Source: an uncultured Hyphomicrobiaceae bacterium (lineage in GTDB: Bacteria; Pseudomonadota; Alphaproteobacteria; Rhizobiales; CALHAX01). From it: 34,250 nucleotides of DNA. The notes under the pieces are model-generated. The model made no database searches. It saw nothing but the letters and a program-made list of their open reading frames with translations, and was not told where the DNA came from. Of the stretch, positions 1-34,250 are shown in pieces (positions within the stretch are counted from its first letter, which is position 1; every line of letters starts with the position of its first letter). The stretch is taken from positions 1-34,250 of the forward strand of contig CALHAX010000040.1 in NCBI GenBank assembly GCA_937931785.1, given 5' to 3'. The position numbers were made by a program, and so were the translations under genes.

Positions 1-77
1 GTGATCAGATTCCGGATCAGCGTGGTTTTACCGGCGCCGAGAAAACCGGTGATCACAGTTGCAGGAATTTTTTCCAT
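1..77 (-). CDS. cobW: CobW-family GTP-binding protein, N-terminal fragment
   Basis: Only the first 25 codons are in the window and the gene continues past base 1. The visible N-terminus reads MEKIPATVITGFLGAGKTTL, the hallmark start of the CobW/COG0523 P-loop GTPases, with Walker A GxxGxGKTT at about residues 11-19. These proteins act as metal chaperones or metal-insertion GTPases, and in aerobic cobalamin pathways CobW is linked to cobalt insertion by CobNST. The ATG at 77-75 lies 29 bases after the cobU stop on the same strand, so it is probably the next gene of the riboswitch-led operon. COG0523 also includes zinc chaperones; the cobalamin context favours CobW proper. Confidence 0.85.
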   Translation of the reverse strand, partial: MEKIPATVITGFLGAGKTTLIRNLI

Positions 78-106
78 GGGTCAGCTGTCCTGTCTCGATT
101 GGCGCA

Positions 107-637
107 TCACGTGTGCGCGGAAGGCTTGAGTGTCAAAGGCAATCCGGCCGCAACGAGAATGACTTCGTCAGCAACCGCGGCAATTTTCTGGTTCAGGCGT
201 CCCTGCGCGTCGCGAAACCGTCGCGCCAGCGCATTCTCGGGAACGATACCGAACCCCACTTCATTGGAAACCAGAACAACGGAACCAGCTGGTTGCGCCA
301 AACAGGACGCAAGCACGTCAACGGACTCGTCCAAGTCGCGCTCCGCCATGATCAGGTTGTTGAGCCAGAGCGTCAGGCAATCGACCAGCACAATGGCCGT
401 GTCGCGCACGTTGGCCATCAGCGCGTCCCGCAAATCAAGCGCCGCATCAACCGTCACCCAGTCCGCTCCACGTCGCGACTTGTGCACGTCAATACGGTCC
501 TTCATCTCGTCATCCCAGGCCTGCGCCGTGGCAATGTAAATCTTGTCCTTGCCACTGGTCTCGACCCGCTGTTCCGCGAACACGCTCTTGCCTGAACGGG
601 CACCGCCAAGCACAAGCGTCACCTTTGCAGCGTTCAT
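107..637 (-). CDS. cobU: Bifunctional adenosylcobinamide kinase / adenosylcobinamide-phosphate guanylyltransferase
   Basis: This enzyme (CobU/CobP) phosphorylates adenosylcobinamide and then transfers GMP to give adenosyl-GDP-cobinamide, a step in attaching the lower nucleotide loop of cobalamin in the cytoplasm. The 176-residue product has the expected family length. Its P-loop GGARSGKS is at about residues 11-18. A histidine in a DVHKSRR context near residue 52 corresponds to the His that is guanylylated in the family. A conserved SNEVGFGIVP segment lies in the second half. I chose the ATG at 637 because its ATGA overlaps the stop of the upstream DUF1636 gene, indicating translational coupling. 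An upstream in-frame start at 652 is possible but would lengthen the overlap. Confidence 0.95.
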   Translation of the reverse strand: MNAAKVTLVLGGARSGKSVFAEQRVETSGKDKIYIATAQAWDDEMKDRIDVHKSRRGADWVTVDAALDLRDALMANVRDTAIVLVDCLTLWLNNLIMAERDLDESVDVLASCLAQPAGSVVLVSNEVGFGIVPENALARRFRDAQGRLNQKIAAVADEVILVAAGLPLTLKPSAHT

Positions 638-1029
638 GTCGGCATCTCCCATCCGGGAGGCGGCGTACGGGACACAACCCCGCGACGAAAAAACGTCGGC
701 CGATCTGCCATCTCCGGAACACCATATGGCGACGCGACAACAGCGCCCGCTGCGGTAAGAACATCATCAGCATCGCGATCCGGATCGACGTCACCAATAA
801 CGTATGTCCACTTACCTTCCGCCGCAAACGCAACAGTCACAGGGCGCTCACAGACCGCAAGACAGTCAACACCTGTCACGGTGATGCCAGATGAATGATC
901 GGTATTCCGTTCCTGAAGAGCGTTCAGAAGTTTTGTCCCGGACATGACACCACCTTGTTCAGCGCCACAGGCTTCACAAACGAAAACTGTGACGGATGCC
1001 GGTGGTGCAACGTCCGCTGGGCGTTCCAT
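634..1029 (-). CDS. DUF1636-type small cysteine-motif protein of cobalamin loci
   Basis: A 131-residue protein with paired cysteines, CEAC at residues 18-21 and CLAVC at residues 56-60, in a thioredoxin-like ferredoxin layout. It resembles the DUF1636 family, which typically sits beside cobalamin genes in alphaproteobacteria; its biochemical role is not established to my knowledge. The four cysteines could hold a [2Fe-2S] cluster or bind metal (inference). The ATG at 1029 overlaps the cbtA stop in a TGATG arrangement, and the gene ends in an ATGA overlap with cobU. It is therefore embedded in the operon between cobalt uptake and corrin assembly genes. A longer reading frame upstream lies entirely over cbtA and is not credible. 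Confidence 0.8.
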   Translation of the reverse strand: MERPADVAPPASVTVFVCEACGAEQGGVMSGTKLLNALQERNTDHSSGITVTGVDCLAVCERPVTVAFAAEGKWTYVIGDVDPDRDADDVLTAAGAVVASPYGVPEMADRPTFFRRGVVSRTPPPGWEMPT

Positions 1030-1772
1030 CAGACCGCAGCGCGCTGTTCGTCGCGCTCCCACAGGTATCCCGCAATGCTTCCGACAAGGGCCCAAGACAC
1101 AGCCTGAACCACCAGCGATGAAGAAGCAAAATGTGCGGAGAGTTCAGAGGGTACGTTGGTTGTCAAAGCTTCAGGATATGGTGCTCCGACAATGTGCGGG
1201 AGCACAATAAGAAGCAGACCGCCACCAATTGCGACAGGAGAAGAGATACGCAGGATGGCCCACAGCCCGGCAGCGGTCGCAGCAGCGGTCCCGCCCCACC
1301 AGATCTGCCGATCGACAAGAGCCGCAGCGGCTGTACCCGGCAGCTCCGCACTCAGGCCCAGCCCCGGCGCCAAACCGGTCACCACAAATCCGGCGATGCC
1401 CCACAGAAGACCGTCCCGGGCCGTGATCCTGTTGTCCGTAAACAGCATCGCAGCGATCAACATCAGGCCGTAGCCCGTTGTCACAATGATTTGGGAAATC
1501 GCCGTCACCACTGTGCGCTCAAAACCATCTTCGGGTGACCATGCGGGCTTTTCGCCAGCCGCATGTGTTTCCGTGCCATGCGCAAGAATGAGTTCACCAC
1601 CAAACAGATGTGATGATGCGACCTGAAACATCGAAACTGGCGCAGCAGCCTGCTTCTCATAAGCCTCAGCGGCCACGATGAGAGGTGTTGTCGTGAAATG
1701 CTGGATTGCCGCCGTCGCGAGCCCGGCGATAACGCCGGCCACGAGGCCAACCCACAATAGTCGTGTCAGCAT
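1029..1772 (-). CDS. cbtA: CbtA-type cobalt transporter membrane subunit
   Basis: A 247-residue integral membrane protein of the CbtA family, predicted to import cobalt for B12 synthesis together with small CbtB. The start MLTRLLWVGLVAGVIAGLAT is a membrane segment of typical CbtA form. Further hydrophobic stretches follow at roughly residues 85-110, 125-150, 165-185, 190-210 and 225-245, separated by a charged periplasmic or cytoplasmic region at about residues 30-80. The chosen ATG (1772) matches the family start; an upstream GTG at 1811 adds a poorly supported extension. cbtB lies 64 bases upstream and the riboswitch upstream of that, so expression should fall when adenosylcobalamin is plentiful. 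Confidence 0.9.
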   Translation of the reverse strand: MLTRLLWVGLVAGVIAGLATAAIQHFTTTPLIVAAEAYEKQAAAPVSMFQVASSHLFGGELILAHGTETHAAGEKPAWSPEDGFERTVVTAISQIIVTTGYGLMLIAAMLFTDNRITARDGLLWGIAGFVVTGLAPGLGLSAELPGTAAAALVDRQIWWGGTAAATAAGLWAILRISSPVAIGGGLLLIVLPHIVGAPYPEALTTNVPSELSAHFASSSLVVQAVSWALVGSIAGYLWERDEQRAAV

Positions 1773-1836
1773 GATAAGCCCGTTCAGACGCGCAACGAAA
1801 CACGCGATCACTCAGACCGCGATACAGGGCGTCAGA

Positions 1837-2010
1837 TTAGTGGCAGGGAAACGCCATGGCATGGCGCGAGTCGTGCGCTGCATTGTGCAGAGTTTGCGAA
1901 TGCGCAAAGCCTGTCACGCCAACCAGCATGGCACCAAAAATGAAAACCGCGAGTGCGATCGCTTTTGTGCTGGCTTCAACCTGTGTTTGGGCCTGGACTG
2001 TTGTCGTCAT
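1837..2010 (-). CDS. cbtB: CbtB-type cobalt transporter small subunit
   Basis: A 57-residue protein with one transmembrane helix (about residues 17-37) and a histidine-rich tail containing LHNAAHDSRH and ending FPCH. This is the diagnostic layout of CbtB, where the terminal histidines are thought to bind cobalt and pass it to CbtA. I chose the ATG at 2010 because GAGGGAG sits 7 bases upstream; the alternative ATG at 2016 would sit almost on top of that site. It is the first gene after the cobalamin riboswitch. A small GCCG/CGGC hairpin just before the ribosome binding site could form part of the expression platform. Confidence 0.9.
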   Translation of the reverse strand: MTTTVQAQTQVEASTKAIALAVFIFGAMLVGVTGFAHSQTLHNAAHDSRHAMAFPCH

Positions 2011-2051
2011 CGTCATTCTCCCTCGCCGCCCCGTCGGCAGCTGTTGGATAC

Positions 2052-2262
2052 GGTCCTTCCGGCAGGTCTCCTGGCTCACGTGTCATCACCGATGCCCGCC
2101 TTCCCGGTTTGCGTGTGTCGCATGAACCAGTGGCATGTCGGGCAGCGGCTCTCCGCTTACAGTCGCGCGGGCGGCCTTGGCGTTGGGTCTCACACGAGAA
2201 ACCCGCACCACGTTCCCTCTTCGTACCAAAACCCCACCTGGAGCTTCAATAACCGGACCTTT
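2052..2262 (-). promoter_or_regulatory. Cobalamin (AdoCbl) riboswitch
   Basis: Read on the minus strand, the stretch carries the conserved landmarks in order: GAGGGAAcGTGGTGCGG (about 2220-2204), ACTGTAAGCGG (near 2164-2154), GCCACTGG (2134-2127), and the B12 box GCCAGGAGACCTGCC (2075-2061). The flanks GGTCC (near 2259) and GGACC (near 2055) can pair as the closing P1 stem. It lies about 45-250 bases upstream of cbtB, so B12 binding should repress the cbtBA-DUF1636-cobU-cobW operon. The outer boundaries are approximate. Confidence 0.95.
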
Positions 2263-2428
2263 GAGGTAAGGCACCCCCCGATGGGTGTCAACGTAAAGAA
2301 CCGACCGTATGAACATCCCGATGCGACCCGCTACGGATTCGCCAGTTCAGGCGTTTTGTGCACCATCGCGAACCATGCATGATATCGATCAGTGAAACGA
2401 ACCAAAGGTGAAGCAAGGAACAGACGCT

Positions 2429-3193
2429 GTGTTGAAACATTGGATGCAGTTGAGCGGCCACGATCTTGCCGATCTGCCAGATCAAACCGTTGTCATCTGT
2501 CCACTGGGCGCCGTCGAATGCCATGGTCCCCACTTGCCGAGCGGTACGGACACAATCATCGCAGATGGCATCCTCGACGCCATTCCAGCGACAGCACTGA
2601 ACGGCGTGACTGCATTGCGTTTGCCACCACTGTGGCTGGGTGCGTCTATGGAGCATTCATCACAGAAAGGAACCCTGAGTGCCCCCGCAGCTCAACTGAT
2701 CAGACAGATCGACGACCTTGCAAACCACGTCGCCAAGCATAACGTGAAACGGCTGATCCTCTTCAGTGCGCATGGCGGAAACAATCCGGTTGCCCGCATC
2801 GCTGCCCTCGAAGCCCGGACGAAACACGGTTTGCTGTGCGCCGCGACACACTGGATGGATTTTGGTTTACCCGACGGCCTGACACCTCCCGCACCGGTGC
2901 GACAGGATGCTCACGGCGGATGGATGGAAACATCCATGATGATGACCATTGCGCCTGAACTTGTGCACGCAACACGACCCGGTCCATCTGATCGCCCAAC
3001 GCCGGCTCCACTACTTTTCCCTGATGGTCCCGTGAATTGGGGCTGGATGTCGGAGGACCTCGGTGCAGACGGATACATCGGCGCGCCAAATCTCGCGACA
3101 CGCGAACTGGGCGATGAACTCGTAAGCAACGCAGCGACGTCACTCGCAAAACTGATCCGGCAAATGGCAGAGGCCGAGTGGCCGCGCAACTAA
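2429..3193 (+). CDS. Creatininase-family amidohydrolase
   Basis: A metal-dependent amidohydrolase of the creatininase/MftE superfamily, about 254 residues, the usual family length. The motif GAVECHGPHLPSGTDT (about residues 27-42) supplies Glu30, His32 and Asp41 as metal ligands. SAHGGNN lies mid-protein, and AHGGWMETSMMM supplies the later acidic ligand. Members cleave cyclic amides or C-terminal peptide bonds, or act on pyrimidine and riboflavin-pathway formamides, so the substrate cannot be assigned. I prefer the GTG at 2429 because AAGGA ends 9 bases upstream and the family N-terminus aligns there; a GTG at 2408 and an ATG at 2444 are alternatives. It diverges from the cobalamin operon and converges on the extensin-like gene, with only 10 bases between stops. 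Confidence 0.85.
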   Translation: MLKHWMQLSGHDLADLPDQTVVICPLGAVECHGPHLPSGTDTIIADGILDAIPATALNGVTALRLPPLWLGASMEHSSQKGTLSAPAAQLIRQIDDLANHVAKHNVKRLILFSAHGGNNPVARIAALEARTKHGLLCAATHWMDFGLPDGLTPPAPVRQDAHGGWMETSMMMTIAPELVHATRPGPSDRPTPAPLLFPDGPVNWGWMSEDLGADGYIGAPNLATRELGDELVSNAATSLAKLIRQMAEAEWPRN

Positions 3194-3203
3194 CCGTTTC
3201 ACA

Positions 3204-4523
3204 TTAACGGCAATATGCCTTGTAGCGACGCTTCGCCGTATCAAAATGAAAATGATCCCGGTGCGCATCGTTCGCTTCCGGTCCGAGAACCGTACTGAAA
3301 ATTCCACAGGCATCCGCGTGAATTTGCTTCAGAAACAATGCTTTGGCACTCACAGGCGCTGAACGCACAGGTTTATCAGCACTCTGGTCTGCATTGTCGG
3401 ATATCACAGGCTGCCATGCCGCTTGTCCTCCCGGATCCGGCACGCGGTTCAGGCGTACACCGCGACGCACAGGCCCTTTGAAAACCGGAAGCGGCACGCG
3501 CACGTCAAACGAGGCTTGCGAGACCACCGGGCCACGAGAGGCAATCCGCGTGCGGACGGCTTTCTGTTCAACCGGCTGCGCGGATGTGGATGTAACTTTG
3601 ACCAGGTCGCGTTTCACGGTTCCCCAGTCCGACAAGACAGAAACTGAGCGGCCATCCGCCAGGACAAAACTTGCTATATCCAGCGCATTGCCGAGCGCAT
3701 GTTCGCTCAATTTTCCTGCCTTGGCATTGTTCCGGTTGCGGCACGAATAGCTCGACACATTTCGAATGCGAACAACCCGGGACTTCAAAATGCTCTTTGC
3801 TGCCGGTTGAACTTTTTTCTCCAGCCATTTGTGAATGCGGAGCACCGTTCTGCAATTCAACGTTGCTGCGGGTTTGACGGATACGGATTGCACGTCACCA
3901 AGCGCGCTGAGTTTGACAGGTGCCGGCATGCCGCATGCGCCTTTGCGCATCGGTGCAACCGGTTCAATCACAACACTCTTGCGCGCAAGGATTGCGTCAC
4001 ACGCGTCATAGGCTGCGGATATTTCATCCGGCTGCCAGTTAGCAAGAGGTGGTGGAACGACATCTGCGAGCGTGTTGTCAGGCTTTGACGCCGCTTTGGA
4101 CACGCGTACTGTCTTGGCCGGGCGACGTTTTGGAAGCGAAACCGATGAGCTCGCCTGAGGAATGGCAGCAACCACGACAACAGGCCGACGCGCGGGCTCA
4201 GGCGTGACTGCATTGATTGCGGTTTCGGGGACCTTCTGAGGTTTTAGCGTCGCCGAATGCGTGAAACGTCCATTGTCTGCATCTGACCGGCGCGACGGCA
4301 ACGCAGGCGGCTTCGAAAGAACCGGAGTATCGCTGCCACGATAACGTCTGGAGCGGCGGCGGCGAGACTTGCCTTTGAATGCAGATTTGACGGCACCCAG
4401 AATTTCGCTGACCTGCAATGCGGTGCCAGCATGTGCCACGTTCGGGCGCAAAATCACAACCTGCACACACATCGCAAGCGCCAAGGTTGCCACCACAGCA
4501 AATCTGGAAAGCAAAAATCTCAC
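3204..4523 (-). CDS. Extensin-like C-terminal domain protein (exported, insertion in domain)
   Basis: A 439-residue protein with an N-terminal signal or anchor segment (about residues 7-30), then a basic run (KSRRRRSRR, residues 52-60) and a Pro/Arg/Val-rich linker to about residue 165. The extensin-like C domain follows. It contains SEHALGNALDIA (273-284) and HRDHFHFD (421-428), the His/Asp metal-site layout of LAS/DD-peptidase-like folds, so cleavage or binding of peptidoglycan peptides is plausible though unproven. Roughly 90 low-complexity residues (about 302-394) separate the SDWG strand from the FLKQIHADAC helix, where relatives usually have a short loop. The start is GTG at 4523, preceded by a purine-rich GGGGGATAC. 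It lies downstream of opgC on the same strand. Confidence 0.85.
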   Translation of the reverse strand: MRFLLSRFAVVATLALAMCVQVVILRPNVAHAGTALQVSEILGAVKSAFKGKSRRRRSRRYRGSDTPVLSKPPALPSRRSDADNGRFTHSATLKPQKVPETAINAVTPEPARRPVVVVAAIPQASSSVSLPKRRPAKTVRVSKAASKPDNTLADVVPPPLANWQPDEISAAYDACDAILARKSVVIEPVAPMRKGACGMPAPVKLSALGDVQSVSVKPAATLNCRTVLRIHKWLEKKVQPAAKSILKSRVVRIRNVSSYSCRNRNNAKAGKLSEHALGNALDIASFVLADGRSVSVLSDWGTVKRDLVKVTSTSAQPVEQKAVRTRIASRGPVVSQASFDVRVPLPVFKGPVRRGVRLNRVPDPGGQAAWQPVISDNADQSADKPVRSAPVSAKALFLKQIHADACGIFSTVLGPEANDAHRDHFHFDTAKRRYKAYCR

Positions 4524-4624
4524 GTATCCCCCGATCGTGCGAACCTCACGATACTTTGACAGAAATGCTGGAATTCAGCCAAAATCGTGGCACGCAAGCA
4601 AGCTGTTGGGTTATCTCGGCTTTT

Positions 4625-5908
4625 TCAACGCTTGTCTGGAGCAGCCAACACACCGCGCATCGTGCCAGCGCTCGTGGATTTTACGGACTGTTGCTCTGGA
4701 CGACGCTTCCAGGGCGATGATTTGAACCAGCCAGCCGTCCAGGCTGTCGCGATCAGAACAGCAAAGCCAAGCATATTGATCGCGAAGACCACAATCAATC
4801 CACCATCAGTCGCACTCAGCAAGACACCGCATAGTCGGGCAATAACCAGACTGACAAGGAACACCGCAAGCGACTGCTGTCCAACCTGCTTGATGATTTC
4901 GACCGTCTTTCCAGCCCATCCAGCGGCGGGTAAATTCCGCCCACTAACACCTGCTGCAATCCACGCCAGATAGGCAATTGCCAGGAAATGCACGTAACGG
5001 AACAGGCCAAAGAATGTCTTGGTTGCAAGCGGCCCTATATCGTTGCGAACAGCACGCAACTCAGGGAAGGCACCCAACAAACGAAAATAGGCAAACGGGA
5101 TAGTGATGACAACAATCACCCCGGCAATCCACATCAACGTGCGATTAACAGGAGGCGGCGGCAGCCAGCCGCGCATGAATGCGAACCCTGTAAAGAACAC
5201 GAGTTGCCACGCGAAGGGATTGAAAAACCAGGTTCGATCCGGTTTGCCGTGCGCCTCAGCTGGTAGATTCAGCCAGGTGAAAATCGGCATCCTCAAACCC
5301 AACCCTGTCTCGGGATGCGTGAACCACTGGAAATTATTGAGAATGATCCATGGCTGACTGACAACCATCCAGGTCAGCACACAGCCGCCCATAGCCATCC
5401 ACGGATGTATCCGCGCAAGCGCCATCACAAGCGGCAGCATTGCGAGGATCACGATATACATCGGCAGGATATCGAAATAGTTCGGAACGTATGTCAGCGT
5501 CAGCAAGCCGACGAGATTTTCACCCGGATGATTAATGAAGTTCTGGAGATTCAGCCCGCCGACAAAATTCTTGTCGAAGGCCCCGGTTGAATCAATTGCG
5601 TACAGCATTCCAAGAATAACGAAGAACACAACGATTTGTGCCCAGTAAACCTGCCACACGCGATACAGCACACGTGCCGCGCCCATCAGCCATCCAAATC
5701 GATCAAACACCGCACCAAACGCAATCGCAGACGCCATCCCCGAACAGAAAACAAAAATCTCCGTTGCATCGGAAAATCCGAACCGCGCAGGAATCCAGAG
5801 CGTCCATGGGTTGCCTGGAACATGGGCGATGAAAATAATGAACATGCCGATACCTCGAAAGAAATCGAGGCGAGGATCGCGCATGCGAGGCTTGGAGTGT
5901 TGCGTCAT
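4625..5908 (-). CDS. opgC: OpgC-type periplasmic glucan succinyltransferase (integral membrane)
   Basis: A 427-residue polytopic membrane protein of the OpgC/acyltransferase-3 type. It opens with RDPRLDFFRGIGMFIIFIAH, the family signature containing the conserved Arg, Asp and membrane His. About ten hydrophobic helices follow, with FGFSDATEIFVFCSG in the second-helix region. OpgC adds succinyl groups to osmoregulated periplasmic glucans, making them anionic. The opgH gene lies about 1.6 kb upstream on the same strand, with the TPR gene between them, which supports the assignment. The C-terminal approximately 35 residues are charged and probably cytoplasmic. Confidence 0.9.
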   Translation of the reverse strand: MTQHSKPRMRDPRLDFFRGIGMFIIFIAHVPGNPWTLWIPARFGFSDATEIFVFCSGMASAIAFGAVFDRFGWLMGAARVLYRVWQVYWAQIVVFFVILGMLYAIDSTGAFDKNFVGGLNLQNFINHPGENLVGLLTLTYVPNYFDILPMYIVILAMLPLVMALARIHPWMAMGGCVLTWMVVSQPWIILNNFQWFTHPETGLGLRMPIFTWLNLPAEAHGKPDRTWFFNPFAWQLVFFTGFAFMRGWLPPPPVNRTLMWIAGVIVVITIPFAYFRLLGAFPELRAVRNDIGPLATKTFFGLFRYVHFLAIAYLAWIAAGVSGRNLPAAGWAGKTVEIIKQVGQQSLAVFLVSLVIARLCGVLLSATDGGLIVVFAINMLGFAVLIATAWTAGWFKSSPWKRRPEQQSVKSTSAGTMRGVLAAPDKR

Positions 5909-6015
5909 GGAGCCGTCTCTATACGTGCAGCAAGCTCACACGTTCTGTGTCTGCGCAGCTTGCTGATGTCGACAATCGGAGTGCGCCCGATCATCCCTTT
6001 GTGCAACCGACAGGA

Positions 6016-7377
6016 TCACGACGCAACCGCAACAGGCGTTGTCAACAGGCCGTCCAGCAGTGTACCGCGGCTCGCCGTATAACCATCGACACCTCCACGC
6101 TTTGCCGCCCGTTCATCGACAAGCGTACGCGCCTCCTCGAAGGCTCCGGCCCGGATTGCAGCCTCGATTGTAATCCGTTCGAAAACATCACGTTGAGCGT
6201 GGCTACCACCTACCGTTTGCATTGCAGGACGAGCTGCACTGAGATTTGCGAAAGCGTTCGTGTAGTTGCCATCACGAAAGGCAACGAGCCCCGACGCAGC
6301 ATTCAGACCGGGATGATCTGCAACACGGTCCATGTCACCGTCGTTGCGGTTCGCGTCCCGCCGCATGCGGTGCAGCAGCTGTTCCGTAGCCGCTTTACGT
6401 TCCCCACCCAACAACGAAAGCATGTAGTGCAGATCAGCAAACACCGCGCACCCGTCGTCCACACGATGTTCGGACAATGCTGCAAGTTCTTCCCAGCGCG
6501 CGCCAACATCTACCCCTTCGATTTCAAGGCGTGAAAGAAGCGATGCGGCATTGGAAATGTCACGGTAATCGTCTGTCTTGTCCTGACGAATTTCCATATC
6601 GTAGAGCCGAAGAACTTCGTCGTGAGCTCCGGTATCAAGATAGAACAGCGCAAGATGCCAGTAGACGTGATAGCGGAAATTATTGCAGTGCGCCCAGGCA
6701 TCCGTCCGGCTTTCCAGCCAAGTGACGCCATCGCGTGCCCGTGCTGTCATGTCGTAAACATGTGCAACCGCGTGAAGCCCCCAGGCATCATCAGAAACCA
6801 GATCAAGCGCGTGTTTACCGGCAATTTCCGCTGCCCTTTGATCGCCGGTTTCCTCAAGTGCAAACGCATAGCAACCATGCATGTAGCCATCCGTCGCATT
6901 CGTTCCTCGGAACTGAGGCATGACCGCTTCAAGCGATGTGCGCATACCGAGCGCATCGCCAAGAATGAACTTGATTGCATGCCCCAGCTTGATCGCCATG
7001 GCATCGCGTGGGTGTGTCTCGAGCAGAGTGTCAAAAATAGCCGCTGATTTCGCAAGTTGCCCTGCAAGATACGCTTCGAGCGCTGCGATATATGCGTTCG
7101 TCCGGACATCTCCTCCATGAGATGCGGTAATCTCTTTGGCCTTAGCAAGCGCTTCCTGTGCCGTAGCGATCAATTCCCGTCGTCCCAGCAGCAAGCTGAA
7201 TAGACCTCGACACGCTTCAGCGATGGCAAACGCTGGCGCTGCCTTGAGCAACGCTCCAAGATGGTCAGCGGTGCTCGCGCCGTGTGAAAGGAACGCAAGG
7301 TTGAGATTGCGCCAGCTCTCCTTCGCGGCAGCACTCTCAAGCGAAACGTCGTATCCGTAAAGGTCCGTCGCAGCCAT
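6016..7377 (-). CDS. TTC38-like tetratricopeptide repeat protein
   Basis: A 453-residue soluble helical protein resembling tetratricopeptide repeat protein 38 (TTC38). The N-terminal third has alternating helices (for example AKSAAIFDTLLETHPRDAMA), and the middle holds the characteristic DAWGLHAVAHVYDM and NFRYHVYWHLALFYLDTG segments, followed by further TPR-like helix pairs. No signal peptide or membrane segment is seen. TTC38 homologues are widespread in bacteria without a defined activity. The conserved histidines in the HAVAH and HVYWH segments might mark a ligand or catalytic site (inference). I use the ATG at 7377 because AGGAG lies 9 bases upstream; a TTG at 7386 directly abuts that site and is unlikely. 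It lies between opgH and opgC on the same strand. Confidence 0.85.
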   Translation of the reverse strand: MAATDLYGYDVSLESAAAKESWRNLNLAFLSHGASTADHLGALLKAAPAFAIAEACRGLFSLLLGRRELIATAQEALAKAKEITASHGGDVRTNAYIAALEAYLAGQLAKSAAIFDTLLETHPRDAMAIKLGHAIKFILGDALGMRTSLEAVMPQFRGTNATDGYMHGCYAFALEETGDQRAAEIAGKHALDLVSDDAWGLHAVAHVYDMTARARDGVTWLESRTDAWAHCNNFRYHVYWHLALFYLDTGAHDEVLRLYDMEIRQDKTDDYRDISNAASLLSRLEIEGVDVGARWEELAALSEHRVDDGCAVFADLHYMLSLLGGERKAATEQLLHRMRRDANRNDGDMDRVADHPGLNAASGLVAFRDGNYTNAFANLSAARPAMQTVGGSHAQRDVFERITIEAAIRAGAFEEARTLVDERAAKRGGVDGYTASRGTLLDGLLTTPVAVAS

Positions 7378-7521
7378 ATGCATCAACTCCTGTTGGTTCA
7401 GGCAGGCATCTCATGCGATGTCGACCTTGGCATGACCATTATATTGGCAAGTGTCACATTCACTTGATCCAGCGAAAATTCGGATGAAAATCCCGTTTTT
7501 CGAATGGATTGGTGAACAAAA

Positions 7522-9393
7522 TCACGACGCTTGCTTGATTCCAGGCAGATCCGGCTCGTCAGACAACTTTGGTGTCTCACCCAGCAAGCGCCTGAGAGGC
7601 AAGGGCATACGCCGGTCTTCCGGTATATTACAGAGGCCTGTACGCACTGAAAACGCTCCAAGCAAAGCGCCGGATGTCAGCACCGAAAACGGTATGCTGA
7701 AAAGAAACCCGGCAATGACAGGCGAGGCCCAGAGCATGACATATGGGGCGTGCGCCCACAGCACCGCAGCCATTACAACACCAGCCAGCGTTTGTGGCCA
7801 GAAAGCACGCGTCGCCTCAGACCATCGAACCGTGTGAACTTCACGCTGCTGGGTTTTCCATTCGATCTTGCGCCCGAACAGCAGGCCAATTGCAAAAACC
7901 GCAATGGCAAAACCGACGACCGGTGCCATAAGCATGGAAAGCACGAGTTCGAGAACCCCACCAGCAACCGTAAGCAGGCCGCCGCCATAGCGCCGCCGTT
8001 GCTGCGGTCGTGCCAATGTACCCGCCAACCCCATGAGTTTCGGCATGAGGCTCATCGTCAGGATTGTAACGAACAGACTGACACCCAGCGCGACAGGATA
8101 GTAAACGCCAGGTTCCTGAACAATGACCTGAACCAACCCCAGTGCAATGAATATCATCCACGCAACCGGGCTCAGATACATCAGGATCGCGAGAGCAAGC
8201 TGCAAGCGACTCACGACGGGAGTATCCGGCATCGTGAGCAACTGCCAGTATTGCATATTTCCCTGACACCAGCGGAGCTCGCGTCGAATGAAGTCCGGCA
8301 GAGAGGGTGGGTTTTCTTCCCAGCTTTCATCCTCTGCCGCAAGCACTCGAACCTCGTAACCAGCACGTCGCATCAAAACGGCTTCGACCTGATCATGGCT
8401 GAGGATGTATCCGGAAAGTGGTCCCGCCCCCTTGATGATGGGCAACTTGCAATGTTCACGAAATGGTTCAAGGCGGATCAGCGCATTGTGCCCCCAGTAC
8501 GGGCCACAATCGCCTTGCCACCAGGCGCTGCCTACGGTGTAGGCGCGCATGCCGTGACGCATACCGAACTGAAACGTGCGCGTAAAAAAACTCTTCGATG
8601 GCGCGCCCACAACGAGCCCCTGCAAAATGCCAATCTGCGGATTGGCTTCCATCGCCCGGACAAGACGCAGAATAGCTTTTGCCGACATGAAACTGTCAGC
8701 ATCGAGCGTGAGGAAAAATTCATACTGCCCGGATAAGCGTTCACAGAATTCGTCGATATTGCCTGCCTTGTAACCTTCGTTCGTCTTGCGACGACGATAG
8801 TATATCCGGCCGCGCCCTCCGACTTCGATCTGCCAGACATTGACCAGACGCTCTTCACGTGCCGCAATCTGTGAATCGTCCGTATCGCTGAGAACATGGA
8901 AATCAAACTTGTCGAGCATTCCGGCCCGGTCAACGTCGGCAAACATCGCCTTGAGGCGGTCGATCGATCCATCAGGATCTTCATTTCGTATGACCATGAC
9001 AATGGCCGTGCGCGCAACAATGGGTGCAGAGGCATCCCGCACCACCAATGAAGGACTGATTGCTGCGATCGGATCATCCGTGAACTTCATCAGACCAAAG
9101 CCGATGACAGCATTCCAGAATCCGATTGAGAGCCAGGGTAGGGTAATGACATAGGCTGCCAGCATGGCACCCTTCACCACCGACCATCCACTGTAGTTCA
9201 TCAGTATTGTCATCAATGCGGTCAGCACGACAACAGTTACTATGTTCAGCATGAGCACGATGACGCGCCGACGTGACAGACGACGCTGATCTTCAAACCG
9301 GTCCCAATCAGATGCGGGGTTTGAATTAAGACATGTGGACGTGTCGTGCACGTCGAGTGTGGCACGCGCAGGCTGCGTGGACGGGTGGGCCAT
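7522..9393 (-). CDS. opgH: OpgH/MdoH glucan beta-glucosyltransferase
   Basis: An inner-membrane GT2 glucosyltransferase that polymerises UDP-glucose into the backbone of osmoregulated periplasmic glucans. The 623-residue protein has two N-terminal membrane helices (about residues 44-64 and 70-97). The GT domain follows, with SDTDDS, LTLDADSFMS (the DxD-like metal site), HDQVEAVLMRRAGYEV and the RWCQGNMQYW version of the QxxRW motif. The C-terminal half has several further helices. It is shorter than the roughly 850-residue E. coli enzyme, mainly at the N-terminus, as in other alphaproteobacterial forms. The ATG at 9393 follows a GAGAGAA ribosome binding site. No opgG lies beside it in the window. 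Confidence 0.93.
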   Translation of the reverse strand: MAHPSTQPARATLDVHDTSTCLNSNPASDWDRFEDQRRLSRRRVIVLMLNIVTVVVLTALMTILMNYSGWSVVKGAMLAAYVITLPWLSIGFWNAVIGFGLMKFTDDPIAAISPSLVVRDASAPIVARTAIVMVIRNEDPDGSIDRLKAMFADVDRAGMLDKFDFHVLSDTDDSQIAAREERLVNVWQIEVGGRGRIYYRRRKTNEGYKAGNIDEFCERLSGQYEFFLTLDADSFMSAKAILRLVRAMEANPQIGILQGLVVGAPSKSFFTRTFQFGMRHGMRAYTVGSAWWQGDCGPYWGHNALIRLEPFREHCKLPIIKGAGPLSGYILSHDQVEAVLMRRAGYEVRVLAAEDESWEENPPSLPDFIRRELRWCQGNMQYWQLLTMPDTPVVSRLQLALAILMYLSPVAWMIFIALGLVQVIVQEPGVYYPVALGVSLFVTILTMSLMPKLMGLAGTLARPQQRRRYGGGLLTVAGGVLELVLSMLMAPVVGFAIAVFAIGLLFGRKIEWKTQQREVHTVRWSEATRAFWPQTLAGVVMAAVLWAHAPYVMLWASPVIAGFLFSIPFSVLTSGALLGAFSVRTGLCNIPEDRRMPLPLRRLLGETPKLSDEPDLPGIKQAS

Positions 9394-9508
9394 GGCCAGT
9401 TTCTCTCATTTCGAACGCCGGAGATGAAACACCGACGCACTTGTAAATTCTTACCAGTTGGACCATTCGTTAAGGAATGATCAGCTAGCGCAGAACGCTA
9501 CAGCCCAC

Positions 9509-10492
9509 ATGACCTCCTCTACAGCGCTTTGGTACGAGACCAAACAGAAACTCACGTTTCGCACGGAATTGTTATGTCCCGTAACAGAGCGTGATGTGCT
9601 TCTGAAATGCCTGTGGTCGGGCGTAAGTCGTGGTACGGAGCGCCTTGTTTTTGAGGGATCCGTCCCGACATCTGAATGGGATCGTATGCGGTGCCCCCAT
9701 CAGCGCGGAACGTTTGGTTTCCCCGTAAAGTATGGATACGGATTCGTTGGCCAAATTATGAATCCGGACCTGCCAGAGTGCGAAAAATACGCCTTCTGCC
9801 TTCATCCTCATCAAACGCATGTCATCGTGCCACGTAACGCAATTCACATCCTGCCCCAGGGCCTTCCGCCGCGTCGCGCGGTGCTGACCGCAAACATGGA
9901 AACAGCTCTCAATGTCGTTTGGGATGCGCAAGTTTCTGCCGGGGACCGTATTCTTGTTGTCGGTGCAGGGGTTGTCGGACTTCTGATTGCCTGGCTTGCG
10001 GCGCAAATGCCGGGAACCGATGTTACGATCTGCGATCTGGACTCATCAAAACGAACCATCGCCGAATCCCTGGAGCTCAAGTTCTGCACACCGGAGACGG
10101 CCCCCCGCCTCTGCGACGCAACGATCAACGCCAGTGCCTCTGAAGACGGCTTGCAACTGGCACTTCAGTCAGCGGGCCTTGAGGCACGCGTTGTAGAGGC
10201 AAGCTGGTTTGGAAATCGAGACGTCTCAATCCCGCTTGGCGGCGCGTTTCATAGCCAACGCCTGCAGATCATATCGTCACAGGTCGGGCACGTTGCGCCA
10301 ACACGCCGCGCCCGCTGGACATATGCGCGCCGTATGTCAAAGGCGATATCCCTGTTGAGCGATCCGGCTCTCGACAATCTGATCACGCATGAGATTGACT
10401 TCACAAACGCACCGGCCCAGCTTCCGCCGCTCTTCAACGACCCCACAGCGCTCGGCATTGCCCTGCGTTATCCCACCAGCCAGACCTCCTGA
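9509..10492 (+). CDS. Medium-chain dehydrogenase-like protein of the pterin-type cluster
   Basis: About 327 residues of the MDR (zinc alcohol dehydrogenase-like) superfamily. A GroES-like N-terminal half contains SGVSRGTERLVFEG, where classical alcohol dehydrogenases have the CGxxHxE catalytic-zinc motif; the zinc Cys/His pair appears to be missing, as in some BchC-like relatives. FPVKYGYGFVGQI and FCLHPHQTHVIVP follow. The Rossmann motif VVGAGVVGLL marks NAD(P) binding. I chose the ATG at 9509 because homologues start close to ALWYETKQK; a TTG at 9458 gives an unsupported extension. It heads a tight plus-strand run with the PTPS-like, glycosyltransferase and methyltransferase genes. It probably oxidises or reduces a side chain of the cluster's product (inference). 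Confidence 0.8.
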   Translation: MTSSTALWYETKQKLTFRTELLCPVTERDVLLKCLWSGVSRGTERLVFEGSVPTSEWDRMRCPHQRGTFGFPVKYGYGFVGQIMNPDLPECEKYAFCLHPHQTHVIVPRNAIHILPQGLPPRRAVLTANMETALNVVWDAQVSAGDRILVVGAGVVGLLIAWLAAQMPGTDVTICDLDSSKRTIAESLELKFCTPETAPRLCDATINASASEDGLQLALQSAGLEARVVEASWFGNRDVSIPLGGAFHSQRLQIISSQVGHVAPTRRARWTYARRMSKAISLLSDPALDNLITHEIDFTNAPAQLPPLFNDPTALGIALRYPTSQTS

Positions 10493-10506
10493 CGAAAGCA
10501 CCCCTT

Positions 10507-10926
10507 ATGTACGCACTTGAAGTTCGCGACCACGTCATGATTGCGCACAGCCTTCCCGGGGACGCATTCGGCCCTGCCCAGGGCATGCACGGGGCAACAT
10601 TTGTTGTCGACGCCGCCTTTTTTCGTTCTGAACTGACAGAAAACGACATTGTCGTGGATATTGGTCTCGCTGCGGATGTTCTCAAAGAGATCCTCGGGAC
10701 GCTTAACTACAAGAATCTCGATGAACTGAATATATTCGGTGGCAAGCGCTCAACGACGGAAGTTCTGGCCAGGTGGATTTTCGACGAACTTGCCAAAGCG
10801 ATCGCAGATGGGCGCCTCGGCGAAGATGCCCGTGCGATCGAACGGATGAAAATCACCTTGAACGAGTCTCACGTCGCCCGCGCCTGGTTCGAGGCGGCAC
10901 TCCCTGATGCCAGCAACAATGCCTGA
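10507..10926 (+). CDS. Divergent 6-pyruvoyl-tetrahydropterin synthase / QueD-like protein
   Basis: A 139-residue protein of the PTPS/QueD T-fold family, whose members act on 7,8-dihydroneopterin triphosphate. The zinc-site histidines His14 (MIAHS) and His28 (MHGATF) are present. However, the third ligand of the usual HGH motif is Ala30, and I find no cysteine anywhere in the protein, so the canonical catalytic Cys is absent. Later landmarks are retained: an Asn-Leu-Asp-Glu segment (NYKNLDEL), STTEVLARWIF, and a Glu (NESHVARAW, about residue 120) at the pterin-anchoring position. It is therefore not an ordinary queuosine or tetrahydrobiopterin enzyme. It starts 14 bases after the dehydrogenase and overlaps the glycosyltransferase start by 8 bases. 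Confidence 0.85.
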   Translation: MYALEVRDHVMIAHSLPGDAFGPAQGMHGATFVVDAAFFRSELTENDIVVDIGLAADVLKEILGTLNYKNLDELNIFGGKRSTTEVLARWIFDELAKAIADGRLGEDARAIERMKITLNESHVARAWFEAALPDASNNA

Positions 10927-11968
10927 TGTCTGGTTCGTCAGCCCCGGAGATCCCGCAACGCTCTCCGGCGGTCATATCTACAATGCACGCGTCGCGCAGG
11001 GTTTGCGCGCACAGGGCTGGACACTAAATCAAATTCGCCTGCCCGACGCTTTCCCATTCCCAAAGGCGACGGATCAGACAACGACTGCCACACAACTGGC
11101 ACGTGTCCCCGACACAGACCTCCTGGTGATCGATGGACTGGCTTTTGGCGCGTTTTCGCATGAGGTGCTGGCCGGTTTGTCAGGAAAAATTGTCGCGCTC
11201 GTTCACCACCCACTGGCGGACGAAAGCGGACTGAACACCGCCCAGATCGCAAACTTCATGGAAACGGAACGGGCCGCTCTGGCCTATGCAGAAGGCGTGA
11301 TCGTCACCAGCCCGCACACGCAAGAAGCGCTTATTTCGAGATTCGCAGTGCCAGACACAAAAATTTCCGTTGCCATTCCAGGCGTGGACCGCCCGACCAG
11401 CCAGGCTGTGAAAGCAATCCCCCCCCTTCTTTTGAGCGTCGGATCACTGACGCATCGCAAGGGCCACGATAGTCTTGTCCAGGCGCTTGCCCGGATCGCC
11501 GATCTGAATTGGCAATGCGTGATCGTGGGGAACGCAGATCGTGATCCGGAAGCCGTCACCAGAATTCGAGATTTGATCGCCGAACATAAACTGGAGCAAC
11601 GCGTCACACTGGCTGGTGAACGCACAAACGATGAGCTGTCGCGCGCCTACACCGAAGCAACGGCGTTCGTTCTTGCAACGCGTCATGAAGGATACGGCAT
11701 GGTTTTTTCAGAAGCGATGGTTCATGGCTTGCCGATCGTCACGTGCGCTGCAGGTGCCGTGCCTGACACAGTACCGAACTGCGCCGGCCTGCTCGTTCCT
11801 CCCGATAGCCCATCCGAATTTGCCGAAGCCCTGCGAGACGTTCTGACAAATAGCGAAACACGTGCGCACCTCACTGCGGGCTCGCTGTCTGCCGGGCACG
11901 CCTTGCCGACCTGGAACGACACGGCGCGAATTTTCGGAGAAAAACTCCAACAGGTCGCCGCCTCATGA
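10919..11968 (+). CDS. GT4-family glycosyltransferase
   Basis: A 349-residue GT-B fold glycosyltransferase of family 4. The N-terminal domain begins MPDVWFVSPGDPATLSGGHI with the glycine-rich acceptor-side loop. The C-terminal domain has LLLSVGSLTHRKGHDSLVQAL and the E-x7-E signature in HEGYGMVFSEAMVHGLP, which binds the nucleotide-sugar donor. No membrane segment is evident. The ATG at 10919 overlaps the end of the PTPS-like gene, and the stop overlaps the methyltransferase start in ATGA, so it is co-translated with both. In this setting I infer that it glycosylates the small-molecule product of the cluster, as pteridine glycosyltransferases do in cyanobacteria, rather than a polysaccharide. 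Acceptor and donor are unknown. Confidence 0.85.
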   Translation: MPDVWFVSPGDPATLSGGHIYNARVAQGLRAQGWTLNQIRLPDAFPFPKATDQTTTATQLARVPDTDLLVIDGLAFGAFSHEVLAGLSGKIVALVHHPLADESGLNTAQIANFMETERAALAYAEGVIVTSPHTQEALISRFAVPDTKISVAIPGVDRPTSQAVKAIPPLLLSVGSLTHRKGHDSLVQALARIADLNWQCVIVGNADRDPEAVTRIRDLIAEHKLEQRVTLAGERTNDELSRAYTEATAFVLATRHEGYGMVFSEAMVHGLPIVTCAAGAVPDTVPNCAGLLVPPDSPSEFAEALRDVLTNSETRAHLTAGSLSAGHALPTWNDTARIFGEKLQQVAAS

Positions 11969-12786
11969 GTGGATTTTCAGCAGACTGGCTCACTCTGCGA
12001 GAGAAAGCAGACGTTGCAGCCCGATCAGAAGTTGTTCTCGAAGCTGCCCGAGCCTATTGTGCAAACGTCGCGGAAAAACCGTTCCGCATTTGCGACCTTG
12101 GCTCTGGAACCGGCGCATCCGTTGCGGCTTTCTCATCGCAGTTCCCGGCAGCGCAAACCTGGGATCTGATCGACTACGACGCCGAAAACCTCCAGCGCGC
12201 CGTTGAACGGTACACCGGGTCTGGTGCAATCGAGGACGTCACGGTCACGCCCCGGGTCCATAACCTCGCGCTCAATCCCGCTCCCTGGCAACCCAACACG
12301 GACATTGTCACCGCCACAGCACTGTTCGACCTCGCATCTCCCGAGTGGCTGGTTGCATTCGCCAACCGCCTCGCAGCGAACCGACTGCCGATCCTCACGA
12401 CACTGACCTACGATGGACGACACGTACTCGCGCCAGAGCTGCCACTGGATGCAACAATGGCGGAAGCATTCAACACCCATCAACGAAGTGACAAGGGATT
12501 CGGAGTGGCTGCTGGTCCGGATGCAACGAACCAGATCACGGGTCAATTGCAGGATCACGACTACTCATTAGTGATTGGCGACAGTTCCTGGCATCTCAAT
12601 GCACAGGACGACAGCCCTATGATTGCAGCGCTTCTCGATGGATGGTCGCAAGCCGTTATCGACCGTGATCTTGTACCTGAACACCAGGTGCGGGAATGGC
12701 ACAGCGCACGGATAAAAAATACCGCAACACTTCAGGTCGGTCATCTTGATTTTTTTGCAGCACCAAATCCCAGGAACCAAGTTTAG
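11965..12786 (+). CDS. Class I SAM-dependent methyltransferase-like protein
   Basis: A 273-residue protein with a Rossmann-type SAM site: motif I CDLGSGTGASVAAF at about residues 48-61, and an acidic residue after strand 2 (LIDYDAENL, about 72-80). A segment DIVTATALFDLASPEWL resembles motif IV of natural-product methyltransferases. It lies immediately after the glycosyltransferase (ATGA overlap at 11965-11968), so it probably modifies the same compound. Its stop codon overlaps the stop of the convergent cytochrome b561 gene by 4 bases (12783-12786), leaving no room for an intergenic terminator. The substrate is not identifiable from sequence. Confidence 0.82.
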   Translation: MSGFSADWLTLREKADVAARSEVVLEAARAYCANVAEKPFRICDLGSGTGASVAAFSSQFPAAQTWDLIDYDAENLQRAVERYTGSGAIEDVTVTPRVHNLALNPAPWQPNTDIVTATALFDLASPEWLVAFANRLAANRLPILTTLTYDGRHVLAPELPLDATMAEAFNTHQRSDKGFGVAAGPDATNQITGQLQDHDYSLVIGDSSWHLNAQDDSPMIAALLDGWSQAVIDRDLVPEHQVREWHSARIKNTATLQVGHLDFFAAPNPRNQV

Positions 12787-13391
12787 CGACGCGGATTGCG
12801 CCCCGGTAACATGCGTTTCAAGATATCATCCTTGTGCACAAAGTGGTGCATGAGCGCCGCGCCGATGTGAATAGCGATCACAACAGCAAACGCGATCCCG
12901 AGCCAACCATGCACATCCAGAACCCACCCGGAGTTGGCACGATCCTTTGCAACAAGCTCCGGCAACGCAAACAGGCCAAAGACCTCGATCTTCGCACCAT
13001 AAAGCGAGGTGCCAAGCCAACCGAGGATCGGCATGGACACAAGACAAATATACAAAAGACCGTGCACCACATGAGACGCAGTGCGTTGAAACGCTGTCAC
13101 ACTTCCGGGCAAGGGCGGCGGAGGCGAAAGAACACGCCACACAATCCGCAATGATACCATCGCCAGAACAAGGGCGCCGAACGAGCGATGCAAATCATAA
13201 AGCTGATTTTGCAGAACGCCTTTCTTGCTGCCAACGATATCAGCGAGTGACGCTACAATACCCTTGATGGGCCCCCACCCGAAATTCGCTATCGTGAACC
13301 CCAGGACAATCGCAATGATCACAACCACGGCCATCGTCCAGTGCAGGACCTTCGCAGTTCCAGAATAGCTCTCGGTAGTCTGTTGGCTCAT
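12783..13391 (-). CDS. Cytochrome b561-family membrane protein
   Basis: A 202-residue four-helix membrane cytochrome of the bacterial b561/Ni-hydrogenase b-type family. Haem-ligand histidines are visible in the expected helices: KVLHWTMAVV (helix 1), YDLHRSFGALV (helix 2), ASHVVHGLLYI (helix 3) and VIAIHIGAALMHHFVH (helix 4). Such proteins move electrons across or within the inner membrane between quinone and periplasmic or cytoplasmic partners. The ATG at 13391 overlaps the stop of the RibD-like reductase gene in ATGA, an unusual pairing that suggests the redox chemistry of the pterin-type cluster is membrane linked (inference). The gene ends over the convergent methyltransferase gene. Confidence 0.9.
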   Translation of the reverse strand: MSQQTTESYSGTAKVLHWTMAVVVIIAIVLGFTIANFGWGPIKGIVASLADIVGSKKGVLQNQLYDLHRSFGALVLAMVSLRIVWRVLSPPPPLPGSVTAFQRTASHVVHGLLYICLVSMPILGWLGTSLYGAKIEVFGLFALPELVAKDRANSGWVLDVHGWLGIAFAVVIAIHIGAALMHHFVHKDDILKRMLPGRNPRR

Positions 13392-14149
13392 GGTTGGCTC
13401 CCGACATCTCGTTCCATTGCACAATCGAACAGAACATCCCCACTGTCGAACGGAAAGACACGTGTCACGGGCCTGATCGCATCTGCCAGGGTGCCAATTT
13501 CAGGAAGCGACAAGCCTGGAGACCCGGAGCCAATGATCAATGGACCAACGAGGATATGCAGCCGGTTCAGGGCTTTTTCCGAAACAAAGCGGCTGACCGT
13601 CGTCGCGCCACCTTCAACAAGCACGCGTCGCAAACCAGCTTTCCCGAGTTGCTTCAGCATCCATGCCGCCGGATACGCACCCGCGTTATCTGCGGGAACG
13701 AGTTGCAGATGCGACGGATCATTGGGCCTTGCGGGCCCGATTAGGAAAACAGGCGCTCCGTCATCGACAAAAACTTGTGAACCCATTTGAACACGGCGGT
13801 TCGGGTCGATAATGACCCGGGCTGGATTTGGCCCCGTAACACGTCTGACAGTAAGCGACGGATTATCGAGCGCAACGGTACTCGCACCAACAATAACAGC
13901 GTCAACGAGCGCCCGCAGGCAATGCAAGTGATCAAGTGCACCATCGCCGTTGATATAGTGCGAATGCCCGGACGGTGTCGCAATCCGCCCATCAAGCGAC
14001 TGCCCCAACTGGGCAATCACAAACGGTTGATCGTGCGCATGTGCCGCGGCGAGAGAACCGAATATCTGCCATAGTCGATCACTAGCATGTTGCTTGATCA
14101 AATGAGGCTTGCGCGCTACGTCGCTCAGGTCTTCCCAGGCAAGGGCCAT
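13388..14149 (-). CDS. RibD C-terminal / DHFR-like reductase (stand-alone)
   Basis: A 253-residue protein of the RibD C-terminal reductase family, which reduces the ribosyl group of 5-amino-6-ribosylaminouracil phosphate or related substrates with NADPH. The family core starts near residue 45: FVIAQLGQSLDGRIAT, then LRALVDAVIVGASTVALDNPSLTVR, RRVLVEGGATTVSRFV and LHILVGPLIIGSG. The deaminase domain of bifunctional RibD is absent. The roughly 45-residue N-terminal extension is not part of the core. AAGGGAG lies about 4 bases before the ATG at 14149, which decides the start. It is divergent from the GTP cyclohydrolase II gene and coupled to cytochrome b561. It may reduce a cluster-specific intermediate rather than serve riboflavin synthesis. 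Confidence 0.85.
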   Translation of the reverse strand: MALAWEDLSDVARKPHLIKQHASDRLWQIFGSLAAAHAHDQPFVIAQLGQSLDGRIATPSGHSHYINGDGALDHLHCLRALVDAVIVGASTVALDNPSLTVRRVTGPNPARVIIDPNRRVQMGSQVFVDDGAPVFLIGPARPNDPSHLQLVPADNAGAYPAAWMLKQLGKAGLRRVLVEGGATTVSRFVSEKALNRLHILVGPLIIGSGSPGLSLPEIGTLADAIRPVTRVFPFDSGDVLFDCAMERDVGSQP

Positions 14150-14179
14150 TTGGCTCCCTTTCAATGACCTTGGTTTCTC

Positions 14180-15337
14180 ATGACATCTAACTCATTGGTT
14201 CACGCTTCGGCCACGGCTGTTCATGCCTTATGCACGGACACCACAGGTTTGCAAAACCCATCGGCATTGCCTGCGGATCATCACAGGATTTCGGTGGAGC
14301 GGTGCATAGCGGAACTCCGCTCCGGGCGTCCTGTACAAATTCGCCATGGTGCGGAAACATGGCTTGCACAGTCAGCCGAAACGGAACTGGTAAATGCATT
14401 ACCAGAAAAGGCATCTCTTGAGGGGCGACTGGTTTTGCCTCTTGAGCGCCTTCAGGCGCTGGGAGCTCAAGTTTCTGGCGCTTCGGCGATTGCTATCGAA
14501 GAGCTATCAATCGCCGAAGCGCATGCGCTCGTATTCGCAACGGACCTTGAAGAATTGCCAGAACTAAGGCCGGCCACAGTTGCAGAAAATGCGGCATTGG
14601 ACCTTCTCAAGTTTGCACAATTGCTGCCGGCAGTGCTCGTACAAGAGCAGGCGAAAACTGAAGCAGATAGCTGGATGCTCGACGTCACCGTTGAGAACAT
14701 TCGCAATCACCACCACGAAGTTGCGCAGGCATTGACGCTGGTCGCACGGACTCCAGTCCCTTTGCTGGATGACGCGAGCGCAGAATTCGTGGTATTCCGC
14801 GGCAGCGACGGGCTCAAGGACCAACTCGCCATCATCGTCGGCCAGCCGGATCCCACCGCCCCGGTTCCGATACGTCTCCATTCTGCGTGCCTGACAGGCG
14901 ACCTGTTCGGCAGTCTCAAATGCGACTGCGGGGAACAATTACGTCGCGCTATACAGTCCTTCGCCGAGTCCGGCGGCGGCATACTGCTCTATCTCGATCA
15001 GGAAGGACGCGGCATTGGCCTCAGCAACAAGATGCGTGCTTACGCGCTTCAGGCGGGGGGCTATGACACTGTCGATGCGGATGCGGTACTGGGATACGGC
15101 TCCGACGAAAGACGTTATGAAATAGCGGCCCGGATGGTCGTCTTGCTTGGCTACAAGCGTGTGTCGTTGCTCACCAATAACCCCAAAAAGATCGCGGCGC
15201 TCAACGCGCACGGCATCGATGTCGCCGACCGCATCGCACTCGTCGGTACAATGAACCCGCATAACGAACGCTATCTCAAGGCCAAGGTCGAGCGCTCTGG
15301 CCATCTCGCCGAGTGCGCAACAGAACCAGCAAAATAG
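14180..15337 (+). CDS. ribA: GTP cyclohydrolase II with N-terminal extension
   Basis: The C-terminal half is a full GTP cyclohydrolase II, which opens GTP to the 2,5-diamino-6-ribosylamino-pyrimidinone phosphate. The zinc site is C-x10-C-x-C in CLTGDLFGSLKCDCG (about residues 235-249). LYLDQEGRGIGLSNKMRAYALQ and LLTNNPKKIAAL are further signatures. The N-terminal approximately 190 residues are not the DHBP-synthase domain of RibBA but an unassigned extension with SGRPVQIRHG near its start. The ATG at 14180 lacks a good ribosome binding site; GTG at 14294 has AGGA 6 bases upstream and begins VERCIAELRSGRPV, so the true start may be there. It could be a riboflavin gene, but the neighbours point to a dedicated pterin-type pathway. 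Confidence 0.88.
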   Translation: MTSNSLVHASATAVHALCTDTTGLQNPSALPADHHRISVERCIAELRSGRPVQIRHGAETWLAQSAETELVNALPEKASLEGRLVLPLERLQALGAQVSGASAIAIEELSIAEAHALVFATDLEELPELRPATVAENAALDLLKFAQLLPAVLVQEQAKTEADSWMLDVTVENIRNHHHEVAQALTLVARTPVPLLDDASAEFVVFRGSDGLKDQLAIIVGQPDPTAPVPIRLHSACLTGDLFGSLKCDCGEQLRRAIQSFAESGGGILLYLDQEGRGIGLSNKMRAYALQAGGYDTVDADAVLGYGSDERRYEIAARMVVLLGYKRVSLLTNNPKKIAALNAHGIDVADRIALVGTMNPHNERYLKAKVERSGHLAECATEPAK

Positions 15338-15420
15338 ACGGACGCTTCGCCTGCAATTCTCGCCCTGTTGTTAATTCGCCCCAGCGCATTACGACAAAAG
15401 CAGCTGTTGGAGGAAAAAGA

Positions 15421-15483
15421 GTGTTGCAACCCTTCGACATTAAGGATCATTCGGCAGAGATCTGCTTCTCATGGCAAACTTAA
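15421..15483 (+). CDS. Possible 20-residue small ORF with strong ribosome binding site
   Basis: A GTG-started reading frame encodes VLQPFDIKDHSAEICFSWQT and ends in TAA. GGAGG at 15409-15413 stands 7 bases before the start, better than most sites in this window. It lies between the GTP cyclohydrolase II gene and the convergent SDR gene, overlapping the 3' end of the latter by 15 bases. I recognise no family. It could be a chance ORF, a leader or degenerate remnant, or a real small peptide. Confidence 0.2.
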   Translation: MLQPFDIKDHSAEICFSWQT

Positions 15484-16203
15484 CTGCGCCATCCGTCCAC
15501 CATCTACCGTGTAGATTTGCCCGGTCACAAATGCTGCCTCGGGTGACGCAAGCCAACAGACCAACGCCGCAACTTCTTCTGGCGTTCCTGTACGCCCAAC
15601 CGGATGAACCGTATCAATCTGCTCTCTGAAGCTAACTGGATCGGGTTGCGATTCAATAAAATCGACATTCAACGGTGTGTCGATCCAGCCTGGAGCAACC
15701 GCATTGCACCGCACCCCGTCAGGCCCATGATCTACAGCCACCGATCGTGTCAATCCGTGCAATCCTGCTTTCGAAGCACAATACGCCGGATGACGCGGGT
15801 TGGAACCCAGCCCCTCAATCGATCCGATATTGACAACGCTGCCATTGACATCTTTCAGGTGTGGCATGGCATGCTTGATCAGCATGAAAGGTGCAGTGAG
15901 GTTCACACGCAACGCGCGCTCCCAACTGTCAAGCGGCATCTCCTCGACCGTCCCTTCTTCCATCACGCCAGCATTGTTGACGAGCACATCGAGTCGTCCG
16001 GTCTTGACAATAATTTCCGCAATAACACGCTCAGCCACACGCGCGTCGGAAAAATCCGCGGTGATGTTCTCGAACCCGGTTGAATCCCCGCGCTGGGCTG
16101 TAAATACGCGTGCACCCTCGTCGGAAAATTGCTGCGCGCACGCCTGGCCGATCCCGCTCCGCCCACCGGTCACAAGCACCACCTTGTCCGCAAACCGGCT
16201 CAT
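15469..16203 (-). CDS. SDR-family NAD(P)-dependent oxidoreductase
   Basis: A 244-residue classical short-chain dehydrogenase. The cofactor motif TGGRSGIG is at about residues 12-19, NNAG at about 82-85, a catalytic Ser lies in NIGSIEG, and YCASKAG supplies the YxxxK pair; a C-terminal VTGQIYTVDGG completes the family pattern. It follows the other SDR gene with an ATGA overlap (16200-16203), so the two are co-translated. Substrates are likely alcohol or keto groups of the compound handled by the divergent catabolic operon (inference). The exact substrate is not predictable. Confidence 0.9.
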   Translation of the reverse strand: MSRFADKVVLVTGGRSGIGQACAQQFSDEGARVFTAQRGDSTGFENITADFSDARVAERVIAEIIVKTGRLDVLVNNAGVMEEGTVEEMPLDSWERALRVNLTAPFMLIKHAMPHLKDVNGSVVNIGSIEGLGSNPRHPAYCASKAGLHGLTRSVAVDHGPDGVRCNAVAPGWIDTPLNVDFIESQPDPVSFREQIDTVHPVGRTGTPEEVAALVCWLASPEAAFVTGQIYTVDGGRMAQLSLP

Positions 16204-16934
16204 CCGACAGGCTTCCCGCCGTTCACTTCAAGCAAGGCACCGCACATGTAGCGCGCATCATCAGAGGCGAGAAAGGCCACCACGTCCGCAATATCTTCCG
16301 GTTGTGCGATCCGTCCAAGCGGCACCGTGCAATCCAGTTCACCAATCGCAGTTTCCGGATCGAGACCACGGATCTCGAAACCCGTCCGCAGCATTGGCGT
16401 ATCCACTTCGTTCGGGCAAACAGCATTCACACGGATGCCCTGATGCGCATGATCTCGGCCAAGACATTGTGTCAGAGAGGCAAGCGCCGCTTTCGACATC
16501 ACATAAACCGGATGATGCGGCCCCGGATGCAAACCCCAGCACGAGGCCGTGTTGACAATCGCCCCACCACCAGTCTCCGCCATGATCGGGATTGCGGCAC
16601 GGCACAGCCGGAATGGCGCCTCCACATTAATCGCCATGGACATACGGTAGTCATCGTCGCTAGCCTGCGTGATGTCTCCACGCCGAATGATACCCGCATT
16701 ATTAACCAGAATGTCCAATCCACCCAGCGTATCCATTGCGGCCTGGGGGAGCCCATCGCAGTAGTTTGCATCTGTCAGATCCCCCGCAAGGTAGGCGTCC
16801 GCATCAACACCCGATGGGTCGATGTCAGCAGCCGCAACACGTGCGCCTTCCAACTTCAACCGCGCAGAAATAGCCTGACCGATACCGCCAGCCGCACCAG
16901 TTACAAGTGCATTTCGCCCCTCAAGACGCATCAT
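16200..16934 (-). CDS. SDR-family NAD(P)-dependent oxidoreductase
   Basis: A second classical short-chain dehydrogenase, 244 residues from the ATG at 16934. TGAAGGIG lies at about residues 12-19, NNAG in the middle, NTASCWG carries the catalytic Ser, and YVMSKAA has the Tyr and Lys; it ends GALLEVNGG. A longer frame back to 17069 shows no SDR-like sequence, so I reject it; a second ATG lies directly after the first. It leads the minus-strand pair and diverges from the alpha-hydroxyacid oxidase gene across about 370 bases holding two operator-like sites. The two SDRs are clearly different sequences, not a recent duplication. Confidence 0.88.
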   Translation of the reverse strand: MMRLEGRNALVTGAAGGIGQAISARLKLEGARVAAADIDPSGVDADAYLAGDLTDANYCDGLPQAAMDTLGGLDILVNNAGIIRRGDITQASDDDYRMSMAINVEAPFRLCRAAIPIMAETGGGAIVNTASCWGLHPGPHHPVYVMSKAALASLTQCLGRDHAHQGIRVNAVCPNEVDTPMLRTGFEIRGLDPETAIGELDCTVPLGRIAQPEDIADVVAFLASDDARYMCGALLEVNGGKPVG

Positions 16935-17304
16935 GGTTCTACGTTCTGAATTCGTATCATTGTGTACATCCTCAACAAGAATTTCATGTTCACGACACTC
17001 GACATAACTTCGCAGTGCGTGATTCGGGATTGCCTGTAGGTCAGCGCCGACAAAGGGCACCGACCTCAATCATGGGGCCGTTTCATTCGCAAGTCTTTTT
17101 AATCCATGTCTCCTCAACGATGGTGGATACCTTATCGAAGGTCTGGCCCATGCCTGTCCAATGAGACATTTCGTTTGTTAAGTCACATTGTAGACAGTTG
17201 CGACATGCGCCATGTATCGCGGCCCACGTTCTTGACCATGCTGATATGTTCTGTCCTGATGCTTACGGACACACCGCCTCAGGACCGCGAGACTTTTCCG
17301 ACAC
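16935..17304. promoter_or_regulatory. Divergent intergenic region with two TTGTnnACA sites
   Basis: This 370-base gap separates the SDR pair (minus) from the oxidase-ThDP operon (plus) and should hold both promoters. TTGTGTACA at 16960-16968 and TTGTAGACA at 17188-17196 each fit the TTGTnnACAA-like half-palindromes bound by FadR/VanR-type GntR regulators. One sits near each start, which would suit joint control. No regulator gene is visible in the window. I see no convincing ORF or RNA here. The sites are short, so chance occurrence is possible. Confidence 0.35.
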
Positions 17305-18474
17305 GTGACGCAGACGTTCGCAACCACACCGCATCTGCACACTGCGGATGATGCACGCCACCTCGCACGCCAGCGCGTGCCGCGAATGATGTTCGATTTT
17401 GTCGACGGCGCGGCTGGCACTGAAACCGGCAAGCAAAGAAACACGGCAGCATTCCAAAACACACTCCTGCAACCGCGCGTTCTCGTGAATGTCGCGAAAC
17501 GCTCATTGCGCAAGACGTTGTTCGACAAGGAACATGGATTGCCGTTCGGCTTCGCTCCGATGGGAATGTGCAATCTTACCTGGCCCGGCGCGGACAGGAT
17601 GCTTGCAGCGGAAGCGGTCCGCAACACCGTGCCACTCTGCGTCTCGACAGCATCGTCCACATCTCTTGAAGACATGCGTGACCTGGCGGAAGGCCAAGCC
17701 TGGTTCCAGCTTTACGCCGGACAATCGCCAGAGGTGACGACCGGTTTCGTCGATCGCGCAGCAACTGCCGGATATGATGTGCTGGTCTTGACCGTTGACG
17801 TGCCGCAAGTCTCACGACGCGTCCGCGATCTTCGCAACGGGTTCCAGGTCCCCTTTCGGTTCGGCCCGAGGCAAATACTGGATTTCGCGTTGCACCCCCA
17901 TTGGTCACTCAGCCAGTTGATCGCAGGCATCCCCAAACCGATGAACTACGAAACCGCACCAAACGGCGCTGCATTTGTGCGTGGTGAGAGCAGGGCGGGT
18001 GTTGATTTCGAATTTCTTGATCAATTGCGGCAACGATGGAAAGGCAAGCTCATCGTCAAAGGCGTGACGTCGCCGGACGACGCGCTACAGATCAAAGCAG
18101 CAGGTGCAGATGCGATCTATGTCTCAAATCACGGCGCACGCCAGCTTGACAGCGCACCACCAGCCATCAGCATTCTCCCCGACATTCGCAATGCGGTGGG
18201 GCCAACTTGCCCGTTGATTTTCGATAGCGGTGTTCGCTCGGGCGAAGACATCATTAAAGCACTGGCGCTGGGGGCCGACTTTGTCATGCTGGGACGCCCG
18301 GCCATGTTTGCAATCGGCGCAGACGGCACACGGGGTTTACGCACGCTCATCGATATACTGAGCGACGAAGTCAGCGTGACCATGGCACAACTTGGTGTAA
18401 CAGCAGCAGACGACATCGCCGCCAACATTCTTTATACGCCGGAAAAAGACACAGCATCGAAGGGGGTGCGATGA
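17305..18474 (+). CDS. FMN-dependent alpha-hydroxyacid oxidase/dehydrogenase
   Basis: A 389-residue TIM-barrel flavoenzyme of the glycolate oxidase / lactate / mandelate dehydrogenase family, oxidising a 2-hydroxyacid to a 2-oxoacid. RMMFDFVDGAAG (about residues 27-38), FGFAPMGMCNLTWPGAD, WFQLYAG and VLTVDVPQVSRR are family signatures. LIVKGVTSPDDA carries the FMN-binding Lys, and SNHGARQLD at 274-282 provides the catalytic His276 and substrate Arg279. Most relatives have GG where this protein has Gly277-Ala278. The GTG at 17305 gives a family-like N-terminus, though no strong ribosome binding site precedes it. Its stop overlaps the ThDP enzyme start, recalling the mandelate arrangement of hydroxyacid dehydrogenase followed by 2-oxoacid decarboxylase. 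Confidence 0.9.
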   Translation: MTQTFATTPHLHTADDARHLARQRVPRMMFDFVDGAAGTETGKQRNTAAFQNTLLQPRVLVNVAKRSLRKTLFDKEHGLPFGFAPMGMCNLTWPGADRMLAAEAVRNTVPLCVSTASSTSLEDMRDLAEGQAWFQLYAGQSPEVTTGFVDRAATAGYDVLVLTVDVPQVSRRVRDLRNGFQVPFRFGPRQILDFALHPHWSLSQLIAGIPKPMNYETAPNGAAFVRGESRAGVDFEFLDQLRQRWKGKLIVKGVTSPDDALQIKAAGADAIYVSNHGARQLDSAPPAISILPDIRNAVGPTCPLIFDSGVRSGEDIIKALALGADFVMLGRPAMFAIGADGTRGLRTLIDILSDEVSVTMAQLGVTAADDIAANILYTPEKDTASKGVR

Positions 18475-20216
18475 ACGAGAAACGAAGACTTCGTGGCGGC
18501 AACCTGCTCGCACGCGCGCTTCATGAAAAAGGCGTCGAACACGTTTTCACGCTGGCAGGTGGGTTTTGCAATCCAGCGCTTGAAGGCTTCATGGAATGCC
18601 AGATGCGGGTCATCAATTGCCCGCACGAACAAGTTGCCGGGCATCTCGCCGACGGTCACGCCCGCATCACACGCAAGCCGACTGTGTGCCTCGTCGGACC
18701 GGAAGGATTCGCAAACGCCGTCCCCGCCATGATGGAAGCCTGGGGCGAACGCTCCCCCGTCATTTTCGTGACCGGCTCCAGCACGTTGAAACGCCAGGGC
18801 GCTGGAGGCTTCAAGGAGATCGACGATGTCGCCATCGCCGCGCCTCTTGCGAAGTACAGCTTCAGCATTACAGATGGTGAGCGTATCGGCGAATTTGTTG
18901 ATCGTGCCTGGAAAATCGCAACCAGCGGTTACCCGGGGCCGGTACATCTCAGTTTGCCAGTCGACATCATGTTTTCCTCCTTCGACGAGGATGCCGGCCG
19001 GGAGGAACGCCCGTTCAACCGAAAGACACTTCCGCCACCACGCGCATGGCCGGATCCTGAAGCGCTCGCCCCGATCCTCGACAGAATCGCCAACGCGAAA
19101 CATCCGATTCTGATCGGCGGTCATGGCGTCTGGTGGAGTGGCAATGAGGAAAAACTGGAAGCAACCGGTCGCGCCCTCAACATTCCGGTGTTCAACGTCC
19201 CCTATCACCAGAAACTTCTGGCAGAGAGCAGTGCGTCCTACATGGGGCTGGCGGACGTGCATCAATACCCGCCATCGAAATGGGCAATCGAAGAGTCAGA
19301 TGTCGTAATCATGATCGGCGCACGCCTCGACAACCAGATGAATTTTGGCAATCCGCCGTTGTTTCCGGCAAGCACCCATCTCTTGTGCATCAACGGTTCT
19401 CACGAAGAACTCGACAACAACCGCGCCGCCGACACTGCGCTGTTGAGTGATCCTGGCGCATTCCTCGACGCACTTGCGGCGCTCGCCGACGACGGCAAAT
19501 GGTCACTCGGAGATTCCTGGTACGCAAAGAATGTCCAAAAGCGCGGCGAATGGGTCAAGGACACTGTTGCCAAACTCGATGACGAAACAAACGCACCCTT
19601 GTGGCCGAGCGGAAAAATCCACCCCCTGCAGGTCGCTCTCGACGTCCAGGACGCCATGGGGGACGACGATTGGCTGGTGATCGACGGTGGCAACACACAT
19701 TTTTGGTCCGAAATCGCAGTCAATGTCGCCGGGTGGCAGGGAAAGAAACTCGGTGGCATCCTGCATCCTGGTACATTCAGCATGCTTGGCGTCGGCGTAT
19801 CCTTCGCAATTTCTGCCAAGAACACGCACCCGAAGGCGAACGTGGTCCTGATCAGCGGCGATGGGGCATTCCTCTCTGGCGGCCTGTCAGTCGAAGCCGC
19901 CTTCCAGGAAAAATGTCCGATCGTCGTCGTGATCGATAACAACGGCGGTCTCGATTGCATTTCCCAGCAACAGGAACGACTGTTCGAAAGCGGCAAACAT
20001 TTCGCAACCGATTTCCGCGACATCCCCTTCCATGCCATGTTCGAAGGCCTGGGTGGTTACGGCGAACTGGTCGAACGACGTGAGGACATCGCACCCGCAG
20101 TTCGACGTGCCATCGCGAGCGGTAAGACAGCGTGCGTGAACGTGAAGGTCAAAGGCGTGATTAGTCCGATCGTGCTGGCAACCACAAGCAAACGCGACAA
20201 GGCATCAATTGAATAG
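18471..20216 (+). CDS. Thiamine-diphosphate-dependent enzyme (acetolactate synthase / 2-oxoacid decarboxylase-like)
   Basis: A 581-residue three-domain ThDP enzyme. The N-terminal Pyr domain has PHEQVAGHLADGHAR with the activating Glu53. The middle domain includes HPILIGGHGVWWSG. The C-terminal PP domain has the Mg-ThDP motif starting GDGAFLSGG at residues 463-471 and ending near Asn490-Asn491. It could decarboxylate the 2-oxoacid made by the preceding oxidase, or catalyse C-C lyase or ligase chemistry; the sequence does not resolve which. ATGA overlap with the oxidase gene shows tight coupling, and the next gene's ribosome binding site begins just after its stop. It does not look like housekeeping IlvB because no IlvN partner is present. 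Confidence 0.88.
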   Translation: MNEKRRLRGGNLLARALHEKGVEHVFTLAGGFCNPALEGFMECQMRVINCPHEQVAGHLADGHARITRKPTVCLVGPEGFANAVPAMMEAWGERSPVIFVTGSSTLKRQGAGGFKEIDDVAIAAPLAKYSFSITDGERIGEFVDRAWKIATSGYPGPVHLSLPVDIMFSSFDEDAGREERPFNRKTLPPPRAWPDPEALAPILDRIANAKHPILIGGHGVWWSGNEEKLEATGRALNIPVFNVPYHQKLLAESSASYMGLADVHQYPPSKWAIEESDVVIMIGARLDNQMNFGNPPLFPASTHLLCINGSHEELDNNRAADTALLSDPGAFLDALAALADDGKWSLGDSWYAKNVQKRGEWVKDTVAKLDDETNAPLWPSGKIHPLQVALDVQDAMGDDDWLVIDGGNTHFWSEIAVNVAGWQGKKLGGILHPGTFSMLGVGVSFAISAKNTHPKANVVLISGDGAFLSGGLSVEAAFQEKCPIVVVIDNNGGLDCISQQQERLFESGKHFATDFRDIPFHAMFEGLGGYGELVERREDIAPAVRRAIASGKTACVNVKVKGVISPIVLATTSKRDKASIE

Positions 20217-20228
20217 GTGGAGAGCAAG

Positions 20229-20585
20229 ATGGCCGTTCTGACCAGTCACGCTCTGAATTCCGTTGACGGGACACATGCGGGCGGCGTGGCCGTAACGGTC
20301 GTTCACATCAATGCGGACAACACGCGAACGACGCTGCTTGAAACAGCAACCGACGACGGCGGTCGGTTCCAGGCGGACTTAGCAATCAAATCACAAAGCA
20401 CCAGCACACAATATGAACTGCTCCTTGGTACAGGCGCATGGTTCGCAAAACAGGACCTCCCCCGCTCCGGCACACAAATCGTAAGCGACATCGTGATCCG
20501 GTTTGCCATGCCCGATCCGGATGGTCGCTACCACATCCCGGTGATTATTGGTCCCAACGGCTATTCGATCTGGTGGTCGAGTTGA
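20229..20585 (+). CDS. Transthyretin/5-hydroxyisourate hydrolase-like protein with altered C-terminus
   Basis: A 118-residue protein of the transthyretin-like (HIUase) fold. The three active-site residues of HIUase are present: His7 (LTSHALN), Arg46 (DDGGRF) and His102 (RYHIPVIIGP). The C-terminal tetrapeptide YRGS, diagnostic of true 5-hydroxyisourate hydrolases, is replaced by WWSS at 115-118. No uricase, OHCU decarboxylase or allantoinase is nearby. Hydrolysis of another cyclic amide or imide is a reasonable inference, since the catalytic trio is kept while the substrate-facing tail differs. The ATG at 20229 has GGAG 6 bases upstream. It sits between the ThDP enzyme and the DmdA-like demethylase. 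Confidence 0.85.
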   Translation: MAVLTSHALNSVDGTHAGGVAVTVVHINADNTRTTLLETATDDGGRFQADLAIKSQSTSTQYELLLGTGAWFAKQDLPRSGTQIVSDIVIRFAMPDPDGRYHIPVIIGPNGYSIWWSS

Positions 20586-20603
20586 GCGCGACGGAGGTTT
20601 TCC

Positions 20604-21722
20604 ATGTCTGACTCAGGTCTTCAGATGTCACGCCGCATCCGGCGCACGCCTTACATGGATCGCGTCGAGACCGCAGGCGTACGCGGCTACAGCGTCGTCA
20701 ACCACATGCTGTTACCAAAGGCGTTTCAGCCGACCGTTGAGGACGATTACTGGCATCTGCGAGAACACGCACAAATCTGGGACGTGTCCACACAACGACA
20801 AGTCGAGCTGCATGGACCCGACGCCGCCCGGTTGGTCCAGTGGATGACACCACGCGACCTGTCCAACATCGCCATCGGACAGTGCTGTTACGTACCACTT
20901 GTCGACCAGCACGGCGGCATGATCAATGACCCCGTTCTGTTGAAATTGGCCGAAGACCGGTTCTGGTTGTCGATTGCTGATTCCGATGTTCTGCTCTGGG
21001 CCAACGGATTGGCGCTTGGTGCAGGTATGGACGTGCAGGTCAGCGAACCTGACGTCTCCCCGCTCGCGATTCAGGGACCCAAAGCGGAAGACCTGCTCGC
21101 CGATATTTTTGGCGACGCCATTCGCAAGATCAAATTCTTCCGGTTCGGTTATGTTGAATTCAAAGGCACACAACAGGTGATCGCGCGCTCCGGTTATTCC
21201 CGCCAGGGTGGTTTCGAGATCTACTTGCAAGGCAGCGAACTGGGATCAGAACTCTGGGATACGATCTGGGACGCCGGACAGAAATACGACATCCGTCCCG
21301 GTTGCCCCAACCTGATTGAACGGATCGAAGGCGGCCTGCTGTCCTACGGCAACGAGATGACCCGCGAGAACAACCCTCTGGAATGCGGGCTCACCGACTA
21401 TTGCGACCTCGACAGCGATGTCGATTTCATCGGCAAGGAGGCCCTCCACAGGATCCATGCCTCCGGCGTGGAACGACAGATGCGCGGTATACGGTTTGAT
21501 GGTGGTCGCGCGCCGGTGTGCAGCGTGCCGTGGCCAGTACTCGATAACCAGGGTCGGCAGGTCGGGCAGATCACGTCCGGCATCTGGTCGCCCCGCCTGG
21601 ACTGCAATGTTGGCTTGTCGATGATCGAAACACCAACCAACACGCCAGGCCAACCCGTCACCGTTGTGACCTCTGATGGAGCGCACCGCCCAGGCACGGT
21701 ATGCGCACTTCCCTTCGATTGA
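20604..21722 (+). CDS. DmdA-like tetrahydrofolate-dependent demethylase (GcvT family)
   Basis: A 372-residue GcvT/DmdA-family protein. Segments such as RRTPYMDRVETAGVRGYSVV, YWHLREHAQIWDVSTQRQVE, GGMINDPVLLKLAEDRFWLS, FFRFGYVEF and CPNLIERIEGGLLSYGNEMT read strongly like dimethylsulfoniopropionate demethylase DmdA, more so than glycine-cleavage T-protein. Such enzymes move a methyl group from a sulfonium or ammonium substrate to THF. None of the following DMSP-pathway genes (dmdB, dmdC, dmdD) are visible, and other DmdA-like clades act on unknown methylated compounds, so I do not assign DMSP. GGAGG precedes the ATG by 7 bases. It closes the oxidase-ThDP-TTR-like operon and lies just upstream of an uptake system. 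Confidence 0.85.
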   Translation: MSDSGLQMSRRIRRTPYMDRVETAGVRGYSVVNHMLLPKAFQPTVEDDYWHLREHAQIWDVSTQRQVELHGPDAARLVQWMTPRDLSNIAIGQCCYVPLVDQHGGMINDPVLLKLAEDRFWLSIADSDVLLWANGLALGAGMDVQVSEPDVSPLAIQGPKAEDLLADIFGDAIRKIKFFRFGYVEFKGTQQVIARSGYSRQGGFEIYLQGSELGSELWDTIWDAGQKYDIRPGCPNLIERIEGGLLSYGNEMTRENNPLECGLTDYCDLDSDVDFIGKEALHRIHASGVERQMRGIRFDGGRAPVCSVPWPVLDNQGRQVGQITSGIWSPRLDCNVGLSMIETPTNTPGQPVTVVTSDGAHRPGTVCALPFD

Positions 21723-21745
21723 CCCGCACGAACAAACCATTGCGC

Positions 21746-21781
21746 ACGCCCCCTGTTACGCCCCTTGTCACGCCCCTTGTT
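21746..21781 (+). repeat. Three tandem copies of a 12-base unit
   Basis: The units ACGCCCCCTGTT, ACGCCCCTTGTC and ACGCCCCTTGTT follow one another without spacers in the 134-base gap between the demethylase and binding-protein genes. They differ at one or two positions. They might be operator half-sites or a slippage product. Confidence 0.6.
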
Positions 21782-21807
21782 TGCGTGCCCAAGGTGTGGT
21801 TGCATTG

Positions 21808-21839
21808 AGGCGTCTTCAGAACTGATGCGTTTGACGCCT
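21808..21839 (+). promoter_or_regulatory. Possible leader hairpin before the binding-protein gene
   Basis: AGGCGTC (21808-21814) can pair with GACGCCT (21833-21839) across an 18-base loop. It ends about 18 bases before the start codon at 21857 and just upstream of the AGAGGA ribosome binding site. It could stabilise the mRNA end or influence translation; the long loop makes this tentative. Confidence 0.3.
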
Positions 21840-21856
21840 GACAAGAGGATAATAAA

Positions 21857-23410
21857 ATGAAGCGTACGGTCTATATTGCAGCGCTAGCTGCGTTCGTTGC
21901 CGGTTCAGCAACCCTCACACAAGCCAAGACACTGCGGATGGCATATGACGCCGATCCCGTGTCTCTCGACATTCATGAGCAGCTCTCCGGCGGGACGCTT
22001 CAGTTGTCGCATATGATTTGTGACCCGCTGGTTCGCTGGAACAACGATCACGGTTTTGATTCACGTCTCGCAAGCAAGTGGGAACGGCTTGACGACACGA
22101 CTGTGCGCTTCACGCTGCGCGACGGCGTCAAGCATCACTCCGGCAACCCGATGACTGCCGACGATGTGATTTGGACATTCAATCGCCTCAAGAACAGTCC
22201 AGATTTCAAGGGCATCTTCACCCCATTCAAAGAGATGAAAAAAGCGGACGGCAACGCCGTCGACGTTGTGACGGACGGACCGTTCCCACTCGTCTTGCAC
22301 AACGCGACATATATCTTTCCTCTGGATTCGAAATTCTACGAAGGTAAGGATGGTCGCGGCCGCGACAAGGCCGAGATCGTCAAGCACGGCGACAGCTTCG
22401 CCTCGACGAACATCTCCTGCACCGGACCATTTACCGTTGCCAGCCGCGAGCAGGGCGTGAAAGTCTCATTCAAGCGTAACCCGAACTATTGGGACAGCAA
22501 CTCGCCCGGAAACGTCAAGGAAATCGTGTTCACGCCCATCAAGGAAGCACCCACACGCGTTGCGGCACTCCTCTCCGGTGACGTCGACTTTATCGCGCCT
22601 GTGCCGCCAACGGATCTTGAGCGCGTTCGCTCCGGAGACGGCACCGAACTTGTCACAAAAACAGGCACGCGGATCATCACACTGCAATTGAACCAGGAAC
22701 GCGTAGCGGCCTTCAAGGATCCAAAAGTTCGTCTTGCGATTGTTCATGCCATCAACAACGAAGGTATCGTTCAGAAGATCATGAAGGGCTTCGGCACTTC
22801 CGCGGCCCAGATGAGTCCCAAGGGATATCTCGGTTACAACGACGCTTTGAAGCCACGGTACGATCTCGCCAAGGCAAAGGCCCTGATGAAAGAAGCGGGC
22901 CACGAAGCTGGCATGACCGTTTCCATGATGTGCCCGAACAACCGCTACGTGAATGACGCCAAGATTTGCGAAGCCGCAGCAGCCATGCTCTCAAAGATCA
23001 ACATCAAGGTTGACCTGACGACCATGCCGAAGGCTCAGTACTGGCCGAAGTTCGACGAGCGCGCCGCCGACATCATGATGATCGGGTGGCACTCGGACAC
23101 CGAGGACTCCGCAAACTTCTACGAGTTCCTCGCGATGACGCCGAACAAGGACACCGGCAAGGGGCAGTACAACTCCGGCAACTACTCGAACGCCAGGGTT
23201 GATGAGATGACAATGAAGTCCCTGAAAATGACGGATGACGCCGCACGCTCCAAAGTCCTCCAGGACGTTGAGAAAATCCTGCATGACGAAGCAGCATTTG
23301 TTCCACTGCACTGGCAGGATTTGGCCTGGGCGGCACGCAAGGGCACAAAAATCGAACCCGTCGTCAATGTCATGAACTTCCCGTATCTCGGCGATCTTGT
23401 GATGGAATAA
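21857..23410 (+). CDS. Periplasmic solute-binding protein, dipeptide/oligopeptide ABC family (SBP_bac_5)
   Basis: A 517-residue family 5 extracellular solute-binding protein. The N-terminal signal peptide MKRTVYIAALAAFVAGSATL ends at about residue 23 (TQA/KTLRMAY). The mature part has SLDIHEQLSGGTLQLSHMICDPLV and RFTLRDGVKHHSGNPMTADDVIWTF, the classic family signature, and FKRNPNYW. Relatives bind peptides, nickel, opines or modified amino acids, so the ligand must be inferred from context: a methylated, amino-acid-like solute is my guess. The ribosome binding site AGAGGA lies about 8 bases upstream of the ATG. A strong hairpin follows the stop, so this protein is probably made in excess over the permeases encoded beyond it. 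Confidence 0.92.
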   Translation: MKRTVYIAALAAFVAGSATLTQAKTLRMAYDADPVSLDIHEQLSGGTLQLSHMICDPLVRWNNDHGFDSRLASKWERLDDTTVRFTLRDGVKHHSGNPMTADDVIWTFNRLKNSPDFKGIFTPFKEMKKADGNAVDVVTDGPFPLVLHNATYIFPLDSKFYEGKDGRGRDKAEIVKHGDSFASTNISCTGPFTVASREQGVKVSFKRNPNYWDSNSPGNVKEIVFTPIKEAPTRVAALLSGDVDFIAPVPPTDLERVRSGDGTELVTKTGTRIITLQLNQERVAAFKDPKVRLAIVHAINNEGIVQKIMKGFGTSAAQMSPKGYLGYNDALKPRYDLAKAKALMKEAGHEAGMTVSMMCPNNRYVNDAKICEAAAAMLSKINIKVDLTTMPKAQYWPKFDERAADIMMIGWHSDTEDSANFYEFLAMTPNKDTGKGQYNSGNYSNARVDEMTMKSLKMTDDAARSKVLQDVEKILHDEAAFVPLHWQDLAWAARKGTKIEPVVNVMNFPYLGDLVME

Positions 23411-23427
23411 TTCGATCAATATAACTG

Positions 23428-23460
23428 CGGGAGGCGTTTTGACGCCTCCCGGCTTTCTTC
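23428..23460 (+). terminator. Terminator-like hairpin after the binding-protein gene
   Basis: A perfect 10-base stem, CGGGAGGCGT (23428-23437) with ACGCCTCCCG (23442-23451), closes a 4-base TTTG loop and is followed by the pyrimidine-rich GCTTTCTTC. It lies 18 bases after the stop codon. Because the RidA, methyltransferase and ABC genes continue on the same strand, it may act as a partial terminator or an mRNA-stabilising structure that raises binding-protein levels. Confidence 0.75.
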
Positions 23461-23492
23461 AGAGTACATTGTCCAGCAACCCGGCTCACCCG

Positions 23493-23906
23493 ATGCGTGT
23501 TATTAATTCTCCCGACATCTGGCAACCGAGAGGGCGCGGCTTCAGTATGGCATGCGCTCAACCTGGAGATGGCGAGGTGATCCGCTTCACCGGCCAGGTG
23601 TCCTGGGACGCTGATGAAAACATCGTTGGAAAGGGCGATGTCCGGGAGCAGACGCGACAATGCTTTCGCAACATCAAAGCTCTTCTGGCCTCTGTTGGCG
23701 GTCAAATGCAGGATCTTGTCGAGATCACCACATACTTCACGGACCGTTCCCAACTTGCCGATATCCAGCAGGTCCGCCTCGAATTTCTCTCTCCCGAAAC
23801 GCCACCCGTCAGCACATCCGTTATGGTCGCAGGCCTCGGCCATCCTGACTTTCTCGTCGAGCTGACGCCCATCGCCGTCATTCCAACGGAACGGTTCCAA
23901 CCATGA
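23493..23906 (+). CDS. RidA/YjgF/YER057c/UK114-family protein
   Basis: A 137-residue member of the RidA superfamily, which includes enamine/imine deaminases that hydrolyse reactive intermediates from amino-acid catabolism. Family marks include VIRFTGQVSWD (strand region near residues 30-40), EQTRQCFRNIKALLASVGG, and the late PPVSTSVMVAGLGHPDFLVEL where true RidA has the catalytic RxxxxxxxLP-type Arg. Here the Arg of that motif seems replaced (PPVSTSV), so it may belong to a non-archetypal Rid group. I use the ATG at 23493 because the earlier frame lies over the terminator hairpin. It overlaps the methyltransferase gene by ATGA. Confidence 0.82.
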   Translation: MRVINSPDIWQPRGRGFSMACAQPGDGEVIRFTGQVSWDADENIVGKGDVREQTRQCFRNIKALLASVGGQMQDLVEITTYFTDRSQLADIQQVRLEFLSPETPPVSTSVMVAGLGHPDFLVELTPIAVIPTERFQP

Positions 23907-24694
23907 CAGAGGAACACGAAATCGAATACACGCCAGCGTTCATCCGCCAGCTTGAGTTGCTGTGGGGAGAAGGGTTTCTTTCTCCCGGAGGACCGGAGGA
24001 AGTGGATGAGATCGTACGTGGCCTCAACCTTGCCGACAAACATGTGCTGGACGTTGGTATCGGCGCAGCCGGTCCGGCCATGCAGCTTGTCGAAGCGCAT
24101 GACGCAGGCCACATAACGGGGATCGACGTCGAGGAACCGGTGCTGCAGCGTGCAGCCGGCCGCATCACCGAAAGAGGATTCGCAGATCGTATCTCTACAA
24201 AATTGGTGATGCCCGGACCGCTGCCGTTCGATGACAACAGTTTTGACGTTGTCTTTTCAAAGGATTCCGTGATCCACATCCCGGATAAACCAGCCTTCTA
24301 CAGTGAATGCCGCCGCGTTCTCAAATCCGGCGGATGGCTCGCGGTCAGCGACTGGTTCGGCAGCGAGTCTCCCATAACCGATGAAATGCAGCGTTACATC
24401 GACGGGCCGCTCGACTTCAAGATGGCACCAATCACGCACAGCCGTGCGGTCCTTGAGGCCTGCAACTTCGAGAACGTGGAGGTGAACGACCGTAATGCCT
24501 GGTTCGTCACGCAGATCGAACGCGAGTTGGAGTGGATCGATCGCGAAGGTTACGACTTGATCGCCAGCGAACAGGGCAAGGAGGTTGCTGACGTGTTCAA
24601 CACGCGTACACGTCTGAGATACACGGTCGCCAGCCAGGGACAATTGCGTCCAGGCCACTTGCGTGGGCAGAAGCCAAAAGATACAGCCGCATGA
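23903..24694 (+). CDS. Class I SAM-dependent methyltransferase (N-methyltransferase-like)
   Basis: A 263-residue methyltransferase with motif I VLDVGIGAAGPAMQLV (about residues 48-63), the ribose-binding acidic residue in ITGIDVEEPVL, and motif III-like CRRVLKSGGWLAVSDWF. The N-terminal LSPGGPEEVDEIV segment is typical of phosphoethanolamine and sarcosine/dimethylglycine type N-methyltransferases. It overlaps RidA upstream and the first permease downstream (both ATGA), which is an unusual position for a methyltransferase inside an uptake operon. It may methylate the imported compound or a breakdown product, or reverse the demethylase step (inference). Confidence 0.85.
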   Translation: MTEEHEIEYTPAFIRQLELLWGEGFLSPGGPEEVDEIVRGLNLADKHVLDVGIGAAGPAMQLVEAHDAGHITGIDVEEPVLQRAAGRITERGFADRISTKLVMPGPLPFDDNSFDVVFSKDSVIHIPDKPAFYSECRRVLKSGGWLAVSDWFGSESPITDEMQRYIDGPLDFKMAPITHSRAVLEACNFENVEVNDRNAWFVTQIERELEWIDREGYDLIASEQGKEVADVFNTRTRLRYTVASQGQLRPGHLRGQKPKDTAA

Positions 24695-25686
24695 AAGCGG
24701 CGGATTTCATATCGTTCCTGCTGCGCCGTGGTGTGCAAGCGCTGGTCGTCATGTTCGTCATCAGCCTGATTGGATTTTCCATACAGGGCAACCTGGGCGA
24801 TCCACTGCGCGAACTGGTGGGGCAATCCGTTTCAGAAGCGGAACGCAACGCCTTGCGCGATCGCATGGGACTCAACGATCCATTTTTCGTGCAATACAGT
24901 CGGTTTCTAGGAAACGCCGTACAAGGTGACCTGGGAAACTCATACTTCTTCAAGCGCCCAGCACTGGACGTCATCCTCGACAAGTTTCCCGCAACCTTCG
25001 AACTTGTTCTGGCCGCAACGCTGATCATTATCGGTCTGTCAGTACCGCTTGGAATCTACACGGCAATCAATCCGCATAGCTGGATCACAAGCATCGTCAT
25101 GGCGGTGAGTATTGTTGGCATTTCCATCCCTGTTTTCCTGACGGCTATTTTCGCGATCTACATCTTCTCCGTACAGCTTGGCTGGATGCCGTCTTTCGGC
25201 CGTGGGGATACGGTGGAACTACCGTGGGGCTGGGATTCCGGGTTTCTGACACTCGATGGATTGCACCACCTGATTCTGCCTTCCATCGCCCTGTCTTCGA
25301 TCATGTTACCGCTGTTCATTCGCCTGATACGGGGTGAAATGATGGAAGTGTTGCAGTCCGAATACGTCCGCTTCGCCTGGGCCAAGGGGCTTTCCAAACG
25401 CCGCATCTGGTACGTGCACGCACTGAAAAACACACTAATTCCCGTGATCAGTCTCGGTGGCGTGAAAATCGGAACCCTTATCGCCTATACAATCCTGACA
25501 GAAACCGTGTTCCAGTGGCCGGGCATGGGATTTTTGTTCCTCGAAGCCGTCAACCGCGTCGATACTCCGTTAATCATTGCCTATATCATCGTCGTAGGCC
25601 TGATCTTCGTTGTCACCAACACGTTGGTCGATCTGATCTACACGTTGGTGAACCCGACCGTAAAAATGGTGGGGAGCGGGTCATGA
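24691..25686 (+). CDS. ABC transporter permease, DppB type
   Basis: A 331-residue inner-membrane permease of the dipeptide/oligopeptide (DppB/OppB) family. The first helix (about residues 12-32) is followed by a periplasmic segment with RDRMGLNDPFFVQYSRFLGNAVQGDLG, the family signature. The binding-protein-dependent transport domain has EYVRFAWAKGLSKRRIWYVHALKNTL, the EAA-type loop that contacts the ATPases. The last helices end near residue 320. It is translationally coupled to the methyltransferase upstream and the second permease downstream. Confidence 0.93.
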   Translation: MKAADFISFLLRRGVQALVVMFVISLIGFSIQGNLGDPLRELVGQSVSEAERNALRDRMGLNDPFFVQYSRFLGNAVQGDLGNSYFFKRPALDVILDKFPATFELVLAATLIIIGLSVPLGIYTAINPHSWITSIVMAVSIVGISIPVFLTAIFAIYIFSVQLGWMPSFGRGDTVELPWGWDSGFLTLDGLHHLILPSIALSSIMLPLFIRLIRGEMMEVLQSEYVRFAWAKGLSKRRIWYVHALKNTLIPVISLGGVKIGTLIAYTILTETVFQWPGMGFLFLEAVNRVDTPLIIAYIIVVGLIFVVTNTLVDLIYTLVNPTVKMVGSGS

Positions 25687-26627
25687 GCGACACAACACAA
25701 AGCGCGCCAGGCCCGCTATCACGCCTGCTTGCATCAGACATTTTCTATCGCTTCCGACGCGATCCAGTTGCCATCGTCAGCGCGACCATCGTGCTGCTAT
25801 TCGTGCTCGCCGCTGCACTTGCGCCATTAATCGCACCTCAGAACCCATATGACCTCACGCAACTCGACATCATGGATTCCGAAGTGCCACCATTCTGGCA
25901 GGAGCAAGGCGATCCGCGGTTCCTGCTGGGCTCTGACCATCAAGGCCGGGACATGCTCTCGACCATCCTTTACGGTACGGGACTATCGCTGATCATCGGC
26001 GTCTTTGCAGTACTCTTGCAGGCGTTTCTTGGTGTCTCGATTGGCCTGATCGCCGGTTACAATGGCGGCCGTATCGACGCATTCTTCATGCGCCTTGCCG
26101 ACATTCAACTCTCACTCTCGACATTGATGATCGCCATTATCGCACTCGCCGTGTTCCAGGCTGCGTTTGGCAGCGAGCTCTACCAGGACCTCGCCATTAT
26201 AATGCTGATCCTCGTGATCGGTATCGCGGAATGGCCGCAGTACGCCCGCACGGTCCGCGCATCGGTACTGGCCGAACGCAGCAAGGAATACGTCGATGCA
26301 GCCCGTGTGATCGGCCTGCCGCGCAGCCGCATTATGATCCGCCACATCTTGCCAAACACGCTCTCGCCAGTGCTGGTAATCTCCACAGTGCAGGTTGCGG
26401 AGGCAATTATTGCCGAAGCGTCACTCAGTTTTCTCGGTCTCGGCATGCCGGTCACCCAACCGTCTCTCGGCTCCCTCATTCGCTCCGGCTTTGAATATAT
26501 TTTTTCCGGTTCGTGGTGGATCACGATCATCCCGAGCATTGTTCTGGTGGTCTTGATCCTTGCTCTCAATCTGCTCGGCGACTGGTTGCGAGATGCGCTC
26601 AATCCACGCCTTTACTCGCGGCGCTAG
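25683..26627 (+). CDS. ABC transporter permease, DppC type
   Basis: A 314-residue permease of the DppC/OppC family. The N-terminal helix (about residues 35-58) is followed by the family motif FLLGSDHQGRDMLSTILYG. The EAA loop SKEYVDAARVIGLPRSRIMIRHILPN and the late segment EASLSFLGLGMPVTQPSLGSLI are diagnostic. The ATG at 25683 overlaps the preceding permease stop (ATGA), which fixes the start; a longer frame upstream lies inside that gene. It pairs with the DppB-type permease to form the channel. Confidence 0.93.
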   Translation: MSDTTQSAPGPLSRLLASDIFYRFRRDPVAIVSATIVLLFVLAAALAPLIAPQNPYDLTQLDIMDSEVPPFWQEQGDPRFLLGSDHQGRDMLSTILYGTGLSLIIGVFAVLLQAFLGVSIGLIAGYNGGRIDAFFMRLADIQLSLSTLMIAIIALAVFQAAFGSELYQDLAIIMLILVIGIAEWPQYARTVRASVLAERSKEYVDAARVIGLPRSRIMIRHILPNTLSPVLVISTVQVAEAIIAEASLSFLGLGMPVTQPSLGSLIRSGFEYIFSGSWWITIIPSIVLVVLILALNLLGDWLRDALNPRLYSRR

Positions 26628-26636
26628 GAGCAATCC

Positions 26637-27641
26637 ATGGCATTGCTTGAAATCGAGGATCTGGAAGTTGAGTTCCCCAACCGGCACGGAACGCTCACCG
26701 CGCTACGCGGAATAAATTTCACCCTCGACGAGAGCGAACGCCTTGGCATCGTTGGCGAAAGCGGTGCCGGAAAATCCATGGCAGCATTCGCGATCCTCAA
26801 CCTGATCAGTGAACCAGGGCGGATCAGCAAGGGACGGATCGTCTTCGAAGGCCGCGATCTCGCAAAATTGGACGAAGAAGAAATTCGTGCCATACGCGGC
26901 GACAGGATTTCGATGATCTTTCAAGACCCTATGATGACGCTCAATCCGGTCCTGACCGTTGGCGTGCAAATGATCGAAACGCTGAAGGCGCATCGTGACA
27001 TTTCGGACGAAGACGCACGCAAACTTGCACTTGCCCGGTTGCGGGAAGTTCAGATCCCCTCACCCGAGGCCCGACTGGATGCCTATCCACACGAATTGTC
27101 CGGTGGCCTGCGCCAACGCGTGGTCATCGCGATTGCACTTCTCTCCGACCCAGCCATCATTATCGCGGACGAACCCACAACGGCACTCGACGTCACCATT
27201 CAGGCTGAAGTGCTCGCGCTGCTGCTGGCCCTGTGCCGCGATCACGCCACCGCGCTGATCCTGATCACCCACGACCTCGCAGTGGTCAGTCAGATTACCG
27301 AGCGCATCATCGTCATGTATGCCGGAAGCATTGTTGAAGCCGGAGCAACGCGCCAGATTATCGATACACCGCAGCACCCCTACACCATCGGACTGATCGC
27401 AGCGCTACCGGAGCAGAACGCCCCGGGCCAGCCCCTGAATCAAATTCGGGGCTCCATGCCGTCGCTCAATAATATTCCTCCGGGTTGCGCCTTCGCGCCA
27501 CGCTGTGACTACGCAACGGATATCTGCCACCGCATTGTTCCAAACCTGACAACGGCACACGGGCAGAGCGTCGCGTGTCATCATGCCGGTCAACTGCAAC
27601 CTCAAGAGTCGGTCAGAGATACTGAAAGGGCCGTGTCATGA
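26637..27641 (+). CDS. ABC transporter ATP-binding protein, DppD type
   Basis: A 334-residue ATPase of the peptide/nickel transporter family. Walker A is GESGAGKS (about residues 39-46), the signature is LSGGLRQR, Walker B is [12 protein letters not shown], and the switch His lies in LITHDLAVV. The C-terminal oligopeptide-transporter extension includes [16 protein letters not shown] precedes the ATG and 9 bases separate it from the permease stop. Its end overlaps the second ATPase gene by ATGA. It should form a heterodimer with that protein on the cytoplasmic face of the importer. Confidence 0.93.
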
Positions 27642-28627
27642 GCGACACGAGCACACCGCTTGTAGAAGTCAGAGACGTCCACAAGCGTTTCCCCCTCCCA
27701 AGTTCGTTCCTCTCCTCGGCGCGCCCAAAAGTTCATGCCCTGAACGGTGTATCGATCACAGTGCAGCGCGGGGAGGCATTCTGTCTTGTCGGTGAGTCCG
27801 GTTGTGGAAAAACAACGCTTGGCCGTACGGTCATCGGTTTGGAAAAACCGACACGGGGCGAAGTTCACTATGGAGGGCAACGCGTTGACACACTTGACGA
27901 CACGGCACGTAAACCGATTCGCCAGCACATGCAGATGATCTTCCAGAACCCCTACGCCTCGCTTAATCCCCGCATGACAGTGCAACAAATCCTTGAGGAA
28001 CCGCTTCGGTTTCATTGTCCGGAGTTAAACGCCACAGACATTTCCGAGACCGTGAACGAGGTCATGACCTCCGTTGGCAATGATCCGGCATGGGGTCAAC
28101 GCTACCCGCATGAGTTCTCCGGTGGTCAGCGCCAGCGCATCTCCATCGCCCGCGCCCTGATGGTGTCGCCCGAATTCATCGTGGCAGATGAACCGATTTC
28201 CGCGCTCGACGTCTCCATTCAGGCTCAGGTCCTGAACGTCCTCATGGACGCGCAGGCACAGCGCGGCCTGACCTATCTGTTCATCACACACGATCTATCC
28301 GTGGTCGAGCATTTCGGCACCCGTGTCGCCGTGATGTATCTTGGAACAGTATGCGAACTGACGAAGACAAAAGACCTGTTCGCGACACCGCGCCACCCCT
28401 ATACGCAACTGCTGCTCTCCGCCATCCCGCGTATGGACGGTCAGGCCTTCAAACACCAACCCATACCGGGCGAAGTACCCTCGCCCGTGAACTTGCCATC
28501 TGGATGCGTTTTCCACGGCCGATGCCCCCATGCCAACGATCGCTGCCGTACAGAGGTGCCACTTCTCAATTCAACAAAATCAACCGCTCAGGTTGCCTGT
28601 CACGCCGTCGAAGAAGGGCGCATTTAA
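27638..28627 (+). CDS. ABC transporter ATP-binding protein, DppF type
   Basis: A 329-residue ATPase, partner of the DppD-type protein. Walker A is GESGCGKTT (about residues 54-62), the Q-loop segment is MIFQNPYASLNPRM, the signature FSGGQRQR, Walker B FIVADEPISALD, and the His switch LFITHDLSVV. The C-terminal extension carries LPSGCVFHGRCPHA, normal for the Opp/Dpp F subunit. It is the last gene of the uptake operon and converges on the aconitase-X genes with about 125 bases between stops; I see no clear terminator in that gap. Confidence 0.93.
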   Translation: MSDTSTPLVEVRDVHKRFPLPSSFLSSARPKVHALNGVSITVQRGEAFCLVGESGCGKTTLGRTVIGLEKPTRGEVHYGGQRVDTLDDTARKPIRQHMQMIFQNPYASLNPRMTVQQILEEPLRFHCPELNATDISETVNEVMTSVGNDPAWGQRYPHEFSGGQRQRISIARALMVSPEFIVADEPISALDVSIQAQVLNVLMDAQAQRGLTYLFITHDLSVVEHFGTRVAVMYLGTVCELTKTKDLFATPRHPYTQLLLSAIPRMDGQAFKHQPIPGEVPSPVNLPSGCVFHGRCPHANDRCRTEVPLLNSTKSTAQVACHAVEEGRI

Positions 28628-28752
28628 CGCCAGGTGCATTTTCTCCAGGCGCGGAAGCGCTCACAAGCCGCTCAAGCAATCCTGTCGCATCCGGCGCAGA
28701 TGAGCATGGTGTTCATATGTCAATCGTGCACTTGCACCGGATCAAAATCCAA

Positions 28753-29178
28753 TCAGCTTCCAGACCGTTCAATCATACCATCGGAAACCTGCACATTTTG
28801 GCCGGTTTCCAGTTCTGAAAAATCCGATGTAGTCATCGTCACAACCGGTATCGCAAGACCGTAAAGCCGGGCCGCTACCTGCGCACCAATCGTAATGTTG
28901 ACGTCTGGCTTCAGGAGCAGAATTGCGGCAGGACCAACACCGAGACGCAACGCTTCGGCAATCCCCGCAGGTGTTCCGGCTGACCCCCGGCTACCGGGTA
29001 AAACAAGGATCTTGTCCGAAATACTTTGCCCCGCCTGCGGGTGTGCAACATCAAGAATGCGCCCGTCGGTCGGATCAAAACCACCCCAGAAACTGAGTGG
29101 CTCTGACAACTTCAGGACGGATCCACGCGCGACCCCACAATGGAGAATGTCCAACGCAGTCATCGTAGCAACACTCAC
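28753..29178 (-). CDS. Aconitase X small (swivel) subunit, cis-3-hydroxy-L-proline dehydratase type
   Basis: A 141-residue AcnX swivelling-domain subunit (DUF126). GVARGSVLKLSEPLSFWGGFD near the start and KILVLPGSRGSAGTP (about residues 56-70), with the conserved glycine/serine loop, are the family pattern. In bacteria, two-subunit AcnX proteins have been shown to dehydrate cis-3-hydroxy-L-proline to a pyrroline-2-carboxylate precursor; archaeal relatives act on mevalonate 5-phosphate. ATGA overlap (29175-29178) couples it to the large subunit. The dehydratase assignment is by family, not proven by sequence alone. Confidence 0.88.
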   Translation of the reverse strand: MSVATMTALDILHCGVARGSVLKLSEPLSFWGGFDPTDGRILDVAHPQAGQSISDKILVLPGSRGSAGTPAGIAEALRLGVGPAAILLLKPDVNITIGAQVAARLYGLAIPVVTMTTSDFSELETGQNVQVSDGMIERSGS

Positions 29179-30476
29179 GCGACAGTCCCCCAGTGACGCC
29201 CCGACCAGACCGTATTGTCCCGCACAACTTCCCCGCGCACGGCACTTTCGACACAGTCTTCAAGGCTACCGAAAGCAACCTCAACCGGCAACATGCCCGG
29301 CGCGTAATACGCCCATTTTGCAGAGTTGGTCATGGCCCGCCCTTTACATCCGCGCACTGCGGGAGAAAAATACGTACAGGTGTCAACCAGAACCGACACG
29401 CCTGATCGTTCAAGCTTCTGAACCCACCCCCTTTCCCTTGCAAGCGCCGCAACGTGCCGGCTTGTCGATATGTAGAACGTCACCTCGCTGTGAATCTTGC
29501 GACCATCAAGGAGTGGCATGAGTCGAGCGAACTCGGTGAACGAGAAATGCGGTGTGCCAAGTGCAACCATTGCAATCGGACCACCGGCGGTCGTCGACAG
29601 AGAATCTCGCGCTGCAATCAAGTCGTCCGACCCAACCGACACGACGGTTTGCGGCCCCTTTTCCTGGGTGGCAGCTTCCAGCGTTGGTGCTTCCGGCGTC
29701 ACTCCGACCGCATGAAACAGCGCCACACCACCGGACGCTGCTCCTGCCGCCGCAATGGCCTTGAGACTATCCTTCGGGGTATCCGCGGGAAGCCCGGTGA
29801 TAACAGGAACCTGATCACCGGCACGTTTCCCCATCAGATGCCCCAGCACATGGCAGAAAAACTCTGTCTCGCGAAGTTCTGTCGGCAAGTGGGATATATC
29901 AAGCTGCACGGTCGCACGTCGTGAAGCATCGGTATGCAATCCGGCAAACGGAATACGTTTCGTCAGACCGCATGCGACATCGAGAAAATCTCCATACTTG
30001 TTCGTGCGTGCGCCAACGACAGAATTGAAATACGAAACGGCATTGGACTCACCAACAACGATCTGATCACCAAACACCGGTCCTCCCGGGATCTGATACG
30101 GCGCACACGTCCACACCGGTCTCGCACCAAGCTCCACATACAAGTCTGTCAACTCCCGCGCTTCTGCCAGAACAACCGGATCAGCATCGGCGCGCGGATC
30201 GCTCTGGACGAGGCTCACCGGGACCGTGTTCGTCCAGGCCGGAATGTCAAACCGGATACCTCGCTCCACAAGAAATCGCGCAAAATCGACATGCGCACGC
30301 CCGTAATAATGGCAGGCATCTATGTGCAGGAATCCGGTTTCGATCAACCGCGGCGCACCCATCAATGTGGCAGCGCGAACCACAAGCTCCATTGCAAACT
30401 GCAAGGCCTCACCCGCATCGCCATGCAACATCGCCTGCTCATCGCCCGTGAGGCGCAGAGGATCGGAAGTTAACAT
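29175..30476 (-). CDS. Aconitase X catalytic (large) subunit, cis-3-hydroxy-L-proline dehydratase type
   Basis: A 433-residue AcnX catalytic subunit (DUF521). It starts LRLTGDEQAMLHGDAGEALQ, then has FLHIDACHYYG, RPVWTCAPYQIPGGP, VVGESNAVSYFNSVVGARTN and, near the end, VLVDTCTYFSP and MTNSAKWAYYAPG. These Cys and Asn segments correspond to iron-sulfur or substrate residues of the aconitase superfamily. GGGGGAA lies just before the ATG at 30476. In context, dehydration of a 3-hydroxyproline-type compound would yield an imine that a nearby RidA protein could hydrolyse (inference). It follows the MFS gene by 58 bases on the same strand. Confidence 0.9.
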   Translation of the reverse strand: MLTSDPLRLTGDEQAMLHGDAGEALQFAMELVVRAATLMGAPRLIETGFLHIDACHYYGRAHVDFARFLVERGIRFDIPAWTNTVPVSLVQSDPRADADPVVLAEARELTDLYVELGARPVWTCAPYQIPGGPVFGDQIVVGESNAVSYFNSVVGARTNKYGDFLDVACGLTKRIPFAGLHTDASRRATVQLDISHLPTELRETEFFCHVLGHLMGKRAGDQVPVITGLPADTPKDSLKAIAAAGAASGGVALFHAVGVTPEAPTLEAATQEKGPQTVVSVGSDDLIAARDSLSTTAGGPIAMVALGTPHFSFTEFARLMPLLDGRKIHSEVTFYISTSRHVAALARERGWVQKLERSGVSVLVDTCTYFSPAVRGCKGRAMTNSAKWAYYAPGMLPVEVAFGSLEDCVESAVRGEVVRDNTVWSGRHWGTVA

Positions 30477-30534
30477 GCGCTTCCCCCAAACGGGTTGGAG
30501 TGAACAATCTCGCTAGCATATGTCCCGCTGCCTA

Positions 30535-31743
30535 TCATGCGGTACGTACCGTCAAAGCCTTCAACCGGAGCATCGCAATGGTACCGAATACGGGGCCGAG
30601 CGCCATCGCAGCAATCACCATGGGCCACCCGACAAATGCGGCAAATACAGGCGCAAACTGCACCGTGAAAATCGTCAGCGTGAACCCAAGCGCTGTCTGC
30701 AACGTGAGAAGGCTGCCAGCCTGCTCCGGTGGTGACACATCGGCAACGATGGCCGAAAACTGAGCAGAGTCCGGAATGATCGTGATCCCCCAGATGATCA
30801 CGATCATAAATGTGAGCCAGGGTGGCCCGCCAAACGTGAGCGCCGTTGCAAGTGCTGCACTGCCACTGAACACCATGGCGTAGATCGTGACATCAGCCTT
30901 GCCAATCCGATCCGCAACCTGACCAGCAACCACGCACGCCAGTCCACCCAGACCAATGGCAACAAACGCCGTAAGTTTGGCAAAGTCCTGCGCGACAGCA
31001 GCAGGCAGCGTAACCGCATAGGATATCGCTGTCGCAGCGCCAATCCACGCCCACATCGCATAAAGCTCCCACATGTGTCCGAGATACCCGGCGTACGCGA
31101 GACGAAGACGACGATCCGTCCAGGCAATGGAGATTGCGCGAGGATCAAACCCCGCAGCGCTTACATGATGGGGCCCAAGCGCAGTGAGAAGAACCAGAAG
31201 ACCGCCAACCGCAGCCGCCAGCGACGTGACCACAACGGCCACGCGCCACTCCGCCCCCCCGCCGAGCGCCACGAGATGTGGCAACGCGGAACCGAGCGTC
31301 AGAGCCCCAACCAGCAGGCCAACCAGAAATCCACGATCACGGGTGCCCCATCCAACGGCCAGCTTCATACCGACAGGATAAACACCGGCGAGCAGCACAC
31401 CGGTTGCGACACGCGCTAGAATTGCGACTGCGCCACCGATCGGCGCAATGAGAAGAATGACATTTGCAGCCGCAGCACAAACGGCACAGACTGCAAAGAC
31501 GCGCCGCGGATCGAACCGGTCAGCAATGCCGAAAATGGCGGAAGCAACCGCCCCGACTACAAACCCCGCCTGCACGCCACTCGAAAGCAAGGCTTGCGCC
31601 ATCGGCGAAATACGCACCTCCCGAGTCATATCTGGCAGGATCGCAGCAGAGACGAACCAAAGGCTCATGGCCGCAATTTCAGCAACCACCAGAAGCGTTA
31701 TTGATCGGGATTTGTGGAGCACGCGCGCAGGTTCAGAATACAA
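30535..31743 (-). CDS. MFS transporter
   Basis: A 402-residue major facilitator with about 12 hydrophobic helices. The loop 2-3 motif is IADRFDPRRVF and the symmetric one is GQVADRIGKAD. Helix 4 has ILARVATGVLLAGVYPVGMKLA, typical of sugar or organic-acid MFS porters such as those for cyanate, hydroxy acids or small aromatics. The start is a TTG at 31743, two bases after the TerB-like stop, with no strong ribosome binding site; a GTG seven codons later is an alternative. It lies upstream of the AcnX genes and may export or import a related small molecule (inference). Confidence 0.85.
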   Translation of the reverse strand: MYSEPARVLHKSRSITLLVVAEIAAMSLWFVSAAILPDMTREVRISPMAQALLSSGVQAGFVVGAVASAIFGIADRFDPRRVFAVCAVCAAAANVILLIAPIGGAVAILARVATGVLLAGVYPVGMKLAVGWGTRDRGFLVGLLVGALTLGSALPHLVALGGGAEWRVAVVVTSLAAAVGGLLVLLTALGPHHVSAAGFDPRAISIAWTDRRLRLAYAGYLGHMWELYAMWAWIGAATAISYAVTLPAAVAQDFAKLTAFVAIGLGGLACVVAGQVADRIGKADVTIYAMVFSGSAALATALTFGGPPWLTFMIVIIWGITIIPDSAQFSAIVADVSPPEQAGSLLTLQTALGFTLTIFTVQFAPVFAAFVGWPMVIAAMALGPVFGTIAMLRLKALTVRTA

Positions 31744-31745
31744 TA

Positions 31746-32159
31746 TCAGGCCGTCGTGTGGCGGGCACGGGCGCCACGCTCAATTGCTGCCGTCGTCAAC
31801 TTGTCCAGTTTAAGATTATCGCGCAGAAGATCCAGAAATCTCAATTCTTCAACCTTCACACTCCGGTCTGCCGCAGCAATTTCCACGGCAAACGCATAGG
31901 CTGTTTCCGTCAGGCGTTCCGGCACAGATGAGCTGATCAGCTCCAGAACATCCGACAACCCGTCCTCGCGCGAGACCACCTCACCGCACTCCTGTGCGAG
32001 TTGCACAAGTTTGTTGTCATCAAACCCTTCAAACACCGGCATGCGGCTGACGAGATCGCCAATCCGCGCCAACTCGACATCCTTCATGTTACGGTCCACC
32101 GCAGACATCGTAACCATGGCATAGATCAGGGCATCTTGTGGGCTTAGTGAAGTCGGCAT
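31746..32159 (-). CDS. TerB-like helical protein
   Basis: A 137-residue all-helical protein resembling the TerB / co-chaperone-like domain of tellurite-resistance loci: LSPQDALIYAMVTMSAVDRNM, a central RIGDLV region, and the second-half AAADRSVKVEELRFLDLLRD with the acidic metal-binding DRSVKVEE stretch. No tellurite-resistance neighbours occur, so this is the common solitary form of unknown function. The ATG at 32159 has AAGGAAA about 7 bases upstream; a longer frame to 32345 covers non-coding-like sequence and is rejected. It is divergent from lysS and nearly touches the MFS gene. Confidence 0.82.
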   Translation of the reverse strand: MPTSLSPQDALIYAMVTMSAVDRNMKDVELARIGDLVSRMPVFEGFDDNKLVQLAQECGEVVSREDGLSDVLELISSSVPERLTETAYAFAVEIAAADRSVKVEELRFLDLLRDNLKLDKLTTAAIERGARARHTTA

Positions 32160-32350
32160 TGGGGATTTCCTTGCGTGCGGGACTGATGATCGCTTGCAGT
32201 CGGGAGGGGCGCGCTGCATAACGGCGCGCAAACAGGTCATTTCACTTGCCTTAGCCAATTTACCGGGCACCGGCAACAAACGTGCCCGCGATGTGAGGCC
32301 GCCACGGCGTCCCCGCGCCGAGACCCAATCCCGCAGCAGGATCAAGAATC

Positions 32351-33958
32351 ATGTCAGACGCCACCGCCCCATCTGTCGAGGACCTGAAAGCGCTGGCTGA
32401 GAGTTCCAAAGCCTGGCCGTTCGAGGAAGCACGTCGCCTGATCAAGCGGCTCGACAAGATGAAGGCACGCCCGGACACGGTGATCTTCGAGACGGGGTAT
32501 GGACCAAGCGGACTGCCACACATCGGCACATTCGGTGAAGTGGCGCGCACATCGATGGTTCGACACGCCTACGAAACGCTGACCGGCGAGACAACACGCC
32601 TGATCTGTTTCTCCGATGATATGGACGGTTTGCGCAAGGTTCCCGACAACGTACCGAACAGGGAAATGCTGGCTGAACATCTGGAAAAACCATTGTCGGT
32701 CGTGCCGAACCCGTTCGATAGCGACGAACCGAGTTTCTCCGCGCACAACAACGCACAGCTCAGAAAATTCCTCGACCAGTTTGGCTTCGAATACGAGTTT
32801 TTATCCGCAACGGAATGCTACAGCAACGGCATGTTCGACGCGACATTACTGAAGATGCTGTCTGCTTACGATGATGTCATGAACATCATCCTGCCGACCA
32901 TCGGCCCGGATCGTCAGAAGACATATTCCCCGTTCCTGCCCATCTGTGCGCGCACCGGCCGTGTTCTGCAGATTCCTATGGAAGCACGCGATGTCGAGGC
33001 GGGGACGGTCAGCTACCGCGACCCCGACACGAACGATCTTGTCACAACGCCAGTTACCGGCGGTAGCGTGAAATGCCAGTGGAAGGCCGACTGGGCCATG
33101 CGGTGGGTGGCACTTGGCGTCGACTATGAGATGGCCGGCAAAGACCTCATCGAATCTGTGAAACTCTCCAGCCGCATTTGTCGGGCGCTTGGCGGCAACC
33201 CTCCGGAAGGCTTCAACTACGAACTCTTCAACGACGAAAAAGGAGAGAAAATTTCCAAGTCGAAAGGCAATGGCCTGACGATCGACGAATGGCTGACCTA
33301 CGCCTCACCAGAAAGCTTGTCGCTCTTCATGTTCCAGAAGCCGAAAACGGCAAAACGGCTCTACTTCGACGTGATCCCCAAAACCGTCGATGAATACCTC
33401 ACGCATCTGGAAAAATTCGACACACTCGATCCGGCTGGACAAATGGCAAGCCCTGTCTGGCACCTCCATGGCGGAACGCCACCTGCACCATCGTCCCCGA
33501 TCAGTTACAATCTGCTGCTCAATCTGGTGAGTGCATCAAACGCTGAAGATACGGACGTTCTCTGGGGCTTCATTCAACGCTATGCCCCGGACGCGACGCC
33601 GGAAAATGCGCCTCAACTGAACCAGCTTGCTGGCTATGCCGTGGCGTATTTCCACGATTTCGTGAAACCCACAAAGTCGTTCCGGACACCGAGCGATCAG
33701 GAACGTGAAGCACTTCAAGATCTTCATGATCGCCTTGCAGATGCCGAACCGGGCACCTCTGGCGAAGACCTGCAAACCGTCGTTTACGACGTCGGCAAAA
33801 CCCATAACTTCGAGAAGTTGCGCGACTGGTTTGGCGCCCTCTACGAAACACTTCTCGGGCAATCCCAGGGGCCACGTTTTGGATCGTTCATCGCATTGTA
33901 CGGTATCGATGAAACCCGCGCCCTGATCGCAAAATCACTGGCAGGGGAACGCACCTGA
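32351..33958 (+). CDS. lysS: Class I lysyl-tRNA synthetase
   Basis: A 535-residue class I lysyl-tRNA synthetase, charging tRNA-Lys in the cytoplasm. The Rossmann motif HIGT is in [20 protein letters not shown] (about residues 50-69), and [10 protein letters not shown] is the KMSKS-type loop at about residues 300-309. The C-terminal helical cage follows. This archaeal-type enzyme replaces the class II LysRS in many alphaproteobacteria, so it is expected rather than anomalous here. The ATG at 32351 opens [18 protein letters not shown], a normal family start. The gene lies divergent from the TerB-like gene, with about 190 bases between the starts. Confidence 0.96.
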
Positions 33959-33976
33959 CAGGCGTGCAGAACCCGC

Positions 33977-34250
33977 TCACGTTTCGGAATACATATTCAC
34001 CAGTTCACCAACACCTTCGATACTGATCCGGACGGTCCAACCGTCCCTCATCGCGCCAGCGCCAACAGATGTGCCACATGCAATAATGTCACCTGGCTCC
34101 AGTGTCATGTCATGCGAGATGCGGCTGACAATTTCACGTGGCTGATAGAACATGTCGCTCACCGGATAGTTCTGGCGAACCTGCACCTGATCGTCACCTT
34201 CGAGGAACGTCTTGATTGAAAGGCCATCCGGGTTCACATCCGTTGTGATG
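33977..34250 (-). CDS. Fumarylacetoacetate hydrolase-family protein, C-terminal fragment
   Basis: The reading frame is open to the window edge, so only the last 90 or so residues are present. They read TTDVNPDGLSIKTFLEGD, then PREIVSRISHDMTLEPGDIIACGTSVGAGAMRDG, the standard C-terminal pattern of the FAH superfamily (acylpyruvases, hydratases and decarboxylases of keto-acid catabolism). The GT/S-x-GxG stretch corresponds to the conserved GTPxGxG region. It converges on lysS with 18 bases between the stops. The specific substrate cannot be told from this fragment. Confidence 0.88.
   Translation of the reverse strand, partial: ITTDVNPDGLSIKTFLEGDDQVQVRQNYPVSDMFYQPREIVSRISHDMTLEPGDIIACGTSVGAGAMRDGWTVRISIEGVGELVNMYSET

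Follow-up and report, generated by a model that had tools for sequence, protein, structure and literature searches.

The window, by which we mean the whole stretch of 34,250 nucleotides analysed from an uncultured Hyphomicrobiaceae bacterium, carries seven adjacent open reading frames at positions 9509-15337. In the ORF list of the window all seven are intact at these positions, and they belong to the families that the first-pass annotation had assigned to them. They are given here together with two genes to their left.

2408..3193, + strand: creatininase-family amidohydrolase, apart from the core (PF02633, 1.2e-56)
7522..9393, - strand: MdoH-like membrane GT2, divergent from MDR (NCBIfam MdoH models)
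9509..10492, + strand: MDR-superfamily dehydrogenase (MDR), core gene, weakly BchC-like (NCBIfam)
10507..10926, + strand: PTPS-like T-fold protein, core gene (PF01242, 4.8e-20, 72 bits against a cut-off of 22.4)
10907..11968, + strand: GT4 retaining glycosyltransferase, core gene (PF00534, 2e-31)
11965..12786, + strand: class I SAM methyltransferase (MT), core gene (PF13649, 3.6e-05, under cut-off)
12783..13424, - strand: cytochrome b561, frequent partner (PF01292, 6.4e-31; likely ATG at 13391)
13388..14164, - strand: stand-alone RibD reductase domain (RibD_C), lacking the deaminase domain (PF01872, 4e-35, 122 bits)
14180..15337, + strand: GTP cyclohydrolase II (RibA), with a long N-terminal extension (PF00925, 1.3e-49)

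The four core genes are closely packed, with 14 nt between MDR and the PTPS-like gene and overlaps of 20 nt between the latter and GT4 and of 4 nt between GT4 and MT. RibD_C and b561 run in the opposite direction; the likely ATG of b561, at the twelfth residue of its ORF as listed, overlaps the stop of RibD_C, and MT and b561 converge with an overlap of 4 nt. RibA points away from RibD_C across a gap of 15 nt and has no other gene in its arm. Co-translation, previously proposed for both arms, is plausible on this layout. Promoter and terminator scans of the window returned no more matches than scans of shuffled sequence. As regards the flanks, a search around 35 clusters with the 456-aa protein encoded at 6016-7386 returned no match, and to the right of RibA lie SDR, LldD and TPP-enzyme genes whose matches near other clusters were no more than scattered.

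The PTPS-like gene is found in 36 of 289 sampled alphaproteobacterial genomes; in one order whose genomes are small (for the most part 1.0-1.6 Mb, often incomplete) the figure is 88 of 150 sampled. Neighbourhoods were compared at 115 loci; the search for relatives kept the best 80 of 589 confirmed matches, and these 80 for that reason lean to close kin. MDR and GT4 each lie near the PTPS-like gene in 108 of the 115 neighbourhoods and MT in 99. An overlap filter lost the PTPS-like gene itself in 14 of the loci, all of which contain it by definition; gene families built from the shadow frames present in the ORF sets were disregarded. The order MDR-PTPS-GT4-MT is conserved in alpha-, beta- and gammaproteobacteria and in Actinomycetota, that is, in at least two phyla, with copies in Streptomyces, Microbacterium and Thiodictyon. 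MT sits apart on the opposite strand in four loci (L132, L148, L150, L151), and a PTPS-like gene on a Streptomyces plasmid has no core neighbours beside it. The association of these genes is far beyond chance: almost every relative examined has them again beside its PTPS-like gene. A fortuitous adjacency of unrelated genes has nothing in its favour beyond the low scores of MDR and MT against their families, and its probability is negligible given that about a hundred neighbourhoods contain this set, for the most part with the order unchanged. The co-occurrence of PTPS-like, MDR, GT4 and MT genes in about a hundred other loci bears out the first-pass annotation in its view of a coherent set, and this set is distinct from the riboflavin and folate genes of the genome. 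RibD_C and RibA are found less regularly (74 and 44 of the 115 neighbourhoods, and not found in 41 and 71, respectively, with 28 loci shorter than 17 kb), so that synteny is no proof of a GTP-derived start everywhere.

By its PF01242 score the PTPS-like protein belongs to the PTPS fold family, and public records label its gene '6-carboxytetrahydropterin synthase', but it carries an FGPAQxxHGA motif, no less conserved, in place of the usual PTPS active site. In the register obtained by alignment with 2g64, the catalytic Cys is Ala and the catalytic His is Tyr, Phe or Leu in all 36 aligned sequences, and the catalytic Asp is replaced in 31, that of the window included, and kept in five (L060, L064, L065, L068, L069). 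The zinc motif HGH reads HGA in 36/36, one zinc His being gone and two zinc-site histidines kept. A pattern scan in which the third letter was free matched 118 of 122 loci, all with HGA; the four that it missed (L058, L062, L156, L152) also read HGA, with FGSA instead of FGPA in L152. The alignment of conserved columns, which took 29 of the 36 sequences, has E85 and E120 invariant and T83 and T84 nearly so, residues which we take to be the substrate (pterin)-anchoring Glu and Thr of the family. Compared with QueD and 6-pyruvoyl-tetrahydropterin synthase, the protein thus shares the PF01242 T-fold, the two zinc-site histidines, the substrate Glu and the T-T-E stretch, but lacks the catalytic Cys, the catalytic His, one zinc His and mostly the Asp. 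Judged from these residues, it cannot perform standard PTPS chemistry; its ligand could be a purine or another ring. A QueD or folate (PTPS-III) role was likewise rejected on account of the lost catalytic Cys and His and zinc His, and of the presence of folE and folB elsewhere in the genome. The best solved relative is SCO6650 of Streptomyces coelicolor (3d7j, E 2.3e-60), recorded as 'Uncharacterized protein', which belongs to the same family over its full length and has the FGPAQ..HGAT motif in common. The 2008 paper on this structure reportedly described a protein devoid of zinc, of the triad and of PTPS activity. Apparent PTPS-GT4 and MDR-PTPS fusions in L040 and L063 are read-through artefacts with stops inside.

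In alignment with E. coli GTP cyclohydrolase II (GCH II; 2bz0, author's numbering), the window RibA keeps C54, C65 and C67, which we take to be the zinc cysteines, together with Y105 and R128, whose roles are presumably those of the E. coli enzyme. A search of its own genome identified it as the only canonical GCH II, the other two domain matches belonging to a PRK07198-type enzyme and to a RibB whose domain is degenerate; it therefore probably serves riboflavin synthesis too. RibD_C is a paralogue of the full RibD, encoded with ribE and ribH on contig C16; at least 71 of the 72 cluster copies retain its residues D58, G59, R84, D100, R107, E184, G185 and G186, which the RibD of the genome has as well. 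The cluster resembles the riboflavin pathway in its RibA and RibD reductase domain, but it differs in having no RibB and, among its Pfam matches, no deaminase domain and no lumazine or riboflavin synthase (RibH, RibE). The latter functions are located on C16, ribB lies on contig C125, and two PF01227 (folE) matches and one folB are also found elsewhere. The condition under which the first-pass annotation would have given up its reading, namely sole riboflavin genes of the genome and no co-occurrence elsewhere, thus does not hold for co-occurrence and largely not for the riboflavin genes. Among the separate copies about which it had asked, ribD and folE are present, but there is no second canonical GCH II, a point against its reading, as is the presence of RibA near the cluster in just 44 of 115 loci. 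It could be argued that some genes of the locus supply riboflavin, folate or queuosine synthesis in an accessory role and that the others are unrelated to them, as its RibA is the sole canonical one and its PTPS-like gene the sole PTPS-family gene found in the genome. We consider this highly improbable given the ribD-ribE-ribH, ribB, PF01227 and folB genes elsewhere, the catalytic residues and zinc ligand lost from the PTPS-like protein, and the co-conservation of GT4, MT and MDR.

MDR matches no Pfam family over cut-off, and its best NCBIfam match, BchC, lies far under the equivalog cut-off (57.3 against 291.25 bits); it has Ser where the zinc Cys is usual (SGVSRGTE, read by eye). The predicted GT4 model (pLDDT 95.9) has sucrose-phosphate synthase as its best Foldseek match, and the top matches include enzymes acting on small molecules as well as wall and protein glycosyltransferases. 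For MT (pLDDT 95.7), structure matches were distant methyltransferases only (TM at most 0.62), and the fold search gave no hint of the acceptor. The weak likeness of MDR to BchC, and the occurrence of pterin glycosides in cyanobacteria and green sulfur bacteria, raise the question of a pigment or light-related pathway of phototrophs. The PTPS-like gene is indeed carried by 7 of the 19 genomes with a reaction centre and by 29 of the other 270 (Fisher p 0.004, uncorrected for ancestry). However, no reaction-centre match exists in 29 of the 36 genomes that bear the gene, among them the present one, and the cluster occurs in Streptomyces and Microbacterium; such a pathway is very unlikely, and the link to phototrophy is a weak one that the data do not require.

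A further aspect of the locus, absent from the first-pass annotation and new here, is the membrane partner. The MdoH-like gene is near the core in 48 of the 115 loci, a CDP-alcohol phosphotransferase (CDPAT) in 39, and both in none; the two exclude each other in the loci examined, the Fisher test on this exclusion ignoring shared ancestry. At least seven swaps between them were counted on a quick core-gene tree (33 of 96 inner branches under 80) of 99 of the 121 possible rows, those with more than 500 filled columns; the count omits 18 rows carrying neither label and includes six labels (window, L153-L156, L158) assigned by hand from annotation. Two unrelated membrane enzymes swapping at the same place constitute a natural experiment that hints at the destination of the product. 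Since the MdoH-like gene recurs at this frequency and the creatininase family lies near the cluster in 13 of the 115 neighbourhoods, the functional unit is probably wider than the seven genes, with these two as extra candidates. Cytochrome b561 occurs in 42/115 loci, and envelope-type partners (MdoH or CDPAT, sulfatase-like and flippase-like proteins) are frequent near the core. In the window, OpgC lies downstream of MdoH, a pairing that recalls MdoH/OpgH osmoregulated periplasmic glucan synthesis; unlike that system, there is no match to MdoG (PF04349) in this genome; counting it, nine sampled genomes have a cluster with MdoH, and eight of the nine gave no MdoG match. These partners could also mean that the core, with MdoH or CDPAT and the sulfatase-like and flippase-like proteins, makes an envelope glycoconjugate or glycolipid in which no pterin takes part, RibA and RibD_C being riboflavin neighbours. 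The OpgC gene, the status of RibA as sole canonical GCH II and its presence near the cluster in just 44/115 loci all speak for this proposition. It is nevertheless rather unlikely, as the lone reductase half of RibD accompanies the cluster in 74/115 loci and is here additional to a complete RibD, the PTPS-like family retains residues presumed to anchor a pterin, and the core is accompanied by GCH II and creatininase in Streptomyces.

We therefore favour, with a probability of about 0.6, a dedicated and widespread pathway to a GTP-derived 2-amino-4-oxo-pyrimidine or pterin-like compound that would be glycosylated, methylated and finished at the cytoplasmic membrane. The gene content, conservation, replaced active site and, at the loci examined, the mutual exclusion of the two membrane enzymes are observed, whereas the substrates, product, step order and PTPS-like reaction that follow are inferred. 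RibA would open GTP to the diaminopyrimidine ribosyl phosphate, which in this genome probably forms one pool with that of riboflavin synthesis, and RibD_C would reduce the RibA product, turning ribosyl into ribityl or yielding a dihydropterin. The PTPS-like protein may hold the pyrimidine ring via the retained Glu and Thr and catalyse a step other than the PTPS reaction, e.g. ring closure or side-chain rearrangement. MDR would adjust the redox state of the side chain, GT4 would add a sugar with retention, and MT would methylate. The membrane enzyme, MdoH-like here and CDPAT in other lineages, would then attach a group for membrane anchoring or export, and b561 may act as an electron partner. 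We also advance a bolder version, which we hold to be improbable: the product would be a redox-active pterin or ribityl-pyrimidine cofactor, glycosylated and anchored in the membrane, joined to a membrane carrier by the CDPAT or MdoH-like enzyme, exported by the flippase-like protein and exchanging electrons with b561, the PTPS-like protein being a new metal-free T-fold enzyme.

The pterin glycoside pathways of cyanobacteria and Chlorobi start with GTP cyclohydrolase I and employ a true PTPS, an SDR reductase and a biopterin glucosyltransferase. A GTP-derived pterin and a GT4-type glycosyltransferase would yield the same class of product, but the cluster differs in having genes for GCH II, RibD_C, a PTPS-like protein without catalytic residues and MDR. 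No description of the gene set as a pathway was found in the open-licence literature searched, in agreement with the first-pass annotation, which had recognised none and whose interpretation is on the whole partly supported. Bacteria of soil, plants, the sea and lakes maintain the putative pathway, and its product is probably useful; the cluster also provides a T-fold family whose active site is replaced and a genomic context for the solved orphan structure 3d7j.

The Streptomyces loci bear on the role of the creatininase. In S. fungicidicus the order is CDPAT-MDR-PTPS-GT4-MT-creatininase-GCH II, with a near relative of SCO6650; the creatininase adjoins GCH II. In the Streptomyces locus no RibD_C was found within 8 kb. 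The S. coelicolor GCH II SCO6655 is said to form a formylated product. SCO6655 is among the anticorrelated genes tabulated in PMC2853524, according to which the majority of them rise in stationary phase. The Streptomyces plasmid GCH II has Met at the position of Tyr105 in the E. coli and window enzymes. A formyl-removing creatininase would suit Streptomyces, where a Met-type GCH II adjoins it, but in six proteobacterial loci a Tyr105-type RibA occurs together with creatininase (27 RibA sequences were read, the pattern missing at least L043 and L156), so that a simple deformylase role does not fit. The creatininase is a possible pathway member, set apart from the core.

The seven genes that the first-pass annotation had placed at 9509-15337 are all there and intact, and within this interval they are arranged as follows:

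9509-15337, plus strand: dehydrogenase (MDR), PTPS-like protein, GT4 glycosyltransferase and SAM methyltransferase (MT), in one tight run
9509-15337, minus strand: stand-alone RibD reductase domain (RibD_C) and cytochrome b561
9509-15337, plus strand: GTP cyclohydrolase II (GCH II, RibA), alone and divergent from RibD_C

Clear Pfam and NCBIfam support was obtained for the window's PTPS, GT4, b561, RibD_C and GCH II proteins. With the same libraries, the methyltransferase was recognised below the family cut-off only, and the dehydrogenase had no Pfam family over the cut-off and a weak resemblance to BchC. The proposal that these genes form a coherent set is borne out by 115 neighbourhoods (a set of 35 loci and a set of 80, the best 80 of at least 589 relatives confirmed in a wider scan), in which MDR, GT4, MT, RibD_C and RibA recur beside the PTPS-like gene.

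Genes near the PTPS-like gene (loci in the set of 35; in the set of 80)
MDR: 34/35; 74/80
GT4: 33/35; 75/80
MT: 31/35; 68/80
RibD_C: 27/35; 47/80
RibA: 12/35; 32/80
b561: 7/35; 35/80
MdoH: 8/35; 40/80
creatininase: 6/35; 7/80

The common order is MDR-PTPS-GT4-MT, followed mostly by b561, RibD_C, RibA and creatininase, with RibD_C or RibA ahead of MDR in several loci; annotated records show a matching layout. The cluster is a real, conserved pathway, undescribed as far as could be found in the open-licence literature, where no description of such a gene cluster was encountered.

Of 289 alphaproteobacterial genomes, 36 (the host genome counted) have the PTPS-like protein, as do 27 of 398 genomes taken from across the phylum and 88 of 150 from one order of small genomes, which we would guess to be HIMB59/AEGEAN-169 plankton. 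The best 80 of the at least 589 relatives carry alpha-, beta- and gammaproteobacterial labels and a few others; some of the labels (Marinimicrobia, Aquiluna, Bordetella MAGs) may reflect misbinning. Matches in 20 plasmid records extend the range to Streptomyces, Microbacterium, Arthrobacter and Thiodictyon.

Aligned with a true PTPS, this protein carries Ala where the enzyme has its catalytic Cys and again in place of the third zinc His, and the Asp-His pair reads Asn-Tyr. The catalytic Cys, third zinc His and catalytic His are replaced in all 36 aligned sequences, the Asp of the pair being retained in 5, and Ala24, His28, Gly29, Ala30, Glu85 and Glu120 are invariant in an alignment of 29 relatives. 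The pattern FGPA[QR]xxHGA occurs in 118 of 122 loci; the remaining four also have HGA, one of them, a Streptomyces plasmid copy (L152), with FGSA instead of FGPA. This lone gene (L152 10001-10426) adjoins a MEKHLA-domain protein and has no core neighbour (MDR, GT4 or MT) within 10 kb on each side. The closest solved relative is SCO6650 (3d7j, 2.3e-60; record name 'Uncharacterized protein'), which reportedly lacks zinc and PTPS activity but has a pocket that fits a pterin. No paper on SCO6650 was found in the open-licence literature; an expression table in PMC3610822 includes SCO6652, described as a hypothetical protein, and SCO6655 is listed in PMC2853524.

The separate riboflavin and pterin genes sought in the host genome (3.66 Mb, 134 contigs, 99% complete) are present in part. 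On contig C16 a ribD with both its deaminase and its reductase domain forms a row with ribE and ribH, behind a gene that is nrdR-like by eye, and contig C125 carries a RibB whose GCH II-like domain lacks, by eye, the zinc cysteines; PF01227 (GTP cyclohydrolase I) has two matches and folB one. A second canonical GCH II and a second PTPS-family match were not found in this genome. Its three GCH II matches include the window copy as the only canonical one, and a PRK07198-type GTP cyclohydrolase II on contig C65 near a uracil phosphoribosyltransferase, the two (locus L071, 4044-7623) probably forming a pyrimidine breakdown set. RibD_C has two matches, the window copy being the second. Because of these copies, the window RibD_C is extra to riboflavin needs and the window RibA probably serves both riboflavin synthesis and the cluster.

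The window RibA matches E. coli GCH II at the three cysteines, Tyr105 and Arg128. Tyr also occupies the Tyr105 position in 27 of 27 RibA copies near other clusters, under a pattern that left this position open, and in the L043 copy outside those 27. The GCH II of the S. fungicidicus cluster (L156, 12479-13138), which adjoins a creatininase, has Met there, unlike the proteobacterial copies read; Met at this position marks the GCH II type that retains the formyl group. No RibD_C was found within 8 kb of that locus. The window RibD_C shares reductase motifs with the genome's RibD and has conserved letters of its own, e.g. GQSLDG. The closest matches of the GT4 model are sucrose-phosphate synthase, a glycosyltransferase from Rickettsia and MshA; BshA ranks lower, and wall and protein glycosyltransferases, e.g. 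TarM and SdgB, are matched as well. For the methyltransferase model there are many matches to class I methyltransferases, none above TM 0.62. We infer the product and the pathway steps, and put the probability of a GTP origin of the product at roughly 0.6.

Clustering of neighbouring ORFs revealed further conserved neighbours: a CDP-alcohol phosphotransferase (CDPAT, PF01066), a membrane protein that one record names 'sulfatase' but that has no Pfam or NCBIfam match, an LPG_synthase_TM flippase-like protein and an FkbM-type methyltransferase. CDPAT and the MdoH-like membrane GT2 (window 7522-9393, minus strand) exclude each other, with MdoH-like in 48 of the 115 loci, CDPAT in 39, both in none and neither in 28 (Fisher p 1.4e-12, shared ancestry ignored). 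The same holds for the 87 loci of at least 17 kb (35, 34, 0 and 18, respectively). The sulfatase-like protein accompanies CDPAT (26/39 loci, against 0/48 MdoH loci and 1/28 with neither), and FkbM is found in both types (16/39 CDPAT, 11/48 MdoH). On a quick core-protein tree of 99 rows, 81 of which carry a label, the label switches seven times or more, for example between the sisters L061/L063 and L133/L144. We infer that the two enzymes have equivalent roles at the membrane, where they would move the product or anchor it.

Whereas the standard glucan system has MdoG as partner, here the MdoH-like protein and OpgC (PF10129, 4625-5908, downstream of MdoH) occur with no MdoG match in the host genome. 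Since MdoG is missing from eight of the nine sampled genomes whose cluster includes MdoH (the host genome counted), the window's MdoH would, judging by gene content, not be part of that system. OpgC and the orphan MdoH may represent either a glucan system minus its usual partner or a part of the cluster. YceI-family genes lie near the cluster in 10 of the 115 loci (e.g. L045, L049, L050, L052, L059), seven of the ten being of the CDPAT type; the pairing of YceI with b561 is a known one.

Elsewhere in the window, a match to the DMSP demethylase DmdA at 20604-21722 (570 bits against a cut-off of 410) suggests a marine host. Adjoining it, two SDRs, an alpha-hydroxyacid oxidase and a thiamine-diphosphate enzyme (15469-20216) are likely to be a separate catabolic set, and an aconitase X (PF04412) lies at 29175-30476.
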